This document shows, piece by piece, positions 1 through 64,000 of a stretch of 64,000 nt of DNA (its first letter is position 1; each line of letters starts with the position of its first letter). Under the pieces are notes generated by a model that worked only from the letters and a program-made list of their open reading frames with translations, was not told the origin of the DNA and searched no databases. The position numbers and the translations under genes are program-made. Location of the stretch: positions 1-64,000 of the IMG/VR virus record IMGVR_UViG_3300004369_000009. One strand, given 5' to 3'. This stretch comes from a virus.

Positions 1-471
1 AGAAGCTGCCAATATCTTACTGCCATTCTCCAACTCCATTGAACCTTTGTTGTACACCACAATACCCTGCTGCATCCAGAGAGGCAACTGTTCGTAAGCC
101 AACTGTAATCTTCCCAAAAGATCTCGGGCAGTTGACAGTTTGTTTGCCAGGATACCGATGTTCACGTTGTCATTAAACAGCGCATAGTGAAGTAGGTATG
201 ACACACAGGTGGTAGACTTACCAGTCTGTCGTGGCAGTTTGGCGATATTAAATCTGTTCTCGTGGAAGTTCCTAATTAGTTGCTTCTGAAAATCCCACAT
301 CTTAAATGGCACGACACCCTCGTCAAGAGAAATAATCTTGACGTAGTTCATCGCAAAGTATACAGGATCTTCCTTACACTTCAGATATTCAGCGATTTGT
401 TCTTTAGTGAACTCAATGGCAGTCCCAACCTTTTTAAGGTTGGGATTACCAAGATAAAAATCTTGAGACAT
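1..471 (-). CDS. 17: Terminase large subunit gp17, N-terminal part (runs off window)
   Basis: This is the ATPase/nuclease motor protein that packages DNA into the prohead. The 157 in-window codons were translated by hand from the ATG at 471. Residues 81-87 read RQTGKST, the deviant Walker A loop of T4-type large terminases (T4 gp17 has a similar SRQ-type loop). The preceding PFKMWDFQ stretch (about 55-62) fits the adenine-binding region. The Walker B motif and the nuclease domain would lie beyond coordinate 1. The start codon overlaps the stop of the upstream fibre gene by one base (TAATG), which suggests translational coupling. The family call is firm; only completeness is unknown. Confidence 0.96.
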   Translation of the reverse strand, partial: MSQDFYLGNPNLKKVGTAIEFTKEQIAEYLKCKEDPVYFAMNYVKIISLDEGVVPFKMWDFQKQLIRNFHENRFNIAKLPRQTGKSTTCVSYLLHYALFNDNVNIGILANKLSTARDLLGRLQLAYEQLPLWMQQGIVVYNKGSMELENGSKILAAS

Positions 472-3400
472 TATGCGGAAGTTCTATATGTAAAATCAAC
501 AAACACGGTACCGAGACCAATAGCACAGTTGCTAGAGCTAATCAGAGAACCTCTCTGATAGTCAGCGTTCAAACCTTGGAGAAAAACGTACTGATTCTGA
601 GAGCCAGCATGAGTAACAATCATATCTCTGGAGTCATCCAAGAAGATTGCCTGGGCAGTATTCAGGAAGTGACCCGAATCATTCTCCATGATAACGCGCT
701 GTACAGCATTATCACTACAAGAAACGTCAGGTTCAAATGGCAGTGGGAATCTCAGTTCACCACCAATCAAACTATTGTCAAGGATATTTACAACCATCTT
801 GGCATAGACGTGAACCATTCTGCCAACTTTGGTGTAGTATCCAGTAGAAGTATTTGACATACCTGCTCTGTTTGTATTAGCAAAGTATGGGGTAGCATCG
901 TAACTACCTTCCTCATAGTGATCAAGGATTTCTCTAGTGGCACCAATAAGTGAGGTTTGGTTGCCAAAATCAATACCCTTATCTGCCTGTAGAACGAAGT
1001 TACCATTCGAGTTGATTCGAGCGGCTTCAGTAAGGGAACCTAACTGAGAGGTGAGGAACTTAATAGCACCACCTTCTTGACCATTGGTAGTAGATTCAAC
1101 CTCCGCAAAGATACCGCCGTAGTTAACGTTAGCGTTATCAGCAGCGTTTCTGCCACGGAAGTCAATACGACCAGGCTGGTGCCCAACACCAATCGTACCC
1201 GACTTGTAGAGAACAAGGTCAGGAGCGGTAGTAGAAGAGTTGGTTGTGTTCTCAATAATAATCTGGTCAGTCGTGTCATTGCCTTTGACGTGGAATTGAC
1301 CAGCAGGATCATCAATACCCAAACCAACCAGTTGACCTCTAAGGACAACAGTGTCAAACAGAGCACCAGCATCCATTACCTGAAGTCTCATCAGACCTCT
1401 TTCGGAGCCAGCAGCAGTCAGGTGAATGTCAGTTTGGATTCTTCCATACTCTAGGTCAGTGGTATTAGCAGCATTTCTACCGACAAACTGGATGGTACCA
1501 AGTTGATCAGCAACAGCAGCAGAAGCACTTTCTCTTCTAAGGATGAAGTTGGGACCGATGAGAGCATCATCAGCAGCAAAGCTAACAGTGGACTGCTCAG
1601 CGTTTACTGTATATCCACTAGATGCTGTAATGCCAATGTTAGCCGATGAGAAGTTAATGTTGCTATCGGAAACTTCAAACTCTGGAGTTCCATCGTTATC
1701 TGTATCAATTTCAAACGCAACTTTAGATGTTGCGGTATTGCGCTTACGGAAACCAAACTGGGCAATAATAGAGCCACCGTTGTTTCTGAAGTCGATGTGA
1801 CCCAGGTCATTACCATCAGCAACAATAGAGTCAGAGGTAAAGTCAATACCACTATGCTTGAACGTGATGTTCGCAGCACTATCTACTGTACCAACGTTGT
1901 CTGTGTTCTGGAGAAGCAACGATCTAGGACCAGCACCACCAGATGTAATATCAGCAAATGTTACATTGGAATTAGTAGCAACATCTTGACCGATAGAAAT
2001 CTGACCAGAGACTGCTGAATACGTGACACCAGTGCCACCACTGAGGTGTTGACGAGTTTCAGCAGCAGAGCCACCAGTGTAGGTGATGACGCCAGTAGCA
2101 GAATCATAAGACAGAGATCCATCACCACCAAGATCAGTGACAGAGAGGTGGGCACGGACTTCGGCAGCACTGGGACCAGTATAATCAAACTGACCAGAAG
2201 TAGCGTTGTAAGTAAGAGAACCGTCTCCACCATTGTCTACAAGCGAGATTGCGTTACGTGCTCTAGCATTAGTGAAGAAGATATTGGTGCTACCTTCGAC
2301 AAGAGAATCAGTATTAAACTCAGAGAAATCGACAGCGAGTGTCAGTTGATCGTTAGCATCATCATATGTTTTATTGATGCCTGTTCCACCTTGAAGGAGA
2401 ACCGCTACACGATCATCAACTCTTTCGTTGGTGAAGAAGAGATTAGTTGGGGATGTTGCGGCTTCCGCAATGTCATCTAGATCCAATGTAATATTGGCGC
2501 TTCCATTAAAGGAAATGCCATTAATTGTTCTAGCAGTTTCAAGTGTAGTTGCGGTTGAAGCATTACCAGTCAGGGGACCAGTGATGCTAGCAAACTGTAC
2601 ACTGTCAGAAGTTCCAACGGCTTGACCGATAGCAACTACTCCACTGGAGATTGAAACTCCTGTACCACCTGAGAAATGGGCACGGGTTTCTGCTGCGCTA
2701 GGTCCAGTATATGTAAATACACCTGAGGTGGAGTTATAGGAAAAAGATCCGTCACCACCTGAGTCGGTTGCCGAGACAGCAGCACGGGCTCTGGTGTCTG
2801 TGAAGTAGACATTTGTGGGAGTGACACTCTCTTGGATATTGTCGGTGACGAGAGTAATATCAGAAGTACCGTTAAAACTAATCCCACTAATGTCGCGAGC
2901 AGTCTCAAGCGCAGTAGCTGTAGAAGCATTACCTGTTAACGCCCCCGTAATCGCTGTAATGTTAGCGGCATCAGCATAAATGTTAGCCCAGCGAGTACCC
3001 GTGGCACCTAAGTCCCAAGTGCTATCTACGTCGGGATAGATATGCTGATTGAATGTCCAAGCGTCATTGACGTTGGACCAAAGAATACTTTTATCTGAGG
3101 TTCCTTTAAGAATGATCCCGCCACCATCGGCTCCAGCATCAGTCGGGGTAGCGGTAGAACCTAGTTCAAATGTCTTGTCATCGATAGTAACGGTCGTCGA
3201 ATTCACCGTTGTGGTGCTTCCGTTTACCGTAAGATTGCCTGTGACTACCAGATCGTTTGGAATGGTTACATCATTCGCGAGACCAAACGTAACGGTATCG
3301 TCATTAGTATAATAGACTCTAACTTGGTTAGCAGTCTCAGCAAAGGTAATATTATCAATAACAGAGTATGATGATGTCATTCTAAAGATGGCACCACCAG

Positions 3401-3623
3401 TAGTGGAAACCATCCTAATATCATATTCTGTACCGATGGAGGAAGCACCACCACCAACGTCAAAGTTTCTAACAACACCATCAGTTCCCTTCAACTTCAT
3501 CGTGAGAACAGTGTTGGAAGTAGCTTCCAAAACAACGTCTCCGATCTGAAGAGGGAAGATGTTTGTTGGTGGTCTGAGAAGGTTTGGGGCTTCCTCAGGT
3601 AACTTACGAATCGTCAGAGACAT
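471..3623 (-). CDS. Tail-fibre-like structural protein, 1050 aa
   Basis: This is probably a trimeric fibre or fibre-like virion protein. The N-terminal 100 residues are followed by a VNGSTTTVNSTTVTIDD-type segment that also occurs in the 562-residue fibre at 43,702-45,390. The middle third (about nt 1,960-2,960) repeats a unit with the motifs TRARAAVSATDSGGDGS, YTGPSAAETRAHFSGGTGV and LTGNASTAT.LETAR, a typical shaft-like array. The C-terminus contains ILDHYEEGSYDATPYF and GYYTKVGRMVHVYAKM, a pattern seen at the distal ends of many phage fibres and probably the receptor-contacting domain. The ATG at 3623 lies 20 bases inside the upstream gene. Its position between gp16 and gp17 is unusual compared with T4. 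Confidence 0.85.
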   Translation of the reverse strand: MSLTIRKLPEEAPNLLRPPTNIFPLQIGDVVLEATSNTVLTMKLKGTDGVVRNFDVGGGASSIGTEYDIRMVSTTGGAIFRMTSSYSVIDNITFAETANQVRVYYTNDDTVTFGLANDVTIPNDLVVTGNLTVNGSTTTVNSTTVTIDDKTFELGSTATPTDAGADGGGIILKGTSDKSILWSNVNDAWTFNQHIYPDVDSTWDLGATGTRWANIYADAANITAITGALTGNASTATALETARDISGISFNGTSDITLVTDNIQESVTPTNVYFTDTRARAAVSATDSGGDGSFSYNSTSGVFTYTGPSAAETRAHFSGGTGVSISSGVVAIGQAVGTSDSVQFASITGPLTGNASTATTLETARTINGISFNGSANITLDLDDIAEAATSPTNLFFTNERVDDRVAVLLQGGTGINKTYDDANDQLTLAVDFSEFNTDSLVEGSTNIFFTNARARNAISLVDNGGDGSLTYNATSGQFDYTGPSAAEVRAHLSVTDLGGDGSLSYDSATGVITYTGGSAAETRQHLSGGTGVTYSAVSGQISIGQDVATNSNVTFADITSGGAGPRSLLLQNTDNVGTVDSAANITFKHSGIDFTSDSIVADGNDLGHIDFRNNGGSIIAQFGFRKRNTATSKVAFEIDTDNDGTPEFEVSDSNINFSSANIGITASSGYTVNAEQSTVSFAADDALIGPNFILRRESASAAVADQLGTIQFVGRNAANTTDLEYGRIQTDIHLTAAGSERGLMRLQVMDAGALFDTVVLRGQLVGLGIDDPAGQFHVKGNDTTDQIIIENTTNSSTTAPDLVLYKSGTIGVGHQPGRIDFRGRNAADNANVNYGGIFAEVESTTNGQEGGAIKFLTSQLGSLTEAARINSNGNFVLQADKGIDFGNQTSLIGATREILDHYEEGSYDATPYFANTNRAGMSNTSTGYYTKVGRMVHVYAKMVVNILDNSLIGGELRFPLPFEPDVSCSDNAVQRVIMENDSGHFLNTAQAIFLDDSRDMIVTHAGSQNQYVFLQGLNADYQRGSLISSSNCAIGLGTVFVDFTYRTSA

Positions 3624-3873
3624 TTACTGTACTGGCTACATGCTTTCTATGGGTATTTAGCTGGTACCAGTCTTCTGCCGCGTCGAACTCATTGAAGAAC
3701 ATAGTATGTCCTTCAAATACAACACAGAATTTATCAATCAAAGAATCATAAGAAATAGGAGCATCCGAAATAGGATGTTCGGCAATGTAACTGCGATACC
3801 AATCTGGATAATCTAAAGCTTCTTGTCGCAATTCTTCAAGAGCGGAAATGCGATCTTCTGGGACTTCACTCAT
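3604..3873 (-). CDS. Hypothetical protein, 89 aa
   Basis: This small acidic protein was not recognised. It begins MSEVPEDRISALEELRQEAL, a probable helix. An aromatic-rich part with DYPDWYRSYIAEHP and FNEFDAAEDWYQ follows. It has no Cys pair, signal peptide or membrane segment. It overlaps the upstream Cys-rich gene by 8 bases and the downstream fibre gene by 20 bases, so it belongs to the same late operon as gp16 and gp17. Its reading frame and polar composition support a real gene; the function is unknown. Confidence 0.7.
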   Translation of the reverse strand: MSEVPEDRISALEELRQEALDYPDWYRSYIAEHPISDAPISYDSLIDKFCVVFEGHTMFFNEFDAAEDWYQLNTHRKHVASTVNVSDDS

Positions 3874-4087
3874 GATCTTTAGGGTAATCTTTGTCTAGGT
3901 CGGACAGACGCTTTGCCCAGGTGTCTCCACCTTCAGCACCATTAACAGGATTAATACACGTACTATCTCCTAGATTATTACACACTAAGCCTGCTAAGTC
4001 AAGCTCACTCCCTATCTTCCCCGTCGCCCACATGTGTTGACCGTTGATCCACATTGCCCCGCACTTCGGGCAATCCACTCTGCTCAT
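3866..4087 (-). CDS. Small Cys-rich (zinc-ribbon-like) protein, 73 aa
   Basis: The protein begins MSRVDCPKCGAMWINGQHMW and has a CxxC pair at residues 6 and 9. A second pair lies in VCNNLGDSTCINP, which could make a four-Cys metal site. It ends with an acidic, lysine-rich tail. An upstream in-frame ATG at 4126 would add 13 polar residues; the ATG at 4087 is preferred because the protein then opens directly on the CPKC motif and overlaps its neighbour less. Even so it overlaps the upstream membrane-protein gene by 83 bases in another frame. Small proteins of this look occur in cyanophages (recalled, not searched). Function unknown. Confidence 0.65.
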   Translation of the reverse strand: MSRVDCPKCGAMWINGQHMWATGKIGSELDLAGLVCNNLGDSTCINPVNGAEGGDTWAKRLSDLDKDYPKDHE

Positions 4088-4325
4088 GCTCAGATCCGAC
4101 GTTTCTTTCCCCGAGGATGATTCCATAATCTTTCTCCATTTGCGTGATTGTACTCTTGAGCTCTCGCCTTAGGCGCTTCTCCATAAAGTACATACGCAAT
4201 TTCACGTATCCATACTTTATCTCCAACTCAATGTATTGAATGAGTTTGAGAGTTTCTTCCCAACCAGCATACGCCACACAGAATAATAAAACTAACAGTA
4301 GCCAGGTTACGGGAGATATTGCCAT
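4005..4325 (-). CDS. Small protein with N-terminal membrane segment, 106 aa
   Basis: The first 20 residues (MAISPVTWLLLVLLFCVAYA) form a hydrophobic stretch suited to a membrane anchor or uncleaved signal. A charged helical region rich in Lys, Arg and Glu follows (about 25-75), and then a polar tail. The tail lies over the next gene in another frame, which may explain its composition. The ATG at 4325 is chosen; a TTG two codons upstream would overlap the previous stop. Its role is unknown. A membrane-anchored small protein in a late packaging/fibre operon could act on the host envelope, but nothing in the sequence proves that. Confidence 0.6.
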   Translation of the reverse strand: MAISPVTWLLLVLLFCVAYAGWEETLKLIQYIELEIKYGYVKLRMYFMEKRLRRELKSTITQMEKDYGIILGERNVGSEHEQSGLPEVRGNVDQRSTHVGDGEDRE

Positions 4326-4327
4326 GA

Positions 4328-4582
4328 TCAACGGAGAGTCTCGTCAATGATAGCACGCTGGGACTCTAACGCTAAAAATAAAGGTATTTCCTTAATCTTG
4401 TACTCTGACTCAGAGTATGAATATACTCTACACCCAGGGTAGACTTTCTCTGCCTGTTTTTGTATGTCACCCCTTTGGGGTTTATTTAAGTACGGGAAGA
4501 ATACTTGAAGACGATAAGGTTTACCTCGCCATACTACTTCGGCAAGATAATACTTTCCGTATTCGTTGATTCTATTTGCCAT
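4328..4582 (-). CDS. Hypothetical protein, 84 aa
   Basis: Not recognised. It begins MANRINEYGKYYLAEVVWRG and continues with PYRLQVFFPYLNKPQRGDIQ and YPGCRVYSYSESEYKI. This is a compact, probably mixed alpha/beta fold with many aromatic residues. The ATG at 4582 overlaps the upstream stop by one base (TGATG), which decides the start over an alternative 10 codons upstream. It sits in a chain of small coupled genes between gp16 and the fibre. Confidence 0.7.
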   Translation of the reverse strand: MANRINEYGKYYLAEVVWRGKPYRLQVFFPYLNKPQRGDIQKQAEKVYPGCRVYSYSESEYKIKEIPLFLALESQRAIIDETLR

Positions 4583-4842
4583 CAGTTCTTGTAAGCAACA
4601 GCTGTTGCCCAAACAGAATCAGCAGCGCCAGAAGCATCCAAAGCAGATCCTGCTGGCTTCTCGATTATAAGAGAACCGCCTGGGGGAACATAAGCAACAA
4701 AACCAGTGGCAACAACAGTAACCTCAGCAGCAGCTGTGGAAGATCCATTAACGCACAAAACCAGAGGATTGGCAAGAATGGTGGTATTGACACTAGCAGC
4801 AACCTGAATGTCTTCAGCAACTGACAGTGGTTTTACAAGCAT
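4582..4842 (-). CDS. Small beta-rich, Ala/Val-rich protein, 86 aa
   Basis: Low in charge and rich in Ala, Val, Ser and Thr, it includes PLVLCVNGSSTAAAEVTVVA and YVPPGGSLIIEKPAGSALDA. This reads as a small beta-sandwich of the kind found in minor virion or head-decoration proteins. That is a guess from composition and context only. It lies directly downstream of gp16 with a 21-base gap and is coupled to the next gene by a one-base overlap. Confidence 0.65.
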   Translation of the reverse strand: MLVKPLSVAEDIQVAASVNTTILANPLVLCVNGSSTAAAEVTVVATGFVAYVPPGGSLIIEKPAGSALDASGAADSVWATAVAYKN

Positions 4843-4863
4843 GAGTCTAAAAATACCTTCTTT

Positions 4864-5274
4864 CTATTTATTGTTTTTAGAAGCATCCTTTAGCATTTTT
4901 TGAAGGTCTGCTGTAGATCCAACAAATAGAGCATTGGTAACATTGGTTGGACCCTTCTTCTTTTCTTCTTTAACATCCTTAGTTGCTTTCTGAAGAGCCA
5001 TCAACTTATCTGTAACGTCACCTACGTTTTTGATAAGTTGACCTGCTACCTCATACGCTCTGGGGTGATCGGATGACATTGCTACGTCAAGAGCACCATT
5101 GATTGCTTCCTGACCTTTTTCAATCAGTTGATACAGTTGTGCTCTACTATACTCATGATCATCCTGAACCTGATCTTTTTCCACAGGAGCAGGTGGTTTC
5201 TTTACTGGTTCGCTGACTGTAGATAATTCACTTACAGTCTCAAACGCTTGATCTAGCCCATCAAACTTATCCAT
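4864..5274 (-). CDS. 16: Terminase small subunit gp16
   Basis: This is the DNA-recognition and regulatory partner of gp17 in genome packaging. The 136-residue protein has an acidic, proline-containing N-terminus. A helical core follows (about 40-100) with YSRAQLYQLIEKGQEAINGA, VAGQLIKNVGDVTDKLMALQ and a lysine-rich segment. The helical composition fits the oligomerising coiled-coil core of T4-type small terminases; T4 gp16 is 164 residues. The position between gp15 and gp17 supports the call. Its start overlaps the gp15 stop by 8 bases. Similarity to T4 is weak by eye, so synteny carries much of the weight. Confidence 0.85.
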   Translation of the reverse strand: MDKFDGLDQAFETVSELSTVSEPVKKPPAPVEKDQVQDDHEYSRAQLYQLIEKGQEAINGALDVAMSSDHPRAYEVAGQLIKNVGDVTDKLMALQKATKDVKEEKKKGPTNVTNALFVGSTADLQKMLKDASKNNK

Positions 5275-6274
5275 AGAAACTCGTCAATTCATTAAATCCA
5301 AAGTCATCCCCAGCATCTAGTAGAGCATCATCCGCAGTGTTGATCAAATCGATAGGAGCACCAGATAAGTGTTCTGCTTTGTTGGTGCCATTCTGACCAC
5401 GGGTGACTGTAATACTTGTAGCGTCTGGAAGTGTTTTGACTTTCATCACTTCATTTCCAATTTCAATGTATTCATCAATAGTGAATACACTGGAGTCTTG
5501 TACTTGAAGTGTAGTAATTGTTTTGCTGATATCTGCCATGAGAGCAGAAGTACCGTCTAGATTCTCGTCTCTGATTGCGGCAGGTGTAACTTGATATTGT
5601 ACTCTGCGTGGTGCCACCACTCGATTGTCGCCCATCTTGTAATCCACAGTGGCTTTCTTGATGGGTGCGCCAGTCTGAGAAGGACCAAACAGATACGTTT
5701 TCATCGAAAACGTAAAGTCAATCGTTGTAAGTTTTCTTTGAGTGAAGTCACCTTCGTATTCATCAGAGTATGATATGCCATTAAGAACGATAGGCACATC
5801 ACGGAACTCATTGAGGTCTTCAATAAGTTTGATCGTAACGTTGTAAGAGGGTTGGAAGAACGGGAGGATTTGCTCCATGATCTCCAAAGCTTCATCGTTA
5901 GTCTTGGATAAAACAGATAGACTAAACTCGATGTTATATGGTACTGGGGTGTAAACTTTTCTAATCGCATTATTCCCATCAGCCTTAAGGTTCAGGGTAA
6001 CTGGACTCAGTTTCCTAGTTCCATCATAACTGATACCAGTTACTTCAAATGATATTCTAGGTAGAGTGATAGCAACCTTTTTATTCAGATCAGGTTGCTG
6101 TTCAATTCTAGCCAGAAATTTTTGCTTTGGACCATACGCCAGGGGCACCTTCATTTTTTGATACGTTGATCCATCAGGGTTCTCTTTGCGAACCTCAATG
6201 TTATTAAACATCGTACCAAAAGCCACTACGCACTTTCGGATGATCTTATTATAAGTGTATCCAGTGTTTAACAT
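5267..6274 (-). CDS. 15: Tail sheath stabiliser / tail completion protein gp15
   Basis: It caps the tail sheath and joins the tail to the neck. The 335 residues begin MLNTGYTYNKIIRKCVVAFG. FNNIEVRK and PLAYGPKQKFLARIEQQPDL follow, the conserved N-terminal half of the cyanophage gp15 family. T4 gp15 is 272 residues, so this one is longer. The C-terminal part (about 255-310) has YIEIGNEVMKVKTLPD and TVTRGQNGTNKAEHLSG, an IG.E...V ... RG..GT unit also seen in the DUF4815-type protein (around nt 47,200-47,420). It lies one base downstream of gp14 and overlaps gp16 by 8 bases. Confidence 0.92.
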   Translation of the reverse strand: MLNTGYTYNKIIRKCVVAFGTMFNNIEVRKENPDGSTYQKMKVPLAYGPKQKFLARIEQQPDLNKKVAITLPRISFEVTGISYDGTRKLSPVTLNLKADGNNAIRKVYTPVPYNIEFSLSVLSKTNDEALEIMEQILPFFQPSYNVTIKLIEDLNEFRDVPIVLNGISYSDEYEGDFTQRKLTTIDFTFSMKTYLFGPSQTGAPIKKATVDYKMGDNRVVAPRRVQYQVTPAAIRDENLDGTSALMADISKTITTLQVQDSSVFTIDEYIEIGNEVMKVKTLPDATSITVTRGQNGTNKAEHLSGAPIDLINTADDALLDAGDDFGFNELTSFYG

Positions 6275-6275
6275 C

Positions 6276-7607
6276 TTATGTTGCTATGCCGAATGGGTTA
6301 GACTCAGTGAAGTCTAAAATGTCGTCTGCTTCAAGTTCAAACTCAACATTATCATAATATTTATCATCTGTGGAATCGATTGGATCGAACGAGTTAATTG
6401 TAACCTGAGAACCAGTATCGCTTCCCATAAGAATTTCATTGATTAGGAAGTCGCCAGTAGGTGCTTTGAGTTTAAGCCAACCTTCTTTAGCATCCCAGTC
6501 AGCAACGACTGCTTGATTACCAGTGCTGCCACCAGTAACACTTTCCCCAATCTTAAAGTCTCCTGTACGACCAGGAGATACTGGTTGAATAGTAAAGGAT
6601 GCTGTTGTATATCCAGAACCTGGCTTCTCCACTACAAGTTTGGATACTGATGTATATCCCTTACCCTGATTAGTGATCTCAGCACCTATAAGAGTTCCAC
6701 TACTATCGAACGTTGGTTTCGCTACAGGAGAGAGTCCTCCAAATGGAGGATTACTAAACGAGATACCAGTTCTAGAAACATCATATCCTTCACCGCCATC
6801 GACAATCTCCAATGCTACAAGTTTACCTTCTTTGGTTGTTGGTTTGAGAACCGCATTTCTTAGTGGTGTTGAACCAGACAAAGAAACGGTAATCATATCA
6901 GCACGAACTTCTGCTCCTGTGCCATCACCATTGACCGTGACAGTTGGTGTAAAGTTATAGTTCTTGCCCTCTTCAGTAAGAACTGGTGAAGAGATTCCAC
7001 CGTTAAGAAGTGTGGGTACACCAATAGCACTGATGCCAGCAGATGTGAGGAAGTAGTATTTAATTGTATATCCAGTATCGACGAGTTCCTCGTCACCAAT
7101 AAAGATCTCTCCCTGCTCGTCACTGTACTCGAACAGTTCACACTTAAGTTTGTAGGTATAGTTCTTACCAAGTTGGTAGAAAGGCTCTTCGTGTTCTACA
7201 AACTTGATCTCAAAATAATTTCCTGCTAGTGGGAACCAGATAAGATCACCCTCTTGTGGTCTCTCCCCAAGTTCTACATCAGTATCTAGAAGAAGGAACT
7301 GAGAAATGAGATCAGAAAATCTTTGCTGCGAGATAACCATTGTGATCTCATCAGTTTGTCTGATTCCAAATTTAGTCAACAAATCTCCACCACCTTGGAA
7401 ACCTTCGGCGTTCTCCAAGTAAGCCTCGATAAGATAAGAGTCATCAAACTCAGACGACACCTCTTCATTAAAGACGCCATCTTTCTGAGTAAGTTGTCTT
7501 GGGATGTAAAGTACATCCATCCCAAACATTTTGATATACTCTTCGACCAGTCCTTGCTGAAGGAACTGTTCGTTACGAGTTCCGTGAGTGAAGAAAACGT
7601 TTCTCAT
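6276..7607 (-). CDS. 14: Neck protein gp14 with a large beta-module insertion
   Basis: gp14 and gp13 form the neck and complete the head after packaging. Residues 1-180 match the T4 gp14 pattern: YIPRQ (34-38), an AEGFQGGGDLLTKFG segment near 67-81, PQEGDLIWFPLAGNYFEI (117-134) and EPFYQLGKN (141-149). T4 gp14 is 256 residues; this protein has 443. The extra length is mainly an insertion at about 185-405 with repeated GEGY/GKGY/GSGY turns like those in the fibres. The end (SNPFGIAT) resembles the T4 SPFDNDF-type tail. It overlaps gp13 by 4 bases. Confidence 0.94.
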   Translation of the reverse strand: MRNVFFTHGTRNEQFLQQGLVEEYIKMFGMDVLYIPRQLTQKDGVFNEEVSSEFDDSYLIEAYLENAEGFQGGGDLLTKFGIRQTDEITMVISQQRFSDLISQFLLLDTDVELGERPQEGDLIWFPLAGNYFEIKFVEHEEPFYQLGKNYTYKLKCELFEYSDEQGEIFIGDEELVDTGYTIKYYFLTSAGISAIGVPTLLNGGISSPVLTEEGKNYNFTPTVTVNGDGTGAEVRADMITVSLSGSTPLRNAVLKPTTKEGKLVALEIVDGGEGYDVSRTGISFSNPPFGGLSPVAKPTFDSSGTLIGAEITNQGKGYTSVSKLVVEKPGSGYTTASFTIQPVSPGRTGDFKIGESVTGGSTGNQAVVADWDAKEGWLKLKAPTGDFLINEILMGSDTGSQVTINSFDPIDSTDDKYYDNVEFELEADDILDFTESNPFGIAT

Positions 7608-8413
7608 CCGATCATATCCAGGGGTGGCATTTCATAACGACTGAGCATTTCATCTTCTAGTTTGTTCACGTCATTGTTCCCATCATCAAACAACTCTCTC
7701 CCATTCAGAGTAATACCCCCAGGGAGTTGAGCACCTTGGAACTTGATCAGGTTCTGACCCCACTGCCTCTTAATCAGAGCAGTGACATATCTCTTGAGCC
7801 AGAGATCGTTAAAGATACCAGCATGATCTGCTGGATCAAGAGCTCTGTAGCATTCAAAGACTAGGTGATCACCTGCTGCTACATCCTCTTGGAAGTCAAT
7901 GTCCATGAACAGACGTTGACCTCTCATGTCAAATCTAACTTGTTTCTGCCCTTCCAGAAGGAAGTAGATGTCTTCCATTCTACGGTTGACCATTTCATAA
8001 GTCAAGATCTCAGTCTGGGTTAGATCCCACAGATCATTGAGTCTCCACTGGTAACGGACATCAAAAAGGTTTGAAGTATTCTTCGACGTAAAGTCAAAGA
8101 TTTTGATTACGCTGGTAACGTAATCGGGAACTGTAATATAGTTATTGGCTTCTAAGAAGTCAGTTGCCTTACCACCAACTTGTGCCACCGATGTAGTGGT
8201 GTTGGTTTTCATGGCATCAATAGTTGCCTGATCAAATTGATACTTCAGATAGGTTTTAATATATCCATCGTACATTCTTTCGTTGTACATTTGGATAGCA
8301 TCATCCACCAGATCATCGATCTGATCATCATCGACGTTAATCTCCAGAACTGGGGCACCCAGTTTTCTCAGAGCATAATCGATAAGTTGTTGTCTGGTTC
8401 CTGGTTTAGCCAT
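7604..8413 (-). CDS. 13: Neck protein gp13
   Basis: This head-completion protein forms the neck ring together with gp14. The 269 residues begin MAKPGTRQQLIDYALRKLG, followed by the acidic VDDDQIDDLVDDAIQMYNER, the hallmark N-terminus of cyanophage gp13. WRLNDLWDLTQTEILTYEM and the C-terminal GITLNGRELFDDGNND also belong to this family. T4 gp13 is 309 residues. The start is one base downstream of the protease/Ig gene's stop, and the gene overlaps gp14 by 4 bases, so gp13-gp14-gp15-gp16 is a coupled block. Confidence 0.95.
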   Translation of the reverse strand: MAKPGTRQQLIDYALRKLGAPVLEINVDDDQIDDLVDDAIQMYNERMYDGYIKTYLKYQFDQATIDAMKTNTTTSVAQVGGKATDFLEANNYITVPDYVTSVIKIFDFTSKNTSNLFDVRYQWRLNDLWDLTQTEILTYEMVNRRMEDIYFLLEGQKQVRFDMRGQRLFMDIDFQEDVAAGDHLVFECYRALDPADHAGIFNDLWLKRYVTALIKRQWGQNLIKFQGAQLPGGITLNGRELFDDGNNDVNKLEDEMLSRYEMPPLDMIG

Positions 8414-8414
8414 T

Positions 8415-11400
8415 TTATACGGTGTCTACGTTGAAGCGAACGCGAACATAATATGTTGTCAATGGCAGTACAACCACATCACCTGGCAAAGTATATGACA
8501 GGAGGTTGGTTGAGTTACCAAGAGACTGGTGAACAATGTCAGTGAACTGATCTGACTGGGAGAATTGCCAATCAGAAGTTACATGCTGATACCCACTCTT
8601 AATCGCTGGAGTAATAACATTGATGGTTGGGTTAAACGCTGGTGTAATGGTTTGAATCTCTGGTTGATCTACCTTTGGTGTAGTGAACTGAATAGGTACA
8701 GAATATGGAGAAACCAAACCTGCGTTATCTTTATATTTAACAGCAACTTGATATAGAGTATCGAAGTCCAGAGTCCCTACAGGAACTGTGAGCGTTGTTA
8801 GGTTGTTGGGATCTCCTTGTGAGAGATCAGGAACCGTAATTGCTGAAGTGTCATAGATCACAACGTTATCAGCGACTCTCTTGATCTGCCAGAAACTAGC
8901 CGCATGGGTAGATCCAGCATACTGAGAATTGAAAGCGGAGGCAGTGAAGGTTGGTTGTCTATTAAATGCCAATCCTGTATCAGGATCAACATTAACATTC
9001 ATGCTGGTGGGAGGATCAACGAACTCAGCTTCATTGACTGTCAGAGCAGCAGCATCAGAAGTTACTGTAATAGCGTTGGAGTTGCTAAGTACGCAACGAT
9101 ACTTTCTATTCAGTGTGGGGAATGGAAGTTCCTCTGTCTGATAACTTGTACCATTAGCAGCCGAAATGTTCGACCAGTTAGCGCCATTGTCAGTAGAGAT
9201 CTGCCACTGATAATTAATTATACCAGATGTGATCGAAGCAGTGATGTTGTATGTGGCTCTGTTGCCTTCAATGACTGCCTGACCTTGTGGTTGGACATCA
9301 ATAGTGATGACCCTATTAACAGTCAGTAAAGCATATGTGGATGTTACTGGCGCTTGAGCACCGACCAGAGAAAGTACGCAACGATATCTGGATTCATTGT
9401 CATCAGCGAACACCAGATTTGGCGTAGTGTAGGACGCACTTGTAGCATCCGTGATGTCAGTGTAATTAACTGTGTCATCAGATCTTTGCCATTGGAAAGT
9501 CTGTGTGCCACTAGAAGTTTGACCAACCACAGTAAAGGTTGCTGTGCCACCTTCATTGCCAGTCTGGTTAGTTGGCTCTGTAGCTACAGAGTGAGTTCTG
9601 TATACTGTTAGTAGAGCAGCACTTGTGAATACTGGATTATCAGCTCCTATAGCATCAAGTTTACAACGATAGCGATCGTCGTGGTCATCGGCATATGTTA
9701 GTGTGCCAGTTGTATAATTGGCGGAGGTTGCTCCAGGAACATCAGTCCAATTGCTTCCTTGATCATCAGATCTCTGCCACTGGAAAGTAACACTGGGGGT
9801 ATGATCGCTAAGGATTTGGGCATATGTTTTATCCCAAAGTGCTTGTTGATCTGGATCATCAAATTGATTTCCACCCCCTGCTGGAGTAGTCCAATCGGCA
9901 ATACCGAAGGAAGAACTTACTAGAGCATTGATAGCCTGATTGACAGCAGTGCCATTCGCAGCAAATGATGCGGTCTCTCCCTCATTAGCCACTTGAGCAG
10001 TGGGTTCCAGGGTGATGCTAATGTTAACGGTTTCTACCTGAAGAACCGCAACATCAGAAGTTACCGTGGGAGCACCAGCAGCAGCGATGAGAACTCTAAA
10101 CTGATACTCATCATCGCCCGCAGTGAGAGTAGGAGTTGTATAAGATGCTGTATTAGCGCCAGAGATGTTTGACCAGTTAGATCCACCATCGATGGACTGT
10201 TGCCATTGATATGTAAGATCGCCAGGAACACCGTCCGATGTAGTAGCGGTCACACTAAATGTTCTAGTGCCACCAACAGATCCAACTTGGTTCTGAGGTT
10301 GAACACTAATAACAACAAGTCTAGTAACTGTTAACTCTGCTGCTGTAGATAGAACATCAGAAGAACCATCAACCCTAAGATTACACTTAAAGAATGTGCT
10401 GTTGTCGTTAGCGTATGTAGTTGCTGGTGTTGTATACGAAGGGGAAGTAGCACCACCAATATCGGAATATACTCCGTTAATGGTAGTGGATCTTTTCCAC
10501 TGATATGCCAAAGTAGCACTATCAGCAGTAGAAGCAACAATTGTGAAGGTAGCTGCGGCAGGAGCAACGACGCTTTGTGGTTGGGGATCTTGAGATACAG
10601 CGATCACTCTGTACATGCTCAAGTTAGCCACATTAGATGTGGTTGTTTGTACCGCAGTGCTGGAATCTAGAATACAACGATACTGATAACCATTAAATGC
10701 GAAGTCGTCATCAACAGTCAGAGTATCAGTAAGTTCTCCACTGTGTCCTGCCAAAGAACTAATGTTGTTCCAGTTGGAGCCCGTATCTGTAGAGTATTGC
10801 CACTGATAAGTAACTGTGGATGAATCCGAAGAGTATCCTTGGAGTGGACCGAAGACCGCATTTGTACCACCACCAGCTTCAATATTTTGATCAACTGGTT
10901 GAGTTGTGATGAATACCAGAACACCCGTTCCGTTTGTTTGGAAGGAATAACTGCGGGATTCACCACTCTTCAGTTCAGTGACAGTGATATTAAAAGTTAG
11001 GTCTTGATAGCTAGAAGTTACTGTTCCAGAAAGAACACCAGAACTGGTACTGAAGGTAAGACCTGTGCCACTAATACTATCCCCACTCAGTTGATATTCC
11101 CTAGCAGCAAATGGTTCATTAGCATACGAAACAATAGTTTGGATGCCAAGTTGGAGATTCACCGAAGCTCCATTATCATATCCCTGACCACTTGTTAGAT
11201 CACCTGCGCTAGTGTACCAAGTGATTGTCTTGGGAATGAATGGGTTGAACATACCCATAACTTTGGAGATGACCGAATCTGTGCTCGATACATCAAAGTC
11301 AACACCAGTATGTACTGGGATATTATTAATGGCTCTACCACTATGAGTTGCCTCTTCAGAGTCAAGCTCAGCGAATAAAGTTATGTTAGAAAATGTTGGA

Positions 11401-13559
11401 CCATCAGTAAACTCATGAGTATCAGAAATAATACACATGTAGTTGTTTGTTCCACCACCGCTTGCTGTGCTAGTAGCAGGGTTCGATACACCGATGGTGA
11501 TCGTATTGTTTACAGGATCCTGTGCTGTAATCTGATGCCATTGATAGGATTCATTTTTAATATTAACACCACCAACACTCAGAGAAGAGGCACCTACTCT
11601 AAACTGGATATACTTGTTAATGTTGTTGAGGAATACAGAAGACTGTGCTGGTGGAAAAGAGATTTTCAGATCAGTGCTAGCCGAAGTTGTAGCAAAAGGA
11701 TCCGTTGGTAGTCTGTATTCTGTAGCAGTATTGATTGGATATGCGGTGCTACTGACAGCAGAGATATCTCCAACAGTACCCCTCTGGCGGATAAAGTCTT
11801 TAGCCAGCCCAGTAAGATCTGTAGTTGTCAGGTTGTAGTTATTGCTAGTCACCCACTGACACATGATACCAGCAACAACAGGGGCAGAGAAAGATGTACC
11901 GCTGATGTTTCCGTAGTTGCTTGTGCTGGTATACGGGGTATTAGCAGTCCAATCGTAGAAAGGAACTGTCATGTGCGCCCCTGGGGCTACGGTGGTTGTA
12001 CCAGATCCGTAGTTAGAAAAGTCTGCCCAACGGTCGTTGTAATCAGAAGCACCAACCGAGATGCTCTTGATATTAACGTCCTGATAGTTTACATCATTAT
12101 CGGAGAAGCCAGAGGATCTAGCACCAGCAACATATCTTGTCTGGAGTGGACCAGCAAAATTATTAGAGGCATCGCTAAATCCATTGCCAGCAGATCTGAC
12201 AAGAATGATATTGTTATCGACGATTACTTTTTCAGCTTCGTCATAGAGTTCCAGGTCGAACCCAGCGTCTTGCCCACTCTCGTTAATCTCAACGTAGGGG
12301 AAAGAACCGCTTGGAGATGCGGGTCCAAAGGAAGCGTTAATAACAGAAGGTCTTGTATTGCCCTTGTAGTTGGGGTGACCCGAATCATTATGGTCAATGA
12401 CCGCCTGATAGGCATCGATGATGTCAGCGAGAGATCCACTACCTGAGCTACTAAAAGCTTTTAGAGCATAGATCTTTGTTTTGCGAGCAACACCTGCCCT
12501 GATGCCAGCCGCACAAATGGCACAGTTAGTTCCGTGACCCTGGTCATCTTCATTGGAGTTGGTACCATATGAACCAACAGTAAAACCAGATTGGAATCCA
12601 GTTACTTCATATACACGATAAGACTGTTGCTCCGAAGTACCGTTTAGGTCGATAATGTTATCGGGGTCATATAGTTCTGGGTGAAGCGCAGCGTTAGTTC
12701 CTGTGGGTCTAGAAGATCCACGAACACCAGTATCAATAACATAGAGGTCGCATCCGTCGCCTTCCTCTGGGCTATTGTACACACCGTTCATGTAGGAACG
12801 GTTTTGCTTTGTAATTCTATCGAGGTGCCAGAAGTCATGAATACAGAACTTACCAAAACGAGCAGGACTATCGTTGTAGTTGCCGTAATTGGAAGAGTTA
12901 GCGTTATACCAGTAGATAACAGATGGGGTGCTAGAACCTACAGTAATTCTTGTATAGGCACCAGACTGTCCAGGAGTACCAGCAGCGGTTACACCTGTGG
13001 AGTAAATAACGCCACCAGCAGTCCATATGCCGTCGGGCGTAATAGAGAGTCTAAGGGGGTGACCTGCGTTTGAGGAGTCTGACTGGTCAAATGTATAAGT
13101 ACCGCCTTGGAGGAATCCAGTAAAGGTTGAGATTCTACTAAATGGTCCACCTGAACTTGTTGAGAAGACGTATCTTGGACCAGCAGTAAAGTTCTGAACA
13201 CGCACATAGATAGTTCCACCAGAGCCAGTGGAAAGAATCCTAGTGTTCTTCGTGTCTTGAAGTTGGGCATCATTATCTTCAACTTCATCACCAACATACT
13301 CTACATTTAATACTTCGCCACCATCGTCATAATCAGTGACGCGAAACTCTCTATCCCAAGTGGCTCCTTTGAGACCTTCGGTTAGACGCACACTTTCAAG
13401 ATTCTCGGCAGTAGCATTCTCGTCTGCCACGCTAAATCTGATGGTGCGGAATGATCTAAGTGTCTTTACAAACTCTAAATAATCATGCTGACTAAGGAGA
13501 GTATCCTTTACATCGTTAACGTCAAATGAGTCTGCGACCTTAACTAATAGGGTTGCCAT
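8415..13559 (-). CDS. Subtilisin-like (S8) protease with six Ig-like repeats, 1714 aa
   Basis: A mosaic protein, probably on the virion. The N-terminal region (1-110) is unrecognised and may act as a propeptide. A cupredoxin-like fold without copper ligands covers about 115-215. The S8 serine protease domain (about 235-600) shows the full triad: D276 in VIDTG, H342 in GHGTN and S556 in GTSFSAP, with N459 in SAGNG as the oxyanion residue. A cadherin/He_PIG-like segment (about 815-885) and six Ig-like repeats (about 885-1505) follow, then fibronectin-like domains to the end. Because the triad is complete, activity is expected. Candidate targets are virion proteins (self or partner maturation) or host surface proteins. 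A late promoter core lies 35 bases upstream. Confidence 0.9.
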   Translation of the reverse strand: MATLLVKVADSFDVNDVKDTLLSQHDYLEFVKTLRSFRTIRFSVADENATAENLESVRLTEGLKGATWDREFRVTDYDDGGEVLNVEYVGDEVEDNDAQLQDTKNTRILSTGSGGTIYVRVQNFTAGPRYVFSTSSGGPFSRISTFTGFLQGGTYTFDQSDSSNAGHPLRLSITPDGIWTAGGVIYSTGVTAAGTPGQSGAYTRITVGSSTPSVIYWYNANSSNYGNYNDSPARFGKFCIHDFWHLDRITKQNRSYMNGVYNSPEEGDGCDLYVIDTGVRGSSRPTGTNAALHPELYDPDNIIDLNGTSEQQSYRVYEVTGFQSGFTVGSYGTNSNEDDQGHGTNCAICAAGIRAGVARKTKIYALKAFSSSGSGSLADIIDAYQAVIDHNDSGHPNYKGNTRPSVINASFGPASPSGSFPYVEINESGQDAGFDLELYDEAEKVIVDNNIILVRSAGNGFSDASNNFAGPLQTRYVAGARSSGFSDNDVNYQDVNIKSISVGASDYNDRWADFSNYGSGTTTVAPGAHMTVPFYDWTANTPYTSTSNYGNISGTSFSAPVVAGIMCQWVTSNNYNLTTTDLTGLAKDFIRQRGTVGDISAVSSTAYPINTATEYRLPTDPFATTSASTDLKISFPPAQSSVFLNNINKYIQFRVGASSLSVGGVNIKNESYQWHQITAQDPVNNTITIGVSNPATSTASGGGTNNYMCIISDTHEFTDGPTFSNITLFAELDSEEATHSGRAINNIPVHTGVDFDVSSTDSVISKVMGMFNPFIPKTITWYTSAGDLTSGQGYDNGASVNLQLGIQTIVSYANEPFAAREYQLSGDSISGTGLTFSTSSGVLSGTVTSSYQDLTFNITVTELKSGESRSYSFQTNGTGVLVFITTQPVDQNIEAGGGTNAVFGPLQGYSSDSSTVTYQWQYSTDTGSNWNNISSLAGHSGELTDTLTVDDDFAFNGYQYRCILDSSTAVQTTTSNVANLSMYRVIAVSQDPQPQSVVAPAAATFTIVASTADSATLAYQWKRSTTINGVYSDIGGATSPSYTTPATTYANDNSTFFKCNLRVDGSSDVLSTAAELTVTRLVVISVQPQNQVGSVGGTRTFSVTATTSDGVPGDLTYQWQQSIDGGSNWSNISGANTASYTTPTLTAGDDEYQFRVLIAAAGAPTVTSDVAVLQVETVNISITLEPTAQVANEGETASFAANGTAVNQAINALVSSSFGIADWTTPAGGGNQFDDPDQQALWDKTYAQILSDHTPSVTFQWQRSDDQGSNWTDVPGATSANYTTGTLTYADDHDDRYRCKLDAIGADNPVFTSAALLTVYRTHSVATEPTNQTGNEGGTATFTVVGQTSSGTQTFQWQRSDDTVNYTDITDATSASYTTPNLVFADDNESRYRCVLSLVGAQAPVTSTYALLTVNRVITIDVQPQGQAVIEGNRATYNITASITSGIINYQWQISTDNGANWSNISAANGTSYQTEELPFPTLNRKYRCVLSNSNAITVTSDAAALTVNEAEFVDPPTSMNVNVDPDTGLAFNRQPTFTASAFNSQYAGSTHAASFWQIKRVADNVVIYDTSAITVPDLSQGDPNNLTTLTVPVGTLDFDTLYQVAVKYKDNAGLVSPYSVPIQFTTPKVDQPEIQTITPAFNPTINVITPAIKSGYQHVTSDWQFSQSDQFTDIVHQSLGNSTNLLSYTLPGDVVVLPLTTYYVRVRFNVDTV
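9030..10915 (-). repeat. Six Ig-like domain repeats within the S8 protease protein
   Basis: Six units of roughly 80-130 residues each open with a QP/EP-type strand (for example TTQPVDQNIEAGG, EPTNQTGNEGGTATF, VQPQGQAVIEGNRATY). They continue with a QWQ or QWK strand, a GSNW-type turn and a closing YRC.L or equivalent. One unit has YQFRVL in place of YRC. The usual B-strand Cys is missing, so no intradomain disulphide is expected. Ig-like repeats on phage virions are known weak carbohydrate or surface binders; here they would hold the protease near a surface. Confidence 0.85.
12915..13217 (-). other. Cupredoxin-like domain lacking copper ligands (in S8 protein)
   Basis: Residues about 115-215 contain YTFDQSDSSNAGHPLRLS, which aligns with YRFDVSDASNSGHPLSVG of the 2394-residue fibre. 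Only one of the four candidate copper ligands (H167) is kept. The C-terminal loop reads YWYNANSSNYGN, where the other copy has YICTNHANMG. The fold is inferred from this motif alignment only. It is probably a structural spacer or binding domain that does not bind copper. Confidence 0.5.
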
Positions 13560-13593
13560 GTACGCCTGTCCAGGTCAGTGTTATCCTCTTCAG

Positions 13594-13601
13594 TATTTAT
13601 A
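13594..13601 (-). promoter_or_regulatory. T4-type late promoter core TATAAATA
   Basis: The plus-strand sequence tatttata reads TATAAATA on the minus strand, in the context CTATAAATAC. This is an exact match to the T4-family late promoter core recognised by the gp55-type sigma factor. It lies 35 bases upstream of the S8/Ig gene start and within the short divergent gap before the plus-strand gene. Confidence 0.75.
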
Positions 13602-13606
13602 GCCAA

Positions 13607-13885
13607 ATGTCGTTAAGAGATAGAACCGCACCTACGGGTGAATATAGAAATAGGGAACATCTTTGGTCTCGCATCAAAGCACCCTTTGATGGAACTCCAG
13701 AGACTGTTCCCTATGAAGTAGGCGGTAAGTATGATGGAAGGGAAATTCGTTCCATCGGTATTACCAAAAATATTTACGGTAAAAGATATTACCTAATTGT
13801 TGCTGGTGATAAGACTCATGCTCCTCAAAGATTTGAATTTGATGAGAAGCATGATATGCTTAGCAGTAAGGCTTTACTCAGCTAA
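13607..13885 (+). CDS. Hypothetical protein, 92 aa, the only plus-strand gene
   Basis: Not recognised. It begins MSLRDRTAPTGEYRNREHLW and continues with IKAPFDGTPETVPYEVGG, YDGREIRSIGITKN and KRYYLIVAGDKTHAPQRF. This is a well-mixed, globular-looking composition unlike the biased antisense frames elsewhere. A longer in-frame start at 13553 would run into the divergent S8 gene, so the ATG at 13607 is preferred. It is divergent from the S8 gene (47-base gap) and convergent with the coiled-coil gene at 13,878, overlapping it tail to tail by 8 bases. Transcribed against the late operon, it may be expressed at another time. Confidence 0.7.
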   Translation: MSLRDRTAPTGEYRNREHLWSRIKAPFDGTPETVPYEVGGKYDGREIRSIGITKNIYGKRYYLIVAGDKTHAPQRFEFDEKHDMLSSKALLS

Positions 13886-14075
13886 CAACCTCAACTTCAC
13901 CCGTAGTAGCGGGTTCATCAAGATTCTTTTCAGCCAGACGGAGACCTTCAATTGCGCCACCAAGACGCAAGAGTTGTTCTTGTCTGGCTTTTAGTGCGTC
14001 TTCGATCTCCGAGATTTCACCACGGATCTTACCGCGCTGCTCTTCAAAGTCTTTGATCATTTCTTCAATAGTCAT
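13878..14075 (-). CDS. Small coiled-coil protein, 65 aa
   Basis: It is predominantly charged and helical, with heptad-like spacing: MTIEEMIKDFEEQRGKIRGE, then EIEDALKARQEQLLRLGGAI. The short motif RLGGAIEGLRLAE resembles KLEGACEALDLVR in the next gene upstream, so the two may be diverged paralogues. Small coiled-coil proteins with a GAIE.L motif are common in phages, without a settled role (recalled). It is the last gene of the halogenase/oxygenase operon and overlaps its upstream neighbour by 4 bases. Confidence 0.75.
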   Translation of the reverse strand: MTIEEMIKDFEEQRGKIRGEISEIEDALKARQEQLLRLGGAIEGLRLAEKNLDEPATTGEVEVVS

Positions 14076-14341
14076 GCTTCACTCCGTTGGATTTTGGATT
14101 CTTCACCAAGAACTTTGGTGCGTACAAGGTCAAGGGCTTCACAAGCACCTTCAAGTTTGAGGCACTTGTTCCGAACTTCGTTAAGTTCGGTAAGATCTAC
14201 ACGAGTCAAGAGGGCAGAATTCTTTTCAAGCTCGTCTTCGCGCTCTTTAACATCCTTACGGCAAGCGACAAGTTGCTCAACAAAGTCATCCCACACATCC
14301 GTAAAATCTAGAAGACCTTCGGTTGTTGTTTCTTCAGACAT
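14072..14341 (-). CDS. Small coiled-coil protein, 89 aa
   Basis: This acidic helical protein starts MSEETTTEGLLDFTDVWDDF and runs through REDELEKNSALLTRVDLTEL to KCLKLEGACEALDLVR. That last motif matches RLGGAIEGLRLAE in the adjacent 65-residue protein. It overlaps the oxygenase gene upstream by 8 bases and the 65-residue gene by 4 bases. Function is unknown; it could be an accessory or scaffolding protein of the operon, or an unrelated small phage protein. Confidence 0.72.
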   Translation of the reverse strand: MSEETTTEGLLDFTDVWDDFVEQLVACRKDVKEREDELEKNSALLTRVDLTELNEVRNKCLKLEGACEALDLVRTKVLGEESKIQRSEA

Positions 14342-14966
14342 AGTTTCTCACTTCATCTTTAATGTGTCCTTCTGTCAGCTCATATGGAGTAGCAAGATAG
14401 GGACGAGTATCATACTTTAGATCGCTATAGTGACCATTAGCAAAGACATACTGCATGAAAGCATTCATCTGCTCTCTGCCTGTATACTTCTCACGCCAGT
14501 GGGGAATGAGTGATCCTGAATATATTACCACATCTCCTGGCTCAAGGTCAACCTTTCTCAGGTTACCTTCCCATTCAAAGTAGAGGAACGATGGATGTTC
14601 CTCATCCCTTGCGATGTTGACGTTTACTGCTACTTCAGAACTTCTACGGTCAACGTGCCGAACAAGCTCGCTGCCTTCAGTATATATACGACCATAAGAA
14701 TAGGTCGGATGTAACTTCTCTTCTAGAATCCTCTCTACCTTTGGTTGGAGAACCAGACTTAGAGATTCAAAACAAAGTGGAGAGTACCAAGAGAATGTGT
14801 TAGGAACAGTAGGGTCATTATATCCCTCAGTGTTTCCCATCGCTTTTAGAGCATCTCGCATAAGTCTAAACTCGGTAGCGAGAAGATCAATGGCATTGGG
14901 AGATACCATCTGCCTAACCAGTTTAACAAATGGCTTTCTATGTAATTGTATAGTGTGTTCTGTCAT
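14334..14966 (-). CDS. 2OG-Fe(II) oxygenase (prolyl-4-hydroxylase-like), 210 aa
   Basis: It is expected to couple 2-oxoglutarate decarboxylation to hydroxylation of a substrate. The iron facial triad is visible as H104-V-D106 (SELVRHVDRRSS) and H156 (SLIPHWREKYTG). R164 in GREQMNAFMQYVF is a good candidate to bind the 2OG carboxylate. A core strand reads EPGDVVIYSGS. The segment HPTYSYGRIYTEGSEL is shared with prolyl-hydroxylase-like proteins of marine cyanobacteria and phages (recalled). The substrate cannot be read from the sequence. It overlaps the upstream JmjC-like gene by 29 bases. Confidence 0.85.
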   Translation of the reverse strand: MTEHTIQLHRKPFVKLVRQMVSPNAIDLLATEFRLMRDALKAMGNTEGYNDPTVPNTFSWYSPLCFESLSLVLQPKVERILEEKLHPTYSYGRIYTEGSELVRHVDRRSSEVAVNVNIARDEEHPSFLYFEWEGNLRKVDLEPGDVVIYSGSLIPHWREKYTGREQMNAFMQYVFANGHYSDLKYDTRPYLATPYELTEGHIKDEVRNYV

Positions 14967-15621
14967 AGAAATTAGAGGGTATCACAGTGGGCATACATGG
15001 GATGCTCATTGACAGTCTTCTGGAAGTTGGTGTGGCTTTGTGCCACGCCCTATCTGGAATATACAACATATCTCCAGGTTTGAGAACCCCCTGCCAGTCA
15101 ACTTCATATTTTGATTCATCTACGGGTTTATCGTTCCTAGCTTCCCATAGAGAGGTAGCCCTATTTTTATAGACTACCCAATCTGTTTCACCTTCGCATT
15201 GAATAATAAAGTTAGCGAAGTGGTCATAATGGCACTTGAAAGAATTAGCCGAATCTCTTGCCCCATAGACATGGATATCAGAGTTTACATCAAAGTGCCT
15301 TTCGATCTCAGCGCATAGAGATCTAACTCTAGCATTTGCTCTACTATATGACAAGATAACAAAACTCTTACCACTTACGATGTGGTTATGGATAAGTTTT
15401 TTATCTTGATCTGGAGTTCTAGCCCATGCTGGTTTATAGATTTCAATGTCTCGCTTAGAACCATCTGGCATGATGAGTTCCCAATACATATCTGATCTAT
15501 GTAAAGCATCCTCTACTGTCTCCCAAGAACAATACTTCTCAGGAGACTTGAGAAAATCTGGAACATAAGTGGCTTGATCCTTTCCCAGTAGATTAGCCGT
15601 TGCGAAGAAATTGTTCCACAT
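14938..15621 (-). CDS. Cupin/JmjC-like Fe(II) oxygenase, 227 aa
   Basis: The double-stranded beta-helix signature reads H131-Y-D133 (KCHYDHFANFII), followed by DWVVYKNR and the distal H194 in MLYIPDRAWHKATPTSRR, with R201 or R202 near the 2OG site. This matches JmjC/Cupin_4-type hydroxylases, whose known members hydroxylate residues of ribosomal or other proteins. A protein substrate is therefore plausible, but unproven. The N-terminal 60 residues contain MYWELIMPDGSKRDIE. It overlaps both neighbours by 29 bases. Confidence 0.82.
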   Translation of the reverse strand: MWNNFFATANLLGKDQATYVPDFLKSPEKYCSWETVEDALHRSDMYWELIMPDGSKRDIEIYKPAWARTPDQDKKLIHNHIVSGKSFVILSYSRANARVRSLCAEIERHFDVNSDIHVYGARDSANSFKCHYDHFANFIIQCEGETDWVVYKNRATSLWEARNDKPVDESKYEVDWQGVLKPGDMLYIPDRAWHKATPTSRRLSMSIPCMPTVIPSNFYDRTHYTIT

Positions 15622-16207
15622 TTCGAGCTCTACTACACAGGTTTATAGTCAATGCTATTCTAGCATCATGTTCCTTAGGGCAGGAAGAAGCATGATAGTG
15701 CTTTCCATCAAAGACAAACAGTTTGTTCCTCTCAGGATGACACTGGTACTTGATAGTGTATTTGTCAGATTCTGTAGTCTCATTAAATACGACAGTTGGA
15801 CCATCAGAATCATTTACATAATACAAACAAGTAAAGTGATCTCCTACCTGGGTCTCTGGATAATCGATATGTGGTTGATTGTGGAGCATATGCTCATCCC
15901 TAAAAGTAGGGAAGTTCAAACCACAGCGAATCCGAGCCAGTTGCCAATCTCTATAATCTAACTCCATCGCATCCAGGATGTAGTGGTAGATAAAACTAAA
16001 CTTATCATACCACTCACTAGCGCGACCATCGACATAAGGAGTGTGATGCATTCCAGGTTGAGACCTGTAATATGCTGGAACTTCATCCCTAGCATCGGGA
16101 GAAACTGTTACATCATCAAGCCAGTACCAAGGAAAAATATTCGAGGTAAGGAGATCATGAACCTCTAGTGCTAGAGAGTTAGGTAGAAAATTCTTAAATT
16201 CTTTCAT
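15593..16207 (-). CDS. 2OG-Fe(II) oxygenase family protein, 204 aa
   Basis: The facial triad reads H113-I-D115 (NQPHIDYPETQVG) and H172 (FVFDGKHYHASSCP), with R183 in HDARIALTINLC as the likely 2OG ligand. A beta-helix core with FTCLYYVNDSDGPTVVFNE lies between them. The order and spacing fit the 2OG-Fe(II) family common in cyanophages. Substrate unknown. The ATG at 16207 overlaps the upstream stop by 4 bases (ATGA), consistent with coupled expression. Confidence 0.84.
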   Translation of the reverse strand: MKEFKNFLPNSLALEVHDLLTSNIFPWYWLDDVTVSPDARDEVPAYYRSQPGMHHTPYVDGRASEWYDKFSFIYHYILDAMELDYRDWQLARIRCGLNFPTFRDEHMLHNQPHIDYPETQVGDHFTCLYYVNDSDGPTVVFNETTESDKYTIKYQCHPERNKLFVFDGKHYHASSCPKEHDARIALTINLCSRARNVEQFLRNG

Positions 16208-16767
16208 CGTAAATTAAATGACAAAGATATCCTGTCAGAAAAGGATAGGTTAGCTTTCACATGATGCATCACCCACGCTGGGAAGATAATCAAGCGATTT
16301 GGTATCGGTGTATACTCATACTCAGCATTACTATATCTAGTCATGTTTGGAGCAATGGTTCCCAGAGCGAAGTCATTGGACCCTCTAGTAAAGCATAGAT
16401 TGCCAGCGTTCTCATCTGCTTTCACATAAAAAACCCCAGACAGTTTACATTCTGGATGTACATGAACTTGATTATATGAAAGTCTGGGATTGATATTGAC
16501 CCAGAGATTGACAATACTATCAGCAGGTTCTGGTATACCTAACTCATTGGAAGCCACCGCTGCCATCTTAGCAATTGCTTCGACTAAAGGTTTAAGTGGT
16601 GTCCTATCAAACTCTTTGTAGTCATTTGACTGCCACCCACCAACGTTAGATACCAGTCTACCTTCATCTTTTTCCTTCTCAAGATAAGCCCAATACATGA
16701 TGCTATCGAGATCAAGTTTCAGGTCAGTTCCCCATATGGGAGTGGGGAAGATTTCATCTAGGAACAT
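16204..16767 (-). CDS. Putative 2OG-Fe(II) oxygenase (TIGR02466/PF13759-like), 187 aa
   Basis: The protein starts MFLDEIFPTPIWGTDL, the 'FPTPIW' opening of this family. The core reads NQVHVHPECKLSGVFYV, giving H102, H104 and possibly E106 as proximal iron ligands (the usual Asp is not at this place). The distal site is PAWVMHHVKAN (H168/H169) and R179 lies in SDRISLSFNL. The missing HxD is a small uncertainty: this clade often shows HxH in this position, so activity is likely but unproven. It overlaps the upstream gene by 14 bases. Confidence 0.82.
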   Translation of the reverse strand: MFLDEIFPTPIWGTDLKLDLDSIMYWAYLEKEKDEGRLVSNVGGWQSNDYKEFDRTPLKPLVEAIAKMAAVASNELGIPEPADSIVNLWVNINPRLSYNQVHVHPECKLSGVFYVKADENAGNLCFTRGSNDFALGTIAPNMTRYSNAEYEYTPIPNRLIIFPAWVMHHVKANLSFSDRISLSFNLR

Positions 16768-17536
16768 TTCGTAAAGGCGTATACTTAAATCCGAAGCAAT
16801 GACTCCATCTCCATTCTACACTCTCTGGGATCCATGGAGCGTGAATGGTGTTCGCATTGTACAGTGTCATAGTTCCGTACTCTGCTGCGGCGAAACCTGT
16901 CTTAATGAAACCCCAATGCCGTTGCTTATCTGAATCGAAGTTGATCCATCTGTCGTCATGATTGGTGCCGTCTCCGTGCCAACTATGCCACTCTTTATAC
17001 CTGTGGTGATTTGGATCGATTTGGAAATCGTACCGTCCCTCATCAATCGTTCCTTTATACTTAAAGAAGTTGGTTCCTGTTTCATTTTCTTCGTGGTGAG
17101 AAAGCCAGAGGTTAGCAATGAATCCTTCATCAGTGCCAAAGTCTCTATGTGGCATCTGCCAACAACTTACAGGACGGCACCTATCTTTAACATAGATGTT
17201 CCCCCATTCAGAGAATCTCTCATCATGTAGTCCCACATCAGCTGATTGCTTGAAGTGGTTGACCATTATGAAATGACGGATCTGTTCTGCGATGGGGGAA
17301 AATATCCAATAAGGTATCGACGTTTGCGCGAAAGGGTTTGAATCGCTCGCACTACCAGCATTGTTGTAGTCTTCTATTGGATAGCACTTGAGCACCTCAA
17401 CGAATTCATCGAGGTCATAAAACATATCACGAATACGCCAGTATTGCCCATGGAACGTAAAGTTCCATTCATCAAATGGTTTGATGAACTTGGCTTTATG
17501 TTTGGGAACAGGAAGAATCTTAAAATCTTCAATCAT
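16754..17536 (-). CDS. DUF6445-like putative 2OG-Fe(II) oxygenase, 260 aa
   Basis: It is larger than its neighbours. H130-R-D132 in CWQMPHRDFGTDEG and H232 in NANTIHAPWIPES form a plausible iron triad, and R243 in WRWSHCFGFKY a 2OG ligand. The region IANLWLSHHEENETGTNFFK between them fits the beta-helix core of the DUF6445 group (family name from memory, not searched). A histidine- and tryptophan-rich loop (HHRYKEWHSWHGDGTNHDDR, about 177-196) is unusual and may form a substrate lid. It overlaps the upstream oxygenase by 8 bases. Confidence 0.75.
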   Translation of the reverse strand: MIEDFKILPVPKHKAKFIKPFDEWNFTFHGQYWRIRDMFYDLDEFVEVLKCYPIEDYNNAGSASDSNPFAQTSIPYWIFSPIAEQIRHFIMVNHFKQSADVGLHDERFSEWGNIYVKDRCRPVSCWQMPHRDFGTDEGFIANLWLSHHEENETGTNFFKYKGTIDEGRYDFQIDPNHHRYKEWHSWHGDGTNHDDRWINFDSDKQRHWGFIKTGFAAAEYGTMTLYNANTIHAPWIPESVEWRWSHCFGFKYTPLRNVPR

Positions 17537-18134
17537 AACCTAGGTAATTAAATGATATAGCGATCCTCTGAGAAGCATTACTTGGTGGGACTCTATGCCT
17601 TACCCAAGATGGGAAAAGAATAAAGTCATACTGCTCTGCTGTCACTTCAGTAGATATAGTATCTATACCTGCCATGTGTTCATATGGTGTCATCCTTAGA
17701 ATGTAATCATTGGGATTACAAAATCGAATGTTAGCCGAACCCTTAGGCTTCTTAAAATAGTAGACTCCAGATACTTGGCATCTACCATTCCAACCATCTC
17801 TATGACTGTGCTCTGCTGTGCTGTCATTAGAGAAATGTTTGTTTGCCCAAGAGTGCTGACACTCAACGTAAGCCATCCTTCTATATCCAAGGATGTTCAC
17901 CCAGTAGTCTCGGACAGCGTAATCAATCCTTTTCCAGAACCATTTCAATTCAGGAATGCCATGAAGGTCCATGCCATTAGGTGCGGTAGATAAACCAGTC
18001 TCACCAGCAAAGTCACCCAACTTAGAATCCAAAAACATTCTAGTAAGGATGTCATCAAACTCGGCTTCTTGATATTCGGTGGGGCAAAGATGCCCCTTGA
18101 ATACTGGAACCGAGAACAAAGGATGGATGGTCAT
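17529..18134 (-). CDS. Putative 2OG-Fe(II) oxygenase (TIGR02466/PF13759-like), 201 aa
   Basis: The start MTIHPLFSVPVFKGHL is the 'LF.VPVF' opening of the family. The iron-site region is AEHSHRDGWNGRCQVSGVYY: H109 or H111 with D113. The distal site is H180 in LFPSWVRHRVPPSN, and R190 in SQRIAISFNY is the 2OG candidate. It resembles the 187-residue protein two genes downstream in design, so the two may be paralogues with different substrates. The ATG at 18134 overlaps the upstream stop (ATGA); the longer TTG start two codons upstream is rejected. Confidence 0.84.
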   Translation of the reverse strand: MTIHPLFSVPVFKGHLCPTEYQEAEFDDILTRMFLDSKLGDFAGETGLSTAPNGMDLHGIPELKWFWKRIDYAVRDYWVNILGYRRMAYVECQHSWANKHFSNDSTAEHSHRDGWNGRCQVSGVYYFKKPKGSANIRFCNPNDYILRMTPYEHMAGIDTISTEVTAEQYDFILFPSWVRHRVPPSNASQRIAISFNYLGYD

Positions 18135-18928
18135 TTCCAATACTTTCGCAAGATTTTATTGGTCTTCAGTTGACGTTTAGTGACGTTAACGTTTTCCTGA
18201 AATTCATTATAAGCCGTAAATTGAAACTCGTTTTCTAAAACAAAATCTTCTGGAGTAGCAACATCAATGGATACATCCAAGTTTTCTAGGAGTTTGCGGG
18301 AAATAGGAACGTAGCAAGCAAGAGGAGTTCCTGCCTTAACTACTTCATCACCTTCCTTCACGTGCCACCAGAGTTGGACATTGACTTCATAAGCCGAGCG
18401 TGGATCAAGGATACCAGAAATAGCGCTGAATCTAGATTCATTTACAAACGGGACCTTAGTCTGAAGGAACACAATGTCATCATCTGCTTGTACTCTCCAA
18501 CACGTATTGACTTTGATGACTTGATCAATAACGTTATCTTTAGAAGAGTCCATCAACCACTTGGCGGTATCACTATCGTGGAGGACCACATAGTCAGAAC
18601 CAGGAGGACTGAACGGAGTGGTAGTGAAAAGAATAGTATGCCCATCCCCATTGGTGTGGACCTTGAAGTCAGCTGGAGCACGAACAACGTACCCAGTCCG
18701 CATCACCGAGTTAATTGCTGGACATTTACCAATACTATGGGGTTGATTAAATGGGATGGCATTCATGATGTTAGCCATAGGGCATTTGGTTTGCCGTTCC
18801 CTATAGTCTTCCTTCTCATTCTTAATCCAATCCCGATCCAGTTCTTCAGATCTAATCACAGGGTACAGAGTATGCGCCCCAGGAATCAGACTAAAAAATC
18901 TAGCACGCGGTTTTTTGGGTTTCTTCAT
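18131..18928 (-). CDS. DUF6065-like protein of the halogenase cluster, 265 aa
   Basis: The protein opens with a basic stretch (MKKPKKPRARFFSLIPGAHT), then SEELDRDWIKNEKEDYRERQ, CPMANIMNAIPFNQ and a run of beta strands with WHVKEGDEVVKAGTPLACYV near the C-terminus. The FSLIPG...P...R.W...CP...AN pattern resembles DUF6065, a family recalled next to oxygenases and halogenases; this was not searched. The last 40 residues are Asn/Lys-rich. The start is uncertain: in-frame ATGs at 18937 and 18961 would lengthen the overlap with the halogenase upstream from 29 to 38 or 62 bases. Function unknown. Confidence 0.65.
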   Translation of the reverse strand: MKKPKKPRARFFSLIPGAHTLYPVIRSEELDRDWIKNEKEDYRERQTKCPMANIMNAIPFNQPHSIGKCPAINSVMRTGYVVRAPADFKVHTNGDGHTILFTTTPFSPPGSDYVVLHDSDTAKWLMDSSKDNVIDQVIKVNTCWRVQADDDIVFLQTKVPFVNESRFSAISGILDPRSAYEVNVQLWWHVKEGDEVVKAGTPLACYVPISRKLLENLDVSIDVATPEDFVLENEFQFTAYNEFQENVNVTKRQLKTNKILRKYWK

Positions 18929-20462
18929 CAACCCCATAAATGTTTTTAACAAGGTAATCATAATGATTTGGGAGTTTAGCAACGTGCCTTTCTAGACTGG
19001 TCTTATACTTTTCAAACTGTCTAACAGCAGATTCTATTTCTGCTTGTGGATACTCGTTACGATTTCTAGTATAGATACTATCGGTCTGAGTCAAAGGATG
19101 GTATCCAAGACCAGCAGCAATATAAACCAATCCTCCAAGGTCTTTCGGAGCATTTGCGATATTGAAATTATGTATGAACTCTTGATAGAGTCTAGGTGAC
19201 CTTACCACTTTATCATACATCTCTTCATATGTCAGTGGACTACGCTCAGTATAATATCTCCAGTAAGGAGTATCGTCTCTGGGTGACAGATAATAATGCA
19301 TGTAGACGAACTCTTTCATTGCTTCGAGTTCGTATGACACAGCATGGTTATATCCATCAATGTCAATCTGAGTGATCTTACCGTTCCTTCTTTCAAAGGT
19401 ATCAACCAATCGAAGAATGTTCTCGTGTGTAGTGAAGAGACCTGTGGATTCTAGTGGCTCTAGGAAACCATAGGATAGTCCAATACCAATAACATTCTTA
19501 TACCACCCAAACTTGTGCTTACCGTGGCGGAACTTGATGTGTTTGACTTCTCCATCCCACTTGACATGATCACGGAACTCCTTCTCTGCCTGTTCTTGGG
19601 AACAGAACTTAGAGGAATAAACATAGCCAGTTCCGATACGATCCCAGGTAGGAATAGTCCATACCCATCCATTACCTAAAGCATAACCATCGGTCGTGTT
19701 AATCATCTGCTCCCTACGATTAGTGTAGGGAATACGTGCTGCGACAGCAGAGTCATTAGGGAGATCATCTTCAAAAGAGATATAGGGAACTCCCATATAT
19801 CCCTCTAGGATTGCTGACTTAAACCCAGTACAGTCAATAAAATAATCGGCATGATACTGATACCCCTCGTCATCGAGCAGGTACACAATCTCACCCTTAT
19901 CATTAAGTGAGGCACCACTGATGTCAGCATAATGGTGAGTCACATTCAGACAAAGGTTCTTACGCAACCATTGCCCAAACTGATCGGCATCAAAGTGGTA
20001 AGCCGCAATCCACTTTTTACTGTAGTTCGGGAAGTATGGATCGTCATCGCACATCTTATTGGCAGCTGCCAGATATGAGACTGGATTATAGAACTCAGAA
20101 AATGTTGTGTCTGGGAATTGTTCTGGGAAGAAGTTATGGATGTGATACCAATCTAGAAATCCACCACGAGAGTAATCAAAGTCACCAAAAGGATACTGGA
20201 AGACATCTCCCTCATTCTTCCAGTTGGTGAACTGAATTGATAATTTATACGTTGCCTTACAGGAAGGCATCCAGTCTTTATCCTCAATACCCAGACAATC
20301 TAAGTACCGATTAAAATGCCCTAGGGTAGATTCACCTACACCCAAAGGCTTAGAGTGTTGGCTTTCGACTAGAGTGATATCCCACTGGGGAAACTTTTTA
20401 GATAAAGCGGCAGCAGTCATCCATCCTGAACTGCCACCGCCAACAATACAAATCTTACGCAT
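18900..20462 (-). CDS. Flavin-dependent (tryptophan-type) halogenase, copy 2, 520 aa
   Basis: FADH2-dependent halogenases make HOCl or HOBr, which passes through a tunnel to an active-site Lys that halogenates an electron-rich ring such as indole. The FAD-binding loop GGGSSGW lies at 8-14. Lys73 in CKATYKLSIQF aligns with Lys79 of PrnA. GWVWTIP (265-271) is the diagnostic W.W.IP motif, and Glu338 in FLEPLEST aligns with PrnA Glu346. The 520-residue length is normal. The start at 20462 (MRKICIVGGG) is preferred over an extension into the previous gene. It overlaps the first halogenase by 8 bases. The substrate could be tryptophan, a peptide or another ring. Confidence 0.93.
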   Translation of the reverse strand: MRKICIVGGGSSGWMTAAALSKKFPQWDITLVESQHSKPLGVGESTLGHFNRYLDCLGIEDKDWMPSCKATYKLSIQFTNWKNEGDVFQYPFGDFDYSRGGFLDWYHIHNFFPEQFPDTTFSEFYNPVSYLAAANKMCDDDPYFPNYSKKWIAAYHFDADQFGQWLRKNLCLNVTHHYADISGASLNDKGEIVYLLDDEGYQYHADYFIDCTGFKSAILEGYMGVPYISFEDDLPNDSAVAARIPYTNRREQMINTTDGYALGNGWVWTIPTWDRIGTGYVYSSKFCSQEQAEKEFRDHVKWDGEVKHIKFRHGKHKFGWYKNVIGIGLSYGFLEPLESTGLFTTHENILRLVDTFERRNGKITQIDIDGYNHAVSYELEAMKEFVYMHYYLSPRDDTPYWRYYTERSPLTYEEMYDKVVRSPRLYQEFIHNFNIANAPKDLGGLVYIAAGLGYHPLTQTDSIYTRNRNEYPQAEIESAVRQFEKYKTSLERHVAKLPNHYDYLVKNIYGVDEETQKTAC

Positions 20463-22023
20463 GAATATAGTGAGGAACATCAACACCAGACACACGTTCA
20501 TAATAGAACTCTTCTGGTGTGGGGAATTCATCGATCTCCCGCACCGTATCGGGGTGGAGCTCGTACCCAGATTCTAGCGTCCTCCACTGGCTTAAGTCAA
20601 GGCTATGCCGCCTTTCCATGTAGTCAGCGTGCCATGAAGTCACTGGATGCTGGTTGAATCCAGCAGCAAGATATGCGTTACCTTCAAGATTATTCATATT
20701 CCAGATGTTCATGTCATGCATATCTAGGAAGATCTGTTTCTGAGGATACACTCGATACTCATCTTGAACGTGAGCACTGAGATAATCAATATCCTGAGTG
20801 ATGTACTTCCAGTAGGGAGTATCTTCCCTGGTGGATAGCATGAAGTGATTGCCCACAAAGTAAGCAAAGTTCTGGAAGTTCTGACGGCAACGACGATTGA
20901 ACTGATCCTTGAGTAGCGTGTTCACCTTGCCATCATGTGCTGACAAAGCATCACACAAATACATGGCGAAGTTGTGAGCACTCATGAGTCCATTGGATTC
21001 GAGTGGCTCAATAAAACCAGCAGAGAGTCCAATGCCAACAACGTTCTTGTTCCAGATCTTCTTGGAGACGCCGTTCTTCCATTCAATCAAACGGAAGTCA
21101 CTGATCTGACGATCCTCAAATCCCTCGCCCAGGTGCGCCTTGAACTCCTCCAGAGCATCCTCATCCGAGATGAACTTGCTGCTGAAGTTATATCCAGTAC
21201 CGTAGCGAGTGCTGAGAGGAACATGCCAGACCCAGCCATTACCCAGTGCGGTACACAGAGTATGGTTGAGCATCTCTGTCTTCTTGTCCTTATACTTCAG
21301 GCGAACTGCCCAGGCACGATCATTGATCAGGAATGGGAATTCATCCCACTCAGTACCCAGGGTCTCACCCAAAAGCAGAGACTTAAAGCCAGTACAGTCA
21401 ATAAACAAATCAGCGCTGTAGAAAGTATCACCAACATAGACTCGCTTGATACCAGTCTCGTCGTGATCAATCTCAGTGACAGTGCCCTGTACATGCTTGA
21501 CGCCACGGGGAACACAGAACTCACGACGCAGATACTCAGCAAACTTCTGAGCATCCATATGATACCCAGCATTGTCTAGATAGCTGAAGTAATCAACGTC
21601 CCGAGGAACGACCTTGTTATCTTCGATGATCTTCCAATAAGGAACCATCCACTCGCAGAAGGACTTATCTGGATTACCGTTAGTAGCACGGTAATGAAGG
21701 AACCAGTCCAGAAGTCCAACCTTTGCGTTGGGTGGCTCTTTACCAGGAAAGAATGGGTAGTGGAAATCACCGTACTCGCTGAAGTTCTTAAACTTCACAC
21801 TGTACTTATAGGTGGCTTCGCACTCATCCATCCAGACATCAGAGAGACACATCTCTCTAGTCCAGTCCCTAAAAAATTGGGTAGTCGATTCTCCGACACC
21901 AATCGTAGGAATGTCTGGTGACTCGATTAGAGTAATTTGCTTTTCAGGAAAAAATCTAATCAAAGAAGCAGCGGCAATCCATCCAGCGGTGCCGCCGCCA
22001 ACAATACAAATTTTATCAATCAT
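20455..22023 (-). CDS. Flavin-dependent (tryptophan-type) halogenase, copy 1, 522 aa
   Basis: It is similar in design to copy 2 but clearly diverged. GGGTAGW lies at 9-15, the invariant Lys is K73 in CEATYKYSVKF, GWVWHVP lies at 263-269, and E342 is in FIEPLESNG. All four hallmarks of the PrnA-type halogenase family are intact, which argues against a decayed gene. Differences occur in the regions that shape the substrate pocket (about 85-140 and 350-450), so the two enzymes may act on different substrates or positions. A separate flavin reductase would be needed; none is seen in this window, so the host may supply it. An 18-base gap follows the small protein upstream. Confidence 0.93.
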   Translation of the reverse strand: MIDKICIVGGGTAGWIAAASLIRFFPEKQITLIESPDIPTIGVGESTTQFFRDWTREMCLSDVWMDECEATYKYSVKFKNFSEYGDFHYPFFPGKEPPNAKVGLLDWFLHYRATNGNPDKSFCEWMVPYWKIIEDNKVVPRDVDYFSYLDNAGYHMDAQKFAEYLRREFCVPRGVKHVQGTVTEIDHDETGIKRVYVGDTFYSADLFIDCTGFKSLLLGETLGTEWDEFPFLINDRAWAVRLKYKDKKTEMLNHTLCTALGNGWVWHVPLSTRYGTGYNFSSKFISDEDALEEFKAHLGEGFEDRQISDFRLIEWKNGVSKKIWNKNVVGIGLSAGFIEPLESNGLMSAHNFAMYLCDALSAHDGKVNTLLKDQFNRRCRQNFQNFAYFVGNHFMLSTREDTPYWKYITQDIDYLSAHVQDEYRVYPQKQIFLDMHDMNIWNMNNLEGNAYLAAGFNQHPVTSWHADYMERRHSLDLSQWRTLESGYELHPDTVREIDEFPTPEEFYYERVSGVDVPHYIHA

Positions 22024-22040
22024 AATCTAGATGGATATCC

Positions 22041-22556
22041 TCAGGAGATTCTAACAGGTCTACCAGTTACGGGATCAGGACCCCAGCCCTCTTCGTAAAC
22101 TGTCCCATTCCTAAAGGTTGTGACCTTTTGACGCTTTTCTGCGGGAAGAGATTCCCAAGCAGGAGCATCCTCGGTACCCATCTCAAACTCTCTCTTATCA
22201 GCGTAGAAAGTAGGATTAGCATCAGCAATAGACTGAGTGGGTTCTGCTGATTTGATCGAGGCAATATGATCTTTCCAGGTGGTCGTTCCGTTGACCTGAT
22301 CCCAGTACATCATATCCAGCTGCTCTTCGATAGAGCCATATGCGACCTTACGCTTCATATCCTGGTTACGTTCCAGGCGAAGATCTCCAGAGAAAAACTC
22401 TCCGTTATAAAGGACCCAAGTATTATCCACATTGTCATCATCACAAATGACCCAGCGGATATGAGAATCGGGACCTTGATATACTTCAAATTCATCACCA
22501 ACATCTCTGATGTCAGTAATAAATCCTCTGTAATCTACAAGACAACTTTTAGCCAT
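22041..22556 (-). CDS. Small protein at the head of the halogenase operon, 171 aa
   Basis: The N-terminal part (1-85) is a mixed beta domain with SHIRWVICDDDNVDNTWVLY. The centre has YGSIEEQLDMMYWDQVNG followed by TTTWKDHIASIKS. Many phage tail proteins carry this kind of EQLDM.Y.D..NGT sequence near their C-terminus (recalled). The last third is Pro/Trp-containing (AWESLPAEKRQKVTTFRNG). It may be a fibre-associated or fibre-assembly protein for the adhesins upstream, and it separates them from the enzymes. A near-consensus late promoter lies 24 bases upstream. Function uncertain. Confidence 0.75.
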   Translation of the reverse strand: MAKSCLVDYRGFITDIRDVGDEFEVYQGPDSHIRWVICDDDNVDNTWVLYNGEFFSGDLRLERNQDMKRKVAYGSIEEQLDMMYWDQVNGTTTWKDHIASIKSAEPTQSIADANPTFYADKREFEMGTEDAPAWESLPAEKRQKVTTFRNGTVYEEGWGPDPVTGRPVRIS

Positions 22557-22579
22557 TTTACTTTAGATTCCTTGGTAAC

Positions 22580-22587
22580 TATTTAGA
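22580..22587 (-). promoter_or_regulatory. Possible late promoter (TCTAAATA) for the halogenase operon
   Basis: The plus-strand tatttaga reads TCTAAATA on the minus strand, one base from the TATAAATA late core. It sits in the only intergenic gap (22,557-22,588) before the halogenase/oxygenase block and 24 bases from the start of its first gene. Spacing supports it; the mismatch keeps confidence low. Confidence 0.4.
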
Positions 22588-22588
22588 G

Positions 22589-23344
22589 TTAAATGAATTC
22601 CATAACAACAACACATCCCTTCATGCCATTGGCACCTTGATAAGAACGCTGATAACCAGATGTTCCACCCGCACCATAAGCAGCACGTAGTTGGTTAGAT
22701 CGAGTACCTTGTACCCAGTTACCATGAGCACTCATAGTACCGCAACCAAAGAAAGAGCTGCCACCATGACCCATGTAGTTCATGTGACCAATTCCACCAC
22801 CACCATAAATGTTTAGATTGCCACCAGAGCCCAAACCACCAAGACCACCGCAGTGTTGGAAAGACTGGTTAGCACCGAGACCCCCCGACGCAGAAAGGTA
22901 GTTTCCGAACGAGGATGACTGACCGCCTCCACCATTACCAGAATAATAAGTGCCGCTCTGAGAGCCATTGCCCACAGTAATAGTAACAGACGAGATTCCA
23001 CGGACATCGATTACCTCTTCGGAATAGCCGCCTGCGCCGCCCGATTCAGAATGACCTGATCCGCCACCGCCAGCACCTACGACACGAACCAAGACACGGT
23101 TGATGCCTGCTGGTTTAGTCCAAGTAGCACTATTATAAAAAGTCTGAATACTAGCGGGACCGATATTTTTATACGACGCAGAAGTTCCGTCACTGACAAG
23201 AAACTTACCAGCATTACCTTCTGGTGGGGGTGGAATAGAGTTCTTGTTCAGAGTAGTTCCACCGAGGGACAGGTTGTATCCATCGGGGATAAGAATAGTA
23301 GTTCCCGACGCAGCGTCGAGTTCATTGATACGAATATTAGACAT
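22589..23344 (-). CDS. Glycine-rich fibre-tip/adhesin-like protein, copy 3, 251 aa
   Basis: The shared plan is a short N-terminal attachment region (MSNIRINELDAASGTTILIP ... LSLGG), a GKFLVSDGTSASY segment and a strand pair with WTKPAGINRVLVRVVGAGGG. A Gly-rich tip follows, with GGGGQSSSFGNYLSASGGLG, FQHCGGLGGLGSGG and YGGGGIGH, and the protein ends GCVVVMEFI. Gly-rich sandwiches of this type form the receptor-binding loops of gp38-type adhesins in other T4-like phages; that link is by analogy. It is the third tandem copy; the 3-base gap to the copy upstream suggests co-translation. Confidence 0.8.
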   Translation of the reverse strand: MSNIRINELDAASGTTILIPDGYNLSLGGTTLNKNSIPPPPEGNAGKFLVSDGTSASYKNIGPASIQTFYNSATWTKPAGINRVLVRVVGAGGGGSGHSESGGAGGYSEEVIDVRGISSVTITVGNGSQSGTYYSGNGGGGQSSSFGNYLSASGGLGANQSFQHCGGLGGLGSGGNLNIYGGGGIGHMNYMGHGGSSFFGCGTMSAHGNWVQGTRSNQLRAAYGAGGTSGYQRSYQGANGMKGCVVVMEFI

Positions 23345-23347
23345 TGT

Positions 23348-24109
23348 TTATGCGAAGTTCCAAACTACTACAATACCTGCCATACCTCTAGCACCACGAG
23401 TAGAAGTGTGATAGCCAGGAGAACCACCACTACCAGGGGCAGCTCTGTATTGGTGGTTGTAAGCATAGTGACCGCCACGAGGGTGACCAGTAGCACCAGC
23501 TCCGCCCCAGAAAGATCCACCGCCAGGATATCCAGCCCAATACTCGTGACCAGATCCACCACCACCATAGATGTTAAGTTGACCACCTGAGCCTACGCCA
23601 GGAAGTCCTCCACAGTGCTGGAAGTTACGGTTGGCACCGTTACCACCAGAGGCAGACAGATAGTTACCGAAAGAAGTAGTACCGCCATTAGCAGCACCAC
23701 TAGAGTAGAAAGTACCACCCCAAGATCCAGGTTGCCCAACGGTAATAGAAACAGAAGAGATGCCAGTAACGTCGATAATTTCTTCGGCGTATCCACCAGC
23801 ACCACCTGCTTCACCCACACCTGAACCAGCACCGCCAGCACCAGAAAGTCTAACGAGAATTCTCTTTACGCCAGAAGGTCTACTCCAAGTTCCGTTGGAT
23901 GTCCATACCTGCATCGATACGGCACCATGTTCAGTCCATGATCTAGTAGACCCGTCACTGGTCAAGATTTTACCATTTTGACCAGCTGGAGAAGGCATGA
24001 CACTAGAAGCATCCAGTGTCTTAGTACCCAGTCGAAGACTATAACCACTTTCAATGGTTACATTACTGCCCGACTGGGCTCTCAATTCATTGACCTTAAG
24101 AATAGACAT
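23348..24109 (-). CDS. Glycine-rich fibre-tip/adhesin-like protein, copy 2, 253 aa
   Basis: It shares the plan of copies 1 and 3. The N-terminus is MSILKVNELRAQSGSNVTIE, the hinge strand WSRPSGVKRILVRLSGAGGA, and the tip includes FQHCGGLPGVGSGG, YGGGGSGHEYWAGYPGGG and SFWGG, ending GMAGIVVVWNFA. Differences from its neighbours concentrate in the tip loops, where receptor contact would be expected, while the N-terminal region and C-terminal strand are better kept. It is separated from each neighbour by 3 bases. Confidence 0.8.
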   Translation of the reverse strand: MSILKVNELRAQSGSNVTIESGYSLRLGTKTLDASSVMPSPAGQNGKILTSDGSTRSWTEHGAVSMQVWTSNGTWSRPSGVKRILVRLSGAGGAGSGVGEAGGAGGYAEEIIDVTGISSVSITVGQPGSWGGTFYSSGAANGGTTSFGNYLSASGGNGANRNFQHCGGLPGVGSGGQLNIYGGGGSGHEYWAGYPGGGSFWGGAGATGHPRGGHYAYNHQYRAAPGSGGSPGYHTSTRGARGMAGIVVVWNFA

Positions 24110-24112
24110 TGT

Positions 24113-24865
24113 TTACTTAAATTCCCAGATTACTACCATACCGTGTTTACCATCTGGTCCGAGGTAGGAACGGAACCAGCCATTAGCGCCACCCGATCCA
24201 GGAGCACATCTGTCTTGGTGGTTTCTCGAATAGTCTCCACCACGGGGATGTCCTCTGGCAGCGCAACCACCAAAGAAGGAATAACCACCTGCTCCGTTGT
24301 ATCTACCATGAGCAGATCCACCACCGCCGTACATATTGATATCACCACCAGCACCAATGCCACCCAGTCCACCAGCATGTTGGAATGACTGGTTAGCACC
24401 ATCGCCACCAGTAGCAGAACAAAATGAACCAAAAGAAGTAGAACCGCCCTGGCTAGATCTGCCAGAGTAATAAGTCCCCGCACCACCCTGTCCAACGACA
24501 ACGGATACAGTATTTACTCCAGACACATCACAAACTCTTTCGGCGTATCCACCAGCACCACCAGATTCAGCATGACCTGAACCACCGCCACCGCCACCTA
24601 CAAGTCTAACAAGGACCGTATTTACGCCAGCGCTTTTAGTGTAGGTACCAGAACTCTGGAAAACTTGAATACTTTGAGCACCGTAAGTGTCATATGTCAC
24701 GGACGATCCATCACTACCAACTGCTCTGTTTGCCTGCCCAGAAGCACTGGGCAGGACAGAGTTCTCATCAATCTTGGCTCCACCAAGAGAGAGGGAAGTA
24801 GTAGCAGGGATTGTAATGGTAGATCCGCTATAAGAGCGGATGTTATTTACGTATAACCTACTCAT
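24113..24865 (-). CDS. Glycine-rich fibre-tip/adhesin-like protein, copy 1, 250 aa
   Basis: This is the first copy of the tandem set, starting MSRLYVNNIRSYSGSTITIP with a LSLGGAKIDENSVLPSA connector. Its tip strand reads YTKSAGVNTVLVRLVGGGGG, its tip loops include FQHAGGLGGIGAGG, YGGGGSAHGRYNGAGGY and SFFGGCAARGHPRGG, and it ends GMVVIWEFK. The tip has more Cys and His than copies 2 and 3. A late promoter core in the end of the upstream fibre gene (24,924-24,931) would drive the set separately. Function is inferred from composition and position. Confidence 0.8.
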   Translation of the reverse strand: MSRLYVNNIRSYSGSTITIPATTSLSLGGAKIDENSVLPSASGQANRAVGSDGSSVTYDTYGAQSIQVFQSSGTYTKSAGVNTVLVRLVGGGGGGSGHAESGGAGGYAERVCDVSGVNTVSVVVGQGGAGTYYSGRSSQGGSTSFGSFCSATGGDGANQSFQHAGGLGGIGAGGDINMYGGGGSAHGRYNGAGGYSFFGGCAARGHPRGGDYSRNHQDRCAPGSGGANGWFRSYLGPDGKHGMVVIWEFK

Positions 24866-24873
24866 AGATTTAC

Positions 24874-27800
24874 TTAGAGAATTACCCAGGCACCGCCTGA
24901 GGCGACTTGAATGGTCACGCCACTATTTATAGTGATAGGACCAAAGGATCCACAGGAGTCACCGTTGTTAATGGTGATGCTCTCACCAATGTTGTTACGG
25001 TTTCTCTTGATGATACCATAGGAGTCAAGATACTGCTTGTCTCCACCTGCTCTGAGAACAGTAGACTTTTGACCACTGGAGAGTGCTTCAGAAGCGTTAA
25101 TGTTCAGTCCATTATCGCCAGTGACCTGAACTCTGTAACTAGACTGAATACTATCGCTACCTGGCTCGTGGAAGTGGCATCTACCACCTTCATCCCAAGA
25201 AGCAAAGGTCTGGTCACTATCATTTCTGAAGAAGAAGTCATTACCAGTTCTGATGTATGTATGAGAGTTATTGGAGAAGTAGAATCTAGGTTGACCACCA
25301 GCATCATTGATCCAGGTATTGACTTGGCTAGACAGGTAAGGCAGGTTGTTTGCCTGATAACCATCCAGCAGGTCAGCGTTCAGGTTAGAACATACTGTAG
25401 TGGAATCTACGTTGAAAGGAGAAGTACCAGTAGCAATGCGGGAACGAATCTGACCGAAGAAGTGAACGGTAGAATCGTTATAGCGGTACTTCATGACACG
25501 AGTGTCAGTACCATTATCTCTTCTGTAGAAGGTGATGTCGTCACCAGCCTCAGAACCGAACGAGGCAGGAGAGTTGTCACCGTTGTAGGCAATACCACCG
25601 CCATAAACGCTGTCCTGACCAACGTACAGGTAACCAGTACCTTGGCTGTTGCCGTATGCTTCAAAACCTGCCTGGTTGCTATCGCCTGCGAGTGCGCGGA
25701 CGAAGGTGTTAGCAGATCTACTTGTAGTACCAAAGACAGCATTACCAGTAGAAGTCAGACTTTGAGCTGGGTTGCTATCGCCAATACCAATTCTATCATT
25801 ACGGAAGTAGATTGTACCGTAGGACAGGTGAGTTCCATTGAATCCAAGGCTCTTACCATCACTACCAAACTGGACGTAACCAGAGTTGGTGTCCTGTCTA
25901 CCTCTGATGGACAGGTTGTTAGTGCCTGCCTTACCAAGGTTGATACCGTTGCCATCAGCAAGTTGAAGGATCGATTCACCAGTATTGGCGAAGATACCCT
26001 GGTCAGCGGTGATGTCCGAAACAAAGATATTGCTGCTAGCGTCTCTACGAACCAGAGCATTGGCAGTGTTAGTAGCGCTCTGGATGTAACCATCAACATA
26101 GTGTGCGTCCAACTGAGAGGAAGCACCGTCATTGCCAGAGTGCCATACGGTGTTGCCGTTCAGGGTAAAGGAACTGGTCTTGAGTTCGAGAACACCTTGA
26201 CCGTCCTGTGCGGTACCGCCACTAACTTCAAATCTTACATCATAGTCAGCAGCCAGAGCGCCAGATCTAAAATCAATGGTTGGGGTGGCAACAACGTTAG
26301 TTCTACCGATCTCAAGCAAAGCACCGTTAGCGGTGTTGCTTATAGCGAACACTTGACTTGCGCCAGTGGTCAGCAAGTTGGAAGAAGTAACAGTCCACTT
26401 GGTACCAGGGTTAGGACCAAAGACCTTGATATCTTTATTACTAAAGGCACCAACAAAGTTAATTGTACCTTTGACTAACGTGTAGACAGATCCAGTAGTT
26501 GAATCATTTACTTCAGTGATACCATTAGCAAGAACGGTAATTGTACCGATGTTGTTAACAGCGGCTTCATCGGAGTAGATGGTATAGACTCCGTTGTTAG
26601 ACAAGTTACCAACGGGAGCAGTACCAGTAGAAGCGAAGTAGTCAGGGATATAAAGTTCATAAGTTTCACTGGAAGCAACCAGATAGAGGTTGTCAGCAAA
26701 ATACTTATTGCGACCCAGGAGTTCGGGCAGAGCAGTATCACCAATGACACCATTTGTTCTCTGATCATTAATGTTGTAACCAGACTGGAACCAGAGACCT
26801 TGCTTACCGTCAAGGTAATCAGCGTCTGGACCAGGGAGAGTGCCACGACGAGGATCGTTAGGATCAGGAGCACCATCATTCTCAGAATGCCAAACCTTCG
26901 CCCACTGACCGTAAACCGTACCAGTGTCAGAGTTGCCTCTAAGGTACAGGTTGTCGGTGGCAGAGAAAGCCACCTGAGCAACGGAGTTACCAGTGGCAGA
27001 TCTACGGAAGGTCATGATACCCGCTCTGGTACCACCCGCATCGGTAGGAATACCAGTTACGGAGTTAGATCTCAGAGCAAGCTGAGTACCTACGTTAGCA
27101 GCGCTAACCAGGGAAGCGTTAGCGGAGGATGGAGCAGTTGTCTCGCAGAACAGAGTGTTTGCGTAGTCTGCTGTACCAGAGATCGAGATGTTGTAGGTGG
27201 TGTTTGCCAGACGCTGAGGATCAAGGATACCCTCAACGAGGTTAGTGGCATTCTGATAGAAGGAACCTTCGTTACCATCCAGTTTGTCAGCGTTCAGTTT
27301 AGAACCAGGACCCTGGTCAATGGTAACTTCACCAGCAGTAGTGATAACGAAACCACCGAGGTCTTGGTTAGCCAGTGCTTGCTCAGAAGCGGGCTTACGG
27401 TACTTAGCGATACCATAGTTACCGAAGACAGAACCACCAGCCTGAAGGGTTGTTGGGGTAAGGTTGTTTGCCTTGAGAAGGTCAATCGAAGCATTACCGT
27501 AGTAACGAGAAAGTGTACCCTTAACAGCAGTCAAACTACCTGCTACAGCTGGCTGACCCAGTTCGCTAGGAACAGTCAGAGTAAAGTTTGAGTTATATCC
27601 AGTACCAGGAGTAACAACAGAAACACTGGAGATGGCACCGAATATTGTGCTAGAAGTCAGAGTAGATACAGTTAAGGTTACACCCTGCTGAACAGTACCA
27701 CCGAAGAGTGGACCATCAAATTCGAGAGTATCCCCACCACTGTAACCAGAACCACCATCCAGGATGATGTCAACCGCAATGTCACCGACGGAATCAGTAA

Positions 27801-30800
27801 TGAATCTAATCTGAACACCAAGACCAGCACCATCAGTGTTGGACGCGGCTACATCAAATGTAGAGTTGGGAGTATAAGATCCAGGAACAAAGTTGAGATT
27901 ACTTACGCTGTCAATGATACCGCCAGTTACAACGTCAGAGACTGTGTATGTCGCACGGGCGACCCCAGCTTCAGAGATTTGAACATTACCACCGACCATC
28001 GGGATGTTCTGGTATGTACCAACGGTATATCCAGAACCAGGATTAATGATATCAACTCTTTCAATATAGCTATTATCCTGAATTGAAGATTCACCAACCA
28101 GAACATCATCTGTAGTAAATTTAATCGACTGAACAGCATACTGGAAGGAAGCATCACCTCTAAGGAAGGTAAACGAGTTAGCGATGCCAGTATCAGCCAA
28201 GCGCTGTGGGTCAATAACACCAGCAACGATGTTAGAAGCATCAATGTTAGTGGAGGACAACTGAGTCCAGTTTTGAGCGTTACTAGCAGATGTATTAACA
28301 ACTCTGGTAATATCAACAATTCTCTTTCTGTTGTAGTTACCAGAAGTCAGAAGTGCTGTTTGAGCAACAACTGTATATTCATTTGCGTTGACAATGCTGT
28401 CAATAGCGTAGAATCCACTGGTCGAAGAACCAGAGGTGAACTCCAGGTATACAGTATCACCTTGGCTAAATCCGTGATTGGTTTCAGTAACTGTGATATC
28501 GAAGGTATCGTGGGTATAGACACCACTTACTACAGTTAGGTTTGCTTCGTCAAGAAGGAAGTCAATATCAGAGAGTTTGATATTGTTGGCAAGATCGACA
28601 GTAAGTCTGGCTTCAATTCTAGCAGCATTGCCCTGAGCAGTAGCAGTTGTACCGCCCGTAGGAGCGCCAGTGAAGGAAACTGTAGGTGGGGTGTAGTAAC
28701 CACTACCAGGATTAGTAATGGTGACAGATGCTACCTGACCATTAGTGATGGTACAAGTAGCAGTCGCTTGAGTACCACTGGGAGGAGCACCGATAGTAAT
28801 ACCAGGAGCTGTAGCGTATCCAGAACCAGGATCATCAATCAGAATGTCTCTTACAACACCACCTTCGTAGTTAGTGACGATTACCTGAGCAGTGGTCTGA
28901 GATCCAACAAGTAGAGAATTGTTGTTGAATACGTACTGACTGTTTGGAGTAAACGCAGCAAACATCGTATCAAGGTCATTCTCCAGAATGTAGGAGATGG
29001 CAGCACCCTCTGTACGGAGGACATGAGTACCAGTACCTTGAGATGTCAGGTTTCTTTCTGTACCTGACTGAGCATCAGAAAGTGATGTAGCAAGTTTGAT
29101 GTAGTCGGTGGTGTTAGCACCAACGGCATGTTGAATTACATAGTAGTTGGCACCATCAGCCAAGTTACCGATGTTAGAGGTGCCTTGGAAATATGTCAGG
29201 ATATCACCAGTATTCAAACCGTGAGATGGAATGGTGATGACGTTGTTGACAATATCGACGCTAGATGGAGCAACTTGGAAAGAAGTCGAAGTTGTTTCAA
29301 TAGCGATGTCACCAGCGCTGGCATCTTCAATCGCGAGACGCTCAGCGGTAGATGTAACCGATGTGATATTGAAAGGACGCAGAGCGGGGATCTGTTCAAT
29401 GTTGATCTTACCGCTAGTAGTCAACTGAACCAGAGCGCTAGGAACAGCGTTGGTTGAGTATGGTTGGTTCAGATAAGGACCAAGTTTATTGGTGATGTAG
29501 TCCTTAACAGCAGCCTGTGTAGGCAGCAAGGAGTCAGAAGCAAAAGCACCACCCAGTTCATCACTATCAGAGAAACCAGTAACGGTGATAGAGCCACCAA
29601 CGATCTTAATCGAAGACAGTTCGGAGATACTAACAGTACCAACGAAGCTGATACTACCAGTTCTGTTGAAGATAGTAACGAAGTCACCAACCTTAAAGTC
29701 ACCAAATTCATTAGTACCAGAGGTGTAGACCTGACCGTATGCTTCCTCAACGGCTTCGTTAGCAGGGATACCAACGCCACCGTTTTGAGGCAGAGCGTTG
29801 TAGGTATCACCAGCACCAACATATTCCCAGGTGTGGGAGGAGGAGTTACAGATCGAAGGTCTGTGGAGTCTGATGACAGCATTGTTCAGCAGATCCAGGT
29901 TACCATTCTGGAACGATACGTTTGTACCGTCAGAAGTTCTGATCAGATCGAGACCGAGACCATCGTTAGTAGTAATGTTAGCGGTGATCTGAGTACCAAT
30001 AGAACCCGACAGTTTCTCAGTGCCGAGAATAAAGTATTCCTTGGATGGATCGGTATTTGTAAATCCATCAAACTTGATGATATAATCTTCAACGGGGAAG
30101 TTGGTCATAGGACCACCAACCTCAATGATCTGACGACCAGTCTGAGCACCGTTATTATCTGTCTGGTTTCTGACCTGAGTTACAGTACCAACGTCAAACT
30201 CATAAGCCTCAGTACGGTAACCAGTTGCCTTCAGAGCACGAGTACCAAAGTTAGAAGCAGAGTTAGTCAGAGAAGCATAACCACCAGACTGTACGACAAC
30301 ACCGTCGCCACCAAAGATGACGAAGACCGACACCAACTGGGTGTAACCATCGTTCAGAATGTTATATCCAACACCGCCGTTGACCGAGATGATCGTAAAG
30401 GCGTTGGCAACCATTGACTTGCCCTGAGGTGGGAAAGTAGGACGCTCAATACCGTTACCATCGAGGAACACACCAGGACGGGGAACGTTTGGTTGAGCAA
30501 CCTTAGCACCATCAATTTCAGCACCAGACGCACCCAAGAACGAAATCAGCGATGCGTTCTGGATGTAAGGAGATGCCTCAATGACAGGAAGGTCAAGGTT
30601 ATCAGAGAGCATTGGAACTCTCTTAAGACCGCTATCATCTCTCAGCAAGGAGCTTGGCTCGGTAAGAGTTACGCCAGAGAGTGATGTGCCAGCAGTTGTA
30701 AGCGCATCATCCAGGATTGTATACAGACCTGTCAGGACGTTGATGGAAGCACCACACTCAGGTTGGTTGCTATCAACTGTAGTAGATGCGTTATGGAATG

Positions 30801-33800
30801 GAGCAATACCACTGAAATTGCCTTGAGGGAGTTGGTTGCGAATAGCAAGGATCGACATATCCTTCGCCTTTTCGTATACCTCACGAGTCTGAGGTACCTC
30901 ATTGGTAACATAATTGATGCTAGTACCCTGAAGGTATTTCTGTGCGGCTTCAATAGTCTTAGAGTTGCCGCCATAACGCATATCGTACATCCAAGAACGG
31001 AGTACGTGATATACGTCATCGATACACTGCTGATCTCCAACTGGATAGGTTCTGGTAACACCATTCAGGTTACCAGGGGAACCTGTGCTACCGATAGCAC
31101 CAGTAACAATAGCGGTCAGCGATGTGATAGCAGCTGCTGTATCAGAACAGCGGTTTACATAAGAAAGAGTTCTAGTAACCGTCGAGAGGCTATTTGTATC
31201 AACAGCAACCTCAACAATATTCATCAAAGCAGTAAATGCTGCGATGACATTAGCACAGATAGGTAGACCAGTATCTTGAGTAATGGTCAGATCTCTATAC
31301 TGAGTCAGGTTAGTGTATCCACCAACAGAAACAAGTTCATTTTGGAAACACTCAATCGCAATATCTCTGGCTTGACGGAATGCGTAGATGGAATGATTTT
31401 CTTCACCAGCAACATGAGCACCCGTTATATACAGTTCGGCAGCATCATAGGTGAAGTCATTACCACCCATCGCAGTGTTCCAAGAAGTTACTTCCAGGAC
31501 ATTGATGATGTCATCGATACATGCCTGGTTGCCAGTTGGAACAGAGAAAGCAGTAGGAGTTGTCTTGGTGACACCAGACAGGGTGTCATTCTGAATAGCA
31601 TCAGTGACGATGCCAAAGAGAGTATCAATAGTAGACTGTACGTTAGCACAATCAGCAGCACTATAAGCACCACCAGGAGCAGATTGATCGTGGGTAATTG
31701 TAGTATCAAATACCTGATCGAAATCATGGGTACCCAGTTTAGTATGGGTTCTGTTAGTGATGACCAGTTTGGCAATGTCTTTCGCATGGTTCATAATAGC
31801 GATAGACTTTGCTTCCTCACCATCAAGGTGAGGAGTACCAACATAAAGATTAGCAGCATCCCAAACTTGGTTGTTGCTACCATGCTGGACGTTAAAAGCA
31901 ATTGCTCTCAGAACATCAGCAACGTCATCAATACAATCTTGGGGATCACCTGTTGGTGTGGTCAGTGTTGGATCAGCAGCCAACTCAACTTCATATGCCT
32001 CAGCAGCAATGAAATCGACGTTAGCAATAATCAGATCGTGGGCATCCATGTGTCTGGAGTCCACAATCTCATAAGGAATATTCGCCATCATTCTACCGAC
32101 GGCGATTTCAGCAATAAATTGCTTATTCTTATAGATCAGATTACGAGCATCACCGAAGCGATCACCAACGCCAGACTGAGCAGAGTCTGGGCTAATAGTG
32201 AAGTCCTTAATCTGAGTTAGACCATGACTACCTTGAATAGTAATGGTCTCGTTACGCATTGCCTGAATGGCAAGATCTCTAGCTTGTTCAAAGACCTCTA
32301 CCGATTCATCTTCCTCACCTACAACGTGAGCACCTTGAACATAATACTTGGCAGCATCATACACCTGATCGTTACCACCATAGGCAAGGTTGTATGCCAT
32401 TGCTTCCAAGAAGTCAATAGCATCATCAATACATGCCTGGTTTCCAGTTGGAATGCTGAACGTTGGGTTATTGAGAAGCATACGAGCAACTGCTTCTTGA
32501 GCAATCAGTTGCTTGTTAGCCAAGATCATAGAAGTACCATCACCGTTTCTATCTACGGGAGGTACAGAGTTTGGTGTCTGCCAAGGAGCAGGTACAGTGA
32601 TAGTTACTGTGCCAGAATCTGTGCTAGCGGAAGACAGAATGATTGTGAAGGTTCTGTGATCAGCACAATCATCAACAATGTAAGCACCATCTTGAGTAGC
32701 ACCACTAAAGTTGAAAGCGTATGAGCTCTTAGCAAATACGCCATGACCCCTAGGAGCCACAACCGTCATTACATTGCCAACGCAAGTGTAAGAACCAGTT
32801 CTGGAAAAGCTTGTGTTAGTGCCAGCATTGTACTGAGACTTAACATAAGCATAGGATTCCTCAGCAATAAAGTTAAGGTTGTTGTTGATCGTCTCAGCAG
32901 CATCTCTCTGCTTAGCAGACTCTTGGATGCTAGCACCAAACTCTACCTTGTCGAACGCATAGGGAGAGTTCCTCAGCGACATCAAGGCATAGTTAGTAGC
33001 CGAGCAAACCTGCTGGTCACCACTAGGATCCAGAGCTGTAGCGATTCTTGAGCAAGAACCTCTCGTTACAAATTTCAGTGCGTAACCGTCAGCACGCTCA
33101 ATACGATGAGTAATGTACTTACGACCGTTGAAATCGCCAAGGTTATCAAATACCGTAACGTTACCACTTCTAGTAACACTGTCTACGGCTCTCAGGATAA
33201 AGTAAACTTCATTTGTAGAAGAATTATATCTAGCAACACCAGCACCCAAGTTAGATGGGCTGCCCAGATAAGCACCGAAGTCGGACTGGGTTTGAGCCAA
33301 CGTACCATCTTGATACGTCGCAATATGGAAAGACTTATTGATGTGACCAGTGTTTCCAGCATCGTCAAAGACCATGCGTACGCCAACGCCCTTACCACCC
33401 ACAGGACCCAAGGTCTTGAGGTTTGGCCAAAGAACGTTCATTACTGTTGGGTCCGTATTAGAAACGGTAACAGTAATTTGATTAGCAGTTTGAGTATAGG
33501 TAGCGCTAGCACCAGAACCAAAGCTCAGTGCGGTATATGGCATACCATAGATATGAACTTCCTGACCGACTTCATAGTCGTGCCCAACAAAGTTAATACC
33601 CTCAATAACTCTGGAAGCAGCAGTAACTTCCATGATGATGCCATTATACTCTTGCTGAGTGGCAACATCAGTAGTTACAAAAGCAATGTCAATAACGTTG
33701 AGTGCTTTTTCAAAGCGCTGATAACCAATACCTTCAGAAGTCAGAGGCAGAATTACTGGAGCATCTTCACCAGCAATGTTCTTATTAGTAGCATCTGCCT

Positions 33801-35775
33801 GAGTATTAGCCAGTTTGAAATGGTGACTGTCTACTCTATAGATAAAGATCAGGGAGTTCTCATTGAGACCACCAATACCACCTGCTTTAGAAGCACGATA
33901 ATAAACACCATTACCCGTAAAGAGACCATGGTTGGGGAAGTAAATGGTGTCGTCGTTAGTAGAAACCCTACATGTGAATAGGGTGTGCTCATCGCCACTA
34001 CCTTCATCACTTAGGTTTCTAATACCAGTTGTAGTCTGGAGACTTGTGGCATCCAGCCAAGTATCATACAACTCAATAGTATTCTCATTGATAACACGAA
34101 CAAAGTAAGTGGTGTTATCGTTCAGACCCTCAACGGCAGCGCCGCCTTCATTCTGAACTTTATAGATTACCTTGGCACCAGTATACAATCTGTGGAGTGG
34201 GATTGTAATTCTGTTGTCAGTAGTATCAATGACACTATTGAGATCTGTACCATCAAAGCGCAGAGTCTCAGTTTCGGAAGAGATAACGTGCTGATATCTC
34301 TGGTGCTTGATAACCTCAGTCTCAGGTCTCTGAGATTCACGGTCAGAAACGTCAAGGGAGTCAGATGGAGAAGCACCTGTCTTAACGATGTTGGCGTAGA
34401 TGTCAGCATAATACAGTTTTTCAGCCAACAGGAATGTTGACTGGTCATCGCTCATCAGTACCTGAATGGTACCAGAAGAATATGGAGAAGCAGTAGGACC
34501 AGTAAATACTACAGATTCAATGATACCTCTGGAGGAAGACGAACCACCTTCAACGGCATAACCTACAAGAAGTGTAGTGTTATCACCAGTGTGGTTCTCA
34601 AAGGTAATAGCAAAAATGTTACGACCTTGGTTCCCAAGACCAGGAGAGAATGAGAATGGCTCAAGGTCAGGTTCGTAGTAGAGACGCTGTTTGTCGTCAA
34701 ATACGTAAGCGTATTTCCAGGTCCAGTCTGGAGATCCAGTATTGTCAAGGTGATCTCTGAATACAACGCCTGCAGCATACGTCTCGTTGGACGCCTTGAT
34801 CATGTGGCGATCCTGGTTCAGAGGACGCAGAACAACACGACGGAGGTTGTCACCGATCAGTGAGCAGTTGAAAGGCAGAGAGATCGGGTTGTCTTCAACA
34901 TAGTCACCACCAGAACAGATGATGGACACATACTCAGGTACTTCAGTGTCCTGCTGGAGGGAGTAGGCAATCTGTGCTGCCTTCTTAATAGTACGAACTG
35001 GCTTAGCGGCGGAACGACCATCATTGTCGTCGTCACCGATACCAGGAACCGAAGATACGTATACACGACCGCCGTTATCGGCAGTAGCAACGTCATATAC
35101 GAACTTGGTTGTAGCAATTCTATTGTTCTGTGTCTGACGTGGAGGGTTGTCAGCAGTAGGATAGTAGATCGTACCGAAGTCATCTGCGGTAGGATCAGTT
35201 TCCTCAAAGTTGATCAGGTTAGGACCACGCAGATCCAGACCCTTGGTTACAAACTCGTTAGTAACATCCAGGTTTCTGATTTGCGCTGTATCAGAAATGA
35301 TGGATCGAGTAGTTCTGATCTGACCTTCAACGTCGAGGTCAAATTCGGGGTTGGTGTTGTTAATACCAACACGGATGTTTCCAGTAGGACCCTTGTTAAT
35401 AAAGACAGCATCATCTTCGTTGGCACCAATGCCAACGGTGAACGCCATGGAATCAGTGGCGTTAAGAACAAAAGATCTTACAAGACGATAAGAGCAAGAT
35501 GTAGCCGCCTCAATGAAATTCTGACCAGTGCCAAGAATGGTAAAGGTATCATCATCAATTACATTGATGAGATGTTGACCCTCTGGGATAGTTCTAAGAA
35601 GGGCGTCTTCGCCAAACTTAATGTAGACTCTATCCTGATCATTTAATCTATGAGCAATCGAAGTAACAGTGACGATACCATTAGCTCTACCATAAGTGGC
35701 GGAAGTCCAGGGACCCTGTGGGACTAGACCACTACCTTCAAGTCTCTGTTGTGAAGAATTAAGGCGTAAGCTCAT
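24874..35775 (-). CDS. Very large fibre-like structural protein, 3633 aa
   Basis: An unusually long virion protein, probably a long fibre. Residues 235-330 look like a pectate-lyase-type beta-helix (SAAKPVRTIKKAAQ; PEYVSIICSGGDYVEDNPIS). Residues about 1070-1710 hold four Cys-containing helical modules. GxGY beta units follow (around nt 27,700-28,850). Towards the C-terminus there are repeats of LNADKLDG/LNADLLDG type (for example NADLLDGYQANNLPYLS), a motif of phage fibre shafts and tips. The C-terminus (SGVTIQVASGGAWVIL) is short and hydrophobic. The antisense strand is open for long stretches, but only this frame shows fibre motifs. It lies between the 179-residue protein and the adhesin set. 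Confidence 0.88.
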   Translation of the reverse strand: MSLRLNSSQQRLEGSGLVPQGPWTSATYGRANGIVTVTSIAHRLNDQDRVYIKFGEDALLRTIPEGQHLINVIDDDTFTILGTGQNFIEAATSCSYRLVRSFVLNATDSMAFTVGIGANEDDAVFINKGPTGNIRVGINNTNPEFDLDVEGQIRTTRSIISDTAQIRNLDVTNEFVTKGLDLRGPNLINFEETDPTADDFGTIYYPTADNPPRQTQNNRIATTKFVYDVATADNGGRVYVSSVPGIGDDDNDGRSAAKPVRTIKKAAQIAYSLQQDTEVPEYVSIICSGGDYVEDNPISLPFNCSLIGDNLRRVVLRPLNQDRHMIKASNETYAAGVVFRDHLDNTGSPDWTWKYAYVFDDKQRLYYEPDLEPFSFSPGLGNQGRNIFAITFENHTGDNTTLLVGYAVEGGSSSSRGIIESVVFTGPTASPYSSGTIQVLMSDDQSTFLLAEKLYYADIYANIVKTGASPSDSLDVSDRESQRPETEVIKHQRYQHVISSETETLRFDGTDLNSVIDTTDNRITIPLHRLYTGAKVIYKVQNEGGAAVEGLNDNTTYFVRVINENTIELYDTWLDATSLQTTTGIRNLSDEGSGDEHTLFTCRVSTNDDTIYFPNHGLFTGNGVYYRASKAGGIGGLNENSLIFIYRVDSHHFKLANTQADATNKNIAGEDAPVILPLTSEGIGYQRFEKALNVIDIAFVTTDVATQQEYNGIIMEVTAASRVIEGINFVGHDYEVGQEVHIYGMPYTALSFGSGASATYTQTANQITVTVSNTDPTVMNVLWPNLKTLGPVGGKGVGVRMVFDDAGNTGHINKSFHIATYQDGTLAQTQSDFGAYLGSPSNLGAGVARYNSSTNEVYFILRAVDSVTRSGNVTVFDNLGDFNGRKYITHRIERADGYALKFVTRGSCSRIATALDPSGDQQVCSATNYALMSLRNSPYAFDKVEFGASIQESAKQRDAAETINNNLNFIAEESYAYVKSQYNAGTNTSFSRTGSYTCVGNVMTVVAPRGHGVFAKSSYAFNFSGATQDGAYIVDDCADHRTFTIILSSASTDSGTVTITVPAPWQTPNSVPPVDRNGDGTSMILANKQLIAQEAVARMLLNNPTFSIPTGNQACIDDAIDFLEAMAYNLAYGGNDQVYDAAKYYVQGAHVVGEEDESVEVFEQARDLAIQAMRNETITIQGSHGLTQIKDFTISPDSAQSGVGDRFGDARNLIYKNKQFIAEIAVGRMMANIPYEIVDSRHMDAHDLIIANVDFIAAEAYEVELAADPTLTTPTGDPQDCIDDVADVLRAIAFNVQHGSNNQVWDAANLYVGTPHLDGEEAKSIAIMNHAKDIAKLVITNRTHTKLGTHDFDQVFDTTITHDQSAPGGAYSAADCANVQSTIDTLFGIVTDAIQNDTLSGVTKTTPTAFSVPTGNQACIDDIINVLEVTSWNTAMGGNDFTYDAAELYITGAHVAGEENHSIYAFRQARDIAIECFQNELVSVGGYTNLTQYRDLTITQDTGLPICANVIAAFTALMNIVEVAVDTNSLSTVTRTLSYVNRCSDTAAAITSLTAIVTGAIGSTGSPGNLNGVTRTYPVGDQQCIDDVYHVLRSWMYDMRYGGNSKTIEAAQKYLQGTSINYVTNEVPQTREVYEKAKDMSILAIRNQLPQGNFSGIAPFHNASTTVDSNQPECGASINVLTGLYTILDDALTTAGTSLSGVTLTEPSSLLRDDSGLKRVPMLSDNLDLPVIEASPYIQNASLISFLGASGAEIDGAKVAQPNVPRPGVFLDGNGIERPTFPPQGKSMVANAFTIISVNGGVGYNILNDGYTQLVSVFVIFGGDGVVVQSGGYASLTNSASNFGTRALKATGYRTEAYEFDVGTVTQVRNQTDNNGAQTGRQIIEVGGPMTNFPVEDYIIKFDGFTNTDPSKEYFILGTEKLSGSIGTQITANITTNDGLGLDLIRTSDGTNVSFQNGNLDLLNNAVIRLHRPSICNSSSHTWEYVGAGDTYNALPQNGGVGIPANEAVEEAYGQVYTSGTNEFGDFKVGDFVTIFNRTGSISFVGTVSISELSSIKIVGGSITVTGFSDSDELGGAFASDSLLPTQAAVKDYITNKLGPYLNQPYSTNAVPSALVQLTTSGKINIEQIPALRPFNITSVTSTAERLAIEDASAGDIAIETTSTSFQVAPSSVDIVNNVITIPSHGLNTGDILTYFQGTSNIGNLADGANYYVIQHAVGANTTDYIKLATSLSDAQSGTERNLTSQGTGTHVLRTEGAAISYILENDLDTMFAAFTPNSQYVFNNNSLLVGSQTTAQVIVTNYEGGVVRDILIDDPGSGYATAPGITIGAPPSGTQATATCTITNGQVASVTITNPGSGYYTPPTVSFTGAPTGGTTATAQGNAARIEARLTVDLANNIKLSDIDFLLDEANLTVVSGVYTHDTFDITVTETNHGFSQGDTVYLEFTSGSSTSGFYAIDSIVNANEYTVVAQTALLTSGNYNRKRIVDITRVVNTSASNAQNWTQLSSTNIDASNIVAGVIDPQRLADTGIANSFTFLRGDASFQYAVQSIKFTTDDVLVGESSIQDNSYIERVDIINPGSGYTVGTYQNIPMVGGNVQISEAGVARATYTVSDVVTGGIIDSVSNLNFVPGSYTPNSTFDVAASNTDGAGLGVQIRFITDSVGDIAVDIILDGGSGYSGGDTLEFDGPLFGGTVQQGVTLTVSTLTSSTIFGAISSVSVVTPGTGYNSNFTLTVPSELGQPAVAGSLTAVKGTLSRYYGNASIDLLKANNLTPTTLQAGGSVFGNYGIAKYRKPASEQALANQDLGGFVITTAGEVTIDQGPGSKLNADKLDGNEGSFYQNATNLVEGILDPQRLANTTYNISISGTADYANTLFCETTAPSSANASLVSAANVGTQLALRSNSVTGIPTDAGGTRAGIMTFRRSATGNSVAQVAFSATDNLYLRGNSDTGTVYGQWAKVWHSENDGAPDPNDPRRGTLPGPDADYLDGKQGLWFQSGYNINDQRTNGVIGDTALPELLGRNKYFADNLYLVASSETYELYIPDYFASTGTAPVGNLSNNGVYTIYSDEAAVNNIGTITVLANGITEVNDSTTGSVYTLVKGTINFVGAFSNKDIKVFGPNPGTKWTVTSSNLLTTGASQVFAISNTANGALLEIGRTNVVATPTIDFRSGALAADYDVRFEVSGGTAQDGQGVLELKTSSFTLNGNTVWHSGNDGASSQLDAHYVDGYIQSATNTANALVRRDASSNIFVSDITADQGIFANTGESILQLADGNGINLGKAGTNNLSIRGRQDTNSGYVQFGSDGKSLGFNGTHLSYGTIYFRNDRIGIGDSNPAQSLTSTGNAVFGTTSRSANTFVRALAGDSNQAGFEAYGNSQGTGYLYVGQDSVYGGGIAYNGDNSPASFGSEAGDDITFYRRDNGTDTRVMKYRYNDSTVHFFGQIRSRIATGTSPFNVDSTTVCSNLNADLLDGYQANNLPYLSSQVNTWINDAGGQPRFYFSNNSHTYIRTGNDFFFRNDSDQTFASWDEGGRCHFHEPGSDSIQSSYRVQVTGDNGLNINASEALSSGQKSTVLRAGGDKQYLDSYGIIKRNRNNIGESITINNGDSCGSFGPITINSGVTIQVASGGAWVIL
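24924..24931 (-). promoter_or_regulatory. Late promoter core TATAAATA inside the fibre gene end
   Basis: The exact core, in the context CTATAAATAG, lies inside the last 60 bases of the 3633-residue gene and 59 bases upstream of the first adhesin start. Because it is exact and at a gene boundary, a promoter for the adhesin set is plausible even though it is coding sequence. It could also be chance. Confidence 0.55.
30650..32570 (-). repeat. Four Cys-containing helical modules in the 3633-aa fibre
   Basis: Residues about 1070-1710 repeat a unit of roughly 120-170 residues: an ANKQLIAQEAVARML-like helix, PTGNQACIDDAIDFLEAMAY, a YGGN or GSNN turn, YDAAKYYVQGAHVVGEE and an ARDLAIQAMRN helix. The four cores read CIDDAIDFL, CIDDVADVL, CIDDIINVL and CIDDVYHVL. 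Linkers carry a second Cys helix (CANVQSTIDTLFGI). The same module recurs in the giant protein at 54,600-64,000. Not recognised as a named family. Confidence 0.8.
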
Positions 35776-35793
35776 CTAAGGATACTCCGAAAT

Positions 35794-36333
35794 TTATGCT
35801 GATGTTACATTTGTGATTTCAATCATCGCAAGCCATTTTACAGTAGAGGTATTAGTTACCGTCTCAACATCATAACTAAAGAAAGCTGCTGCCCCAATTT
35901 GGAAAGCAACAGGAGTGTAGTCCCAGGTTTCGATTCCAGGAAGGTGTTCGTGGATAACCGTTTTGTAACTACCCTGAAGGGTTGGAACTCCACTAGCATC
36001 AACAGTTACTACAGACTCGTCAATACCCGCAAGGATGTAGGTATTGTCGTTTGCTTCCTGTCCAAAAATTTTAGCCTTGATAAAGGCTACACTATTATGA
36101 CCAAGGGAAGGAGTATTGGTAGCAATATTTGTACTTCCGTCAAGGCTAAGACGAAGAACCGTATTCGCGGGGTCTGTAGTTCTTTTAGCAATGTACAAAT
36201 CATTTGAAGCATCGCTAAAATTATCACTAACCATGTGGATGGCTGAGATATTTTTAAGCTCGAATTCGGTGTTAAGCACCTCGGTCGAACCTACGGCAAA
36301 CCCCCCTACCGATGAAAAGTTCTTAATCGCCAT
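35794..36333 (-). CDS. Structural protein of unknown function, 179 aa
   Basis: It is probably a small virion protein. The sequence is beta-rich and begins MAIKNFSSVGGFAVGSTEVL, with NDLYIAKRTTDPANTVLRLS in the middle and an aromatic C-terminal half (ETWDYTPVAFQIGAAAFFSY). It has no Cys or membrane segment. It is flanked by two giant fibre genes and preceded by an exact late promoter core, so it could be an adaptor or trimerisation partner for them; that is inference only. Confidence 0.75.
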   Translation of the reverse strand: MAIKNFSSVGGFAVGSTEVLNTEFELKNISAIHMVSDNFSDASNDLYIAKRTTDPANTVLRLSLDGSTNIATNTPSLGHNSVAFIKAKIFGQEANDNTYILAGIDESVVTVDASGVPTLQGSYKTVIHEHLPGIETWDYTPVAFQIGAAAFFSYDVETVTNTSTVKWLAMIEITNVTSA

Positions 36334-36353
36334 TTTTTTAGGTTACCTTTCGT

Positions 36354-36361
36354 TATTTATA
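36354..36361 (-). promoter_or_regulatory. T4-type late promoter core TATAAATA
   Basis: An exact core (context AGTATAAATAACG) overlaps the stop region of the 2394-residue fibre gene and lies 21 bases upstream of the 179-residue gene start. It would start a transcript through the 3633-residue fibre. Confidence 0.7.
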
Positions 36362-39300
36362 CTTTGACTTTAGTAGTAGTGTATCTACCAGTAAAGGTTG
36401 AAGAAGAGGTTGCCTGCGACGATTTAGCCAAGGAAATTTGGACGTTATTGCCAGCAACCGAGACGGAAGCATCCATCAAATCATTGTCAGATGTAATGGA
36501 GTTTGTGACCGTAGCATGTGCTACTGTACCGCTAGCGGCACACACAGTTGTTACTTCAAACATGTGTACCTTACCGTCATCACTCTCAAGAGTGATTAAA
36601 GTCTTAGCACCCTTATACTGAGTCTTCTCAAATTGGGTGATAGTTGCGGTTGTGGAGAAGGAAGTAATTTCACCACCTTCAACTCTGGCATCATTAAGTT
36701 CTACAAAAGAAGCCGTAGAATCGAGTACAGTTAGGTAGTCAACGCCACCAGTTGCGTATGCTCTATTTACCTTCAGTCTAGCATCCGCTTGATTAGAATC
36801 CAGATTAAGGAACTGCTTATCACCATTAAGGTTAAAGCGAAGTTCGCTTTGGAGAGCACTAATCTTACCGTGTGCGGTATCTGGATTGCTAATTGTAGCA
36901 ACTGTGAAGGTAACATCAGTACCAACAGCGCCACCAAGAAGACCACCAGGAATAGTGATGGTTTCGCCAACTTCGTAGTTAATACCACCAGTGGAAATAG
37001 TGATACTTGTAATTCCACCACTGACATTTGTGATTACATTGAAAGCAGCACCAGAACCACCGAACTCAGAGATGCCAGCAATAGCGCTGAATGTCTGGGA
37101 GGGAGTGTAAACATTACCAGAGCTATTGAAGGTCCCATCAGCAGCACCGAGAGATCCATCATTAAATGTGGCAACGGTACCAGCGGCTAATTGATTCTTA
37201 ATGTACAGACCACCAGTGATTTCAAGATCCTTGGTAGTTCTTACCTTGACAATAGATGTTCCCTTACGTTGTACATCTAAAGTGTCAAGACCAGTTGTAC
37301 CATTAATTGAAAGAGTACCTTCAACATCAATGGTGCGAGTAGATTTAAGAACAAATCTATCTTTATCAATACTAAGACTATTGATACCAGCGCTATAGAA
37401 CTGGAAAGTATCTTCGTCAGAACCAGGAGTTACTTCTGTGAGAATGTAGGTGTCCTGGTCAACGTCACGAACACCACCCAGGGATACAAAGTCAATGCCA
37501 TTGTAACCTTCAAACTGAGAAGTAGTTGTGTTATATCTAATACCACCAACGTAAAGATCGTCAGAGTATGGTCTATCGTTTGTGCTACCTACTGGAACGA
37601 TAAACGTACCAGTACCATCGACTCTAACGTTTCTGCGGTTTTGTGGCTTGATATCAATACCACTACCACTTACATCCGTGATAGTAACTGTCTGAGCAGG
37701 ATCAGTACCGATAACGGCAGGATCAATTGTGATTGTATCACCAGCAACATAATCTCTACCTCTGCTTCCACCAGCAGCAATAGTAACACTTGTGATAGTG
37801 CCGCCAGTAACAACAACGTCTACCTGACCACCAGTACCCTTTCCAGTACCCGTAGCAGTGATGTTGACGTTGGTAAATGAACCATTAGTAAATAAAGTTG
37901 CTGTGCCACTAGTATCAAAAGAAACCAGTTCTCCAAAGGAAGACAAAGCCAGAGATTGATTAGACAGTGTGAAGTCATCAATTCTGAATCTTTGACCAAT
38001 AGTAAGGTGCCCAGAAAGTTCTGCGTTTCCACTGTCAAGATCTACCTTGAGCAGTTCATTAGCAGTTCCATCATTAAGAACAAAGTCTTTATCAGTACCA
38101 CCAACAATAGTTACATTTCCTGTTCCCTTTGGCTGAAGGGTAATGCCGATATCAGCAGCAGTACCATTACCCTCAATGAGTCCAGTGCTACTAATACTAA
38201 GACCAGTAGCAGCACTACCAATTCTTACAAGGTTAGTTGCTGGGTCGGCATCGAGCAGAGGAGACGCGGTTATAGCACTAGAACCAACTTGGAATCTAGT
38301 TCCAACGGCATAAGCAGCAGGACCAATTCTGCCAGTCTCAGTACCAGCATTGGAAATTCCAATGATGTCAGTGTCTGCCCAGAACAAACCAGTGGTGGGA
38401 CTGGTGTTAAGAGCCAGGGAAGGAGCAGCAGCACTACCATCAGCAAGAGTGCCAGTCAGTTCTTCGAGGAAAGAAGCACCACCAGACTGAGTGAAGATGC
38501 CATCGATGGTCATATCTCCCGTCAGGTCGAAATTACCAGTCTGGGCAGTATCACCAGTAGCAGTTGTATTAGCAGCAACTGTAATAGTGTCAGCGGCAGC
38601 ATCGTCACCAAGAACAAGGTTGCCCTTAACCGTGAGGTTACCGTCAGTTGTAATGTTACCATACTCGGTTTCCATTACAATCTTAGGAACACCAACACCA
38701 AGACTCAGTGTACCTGGCTCATAGGTGGGATCTTTAGCTCCAGCAACCTTGAACGCTGGATTTACAATAGATCCATCATGAGTTAATTCCCAAACGCCTG
38801 TTGTGGTAGTGCTACCAACAGAGATTTGGAATGGATTACCCTCTGTTTCAGGATCAATTCTGGGATACAGGACTTCACCTGCGGTGTACCCATAACCTTC
38901 ACTGCCCTGAACTACGGTAACGTCTCTTACAAAACCAGCATCGGTTACTGTATATGTAAAGTTAGAGCCAGATCCACCAACGTTCTGACTATCAACACTC
39001 AGAACCATACCAACTTGGTAAGGACCGCCAGCGAGGCTAATATCAGTTACAGAACTGATAGTTGTATCATTAGCAGCAAGAGTCCAAACAAATCCAGTAC
39101 CAGCTCCACTGGTATCCATAGCGAATGGATTGACGGAAAGGGTATCACCTATAGCATAGTCAACACCCTGTCCATCAGATTTAATTGCGGTAATCTGACC
39201 ACCAGAAACAGTAACGTCAGCAGAAAGTCCAGTACCATAGTTACCAGCACTACCTGAAGTAATGGTAATGCCACTACCCATGTTGGCATGGTTTGTACAA

Positions 39301-42300
39301 ATATAATCAGCTACTTCACCAGCAGTACCTGGCTTAACGATAATATCAACAAATGCTCCATCATCTCCTGCTGTTCCATAAGTAACGGCGACAATATCAG
39401 TGGAAAGAGTTCCACCATCTTCTCTACCAACCGACAGTGGGTGTCCACTGTTGGAAGCATCAGACACATCAAATCTGTAAGTATTACCCTCAACAAATGT
39501 GAGAGACTGCTGAGTAACACCATTAATCTGATATACATTATCAGGAGGAGGTGTGCCAGGATTCGAGATTACAGTTACAGTGTAAGTGGCGGCAGGCACG
39601 TTGTACATAACGTGACCGTCATACTGACCGTCAATATATCCAGAACCAGCATTAGTAATGTTGCCAGTCCAACCATTAACGGTAAACGTTGCCGTGGCAT
39701 CAGCAGCAGGAGCCCCAGAACCACCAGAAACATATTCAAGTTGTACAGCATTATATTCGCCAGCAACATATCCACTACCACCATTAGTGATAGTACCGTC
39801 TAGCGACTGAACATTAATAGTAAATCGACCATCGCTACCAGCACCACCATAGAAGGTTACGGTAGGAGCTGAAGAATAGCAAACGCCAAATCCGATGATA
39901 TCAATGGAAGAGATATTTCCTTTCTTCTTATCCAGAAGAGGAGCAAGAACAGCTTCTGTAACTGGAGTGCCACCACTCAGTTTATATTGAGGAGCAAAAG
40001 CATAACCAGCACCAGCATTAGTTACTGTTATGCCATTATCCTCTACCTGAGCAATAGGGAAACCAATAGTAGATGTGGCAGCAGCGCCACCGCCAGAGGT
40101 ATCAATGGCAGCGTTGGTAAAGCTAATAGTTGGAGCAGCATTATATCCACTACCTCTACTGTCGATAGTAAAACTAGCGAGAGGAGATCCAACATAAAGA
40201 GTCAAAGTCGCAGCAGTTGTTGGAGACTGCGATCCATCTTCTTGGACAGCAACACCAGCACCCCTGTCGTACAGAGATCCAGGTTCGTTAATTACGACTC
40301 CAGTAATAGCACCACCACTAACAGTAGCAGTTGCTGTGGCTTGTACACCATCAAATAGATGAGCTTCACCGTTACCAGCAGTAGAAGCAGTCAAAGAAAT
40401 CGCGCCGCCACCTTGAGTGGCAGAAACTTGGAAACTAACACCCGCTCCTGTAAGGGGATCGGAAACTATGTTAACAACGTAGTAAGTAGTTCCGTCACTA
40501 AGACCAATATTTTGAGATCCAGAGTTTTGATTATAGACTACTCTGGTACCATTACGCATTGGGTGGTTAGCCAATACGATAGCGTTACTAACAATCTCAG
40601 TTTCAGTATCAAACGAGAAGTTGCCAGGAGCATCAACAACAAGACCAGGAGCAGCAGTATACCCTTCGCCGCCGTCGTCTACAGTGATTGCTTGAACATC
40701 ACCATAACTGTAAAGAACAGCAGTGACCGATGGAGCAGAACCCTGAGGATCCTGAGGAGCAGTGAAGTTAACGGTTGGTGCGGAAACATAATTATCACCG
40801 CGAGCAGTAACTGTAGCAGTCTTCAGAGAACCATCCTGAAGGTCAAGCGACAGAGTAGCAGTACATACTACTGGGGCATTAGTGTCAGCATTAACTGTAG
40901 TAGCACCACCAGCATATCCATCACCAGGCGCGTCTACATTAACAGTAGCGACAATTTCTTTTGATAGATAAAGGTTGGTGTCAGATTGTACACCATAACC
41001 ATTGAACCCACCACGTCTTTGACTTTGACCTTCATAGAAACCTAGGTTACCAGGAACATCAGTCTTAAAGTTGGCAGCCTTTGGTTGATCAAAGAAGACA
41101 GCCTCAGTAAAGATGGCTTCAGCATTATATACAACGTCCTGGTTACCAGCAGGGTCAAAGATAATATCACCACTCGTAGTGGAGACCGTGTTACCAGCAA
41201 GACGCAGGTTCCCAGTTTCAATATACGCTGGGAAGATATTTGTAGTACCAGTAGCATCAGACAGGGTGATGCTAGCGGCTTCCTGAGAAGTAGAGGTAGA
41301 ACTAAAGTTAACGTTACCAGTTTCCTGGTCAACAATAAAGACGCTACCTACACGGAAGTCACCTTTTTGGTCAGTAGAGGAGTAGAAGACACGACCACCA
41401 TTAAGTTCAATGACCTCATTACTCTGAGCAGCAAGAGATCCGTCGTTGGTGAAGTCTTGTCCAGAACCAATATAAGCAAAGTTGTGAGCAGTAAGAAGGA
41501 GTTTTACGCCGTTACCTTCAGCAACAACACCCTTATTACCGTAGACGTTTGCCGAAGCAATAGATCTCAGTTCAGCACCAAACTGGTTATAGTCAACCAG
41601 AGAAATGCCAGTAGCCGAATCGCCGCCGTCAGAACGGATATCTTTAATAGCAGATCCAGAGTCTATAAAGATCGTAGAGCCATCATTGGCGTTAAAGTGG
41701 AGCAACAGAACTGTAAAGATATCAGTTCCATACTCAACAGAAGGAGGAGTAAAGTTACCAGTAAATCTAGCAGTACCTTTACTCAGTCTGATCTCATCAA
41801 AGTGACCAGCATAGTTTCCAGCATTAGAATAATCAGCACCAAGTTTAAGACCCTTCTCAGCACCGTAATTATTAGTATCAGTGTAGTTGGTACCTACTTG
41901 GTTACCAGCAACAAAGAGCTTTGTAACTCCATTAAATCTAGCAACAGCTATATGTACCCAGTTGCCAGTTGTAAGAGATCCACCAGAAATTCGAGTTGTA
42001 CCACCAACAGCATACTCAACAGTACCACCATTGAGTCTCAGAGTTGGAGCAGTGTCAGCAGCAGATCCTCTAAAGTCAAACAGAGTCTGAGTGCCAGCAA
42101 GAGAATTTGGATAGATCCAAGTCTCAACACAGAAGTTAGCAGTACCGAAACCAAAGTCAGCTTCGGAAGCATAGTTAACGTAGTCGCCAGTACCATCAAG
42201 TAACAGCGAACCAGTACCAAACTGCTTGATAGAATTATCTACCTGAGCGTCAGCATTAGGTACAGCGGTCTTACCACCCTCAACGGTGGTTGTAAATTGA

Positions 42301-43541
42301 CCCTCACCCTTACCACTCAGGTAAATGTAGTTACCATCGTTGAGGGTAATGAGACCGTAACCTTCGGATTTTTTATACGTTACGTTACCACTGGTTGTTC
42401 CAGACGCACCAGTGGAGAATGTAAATGTATTTGTGGTAGCACTAGTGATCTGATAGAAACCATCAGTAGCAGTGCCAGAAATAAAATCTGCGTAGATACG
42501 GTCATTTTGTACAAGACCGTGAGCATTTCTAGATACGGTTACTGTAGTCCCAGAACGAGAATATGTACCAGACTGGAATTGATCTTCCAACTGGTAGATA
42601 GATTCACCAGCCGAGAATGTACCAGAAGTACCAGAAAGTTTAAGACGTGTTCTACCAGTGCCATATACACCTGTAGCACCCTGAACACCTTTAATACCTT
42701 CATCAGCAAAGTAGATAAAGCCGTTAAGCCACTCTACACGAACACCATTGGTTAGATACAAACCAATAGAGTTGGGTACGATAAACGTACATTCATTGAA
42801 AAGAACAGCAGCTTCAATACCAGAGCTGCTAGCAATAGAACCATCCAGTTTGGCACCACGACCAGCATCACCTTGCTGGAAACCATATGGATCCGAACCA
42901 GTAACTACACTACCCTTATTAAGGATAGTTACTCTTTGGACGTAGGCGCTTCTGCTGGAGTTCCAGCCATTCGCACATACAAAACCATATCCAGTATCAT
43001 TTGTACTGTTGTAAAAGAAATCACGAACAGTAAGATCCTCAAGAGTGGTATCACCATTGAGGACGAAAGCATTGAGATCATTTGTGCCGCCAGTTGGCTT
43101 AATCTCCGTTTGGCGAATTCCAGCTCCCCTAACATGAACCCCATCGGGGATAGTTAGAGGAAAGGTCTCAACATAAGTACCAGCACTAATTTCAATAGAA
43201 TCACCAGACTGAGCCACGCTCAGTGCTTTAGCAACAGTTAGAAATGGAGTGTCGGGGTGTTTACCGTTTGCTCCACCACCACCCAGAGTCGTTACATCAG
43301 TACCATTTAGAGCGACAAACCAAGTTTGCCCAGGACCATTTGTAATGTCCGTGGCAAGCATCGCCGTAGTAACACTAGCAGGATTGGGTTCGGCGTTAGC
43401 CACCTCCTCAATCGTACCATTGTTATTGACGTATAATTTCTTGTCAGTAATGTTTAAGGCAACTTCACGATCTTCTAAATTAGAAGTCGTTGGAACTGCC
43501 TGAGCTGTTACTGAGCTTTTGAGTTTGATCCTCGTTGCCAT
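36357..43541 (-). CDS. Fibre-like protein with beta-helix, LamG and cupredoxin-like domains, 2394 aa
   Basis: Residues 1-50 (MATRIKLKSSVTAQAVPTTS; EVALNITDKKLYVNN) look like the N-terminal module of Mtd-type fibres. Residues 72-300 resemble a pectate-lyase/DUF1565 beta-helix (HPDTPFLTVAKALSVAQSGD; VHVRGAG). A LamG/concanavalin domain sits at about 427-600. Many GxGY beta units follow, then a cupredoxin-like domain (about 1333-1431) with H1367, C1415, H1418 and M1421. The second half holds repeated fibre shaft modules. The C-terminus carries ITQFEKTQYKGAKTLITLES. It is probably a host-binding side or long fibre. The start overlaps the small coiled-coil gene by 62 bases. Confidence 0.88.
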   Translation of the reverse strand: MATRIKLKSSVTAQAVPTTSNLEDREVALNITDKKLYVNNNGTIEEVANAEPNPASVTTAMLATDITNGPGQTWFVALNGTDVTTLGGGGANGKHPDTPFLTVAKALSVAQSGDSIEISAGTYVETFPLTIPDGVHVRGAGIRQTEIKPTGGTNDLNAFVLNGDTTLEDLTVRDFFYNSTNDTGYGFVCANGWNSSRSAYVQRVTILNKGSVVTGSDPYGFQQGDAGRGAKLDGSIASSSGIEAAVLFNECTFIVPNSIGLYLTNGVRVEWLNGFIYFADEGIKGVQGATGVYGTGRTRLKLSGTSGTFSAGESIYQLEDQFQSGTYSRSGTTVTVSRNAHGLVQNDRIYADFISGTATDGFYQITSATTNTFTFSTGASGTTSGNVTYKKSEGYGLITLNDGNYIYLSGKGEGQFTTTVEGGKTAVPNADAQVDNSIKQFGTGSLLLDGTGDYVNYASEADFGFGTANFCVETWIYPNSLAGTQTLFDFRGSAADTAPTLRLNGGTVEYAVGGTTRISGGSLTTGNWVHIAVARFNGVTKLFVAGNQVGTNYTDTNNYGAEKGLKLGADYSNAGNYAGHFDEIRLSKGTARFTGNFTPPSVEYGTDIFTVLLLHFNANDGSTIFIDSGSAIKDIRSDGGDSATGISLVDYNQFGAELRSIASANVYGNKGVVAEGNGVKLLLTAHNFAYIGSGQDFTNDGSLAAQSNEVIELNGGRVFYSSTDQKGDFRVGSVFIVDQETGNVNFSSTSTSQEAASITLSDATGTTNIFPAYIETGNLRLAGNTVSTTSGDIIFDPAGNQDVVYNAEAIFTEAVFFDQPKAANFKTDVPGNLGFYEGQSQRRGGFNGYGVQSDTNLYLSKEIVATVNVDAPGDGYAGGATTVNADTNAPVVCTATLSLDLQDGSLKTATVTARGDNYVSAPTVNFTAPQDPQGSAPSVTAVLYSYGDVQAITVDDGGEGYTAAPGLVVDAPGNFSFDTETEIVSNAIVLANHPMRNGTRVVYNQNSGSQNIGLSDGTTYYVVNIVSDPLTGAGVSFQVSATQGGGAISLTASTAGNGEAHLFDGVQATATATVSGGAITGVVINEPGSLYDRGAGVAVQEDGSQSPTTAATLTLYVGSPLASFTIDSRGSGYNAAPTISFTNAAIDTSGGGAAATSTIGFPIAQVEDNGITVTNAGAGYAFAPQYKLSGGTPVTEAVLAPLLDKKKGNISSIDIIGFGVCYSSAPTVTFYGGAGSDGRFTINVQSLDGTITNGGSGYVAGEYNAVQLEYVSGGSGAPAADATATFTVNGWTGNITNAGSGYIDGQYDGHVMYNVPAATYTVTVISNPGTPPPDNVYQINGVTQQSLTFVEGNTYRFDVSDASNSGHPLSVGREDGGTLSTDIVAVTYGTAGDDGAFVDIIVKPGTAGEVADYICTNHANMGSGITITSGSAGNYGTGLSADVTVSGGQITAIKSDGQGVDYAIGDTLSVNPFAMDTSGAGTGFVWTLAANDTTISSVTDISLAGGPYQVGMVLSVDSQNVGGSGSNFTYTVTDAGFVRDVTVVQGSEGYGYTAGEVLYPRIDPETEGNPFQISVGSTTTTGVWELTHDGSIVNPAFKVAGAKDPTYEPGTLSLGVGVPKIVMETEYGNITTDGNLTVKGNLVLGDDAAADTITVAANTTATGDTAQTGNFDLTGDMTIDGIFTQSGGASFLEELTGTLADGSAAAPSLALNTSPTTGLFWADTDIIGISNAGTETGRIGPAAYAVGTRFQVGSSAITASPLLDADPATNLVRIGSAATGLSISSTGLIEGNGTAADIGITLQPKGTGNVTIVGGTDKDFVLNDGTANELLKVDLDSGNAELSGHLTIGQRFRIDDFTLSNQSLALSSFGELVSFDTSGTATLFTNGSFTNVNITATGTGKGTGGQVDVVVTGGTITSVTIAAGGSRGRDYVAGDTITIDPAVIGTDPAQTVTITDVSGSGIDIKPQNRRNVRVDGTGTFIVPVGSTNDRPYSDDLYVGGIRYNTTTSQFEGYNGIDFVSLGGVRDVDQDTYILTEVTPGSDEDTFQFYSAGINSLSIDKDRFVLKSTRTIDVEGTLSINGTTGLDTLDVQRKGTSIVKVRTTKDLEITGGLYIKNQLAAGTVATFNDGSLGAADGTFNSSGNVYTPSQTFSAIAGISEFGGSGAAFNVITNVSGGITSITISTGGINYEVGETITIPGGLLGGAVGTDVTFTVATISNPDTAHGKISALQSELRFNLNGDKQFLNLDSNQADARLKVNRAYATGGVDYLTVLDSTASFVELNDARVEGGEITSFSTTATITQFEKTQYKGAKTLITLESDDGKVHMFEVTTVCAASGTVAHATVTNSITSDNDLMDASVSVAGNNVQISLAKSSQATSSSTFTGRYTTTKVKV
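39250..39545 (-). other. Cupredoxin-like domain with complete candidate type 1 copper site
   Basis: Residues about 1333-1431 carry the four ligands of a type 1 copper centre in order: H1367 (SGHPLSVG), C1415, H1418 and M1421 in YICTNHANMGSGI. The C-T-N-H-A-N-M loop has the same length as the amicyanin loop CTPHPFM; plastocyanin has a longer loop. H1367 to C1415 is 48 residues, close to the 47 of plastocyanin. Spacing and motif are seen directly; the fold and metal binding are inference. A copper- or oxygen-reactive domain on a fibre could also be a relic used only for binding. Confidence 0.65.
41740..42260 (-). other. LamG/concanavalin-like domain within the 2394-aa fibre
   Basis: Residues about 427-600 show the LamG pattern. 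FGTGSLLLDGTGDYVNY is followed by FCVETWIYPNS, GNWVHIAVARFNGVTKLFV and AGHFDEIRLSKGTARFTGNF. Such domains bind carbohydrates or proteins, so this is a plausible host-surface contact. The call is from motif recognition, not a search. Confidence 0.75.
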
Positions 43542-43689
43542 TTATAGCATTCTCTGGTGAGTTTTTTTCTTGGTTAATACTATTTAACTGGTTAGTTAAA
43601 TCGAGAATTTTCGCTTCCAACATAATGTTACTCAAGGTCAACTCAGAAACTTTACGTTGTAATGTAGCAATAATAATGTTTACATCCAT
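43480..43689 (-). CDS. Small coiled-coil protein, 69 aa
   Basis: It begins MDVNIIIATLQRKVSELTLS, followed by a Leu/Ile heptad region ending in LTNQLNSINQEKNS, and has a polar tail. The tail lies over the start of the 2394-residue gene (62-base overlap), which may explain its composition. Similar small coiled-coil proteins with an MDVN..IA...KVSELT opening occur in cyanophages (recalled). Possibly a trimerisation helper or minor structural protein. Confidence 0.65.
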   Translation of the reverse strand: MDVNIIIATLQRKVSELTLSNIMLEAKILDLTNQLNSINQEKNSPENAINGNEDQTQKLSNSSGSSNDF

Positions 43690-43701
43690 GTTAATTTAAT
43701 T

Positions 43702-45390
43702 CTAGAACGTTCCACCATCAAGGACGTTACTCCAGACGGGGATCCCAGCAGAGGTCACTGTCAGGATTTGGTAAGAGGTAGTAGCATCGCTACCAGTGCC
43801 AGGTGCTCCCATGTTGGCAGCATCGGTAACTTGGAAAGGATTAGCGGCGTTACCGTAGATGATACCATACTGAGTAAAGGTAGAACCACCAGTACCACCA
43901 TACTGAACAGCAAGATCAGTATCAAGTTCCAGGTCTCCCAATACAACAGTACCGCGATTACCATTTATACCGAATACAGTGCCAACATCGGTAGCATCTT
44001 CGATAAAGGTCCAAGCGCCTTGACCGTCAGCACCACCGCTGCGATCGTAACCAAAGAAGCCAAATTTGGCAGCACTACCATCATGGTAGTGAAGTTTAAC
44101 ACCACGATCAAGAGCGTCGTTAGTATCTCTTACAACTGTCAGTTGCTCACCAGCATTACAGTCTGCAGTGAGAGCAGCACTCAGAGTAAGAGTATGGACT
44201 ACTGGAGAACCAGCAGAAGAAATGTTGCTGATTGTGGTAGCAGCAGGAATACCAGCACCAGAAATAGTATCGTTAATGGCAATACCATCTACTTTATCTA
44301 CTTCAATAGTGGTAGCACCCGACAGAGCAGTAGTGGTTGCTGTCAGTACAGTAGTAGGATCACCCAGTTCAATGGTAGGATCGTTAACCGACATAGAAGC
44401 CGAATTAACAGTAGTAGTAGTGCCGTCGATCTGGAGGTCACCTTTGATGATAACCAGACCCTCAGCATCACCACCAGCGGGGAATGGGTCAATGATCAGT
44501 TCTGTACCAGAGGTGGTAGACAGAGCGTTACCATCGAGTCTCAGTTGGTCAATATCAATGTAACCAGTCTGAGCTGTGTTACCAGTAACAGTGCTAGTAC
44601 CATTAAAGATAACGTTACCGTTGAAGGTAGTAGCAGAGTTTACAGTCAGGTTATCTGAGGTGGTATCACCAATGGTGGCATCACCATCAACAGCCAAACC
44701 GTTTGCCCAGACTGTACCACCAACACCTACACCACCAACAACTTGAACAGCACCAGTTGTTTGGGAAGTAGCAGCAGTGTTATCAGCAAACTTTACCTGA
44801 ACGCCAAGATCAAACTCTTGATCGGCACCAGCCCAACGCAGTTTATCGAGAGTTGCCTCATCATAATAAACACGAGCGTCGTTATTAGTACCAAACTTTA
44901 GGGGGATGTCATCTTGTACCAACAGAGCAGCGGCGGCATTACCACCTGCTCTACGAATCTCCACATCACCAGTAGTGTCGTTCCAAGCCAGTTCAATATC
45001 ACCAGATGTACCGAACTCAAGTTCTTGACCGTCTTCCAGGACAACCTTACCAGCACCGTTAGCGCCGAGGATTAGATCGCTATCGACTACGTTGGTGGTA
45101 ATAGTATTACCATCAAGGGTAATGTTATCAACCAGGAATTGATCAACTTTGAGATTGCTGTCAACAATTACAGCACTAGATGCGGTTAGGGTACCATGAA
45201 CCTGATCCAGAAGGTCGGTGAAATACTTACCACCAACTACCTGAGCAGCGGAGTTGTTATCACCAACAAAAAGACGGTCGCCCAGGTTACCTTGACTACC
45301 TGCGCCGACAGTTACGGCAAGTTCACCGTAGTTAATAGTACCAGGCGCAACTGTGCCTGTACTCCTTTTAATTAGAATTTCCGATGCCAC
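43702..45390 (-). CDS. Fibre-like structural protein, 562 aa, GTG start
   Basis: The start codon is GTG at 45390, overlapping the upstream TAG by one base (TAGTG). The N-terminus (ASEILIKRSTGTVAPGTINY ... RLFVGD) resembles the Mtd-type N-module. The body has DGNTITTNVVDSDLILGANG and the TTTTVNSASMSVNDPTIELG segment shared with the 1050-residue fibre at 471-3623. The last residues are IPVWSNVLDGGTF; the 73-residue protein upstream also ends GGTF. It is probably a short fibre or an extension of one, expressed in the same late unit as the small proteins upstream. Confidence 0.82.
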   Translation of the reverse strand: MASEILIKRSTGTVAPGTINYGELAVTVGAGSQGNLGDRLFVGDNNSAAQVVGGKYFTDLLDQVHGTLTASSAVIVDSNLKVDQFLVDNITLDGNTITTNVVDSDLILGANGAGKVVLEDGQELEFGTSGDIELAWNDTTGDVEIRRAGGNAAAALLVQDDIPLKFGTNNDARVYYDEATLDKLRWAGADQEFDLGVQVKFADNTAATSQTTGAVQVVGGVGVGGTVWANGLAVDGDATIGDTTSDNLTVNSATTFNGNVIFNGTSTVTGNTAQTGYIDIDQLRLDGNALSTTSGTELIIDPFPAGGDAEGLVIIKGDLQIDGTTTTVNSASMSVNDPTIELGDPTTVLTATTTALSGATTIEVDKVDGIAINDTISGAGIPAATTISNISSAGSPVVHTLTLSAALTADCNAGEQLTVVRDTNDALDRGVKLHYHDGSAAKFGFFGYDRSGGADGQGAWTFIEDATDVGTVFGINGNRGTVVLGDLELDTDLAVQYGGTGGSTFTQYGIIYGNAANPFQVTDAANMGAPGTGSDATTSYQILTVTSAGIPVWSNVLDGGTF

Positions 45391-45611
45391 TAGAAGGTGC
45401 CTCCGTTAACTGTGATGTTGTTCAGAACCGTTGTTGGGATAAATTTTGTTTTGTTGGAATCATAAACAAGCAGGCTTCCATCCTGTAATCCACCCAACGA
45501 TGTGTCCGTCAAATCAATGTCCGCAAGTGCGCCAATAGTTCCGCCGCCACCGCCAGTGGCAACGCGGGTCACTCTAGGAACTGACTGATCTCCGAATCTT
45601 AATCTTGCCAT
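45390..45611 (-). CDS. Small structural-type protein, 73 aa
   Basis: Not recognised. It has a short basic N-terminus (MARLRFGDQSVPRVTRVATG), a poly-Gly bend and a fibre-like segment (IGALADIDLTDTSLGGLQDG) ending ITVNGGTF. The same last four residues end the 562-residue fibre encoded directly downstream. The start overlaps the upstream stop by one base (TAATG). It may be a short fibre adaptor or connector, but nothing settles this. Confidence 0.65.
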   Translation of the reverse strand: MARLRFGDQSVPRVTRVATGGGGGTIGALADIDLTDTSLGGLQDGSLLVYDSNKTKFIPTTVLNNITVNGGTF

Positions 45612-45949
45612 TAGAGTGTAACGCCCTCCAGAACACTAACAGTACCTTCAAGCACTCTAGTTTTTAAGCCAGATGGTGCGGTGATGACAACATCATAAAC
45701 ATAACGACCAGACTTCATTGCTGCTGTCTGTGAGTTATTAAGAGAAAGTTGAATGCGTCCTGCGGTTTCGGGTGTAATAATTGCGGCAGTAACAGTGACC
45801 GCAGAAGAACTTGTGTAGTGCTTCTTAATCTTACATGCCGCAGAATACCCTGACAAATTGAACTCGGTCCCGTTATCATTCTCGACTGAAAAGTCGATGG
45901 TGAAATCGGCACCTTGATAGATCAATAAATTGGATACAGCAGATGCCAT
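45611..45949 (-). CDS. Small beta-rich protein, 112 aa (BppU_N-like)
   Basis: MASAVSNLLIYQGADFTIDF is followed by ENDNGTEFNLSGYSAACKIK, RIQLSLNNSQTAAMKSGRYV and YDVVITAPSG. Strand spacing and the closing TRVLEGTVSVLEGVTL recall the N-terminal domain of baseplate upper proteins (BppU_N), which joins fibres to baseplates; this is a by-eye resemblance. The location between the DUF4815-type protein and the fibres fits an adaptor. A candidate late promoter (one mismatch) lies 38 bases upstream. Confidence 0.65.
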   Translation of the reverse strand: MASAVSNLLIYQGADFTIDFSVENDNGTEFNLSGYSAACKIKKHYTSSSAVTVTAAIITPETAGRIQLSLNNSQTAAMKSGRYVYDVVITAPSGLKTRVLEGTVSVLEGVTL

Positions 45950-45985
45950 TCGCTAAGGTTTTTCTCTTTAGTATTTAGCTCACTC

Positions 45986-46300
45986 TTATTTATCGTTCTT
46001 CTCAACTAGAAGTTTGAGCATTTCTTTCAACTCATTAATCTCATTCTTCAGTTCCTGAGTCTCAGAGACGTTGAGTTTATTCTTTTCCCTAGCCTGAATG
46101 TATTGCTGATAACCAGTCTTATCGGTATTGATAATCGCATTGGATTTAGGATCACGCCCTAAGTTTTCGTGACCCTCAACTTTCATCAATCCAAGTTCTG
46201 ATCTAATATCTCTATTTTTTTCATACTCAGCTTTATCACGACGAGCGAGAACTTCTTGTTCCCGCCGTCTTACTATATCCTCAATTTTATCAAAGTCCAT
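45986..46300 (-). CDS. Charged coiled-coil protein, 104 aa
   Basis: The sequence is almost entirely charged and helical: MDFDKIEDIVRRREQEVLAR, then KAEYEKNRDIRSELGLMKVE and a C-terminal KNEINELKEMLKLLVEKNDK that reads as a clear coiled coil. Its ATG overlaps the stop of the DUF4815-type gene by one base. It may be a coiled-coil partner of the baseplate or fibre proteins around it. Not recognised. Confidence 0.7.
   Translation of the reverse strand: MDFDKIEDIVRRREQEVLARRDKAEYEKNRDIRSELGLMKVEGHENLGRDPKSNAIINTDKTGYQQYIQAREKNKLNVSETQELKNEINELKEMLKLLVEKNDK
45987..45994 (-). promoter_or_regulatory. Possible late promoter (GATAAATA) upstream of the 112-aa gene
   Basis: The minus-strand GATAAATA differs from the TATAAATA core by one base and lies at the end of the 104-residue gene, 38 bases upstream of the 112-residue gene. 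A second weaker box, GCTAAATA, is at 45,972-45,979. Position supports it; sequence is only near-consensus. Confidence 0.35.
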
Positions 46301-49300
46301 TATGCCAGAGCGATAATTCTAAGATCCTTAACTCTTGGAATGTATGGCTGGTTATAATTTCTCAGTACCAACTTCAGTTGGAATCCATCGAAAGCAGCCG
46401 CGTCATTCAGGGTGTACTCATAATCATTCCATACAAATGGGTCATTTTGGGGAACCATTTTTCCGCTATCGGGACGACCATCAGTGTTGAAGAATTCATA
46501 GTTGATGTCGTCTGGATCGCCAGTGTAACCAGCGGGAACGAGTTTGTACATAGCAATGATGTCTGAGAATTCAAATGTATTAGCAGACAAAGCAACCTTA
46601 ACACCTGTAGACGAATTTTCCAGTCTAGCAAGTCTCGTGATGTATATAGCGGCGTTCTCATCACCGATACCCTTACTAGGAGTAGCGTAGTTGATGAGGT
46701 TAGCAGTCGTGGTGACACTCATGCGCTGGGTGTCAATAACTGGTGACAGATGGCTTACATCCGAGAACATGTTCAATTCCAAGGTCAAAGACTTACCACC
46801 AGACATGTTGCTGATTTCATTCTGCTTGGAAGCGATAATCTTATGAGACAGGAAGTAGTTAATATCGTTAAGAGTGATTTCTCTCCAGGTAGAATCTGCT
46901 TGGAAAGAAGTTTCAGGGCTAACACCAGATGGGAAAGGACCACAGGAAGTACCGCTAGTGGCTCTTGCTCTAGCAGCAATCGAACATCCAGGTTGTACTT
47001 GAGTCTGAACTTGTGGCGTCAAAACATCCCAAGGGACATTTTGAGAAGAAAGAATATTTTCACCACCACCATTGATAGTCTTATGGGACTTGAATCCAGT
47101 GATATTCAATCTATACTTATGGGGGCTATTCAGAGAAGAAAAACCACCGAAAGTAGTTGTGTGGTGAGTTCCATTAACTCTTGTCAGAGGAATACCAGCA
47201 AGGTTATAGCACTGAACAGCAGCGTTGGCAGTATGAGCAGTTCCAGAAGCGGAACCAGAATTGCTAGCGGCATCCCAGTTTCTACCAGATACGGTACCCG
47301 AGTTGTGACCCAGAACGTTAATTACCCAGTTAGGAGAACCATTGTTAATATACTCATAAGCAATGATCTCATCGCCAATCTTAATGAATCCAGGATTGGT
47401 GTCAGAGACCGCAGGAGCGGCGTTACCAGGACCCGTGTTAGAAGCAGTCAGAGAAGCGGCTTGAGTGCTGTTGCCGCCGATACAGCGGTGGAATAGTGAG
47501 GCATCAGAGACAACAATCTGAGAAGCCGTAGCAGACAAATCGCTAGAAAGTACAGTGTCACCAATTTCAGAAATAACACCATCCAAGATTACATAGTTGG
47601 CATTACTCTGCATGCCGTGGTTGCTGTGGAAAACTTCAATGTATGCTTGATTGTCAGTTACAGCAATCGAGTTTGGCAGCAGTGGGAGGAAACCACCGTT
47701 GTTCTCTTCGAGAGTAGCGTTGTTCAGGAAGACTTGAGACTGGTTCAGAGTAGTGGGCAGAACAAAGTCTGCTCTGTAGATCTTGAACATCAGGTCTTCA
47801 AACTGAGAAGGTGTCCAAGTAGAAGCGTTCTGAGACTTGAACAGTACACCAATATAGGGTTGCTCAGAGATCTTCTCACCAGCATGAGCAGCGTCGATAG
47901 CATCCTCACCCAGCAAGGAGATGAACACCTTGTACTGGTTAGAGTCGGAGGTTACGACAATACAATGCTCAGTTTGATGGGGAATATAAACGGGGGATTC
48001 AAATGTGAAGGTAGTAGGAGCCGAAGCATCAGTAGAAGTAACTACATCACCCGCTTTCTTAATGACCTTAGAGAAAGGAAGAATAGTCTGAGTTGGAATA
48101 CCATTTTCTACCGTACGAATATCAATGGCAACAGGAATCTCAGAGTCCTTCTGCTGGAAGTACAGATCAATCTTAGTAAGGAATACACCACCCTCAAGCT
48201 CGTCATCTTGAATCAAGAAAGTTTGAGCCAATGGGTCAGACCACAGAGTCCTGTTTTGAGTCAATCTCTCCTCATCGAGTTTAGCATTACGAACCGAGAT
48301 GATTGTTTCCTGAGTGGTCTGGAGAATACCAGTTGCGCTGTATTCGGTTTGAGCGCTGGACTCAGACTCACCAACAACTGTAGAATCATTAGTAGTATCC
48401 GACAAGCGGAATACACGAGTACCAGTCTTAAACTTGGGATTAGTAGATTTACTTGGATCGGGGATAAAGAATGTACCTTTCAGGAAACCTGCCTGGTCAG
48501 TAACCAATCTTCTTTCCTTAACCTTTGCCTTAGCACCAGAAGACTGACCCACAAGAATTTCACCAGCAATAGGATTGCCCGAATAAGCACCTAGAGCCTG
48601 AGCAGCAAGTGAAGTAGTGTCGAGATTAATCCAACCAAGGTTAGCAGTATAATCGTTAACTGATGCGATATTCTGGTTAGTGTATGGGTTTATAGTGTAC
48701 TCATTGTTTGGCTCAAGAATACGAAGAGTCGCACCAGAAGTCAAACCTTTAACAGTTTCGCCAACTTGGAATGGAATACTATTGGTGTCAGAGTCATCAT
48801 TAGGATTCTTAGTCACTTCCAACATCTTAGGTGTGATGTAAGACTTAACTGAAACGCCATCAAAGAAAGCATAGAAACGAGTTTTGGGCTTAAGTTTCTC
48901 TGCCTTAAACTCAATATTTCTAGAGCGCATATTTTGAATGTGCTCAACAGAAACAACTCTATTACCAAGAGACTGCTGCTCAATGATAGGAGTAATTCTG
49001 TAACGGATACCACTTCTGGTCTGATCCGTTCTAACTCTAGAGAAACGTTCTGTACGAGTCGAACGATTCTTACCCTTACCTGTAGTAACTTGGCGACTAA
49101 ACCAAATACGACCAGACCATGTGGTCTGCCAGGAACCCCATTGAATAGGAGTAATACCATTCTGGTCCGCTCTCATATCACGGAGAGTGGTCTGGTAGTT
49201 ACCCTCAACAGTTGGACCCTGAAGAGCAGCCAGAGATTTAGTATCTACCCAGTCATCAGACTCAGGATAGAGTTTAATGTCACCAACGAAAGTAAAGACG

Positions 49301-52300
49301 TTGAATGGATTGACATTCTCAAGCGCAGAGGCAAATGGCTGGTCAACCAAAACAACATCACTATAAGGCAGGGTGATGATGTCACCAGTCTGCTTAATGT
49401 TGGTGGAATTGGAGCTAACAATCAAAGGAACGTTAGTTGTATAGTGAGAAGGGCGCAGATGACCTTCTTCAAAGTCAATAGAAACTCTGTAGTCTGGATG
49501 GAATGTATCGCTAGTTCCCAGAGAAGCAAAGTTGTCTACAATAAAACCATTCTTAAATCTGTCCAGACCATTAGTATCTCTGATCTGAAGAGTAGCAGTT
49601 TCAGTTTCAAGGAGAGACAGTTGAGTGTAGTATTCCAGAGTTTTAATTCTGGTTTCCAACTGTTGAATATCTCTAAAAGTATATCTCTTATAGTTTGTTT
49701 GAGTGATATCTACATCTTTGTCGATGTCAAAGATGTAAGGACGCATGAAGATGGTAGCCAGAAGCATGGCATCTTCAATCTCAGAAGGCTCTACTGGATT
49801 TTCAGCAGGTTCACCTTTAATTACTTGAATCTTATTATCTTTGTTGATGAATACTTTGTCAGTTCTACCCAAGTAGTATTCATAAGAAAGGATAGTGGTA
49901 TCGGACTGACCAGGAAGACCAACAAAGTTTCCAGTAAACTCTCTATTATCAAAGTCAAGTTTACCAGAAGAGGTATGCTCAAAAGGAGACAATCTTGTAC
50001 CAGATCCACTAATCAGGCTTGGAACCATTGGACGGAAGTCCAAAACATTTCTTAGTGGGAACTCAGAGAAAGTTGGAATCTCTTTATATACTTCACTGGA
50101 GTAAGAATCTACAGTATAGAAACCATCACCACCAGTGGTTACAAATCTATCAAAAATTACAAGCAGTTTGTGAGTAGGAGCAGCATACCCAGACTTTCTA
50201 ACGAGTCTGGAATAATCATAATACTGCTCTCTCTGACCATTGTCCAATTCGTAAGCACTGGTTACATTAGAACTGCCTAGAACAATGCTATTGGCTACGA
50301 TACGAGCAGTGGTTGTTTCGGTATTAATGACCTCTGCGTTATCAAACAGAGTATCAGTTAGCATCACAAAGTAAACATAGTTACTATCAAAGGATACAAT
50401 CTGAGCTTTAGCGCCAGAAGAAACACCAGTTATAATCTGGTTGATCGCATAAGAACCAACTAGGTTGGTATATGAGAAGTGTGGAATAACAGGAGACTGA
50501 GAATCTTTGGATTCATAGACTGCCTTAATCTTAAAGACATCAGGACAACCCAAAGAAATTGTACGATCCTCAACTCTAGTACCATAACCAGCTGTATAAC
50601 TGGTAAGACCATTAGCACTACCAAGAGCAGATTTATTAATCAAAGCCACTTTCATGCGTTCAGTGGTCTTAGACTTAGCAGATCTATTGCTACTGTATAC
50701 TGTGGCAATTACAATACAACCATTAACTGTAGTGGGAAGACCAGAAACAGAAACGGAAGCAGATCCAGCACCAGTGCTAGTAGTAAAATTGGGGAAAGTA
50801 TAACTATTACCAAGAACACCACTTCCAGAAGAGACGCTAGTTACAATGATTTGGAAATCATCAGCATCTTGTGGTGCTCTAAAGACAAGGTTTGATCCAG
50901 CAGAAAGCGAGAATGAACCGTTAGTGATCTCAGAAGAAGGAATAACGTATGACTTACGGAAATAACCCAGAGGAGTTACAGAAGCACCCTGGCTGTTTGT
51001 ACTGGTAGATTTGACAGCAGCCTTAGGAATAGGAGTAATCAGAGCACGCTTAGTAGCAAACTGAATCTGAGGTCTCGTCAGAGTAATGGCAGAGGTTACA
51101 GATCCATTAGCAAGAGTCGTGCTACCTTCTCTAGTAATTGTGAAACTAGAGTTGCTAGTTACATTAGTAACTCTAGCGGTATGTTGTTGATTGTTGTTAG
51201 AGAAACGAATGATATCACCAATTCTCAGCTGAGCCGTAAAGTTAGACAGGCTAGCAGTGATAGTAGCGTTTCCTCCAGATACCCCACTAACAACAGGACC
51301 GTTAGCAGAAACCGTTGCTTGAACATCCAAAAGGACATTAGCAGTAAAAGTGCCACTAAGGGTCATAGAACGGATGTCACTAAATTGATATCCGTAGATG
51401 CTAGAAATTGTTCCCAGGTTACTGGAAGCACTTTCATACCTAACGGCTTCACCAGCAACAAAGTTGCCAGTGATTCCGTATACAGTACAAGTGGAGTTAG
51501 AACCATTAGTTCTAACAAAGCCAGACGCGCCAGAGTTGACACCAACAATTTTGGTTCCTTGGACCCAAGTTACCGCACCAGTCATGGTGAGGGTAGTGAA
51601 CAACGTCGTATCCGAGACATTTACTCGGTAAATTGTGCTAGAGGCATCTCTAACACCAGAATCAAAACTAAAGCCAAAGACTCTAGTAAGACCGATAACA
51701 TTACCCACAGCAGTGCCAGGGGTAGTTACCAGTCTATCACGAAGTTCTACAGTTTCGTAAAGTTCTACGCCACCATACAATTCGTCCACCAGAACGTAGT
51801 TTCCAAAGTCAGAAGCAAACGACTGGGAATCAGCAGCAGTAAAAGTTCTTGGTTTATCACTATCCTTAAAGGTATTTGCCAGTTTCTCAGTTCTGTAACC
51901 AGAAATGTAGGCAGTACCAGGAGAGATCTGAATGGACATCTTGTCCTCAGATGGGTCATTACCATCTTGAGTAACAGCATCCGATTCATATACACCATTA
52001 TTGAAAGCGTTATTAAGATTTTCTCTAACATCAATAGAGAATCTCTTAACATAATAATCGCCAGACTCTTCTTTTGTTCTAAGAGCCAGAATATCATTAA
52101 TATAACTAAGATCACTACGCTCTACTTTACTCTCTAATTTACCTTCATTGGTACGGAGAAGTTCAATAAAGTCAGCGGAGTTAGGATCTTTAAGTTCCTT
52201 TTTGATTAGGGTCAGGTTGATCTTGAAGCGATCAGCACCAGGAGCAGAGAAGTTTGTGCTACCAATTGCGTTGTCATAAAGGGTAGGATCTTCATCAGCA

Positions 52301-52980
52301 GTGATGATTCTTTCCTCAACCTTCAAACCAACCTTGTATGAGGGGCTATTGCTATATTGATCAAGAACAACCGTTTGTTCGGGTACAGTTACAAAATAAC
52401 CACGAACAAAATAAACACCTCTACCAATATTAGCGGTGGAAGCAACGGCAGTGCTGTTGGAGTTCAGCAACTGAGCCAGAGGCGTACCAGAAACAATAGT
52501 GGATGTGCTGTAAGTAATATCTTCTTCGCAAGTCAGAACTTCGCCAGCCTGAAAGACGCTAGTAGTATTATCGTCTGCTTTTGTCAGGTAAGTCAAATAG
52601 AACGAAACGTATCCACGAGTAGACTCAGCGGCACTAATACTGAAGTTTACACGAGCACGAATGTTCGAGTTAGAACCTTTGATTACCTTATTATTCAGCG
52701 CTTCCCTATAGAGCTCAACGGGAAGGTTGAGATAGTTATTTTGTACAAGTACAACTGGATACTGTTTGTTGAGGGTGATACCCCCAGGCACAACCATACT
52801 ACCCTCACGGTAGATGCCCTGACCAAACGAGTTGATTTGGTTCTGGAGCAGTGACTGTAGGGTGGTTAATTCTCTAGCTTGGACTGGATATCCAGGCTTA
52901 AAGAGTACCTTGAGAAACCCCTTATCCTCATCAAAGTCGTCAAAATAAGGGGAAATATTAAGGTTGGTATTCTGTGCCAT
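46300..52980 (-). CDS. DUF4815-type virion protein, 2226 aa
   Basis: Its N-terminus is characteristic of the DUF4815 family of cyanophage structural proteins: NISPYFDDFDEDKGFLKVLF, PGYPVQARELTTLQSLLQNQ and NSFGQGIYREGSMVVPGG. The middle is a long beta-rich region. A KIGDEIIAYEYINNGSPNW unit resembles the IGNEVMKV unit in gp15. The C-terminal part carries FESPVYIPHQTEHCIVVTSD and ends RVKDLRIIALA. It follows gp8 directly (adjacent stop and start), so it occupies the position of the T4 gp9/gp10 baseplate-pin proteins. A baseplate periphery or fibre-connector role is likely but inferred. Confidence 0.88.
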   Translation of the reverse strand: MAQNTNLNISPYFDDFDEDKGFLKVLFKPGYPVQARELTTLQSLLQNQINSFGQGIYREGSMVVPGGITLNKQYPVVLVQNNYLNLPVELYREALNNKVIKGSNSNIRARVNFSISAAESTRGYVSFYLTYLTKADDNTTSVFQAGEVLTCEEDITYSTSTIVSGTPLAQLLNSNSTAVASTANIGRGVYFVRGYFVTVPEQTVVLDQYSNSPSYKVGLKVEERIITADEDPTLYDNAIGSTNFSAPGADRFKINLTLIKKELKDPNSADFIELLRTNEGKLESKVERSDLSYINDILALRTKEESGDYYVKRFSIDVRENLNNAFNNGVYESDAVTQDGNDPSEDKMSIQISPGTAYISGYRTEKLANTFKDSDKPRTFTAADSQSFASDFGNYVLVDELYGGVELYETVELRDRLVTTPGTAVGNVIGLTRVFGFSFDSGVRDASSTIYRVNVSDTTLFTTLTMTGAVTWVQGTKIVGVNSGASGFVRTNGSNSTCTVYGITGNFVAGEAVRYESASSNLGTISSIYGYQFSDIRSMTLSGTFTANVLLDVQATVSANGPVVSGVSGGNATITASLSNFTAQLRIGDIIRFSNNNQQHTARVTNVTSNSSFTITREGSTTLANGSVTSAITLTRPQIQFATKRALITPIPKAAVKSTSTNSQGASVTPLGYFRKSYVIPSSEITNGSFSLSAGSNLVFRAPQDADDFQIIVTSVSSGSGVLGNSYTFPNFTTSTGAGSASVSVSGLPTTVNGCIVIATVYSSNRSAKSKTTERMKVALINKSALGSANGLTSYTAGYGTRVEDRTISLGCPDVFKIKAVYESKDSQSPVIPHFSYTNLVGSYAINQIITGVSSGAKAQIVSFDSNYVYFVMLTDTLFDNAEVINTETTTARIVANSIVLGSSNVTSAYELDNGQREQYYDYSRLVRKSGYAAPTHKLLVIFDRFVTTGGDGFYTVDSYSSEVYKEIPTFSEFPLRNVLDFRPMVPSLISGSGTRLSPFEHTSSGKLDFDNREFTGNFVGLPGQSDTTILSYEYYLGRTDKVFINKDNKIQVIKGEPAENPVEPSEIEDAMLLATIFMRPYIFDIDKDVDITQTNYKRYTFRDIQQLETRIKTLEYYTQLSLLETETATLQIRDTNGLDRFKNGFIVDNFASLGTSDTFHPDYRVSIDFEEGHLRPSHYTTNVPLIVSSNSTNIKQTGDIITLPYSDVVLVDQPFASALENVNPFNVFTFVGDIKLYPESDDWVDTKSLAALQGPTVEGNYQTTLRDMRADQNGITPIQWGSWQTTWSGRIWFSRQVTTGKGKNRSTRTERFSRVRTDQTRSGIRYRITPIIEQQSLGNRVVSVEHIQNMRSRNIEFKAEKLKPKTRFYAFFDGVSVKSYITPKMLEVTKNPNDDSDTNSIPFQVGETVKGLTSGATLRILEPNNEYTINPYTNQNIASVNDYTANLGWINLDTTSLAAQALGAYSGNPIAGEILVGQSSGAKAKVKERRLVTDQAGFLKGTFFIPDPSKSTNPKFKTGTRVFRLSDTTNDSTVVGESESSAQTEYSATGILQTTQETIISVRNAKLDEERLTQNRTLWSDPLAQTFLIQDDELEGGVFLTKIDLYFQQKDSEIPVAIDIRTVENGIPTQTILPFSKVIKKAGDVVTSTDASAPTTFTFESPVYIPHQTEHCIVVTSDSNQYKVFISLLGEDAIDAAHAGEKISEQPYIGVLFKSQNASTWTPSQFEDLMFKIYRADFVLPTTLNQSQVFLNNATLEENNGGFLPLLPNSIAVTDNQAYIEVFHSNHGMQSNANYVILDGVISEIGDTVLSSDLSATASQIVVSDASLFHRCIGGNSTQAASLTASNTGPGNAAPAVSDTNPGFIKIGDEIIAYEYINNGSPNWVINVLGHNSGTVSGRNWDAASNSGSASGTAHTANAAVQCYNLAGIPLTRVNGTHHTTTFGGFSSLNSPHKYRLNITGFKSHKTINGGGENILSSQNVPWDVLTPQVQTQVQPGCSIAARARATSGTSCGPFPSGVSPETSFQADSTWREITLNDINYFLSHKIIASKQNEISNMSGGKSLTLELNMFSDVSHLSPVIDTQRMSVTTTANLINYATPSKGIGDENAAIYITRLARLENSSTGVKVALSANTFEFSDIIAMYKLVPAGYTGDPDDINYEFFNTDGRPDSGKMVPQNDPFVWNDYEYTLNDAAAFDGFQLKLVLRNYNQPYIPRVKDLRIIALA

Positions 52981-54504
52981 TTAGAATTCAATTACTACTT
53001 TGAGCTCTTCGTTCTGATCCGCCGATCTGGAAATCGGGTTCCTATTATCTATGTAGAGGATTTCTCCAGAGTTGATTTGAACCTCTCCGTTAGCATAACC
53101 CTCAACAAAAGAGAGACCAAGTTCATAAACAGAAACACCAATCTGAATCTGACTCTTAGGAACAGATGCTGTACCAAAAGTAGAGTCGGGAGTGGCAGTG
53201 ATCAAATCAGATGAGGTAATTTCATAGTTACCAGAGAACTCAATGATGTTACCCGAAGTAACTCCATCAAATGAATCCTGGTAATACTTCAAAAGCTTAG
53301 TATTGGAATCATAGGAAACTACATATCCTTTTGCGAGTGTAGTTGCCTGTGAGATTGTAGATCCAGGTTGGAACGTTCCGTTAGGGGCGCCAGTTCCAGA
53401 CTGAGGGAAGATCATGGCTTTTACACCAGATCTTGTGTTTTGAGAAGACACCGTTGTGGTGTTGTAGTCATATGGGTTAAGAACCAGACCGACTCTACGG
53501 AATGTAAGGTCAGTTGGGAAGTCAACAAACGCAGTAGAGGTTTCAAGTTTGGAAGCAAACATCAAACGATAAGATCCAAGTTCTCTAGCAGCATCAGAAC
53601 CATGACCACCGTTAGGAGGAATAATGATATCCAAATTTGCGTTAGCACCAGTACCGATGTTTGTAATCAAACCAACATCAATAGTGGCAAAACTATAGTT
53701 AGATCCAGACTGAGTAACGGTAACATTACTAATACTACCAGAAACAACAGTAATGGAACAATATGCTTGAGTTCCTCCATTGATTTCCCAATCACCACGA
53801 ATGGGTACATTAGTGAATGTGCCGTTATTATAACCAGCACCAGCATTCTCAATAACAATAGTATCAACTGAACCAGCACCAGCGGCAGCTTCTACCAGAG
53901 CATTGTCAAGGACGGGGATAAACTCAGAAGTAACGAACTTCAGAATGTTATCAGCGTCAATGGTGTACATGTACTTCCAACGATACTTATAGTCGGAAGA
54001 ATCATTAGTTTCAATAACTGTGGTCGAGGTGCCAGTTGGCTCTACTAGCGAAGGACGACCTTTGGGAAATTCGGGAGTCTGACCATTATAAAGACACTTG
54101 TAGACATTAAAGTCTGAGTTCATCACATAGAAGTTAGAGTCATACAAACGGGTCGCGCCATTTGCTGTCGTCTTTGCTGGTGAATAATCAGGTTTGTACA
54201 TAGAGTATGTACGACCAGTACCACCAGTAGTTTCTGTTGGGTCAATCCAGTCAACCCTAGGAATGACGAGAGCGGTGTCAGAAATATCTACGCGCTTATA
54301 TGCTACCGAATCAGAGTATACCTGTCGATGGTATGTAAATGAATCAATAGGCTCGTCTGTGGGAGGTGAATCTGAATTTCCTGCCCATGCCTTAGGTCTA
54401 CCTACAAAGAGATAGACTCTATTAGCATCAGAGCCTGCACTGCCTAAGGTGTTTCGGAACGCCTCGGCAGCATAAATCCTAAATTTGTCGGTTACAAGAG
54501 CCAT
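52981..54504 (-). CDS. 8: Baseplate wedge protein gp8 with beta insertion
   Basis: gp8 dimers form part of the T4 baseplate wedge. The N-terminus (TDKFRIYAAEAFRNTLG; YLFVGRPKAWAGNSDSPPTD) matches the T4 gp8 KFRTEK and FGRSEPW regions. The middle has YKCLYNGQTPEF (T4: YRCLD) and KYRWKYMYTID (T4: YVWEYLFEI). The C-terminus GEILYIDNRNPISRSADQNE aligns with T4 GEMIYMENRPPI. T4 gp8 is 334 residues; this has 507, with a GAGY beta insertion at about 210-300 that T4 lacks. An exact late promoter core lies 20 bases upstream. Confidence 0.94.
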   Translation of the reverse strand: MALVTDKFRIYAAEAFRNTLGSAGSDANRVYLFVGRPKAWAGNSDSPPTDEPIDSFTYHRQVYSDSVAYKRVDISDTALVIPRVDWIDPTETTGGTGRTYSMYKPDYSPAKTTANGATRLYDSNFYVMNSDFNVYKCLYNGQTPEFPKGRPSLVEPTGTSTTVIETNDSSDYKYRWKYMYTIDADNILKFVTSEFIPVLDNALVEAAAGAGSVDTIVIENAGAGYNNGTFTNVPIRGDWEINGGTQAYCSITVVSGSISNVTVTQSGSNYSFATIDVGLITNIGTGANANLDIIIPPNGGHGSDAARELGSYRLMFASKLETSTAFVDFPTDLTFRRVGLVLNPYDYNTTTVSSQNTRSGVKAMIFPQSGTGAPNGTFQPGSTISQATTLAKGYVVSYDSNTKLLKYYQDSFDGVTSGNIIEFSGNYEITSSDLITATPDSTFGTASVPKSQIQIGVSVYELGLSFVEGYANGEVQINSGEILYIDNRNPISRSADQNEELKVVIEF

Positions 54505-54523
54505 CAGACAAAGCTTTTAGATG

Positions 54524-54531
54524 TATTTATA
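54524..54531 (-). promoter_or_regulatory. T4-type late promoter core TATAAATA upstream of gp8
   Basis: An exact core (context AGTATAAATACATC) lies 20 bases upstream of the gp8 start, in the 95-base gap after the giant gene. This is the clearest late promoter in the window. No obvious Shine-Dalgarno sequence follows it. Confidence 0.8.
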
Positions 54532-54599
54532 CTTGACAAAGAAGAGATTCAGGAGTAGACTCTACAGTGTAGCGGGTTCAAGGATGAGCTTTAGCTACT

Positions 54600-57500
54600 T
54601 TATGCGTAGAGTCTAACAATTGGACGGATCTGTAGTGTAGCGCTGGTTTCCTGAAGAGCTACAGTAGAGGTAATTGTAAAGGTTGCGTCACCAGTCTTGG
54701 TAACTTTATATACCCCATTCAAAGAACTATATGACAAAGTACCACCAGAACCAGGAACTGTTCCGCCAGAAGTGAAGAAGATATATCTCTCCATTCCAGT
54801 TTCAAGGTTATGATCACTAGACATAGTTACAGAAATGGTGGTGCCGTTGGCGGTCCAAGTTCCATTTTCAATGTTAATATTGTGTCCAACACCTAGGCTT
54901 GGACCTGTACGCTTGTAACCTCTACCATTAGTTGTAACAACAAAAGTATTAGCGTTATAATCAACTGTTCCGTAAAGAACTCTTTCTACACTCCAATTAG
55001 TACCATTCCAATAAGGAATCATTATTTCACCGTCACTTGGGAAACCTTCACCAGCATCATATCCAAAGTCTTGGCAAGGAATAGTTTGTGCTGTATCTGT
55101 AATAGAAGAAGAAAGAATCGCGGTGTAAAGGAATCTACTATTACTAATGGTCCTATCTCTTTGAGTTCTTTCAACAGCAACTGGGTGGAAAGTTTGTACA
55201 GTTGGAGCATTGACGTAATTAGATCCACCTTGAAGATCAATAACCTCAATGACTTTACCACTACCTTGCTCAATGATAGTTCTAGCGCTAGCGCCAGTAC
55301 CACCACCACCATTAAAGGAGAGGAATGGTGGATATTCATAATTGCCACCAGCATCAATAATATTGACCTTAACTACTTTTCCACCAACAACAACGGCTTC
55401 AAAAGAAGCAACAGATGGTTGGAGACCAGTATATTCATAAGTTTCAATAGAACTTGAAGAAGCAATCTGAGCAAGAATACGATTTTCACCTTCGGAGTCA
55501 ATTCTGAGAAGATCGCCAGGGTCAATACTGTTGTAAGTATCTTCAACTGTGATGTCTAGGTCAGAACCAGTGTAGATGAAGGTCAGACACTCGGCACCTG
55601 CTCGTGGTGCTTCAGTGAATTCAAGAATTGAACCATTCAGAACAAATGATACTTCTGGTTCCTGATAGACACCATTCATGAACATGATAATATTGTTCGC
55701 TGGGATAACGGCAGGAGAATCAGATTCCAGGGAGAATGGCTGATCATTCTTCTTAAGAATGAATGTTTTTCTCTCATTATCAAAGAATGGAGCAATAGGA
55801 TCTAGATCTTTCAACTGACCAACATAGAAGCAGTAGAAATCCATGTTGCCCAGCGGGGCTTCAGTGAAATTGATGGTAGATGGAGTTCCTGTGTAACTGT
55901 AAGAAACACCAAGTTCCTGAATGTGGGAATTAAGAAATAGCAGGAATCTGTCGTTACCTGGCAGAGTATATCCAGTACCACCAACTTTAGCGGGGTACGA
56001 AGTTGTAGTTCCGTCAAAGGTAACGGTCTCAACTTCAATTTGGAAACTGTTGATTACAGTACCGCCAACATCAGCAGCATCAACACCAAGCATATCAGTG
56101 TTAAGGTAATTGCTACCTCCATTTACCAAAGCTACGTCGGTAACCGCACCTGTAACTCTAGCAATTGGATTGGTAGCAGCAGTTGTTGGATTGCCACCAG
56201 TAAATGCCAGAGTAGGTGCTTGATTGTAATCCTTACCTGTTTGTTGAACTTCAAGACGCTCGATAAATCTACCAACAGTGGCAGAAGCCAAAGCAGTTGT
56301 GGTAATAGTATCAGCAGGGTCGTTGATAATTTCAACAACAACATCATCGTAACCATAACCACCGTAAGTAACATTGATTCCAGTAACTGCTCCACCAGAG
56401 ATGGTAGCAGTAGCAGTAGCGTTAAAACCACTATTGGATTTGATCACTACAGTTGGAACATTGTTATAGCCAACGCCAGGTTGGGTTACTGCGATACTCT
56501 TGATGAAACCTTCAGAGGAAAGAACAGCAGAGATTGCGCCATCTGTAACAGCAGTATATCCAGACTGAACAATAGTAGGAGCACCTTCATACCCATCACC
56601 ACACTGACCAACAGTTCTAGTGAAGGTATTGAAGTTGCCCTGACCGATAACGGTGTAGGCAAAATCCATCAAAGTTTCAATCGTAGAGATTACATTTGTA
56701 CAACCTCCAGAAACCGAAGTGATGCTAGGATCCTTGTACTGGCTTCTAGTGCTGAAGTTATACTGCGAATAGGTCTCATAAGTTTCATTGTTAATTGCCT
56801 TCTTGACCATCTGACGTGCTTCTTCAAACACGTATTGGGTCTCGGCTTCTTCACCCTGTACGTGACCACCATTGAAGTACATATCGAGGTTGTCCCACAG
56901 AACGTGGTTACCACCGAATGCTACGTTAACGCCAACGGCACGCAAGATGTCAACAGTGTCAGATTTACACTGTTCATCACCAATACCAGGAGAGTTGAAT
57001 CCAGTAGGAGCAGTTCTAGTAAACGTAGAGAGAGAATCAGTGTCGATCGCAACTTCGATGATATTCATCAGAGTATCAATCGCAGCGGTTACGTTTGTAC
57101 AACCACCAACGACATTAGTAATACTAGAGTCCGTAACCTGAGAAATGCCGTGGGAACCGCGAACGGTAACTGCGGTATTATCAATTACTTCCTTAGCAAT
57201 CTTAGTGGCTTCTCTATAAACGTACTTAGAGTGAATCTCTTCGCCATCCAGATGTGAGGTGCCTACGTAGTAAGCAGCGGCATCATAGATTTCGCTGTTG
57301 GAACCATACTTGACGTTGATAGAAAGCGCTTCCATAACATCAACAACGTCATCGATACAGTTGACATTGCCGTTTGGAACGGTAAAGGCAGCAGGTTCAG
57401 TTCTGGTGGCATGAGTCATCAGATCTGTTTGGATTGCCAATTCGATGATGTCGATCAAAGTGTTGACACCAGAGATGACGTTTGTACAACCACCAGATAC

Positions 57501-60500
57501 GTTGGTGATTCCACTGTCGATCGTCTGGGTGTATCCATGAGAACCAGTGATACTAATTGTCTGGTTATCGATAGCCAGTTCCATCAGTTCTTCAAGTCTG
57601 CCGATAGCAGCAAGAGTTTGTTGCTCTTCGCCATCAATATGGGTTGTGCCAACGTAATAATTGGCGGCATCCCAGACTTGGTTGTTGGCACCATGGAGAA
57701 CGTTAAATGCTACAGCATCTACGATATCCAGGAGGTCATCAATACAATCCTGAGAGTTGCCTGTTGGAGTTACGAATCCAGGGAAATCTACGGTGCTCAT
57801 CAGGTGATAAGCTTCGTATGCTAGCAGGTTTTTGTTAGCGAGGATTGTGTTATATGCGTCAAAGTGTCTGTTGCTTTGAACCTCAAAAGGAATGTCGAGC
57901 AGCATACGCTCAACGGCTTCGTTAGCAATGAAGTTCTTATTGGTTGTAATCAAAGTAGAAGCATCGGCAAAACGATTTGCCTGAGGTGTGCCAAAACGAT
58001 TCATCAAACCAACAGCAACATCAGCAATAAGTCTGGCGTTATTGTTAATCAATACACGAGCATCGCCAAATCTGTCAGCGGTTACATTAGTAGCCGTATC
58101 GAGAACATTGGTAATTGTGATGTTACCAGTAGCTCCAGTGCCATTTCCAATTTTATTTGTAAATGCTACATTATTGTATACGCCAGGAGTGTATCCACTA
58201 CCCTGGTAGATACCATCTGTGGTATTCAGGGAAGTAATAACGTCTCCAAAGATATCCAGCTGGAAGTTGCCGCTGATATCTTGGCGTTGATAATACATGA
58301 TAATACAGACCGAATCCTTAATCGGTGGCTCGGAGAAGGTGAGGGTGCTTCCACTTAGACTATACGAAACTGGGTTCTGTACAATACCGTTGATGGTTAC
58401 CATCAACTGATTTTTGTTTAGAGGTGTTATCTCAGTATCTCTGAATCTCAACTGATAATCAACAGTTTCATCATCAAAGGCAACGGTCAATTTGTGCTTA
58501 ATGCCTGTGGAAACTCCCGTCAGTGGAACTGCGGTACCAGCAGTAGCATTGGCTTTGGTTGTTGCCAATTTGAGATTATCATCATCAACTCTGATGATGT
58601 AGTAATCAGTATTAGCATCCAAACCACCAATGGGAACAGAGTTGGCAATTTCAGGATAATATCCTGGGTTGCGCTCTGGAACGCTGGATGGATTGTCAAT
58701 ACCACCCCATACAATCTCAGCAAGAGTGTCAATAGTATTCTTGACATCTGTACAACCGTTAGTATCCAGAGTGATAGTAATATCAGTTACTGGGAGTTGG
58801 TTTACAATCGCCTGCTTAGCCAGATCTCTGGCATATTGAATAGCACCGATTGTTTCCTCTTCTTCGCCACCAATATAATATACACTATTGTTAGGTACAG
58901 TTCTGGTAAGACTACCAAATGGACCATTAGCACCAGAATCAACAGCATCCGTAAGGATTGTCATGAGGCTAGTGATACTACTAGCGACATTCTGACAGGA
59001 AGCTACATAACCACCTGTCTTTTCAGTTCTATTCTCTACAAGGTGCGAAAGTGGTGCGGTGATGGCAGCAGTTACAATGTCCATCAGAGTAGTGATGGCA
59101 GAAACTTGATCCGCACACTTGACGTATGAAGGATCATCAGCGGGGGCAGTGTCATCTGTAATCGTCAGATCAAAGACTTGACCAGACATGTCACCGACTG
59201 GCTTATTCTGAATTACCAGAATCGCAATATCTCTTGCTTGCTCAAAAGCATAGATCGATTCAGTTTCTTCGCCAAGGATGTGAGTTCCAGTTACATAGTA
59301 GTTCGCAGCATCCCAGATTTCGTCGTTTCCACCACGAGACATATTCTCAGCAAGTGCTTCGAGAACATCTACGATGTCATCTTCGCAATTAACTCTACCG
59401 TTTGGTACAGAGAATGTTGGGAAGTTGGACAGCATTCTGTCTACAGCAGTTACCGCAATCTGAGTCTTATTAGAGAGAATGAGATTTCTGGCATCAGCAT
59501 GTCTATCACTAATGTAACCAGCAGGATCTTTAGTGATAGTGTTATCGAATACTTGAGTTTGGCTGGTATACTGTGGATTGATTGGATAATTTTGCATGGC
59601 TTGAATTGCCATGTCTCTAGCGTGGTTGAATACCTCAATAGTTTGGGTTTCTTCCCCAGATACGTGTGCTCCTGTGATATACAGGTTAGCAGCATCATAT
59701 ACTTCGCTGTTTCCGCCGAATGACAGGTTATAAGCCAAAGCCTCAAGGATATCGATAACATCATCGATACAATCTTGATTATTACCAGTAGGAACAGTAA
59801 ATGCGATATTATTTGGATCAGCAAGCATTCTACCGACTGCTTCTTCAGCAATCAGTACCTTGTTATCGAGGATGCTCTGTCTAGCATTGGCATAGCGATT
59901 GCCAATGGTACCAACACCACCAATGTATTCTTGTACAGCATCCCAGGTAAATGCGTTTCCACCATAACGGAGGTCATTAACCCATGCTACGACAACCAAT
60001 CTAAGGTCACGAGCACATATAGTTCTATCGTAATCTGGTTTGGATCCATCGGTTAGAGCTGGATAATTTGCTTCTAGCCATACAATAGACTGATCAATAA
60101 TATAGTCAATGTTCTTAAGAATTAGGTCTCTAGCATCTTGATATCTGTCAGCAGGGGCAGAGTAATTTGCTTTCTGACCAGTAATAAATCCATGGTTAGT
60201 GAGAGCAAGAGTGTCACTAGCATCTAGAACTACAGCTGGATCTGTGCCATCAAATGTGTAAGTTTTAGATTCGATTTTATCTAGTTTGTTTACAATGGCA
60301 CTAAGAATTCTCTGGACGTCCAGAAGTTGCTTACCTTGAACAAGAACATTTGTAGGCACTGAAGACGTGTAGTCTGGCTTGCCCATAAAGTAGTTCTGAA
60401 TCCTAGAAAGCTTACCAGCATTGGAAGCAGAGGGTTTTGGCGTAAAGAATGTAGTTCCATTGAAGGACTGGAATTCATTACCAAACCTTTGAGCATACCA

Positions 60501-63500
60501 GTTGTTTGGATCTGGGTTTGATGGGTTATTAAAGGAAGCAGCATTGTATCTCTTAAATGCGGTTTGAGAGATAACCTGTGTACCAAGAACCTTAAATCCA
60601 GCAGGGTGAGCTGTTGTCTTAAATTGATTCTTCCACTCACGTACGTTGATTGGAGAACTTACAACGTAAGAGAACTCTTGGAATCTATCTGAGTCATATA
60701 GACGCTGTTCATTAAGATCAAGAATACCAGTGGTTCTCTTAAACTGAGCTGTAGCAGTAGCGATTGGAGAAACTTGGAACGTAGCGTCTGCTTTATCAAA
60801 ATCATGAATCTCACCGAATGCTTTAGTCTCAATACCAAAGATTGGTTGATTAAGTTCAAACTCCCCAGACTGAACTTCAACTGACAAAATTCTACCAAAT
60901 GGATCCCATGCTTTAACAATACCGACAGCATTAAACGATGCTGTAGATGTACCCTGATAAACTGTCTCACCAACAGCAAACGATGCAGGAGTCAAAGAAA
61001 CATCAATTGAATCTCCAAGATCTGTAGTTGTGAGTTGGAATGTAGCGGTACCACCGCTACCAACAGTAGCGGGTCCAGTAAGTGTGACAGCAAGTCCACT
61101 AACTGCGTTAGCCAACGTAGTAGCAAGCCACATTTGGTTAGAACCAAGACCATTAGTTAGGCTTGGAGCAATAGCATAGTAAATTCTATTGGTAAGCAAA
61201 GGTGGTGGTAGTCTACCATCAATTTCACGTAGCTCTACTTTAGTCCCAGTTGGGATCTTAGTATTGTATGGGAAGTTGAGAGTATTGTTAGATGTAAGAG
61301 GTACAAATTGGTGAGTAACTCTAGCCAGAACATCAGGTGTAGATGAGAAACCCTTACCTGGATTAATGACATCAATGCTTTGGATAACTTCATTATCTAC
61401 GTTAACTTTCACTTCAAAACCAGATCCACCACCACCAACAAACTCAATAGTTGGTGTGGAGACGAAGGAATATCCACCATTAGTTACAGTGAAGAAATCT
61501 ACAATTTGAGTTCTAACCAACTGGAGGTTATATGTTGTATTGACCTCTGGCTTGAGAGTTCTATCGTGAGAGTAGTTATAGGTAATGTTGTCACCACCAA
61601 GATTGATGATCTTACCAAGGTCACTAGACTTCAGAAGAATAGAAGCACCTCTACCAAGTTTCTGGTTAATAGCAATAATTGGAGCATTCTGGAACTTAGA
61701 TCCAGCATTTTCAATGATAATCCTAGTTACTGATTCATCTACAATTTCTGCTCTCAATACTGCATCAATACCAGTACCACCAGAAATAGCAACTTCTGGA
61801 GCAGACAAATATCCAGAACCAGAACTTGTTAGAATAATCTCGTCAATAGATGCGTTGATTGTAGTAGAAGTTTCTGCTGGTCTTACAAATTCCAGAGAAT
61901 CAACTCTAAGAACAAAATCATCAGTTCCATCTACGCCGCCAGGAATTTGAGCGCCAGAAATCGTAATAAGGTCACCCAATGAATATGTACTGCCAACATT
62001 AGTTACTACAACAGAAATAATGTCCTGGGTAGAAGCATCGATAGTTATAGTAAATTCAACTCCAAAGCCACCAGTAGGAGCAACAGATTTTTGAGTTACG
62101 CCAGTATGAACTCCTGGAGTAAAGTTGGCAGAACTATTTTGGTTTTGAACTTCAGCAGTCTTAACACCACCGTAGTAAGGATTATCAATATAAATTGTTG
62201 GAGCCTTTCTATAATTTGATCCGCCATTGTTAATAGCGATATTCGCAATAGTTCCGAGCTCTGGACCACTAGGGGGTACAACCGCAGCAACTTGTGCGTG
62301 AGTTCCAGATACAGCAATAACTTCTGCTTGGTTAGGACCACTAAAGACTTTATTTCTCTGTGCGTTGCTAGCATTAAACATTAGGAATCCACGATTAGTA
62401 GCCCCTACCAGATTGTTTCTGAGTGGTTGGACTCTAAGAGTGGATGTATTGGGATTCCAGGAAATTACCTTACCACGAGCACTATCTCCAGATAGATCCT
62501 TCTCCGAAGTAATTACATCACCTTGAGAGAATGTGCCAAATACCTTATCTACAGTGAGGTCAACAAAATCTGGAAGACTACAATATACAGAAGGTGGATT
62601 AGATGGTTCATATCCAATTCCATTTTCAAGAATAGCAACGTCCTCCAAGAATCCAGAAATGGTTGCTGTGGCAGCAGCACCATTACCAGACCTTGTTACC
62701 CCAAGGAACTTAGGTAGAGTAGAATAATTTCTACCTTTATCACCAATATTAATAGACGCAATACCGCCGCTAGGATAAATCGACGTTGTGGAGTAAATTA
62801 CACCATTAGATTTCGAGTATCCACTATCTGGCTCATTTGGCAATATAAACGAAACTGTATTTTGAGTAACGGAAGTGACTGTATTGGATCCAATATAAGG
62901 ATCTTGGATTACACTAAAATAACTACCACTTAGATTACCGTTGATATCAAAATAGAACAACGTTCCAGGAATATCTTTAATGAGAACTTGAATGCCTAAT
63001 TGTTGACCTGTTACTGGATCATTTTCTACATCTGTGATATTTTTGTAAGTAAAGACATTAGTGTTTTCCTTATCAAAGGTAAACTCTAGTCTTCTATTTT
63101 GATTGGAAACATCAGAAGTATTAAATGTATAAGCATGACCATTAATTAGATTCAAGTTTGGCTCTTGGCAGTAAATAACCGCCTGAGTTACGATTGCTTC
63201 ATTTGGAATCGAAGATCCTGTTGGGATATTAAACTGGAATCTTCTCTGAGTTGTAGCACCAGTTACTACAAAGGTTCCATCATATTCAGATGGTTGACAA
63301 CCAGTAACAACAACTTGATCTCCAGCTTTGAGGTTGTGGGAAGCACTAGATCTTAAAGTATATTCAATCAGTACATTATTTGGAGTAAGGGTAAATCCAT
63401 TACCATTACCAATGTTTAGATTGTTGGCTGTCAGTTGCTCCCCAGCTCTATATCCAGAACCAGCTTTGGTTAGAACAACTGAACTGACTTCTTGATTGCT

Positions 63501-64000
63501 GTTGACAGTAATCGTAAATTCGGCACCCTCTCCAGAATCTTGACCATTGAACAGTGGGACATTAAAGTAAACGCCTTCAGTGTATCCACTGCCAGCAAAA
63601 ATAACCCAATCCTGATCGATCAGGGAGCCAGTCTTAAGAACGGTACCAATATCAACACTAAATCCATTTCCACCGCCACCACCAATCTGTGCGTCATTTA
63701 TCGTAAGAACATCTCCATCAAGATATCCTTTTCCTTGATTGGTAATAGTAATCGCAGTAACAGCACCACCAGTAACGGTGATATTAGCAATGGCACCAGA
63801 ACCAGAACCACCACTAAGGCGTCTGCCATTATAAGTGCCGTTTAGATAATTTTCACCACCAGTAATTACCAGTTCACCTTGCTGGATTCTACCAGGACTA
63901 CTTTGGTAATAATCAGTAGCATCAAAGTAACTGAAGTTATATTTGTTATTAATGATTTTGACATCAATATCCTTATTGATGTAATTGTCAGCAATACTTA
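54600..64000 (-). CDS. Giant fibre/baseplate-type protein, 5' end beyond window (over 3100 aa)
   Basis: The frame stays open from the window's right edge to the stop at 54600, giving about 3132 in-window residues. The sequence upstream of a TTG at 63,155 was read codon by codon and has no stop, so the true start lies beyond 64,000. It contains many GxGY beta units, a cupredoxin-like region without copper ligands (about nt 62,895-63,155) and about six Cys helical modules (nt 56,595-60,150). It lies just upstream of gp8, the place of T4 gene 7, but no gp7 homology was recognised. It may be a gp7 replacement, or a fibre anchored to the baseplate. It ends LQIRPIVRLYA. Confidence 0.85.
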   Translation of the reverse strand, partial: SIADNYINKDIDVKIINNKYNFSYFDATDYYQSSPGRIQQGELVITGGENYLNGTYNGRRLSGGSGSGAIANITVTGGAVTAITITNQGKGYLDGDVLTINDAQIGGGGGNGFSVDIGTVLKTGSLIDQDWVIFAGSGYTEGVYFNVPLFNGQDSGEGAEFTITVNSNQEVSSVVLTKAGSGYRAGEQLTANNLNIGNGNGFTLTPNNVLIEYTLRSSASHNLKAGDQVVVTGCQPSEYDGTFVVTGATTQRRFQFNIPTGSSIPNEAIVTQAVIYCQEPNLNLINGHAYTFNTSDVSNQNRRLEFTFDKENTNVFTYKNITDVENDPVTGQQLGIQVLIKDIPGTLFYFDINGNLSGSYFSVIQDPYIGSNTVTSVTQNTVSFILPNEPDSGYSKSNGVIYSTTSIYPSGGIASINIGDKGRNYSTLPKFLGVTRSGNGAAATATISGFLEDVAILENGIGYEPSNPPSVYCSLPDFVDLTVDKVFGTFSQGDVITSEKDLSGDSARGKVISWNPNTSTLRVQPLRNNLVGATNRGFLMFNASNAQRNKVFSGPNQAEVIAVSGTHAQVAAVVPPSGPELGTIANIAINNGGSNYRKAPTIYIDNPYYGGVKTAEVQNQNSSANFTPGVHTGVTQKSVAPTGGFGVEFTITIDASTQDIISVVVTNVGSTYSLGDLITISGAQIPGGVDGTDDFVLRVDSLEFVRPAETSTTINASIDEIILTSSGSGYLSAPEVAISGGTGIDAVLRAEIVDESVTRIIIENAGSKFQNAPIIAINQKLGRGASILLKSSDLGKIINLGGDNITYNYSHDRTLKPEVNTTYNLQLVRTQIVDFFTVTNGGYSFVSTPTIEFVGGGGSGFEVKVNVDNEVIQSIDVINPGKGFSSTPDVLARVTHQFVPLTSNNTLNFPYNTKIPTGTKVELREIDGRLPPPLLTNRIYYAIAPSLTNGLGSNQMWLATTLANAVSGLAVTLTGPATVGSGGTATFQLTTTDLGDSIDVSLTPASFAVGETVYQGTSTASFNAVGIVKAWDPFGRILSVEVQSGEFELNQPIFGIETKAFGEIHDFDKADATFQVSPIATATAQFKRTTGILDLNEQRLYDSDRFQEFSYVVSSPINVREWKNQFKTTAHPAGFKVLGTQVISQTAFKRYNAASFNNPSNPDPNNWYAQRFGNEFQSFNGTTFFTPKPSASNAGKLSRIQNYFMGKPDYTSSVPTNVLVQGKQLLDVQRILSAIVNKLDKIESKTYTFDGTDPAVVLDASDTLALTNHGFITGQKANYSAPADRYQDARDLILKNIDYIIDQSIVWLEANYPALTDGSKPDYDRTICARDLRLVVVAWVNDLRYGGNAFTWDAVQEYIGGVGTIGNRYANARQSILDNKVLIAEEAVGRMLADPNNIAFTVPTGNNQDCIDDVIDILEALAYNLSFGGNSEVYDAANLYITGAHVSGEETQTIEVFNHARDMAIQAMQNYPINPQYTSQTQVFDNTITKDPAGYISDRHADARNLILSNKTQIAVTAVDRMLSNFPTFSVPNGRVNCEDDIVDVLEALAENMSRGGNDEIWDAANYYVTGTHILGEETESIYAFEQARDIAILVIQNKPVGDMSGQVFDLTITDDTAPADDPSYVKCADQVSAITTLMDIVTAAITAPLSHLVENRTEKTGGYVASCQNVASSITSLMTILTDAVDSGANGPFGSLTRTVPNNSVYYIGGEEEETIGAIQYARDLAKQAIVNQLPVTDITITLDTNGCTDVKNTIDTLAEIVWGGIDNPSSVPERNPGYYPEIANSVPIGGLDANTDYYIIRVDDDNLKLATTKANATAGTAVPLTGVSTGIKHKLTVAFDDETVDYQLRFRDTEITPLNKNQLMVTINGIVQNPVSYSLSGSTLTFSEPPIKDSVCIIMYYQRQDISGNFQLDIFGDVITSLNTTDGIYQGSGYTPGVYNNVAFTNKIGNGTGATGNITITNVLDTATNVTADRFGDARVLINNNARLIADVAVGLMNRFGTPQANRFADASTLITTNKNFIANEAVERMLLDIPFEVQSNRHFDAYNTILANKNLLAYEAYHLMSTVDFPGFVTPTGNSQDCIDDLLDIVDAVAFNVLHGANNQVWDAANYYVGTTHIDGEEQQTLAAIGRLEELMELAIDNQTISITGSHGYTQTIDSGITNVSGGCTNVISGVNTLIDIIELAIQTDLMTHATRTEPAAFTVPNGNVNCIDDVVDVMEALSINVKYGSNSEIYDAAAYYVGTSHLDGEEIHSKYVYREATKIAKEVIDNTAVTVRGSHGISQVTDSSITNVVGGCTNVTAAIDTLMNIIEVAIDTDSLSTFTRTAPTGFNSPGIGDEQCKSDTVDILRAVGVNVAFGGNHVLWDNLDMYFNGGHVQGEEAETQYVFEEARQMVKKAINNETYETYSQYNFSTRSQYKDPSITSVSGGCTNVISTIETLMDFAYTVIGQGNFNTFTRTVGQCGDGYEGAPTIVQSGYTAVTDGAISAVLSSEGFIKSIAVTQPGVGYNNVPTVVIKSNSGFNATATATISGGAVTGINVTYGGYGYDDVVVEIINDPADTITTTALASATVGRFIERLEVQQTGKDYNQAPTLAFTGGNPTTAATNPIARVTGAVTDVALVNGGSNYLNTDMLGVDAADVGGTVINSFQIEVETVTFDGTTTSYPAKVGGTGYTLPGNDRFLLFLNSHIQELGVSYSYTGTPSTINFTEAPLGNMDFYCFYVGQLKDLDPIAPFFDNERKTFILKKNDQPFSLESDSPAVIPANNIIMFMNGVYQEPEVSFVLNGSILEFTEAPRAGAECLTFIYTGSDLDITVEDTYNSIDPGDLLRIDSEGENRILAQIASSSSIETYEYTGLQPSVASFEAVVVGGKVVKVNIIDAGGNYEYPPFLSFNGGGGTGASARTIIEQGSGKVIEVIDLQGGSNYVNAPTVQTFHPVAVERTQRDRTISNSRFLYTAILSSSITDTAQTIPCQDFGYDAGEGFPSDGEIMIPYWNGTNWSVERVLYGTVDYNANTFVVTTNGRGYKRTGPSLGVGHNINIENGTWTANGTTISVTMSSDHNLETGMERYIFFTSGGTVPGSGGTLSYSSLNGVYKVTKTGDATFTITSTVALQETSATLQIRPIVRLYA
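56595..60150 (-). repeat. About six Cys-containing helical modules in the giant protein
   Basis: The cores read CARDLRLVV, CIDDVIDIL, CEDDIVDVL, CIDDLLDIV, CIDDVVDVM and CKSDTVDIL. Each is followed by a YGGN or similar turn and a WDAANYYV.G.H..GEE segment. A beta region (about nt 58,100-58,700) separates the first three from the last three. Shorter Cys helices (CTNVISGVNTLIDII) sit between some modules. The same unit occurs four times in the 3633-residue fibre. Confidence 0.8.
62895..63155 (-). other. Cupredoxin-like domain lacking copper ligands (giant protein)
   Basis: INGHAYTFNTSDVSNQNRRL aligns with VEGNTYRFDVSDASNSGHPL of the 2394-residue fibre, but RR replaces the His-Pro that would give a copper ligand. 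The C-terminal loop reads FYFDINGNLSGSYF where the other copy has YICTNHANMGSG. It is recognisable by motif only and presumably a structural unit. Confidence 0.4.

Follow-up and report, generated by a model that had tools for sequence, protein, structure and literature searches.

Does the very large gene at the gene 7 position of this virus replace the baseplate wedge protein gp7, as the original prediction had considered, or is it gp7 itself? The virus record, a fragment, is 73,656 bases long, and the window analysed spans its positions 1-64000. On the minus strand of the window, a single frame of 3,132 aa extends over 54600..63998 and is still open at the window edge. Addition of the upstream stretch gave the full gene at record positions 54600..67937 (-), encoding 4,445 aa from an ATG start with no internal stop, and the earlier expectation of a frame running beyond the window with more than 3100 residues was borne out. 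The modular build of beta and helical units that had been read from the sequence was recovered by profile, which gave 15 beta units and 8 helical stretches. The gene was compared with an 88%-identical copy in record G001 (IMGVR_UViG_3300033273_000282). dN/dS was 0.095 overall and 0.066-0.126 in 12 windows along the length. By these values the whole length of the gene is under purifying selection, as expected of a genuine gene.

According to Pfam and PHROG, the genes on the same strand are ordered PAAR (PF05488), gp25 (PF04965), gp6 (PF21379), giant gene and gp8 (PF09215). The giant gene sits exactly between gp6 and gp8, in the slot of gene 7 as had been proposed; the T4 order is likewise 6, 7, 8. 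The following features surround this position:

54600..64000, minus strand: giant gp7, C-terminal 3,132 of 4,445 residues; the gene extends past the window edge up to record position 67937
52981..54504, minus strand: gp8, baseplate wedge; PF09215 and phrog_438
46300..52980, minus strand: 2,226-aa VrlC-type protein, relative of PHM1_089; assigned from its position and its likeness to the P-HM1 gene that is annotated as VrlC

As the original prediction implied, no separate gp7 was found past the gene start, where the record runs on for 5.7 kb and contains gp6, gp25 and PAAR among others. When the first 700 residues of the giant protein were used in a tblastn search, 470 of 50,697 phage records matched, and among the matches listed many label the gp7 relative merely 'structural protein'. 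Elsewhere in the window, inspection by eye suggested two adjacent FAD-binding proteins resembling tryptophan halogenases (18900-22023) and, in a 1,714-aa protein (8415-13559), a protease segment of subtilisin type.

The gp7 wedge core

The whole giant protein matched PF23786 (Baseplate_wedge) with 28.4 bits against a cut-off of 27, with no single stretch passing. The match is in two pieces, profile positions 181-221 at residues 209-249 and 234-278 at residues 2411-2451. The gp7 wedge core of the protein consists of two blocks, with a 2,135-aa insert between them and a 1,985-aa tail after them:

67140..67481 (record positions, outside the window), minus strand: block A of the gp7 wedge core, residues 153-266; profile matches
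60558..60734, minus strand: block B of the gp7 wedge core (...HPAGF...), residues 2402-2460; profile matches and PF23786 split match

Both blocks were present in 17 of 17 proteins compared; KG[TI] marks block A, and HP[AV]GF or a variant marks block B. A profile of six compact gp7s, containing no T4 row, was searched against all PDB sequences. Its first two hits were T4-type gp7 (E 3.6e-9 and 1.1e-7), with profile span 7-117 aligned to residues 646-760. The separate block A and block B profiles, built without T4-type rows, matched gp7 alone among 62 ORFs of the T4 locus (E 1.2e-9 and 1.2e-5) and among 471 ORFs of P-HM1 30-160 kb. In our own record neither block was matched outside the giant protein (325 six-frame ORFs of at least 60 aa). 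Profile-profile comparison likewise supported gp7 identity (E 1.3e-6 and 1.6e-6). In a control for block A with 903 shuffled or reversed T4-type gp7s, no sequence scored above 8.1 bits, compared to 28.9 for T4. For block B, one of 903 shuffled or reversed sequences reached 21.4 bits and so outscored T4 (16.8), and this block is therefore supportive and by itself no proof of a T4 link. The gp7 profile A3 also matched the tail sheath protein gp18 (E 4.2e-5), via the part after block A. A phmmer search of the giant protein against the PDB returned nothing useful, and the core was not confident in an AlphaFold model of an 896-aa compact gp7 relative (mean pLDDT 52). T4 domain V (PF21427) had no match in P-HM1, P-SSM2 and G001, and none was listed for the giant protein at E 0.001; as this domain lies in the variable insert, it was not counted as defining gp7.

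Judged from its sequence, the giant gene contains the gp7 wedge core and thus is gp7. The original interpretation holds as to position, size and a wedge bearing a much larger fibre-like protein; it did not say what the helical units resemble. The idea that the gene replaces gp7 has to be given up, as the protein itself holds the core and the blocks occur nowhere else in the record. Giant gp7s are already annotated in P-HM1 and P-SSM2, and a giant gp7 as such is known. In published work, however, cyano- and pelagimyophages are said, in a passage of a 2020 paper (PMC7029224), to have no counterpart of T4 Gp7 and to use VrlC in its place, and gp7 is named among non-cyanophage core genes in a section of Sullivan et al. 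2010 (PMC3037559). If VrlC indeed stood in place of gp7, the giant gene would encode an unrelated fibre protein. The 2020 statement speaks for this, but the core blocks are found in the giant protein and in the 896-aa Melnitz protein and not in VrlC; the block profile search of the 2,226-aa VrlC-type protein detected no gp7 core block. Moreover, a compact gp7 (503 aa) and VrlC both occur in the IME-SM1 locus. We consider a loss of gp7 to VrlC extremely improbable and, contrary to that passage of PMC7029224, place gp7 in cyano- and pelagimyophages.

Two other gp7 candidates were considered. PHM1_095, which bears a second gp7 label in P-HM1 (locus stretch 10325-17602), was rejected because both core blocks are missing; its relative in the window (36357-43541) has just beta units in common with the giant protein. 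The G001 record has the gp25-gp6-gp7-gp8-VrlC cluster twice, at 7-40 kb and at 111-140 kb, and two gp13-gp16 sets, but one gp23. Its second gp7 might point to a phage with two baseplates; given the one gp23, a chimeric record is the simpler reading.

Insert, arm and phycobiliprotein-like units

The gp7 wedge core has a single insertion point, where length ranges from 88 to 2,814 residues over 17 phages. The distance between blocks A and B is 88 residues in D527, 91 in SRB7757, 104 in RB43, 105 in T4, 184 in BUCT-ZZ01, 231 in pf16, 247 in IME-SM1 and ACP17, 375 in Melnitz, 418 in phiM9, 533 in Cr30 and 789 in phiM19. It is 2,135 residues in the giant protein studied here, 2,215 in P-SSM2, 2,332 in P-HM1, 2,699 in S-SM1 and 2,814 in ACG-2014d. 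A YHYH domain (PF14240, E 2.2e-27) was found within the insert at residues 981-1110 (record 64608-64997, outside the window). In the C-terminal arm, six units with a Cys motif were identified, and four further units lie in a fibre-like protein:

59898..60164, minus strand: phycobiliprotein-like unit 1, Cys 2641, motif CARD; profile match
59577..59909, minus strand: phycobiliprotein-like unit 2, Cys 2723; profile match, part of the structure model
59196..59519, minus strand: phycobiliprotein-like unit 3, Cys 2851; within the part of the structure model that matches phycobiliproteins by superposition
57552..57884, minus strand: phycobiliprotein-like unit 4, Cys 3398; profile match
57162..57500, minus strand: phycobiliprotein-like unit 5, Cys 3527; profile match
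56772..57113, minus strand: phycobiliprotein-like unit 6, Cys 3657; profile match
55137..56501, minus strand: C-terminal stretch with beta 'GSGY' units, residues 3813-4267; profile
24874..35775, minus strand: 3,633-aa fibre-like protein with the four further phycobiliprotein-like units; PF00502 weakly in two
30823-31161, 31327-31659, 31741-32073 and 32236-32562, minus strand: phycobiliprotein-like units of the fibre-like protein; profile

The same beta 'GSGY' unit also occurs in a gp14-like protein (6276-7607), the fibre-like protein, the 2,394-aa protein at 36357-43541 and gp8.

Residues 2676-3060 of the giant protein were modelled from an alignment that is shallow and partly misaligned (pLDDT 72.6, pTM 0.51). 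This predicted model covers two of the units, shows a globin-like phycobiliprotein fold and superposes on phycobiliprotein beta subunits. Foldseek listed 50 hits in the PDB: 49 carry the name of a phycobiliprotein or phycobilisome, the remaining one is a 'bacterial fluorescent protein' (8u0f), and none is at E 0.001 or better (best 5.2e-3). The 50 VIA-align rows listed likewise comprise 49 entries so named plus 8u0f, with Z up to 17.2 among the matches listed. On 7ssf_F, model residues 136-285 superposed on chain residues 35-177 (Z 17.1, 2.1 A, 134 residues).

Further support is provided by sequence comparisons, which are independent of the structure model. A profile of 15 units (ten own and five from P-HM1) was searched against 177,635 PDB sequences at E 10 or better. 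It returned 58 hits, of which 56 are named phycobiliproteins, the others being 8u0f and one hydrolase (1ybt); the best E was 4.4e-4. In the alignment, the unit Cys falls on the bilin-attachment Cys of ACLRD. When 38 units were compared with 51 cyanobacterial phycobiliprotein-family sequences by hhalign, P was 4.2e-7. The reversed profile gave 0.21, and none of 200 column shuffles did better than 0.014; with 16 longer units P was 9.2e-7. In nine whole records searched with PF00502 at E 0.5, 11 of 11 phage matches were inside unit arrays, and the records concerned were the six that have units and no others. Matches at this level, below the Pfam cut-off, also occurred in three of 14 control genomes examined besides Synechococcus elongatus, namely E. 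coli, Thermus and Deinobacterium, which have no phycobilisome. Single window units matched PF00502 in two of ten cases (E 0.0066 and 0.015), with no match listed for the other eight. No unit passed the cut-off of 22.2 bits, the best scores being 16.9 bits in the window units and 21.2 in S-SM1; for this reason the units are termed 'phycobiliprotein-like' and were not filed as members of the family.

A chance match of helical bundles could in principle give such a resemblance. Helical models often score high (VIA-align gives a typical best Z of 14 for a set of five largely helical models that have no clear match), and the single-unit Pfam scores are under the cut-off. Chance would not readily account for PDB sequence hits that are nearly all phycobiliproteins, for the gap between the profile-profile P and its controls, or for the confinement of the phage PF00502 matches to unit arrays, and we regard it as very unlikely. 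The unit domains apparently derive from cyanobacterial light-harvesting proteins, a direction that we infer. Virion proteins thereby gain a link to phycobiliproteins. In a literature search of titles and abstract starts, with most subscription papers outside its scope, no link of phycobiliproteins to phage structural proteins was found among the papers listed.

Units were found in 11 other records: P-HM1, P-HM2 (five unit matches), S-PM2, P-SSM4, Syn9, P-TIM40, S-RSM4, S-SM1, ACG-2014d, G001 and G002. None was detected by the unit profile search in P-SSM2, T4 and Melnitz. The S-SM1 orthologue of the giant gene, SSM1_102 (T4-GC969), has three phycobiliprotein-like units, and T4-GC969 is reported, in a section of PMC3037559, among genes detected in purified S-SM1 virions. 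The 'short tail fiber' gene of S-PM2 (11 kb, locus stretch 7429-18768), which bears units, has 16 tRNA genes annotated within it, some of them over unit matches; this annotation is probably misplaced.

Very probably, then, the gene is gp7 of a marine cyanophage resembling P-HM1 and encodes a baseplate wedge subunit made of a core, an insert and an arm with phycobiliprotein-like tandem domains. The N-terminal helices and the HPAGF segment (residue ~2444) make up the conserved core, which in T4 pairs with two gp6. By analogy, the core probably assembles with gp6 into the wedge, as the T4 core does (wedge heterotrimers of T4 and of T6SS are treated in sections of PMC3004832 and PMC6300606). The 2,135-residue insert with its beta units and YHYH domain is placed at the point of T4's ~105-residue insert, and the 1,985-residue arm after the core, like the neighbouring 3,633-aa fibre-like protein, carries the tandem domains. 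As the most likely way of working, we infer that insert and arm extend outward as rods at the periphery and help to reach or bind the host.

Putative bilin sites, bilin genes and adsorption

The bilin-site Cys, and the Asp three positions after it, occur in 15 of 15 seed units, a conservation that is built in, since the seeds were picked with a motif requiring C..D. A wider search, which did not require this motif although its seed did, gave 65 non-redundant units; among the 51 reaching the respective columns, the Cys is kept in 46 and the Asp in 47. The ten own units read C-x-D-D (eight), C-A-R-D and C-K-S-D (one each), so that the Arg of the phycobiliprotein C-x-R-D is replaced in nine of them. 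Some units read C-A-R-D, C-I-R-D or C-L-R-D, like phycobiliproteins. A second Cys, in a helix ~90 residues on (the helix-H part), was found by pattern in 16 of 39 units and scored as missing in 23, two of these wrongly, as the pattern missed the gp7 units 2851 and 3398. It aligned with Cys153 of phycocyanin only at a low threshold, and the helix alone gave P 0.21, which is not significant.

Phage bilin genes were surveyed in hand-chosen records, leaving out our own, a fragment with units and neither gene. CpeT (PF06206) is present in 10 of 11 records with units (all except ACG-2014d) and in none of three without. As the records are hand-chosen and of shared descent, this co-occurrence is a lead to which no statistic was attached. 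Bilin reductase (PF05996) occurs in five of the 11 (P-HM1, P-HM2, P-SSM4, P-TIM40 and G002) and also in the unit-free P-SSM2. All of giant gp7, units, bilin reductase and CpeT are present in G002 (189,106 bases). CpeT lies upstream of the unit-bearing 'short tail fiber' gene at 1.4 kb in S-PM2 and 1.0 kb in S-RSM4; in P-HM1 it is ~35 kb or more away from the units.

The units may be read in two ways. They could hold a bilin, covalently or otherwise bound, that phage enzymes produce and attach, and could serve as a light sensor or virion pigment, for example by gating adsorption. This proposal, drawn from motif and gene content, is consistent with the retention of Cys and Asp despite ~20% identity, with the complete C-x-R-D of some units, with the CpeT distribution and with the proximity of CpeT to the units in S-PM2 and S-RSM4. 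T-type lyases act on a phycobiliprotein cysteine, Cys153 in the case of CpcT, according to a section of PMC10452541. P-HM2, which has units, is reported in part of PMC7112961 to be unable to adsorb in the dark, and this suggests a light-gated role of the units. The light effect on adsorption may, however, belong to the host and not to the phage. P-SSM2, where no units were detected, reportedly adsorbs in the dark. Against bilin binding stand the patchy distribution of bilin reductase and its presence in P-SSM2, ACG-2014d with units and neither gene, the distance of CpeT from the units in P-HM1, and the choice and relatedness of the records. We consider a bilin-carrying role rather unlikely.

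We lean instead towards units that are derived from phycobiliproteins and act as bilin-free structural or adhesive modules, their Cys being kept for folding or disulfides. The replaced Arg, the second Cys lacking from many units and the placement of the units in long arrays adjoining beta modules favour this reading. The Cys and Asp are, however, among the few nearly fixed positions, which packing alone hardly explains. Bilin-free modules appear somewhat the likelier. A full cyanophage tail photoreceptor, in which phycobiliprotein-derived domains of wedge and fibre receive bilin through phage bilin reductases and CpeT and restrict adsorption to daylight, is a speculative and improbable extension of the bilin-carrying role. 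If true, it would account for light-dependent adsorption and for bilin genes in phages whose hosts lack normal phycobilisomes. The phycobiliprotein resemblance could help explain the light-only attachment of some cyanophages. The role of phage bilin genes in hosts without standard phycobilisomes is described as unclear in a passage of PMC2984593; their purpose, and light sensing at adsorption, can now be tested.

Comparison with known systems

The closest systems are the annotated giant gp7s. That of P-HM1 (PHM1_087, 4,446 aa) shares slot, size class and core with the giant protein and is 56.5% identical over the first 700 residues. The whole P-HM1 genome has five phycobiliprotein-like unit matches, among them a fibre unit at 82752-83081, whereas our record, a fragment, has 14 (10 full-length). 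The gp7 of P-SSM2 (5,195 aa) is alike in slot, size class and core, but this phage, unlike our record, has zero units. T4 gp7 (1,032 aa) has the slot, block A, block B and the insertion point in common with the giant protein. It differs in having ~640 residues ahead of the core and a 105-aa insert, whereas in the giant protein the core is N-terminal, the insert 2,135 aa and the tail 1,985 aa. More distantly, TssF-TssG is described in a section of PMC6300606 as akin by fold and stoichiometry to T4 (gp6)2-gp7, and the likeness of the wedge proteins TssG and P2 gpI to gp7 is taken from that description. Phycobiliproteins (phycoerythrin and phycocyanin beta subunits, PF00502) share with the units the predicted fold and the positions of the bilin Cys and Asp. 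The units differ from them in an identity of only ~20%, in their tandem arrangement inside virion proteins and in longer loops.
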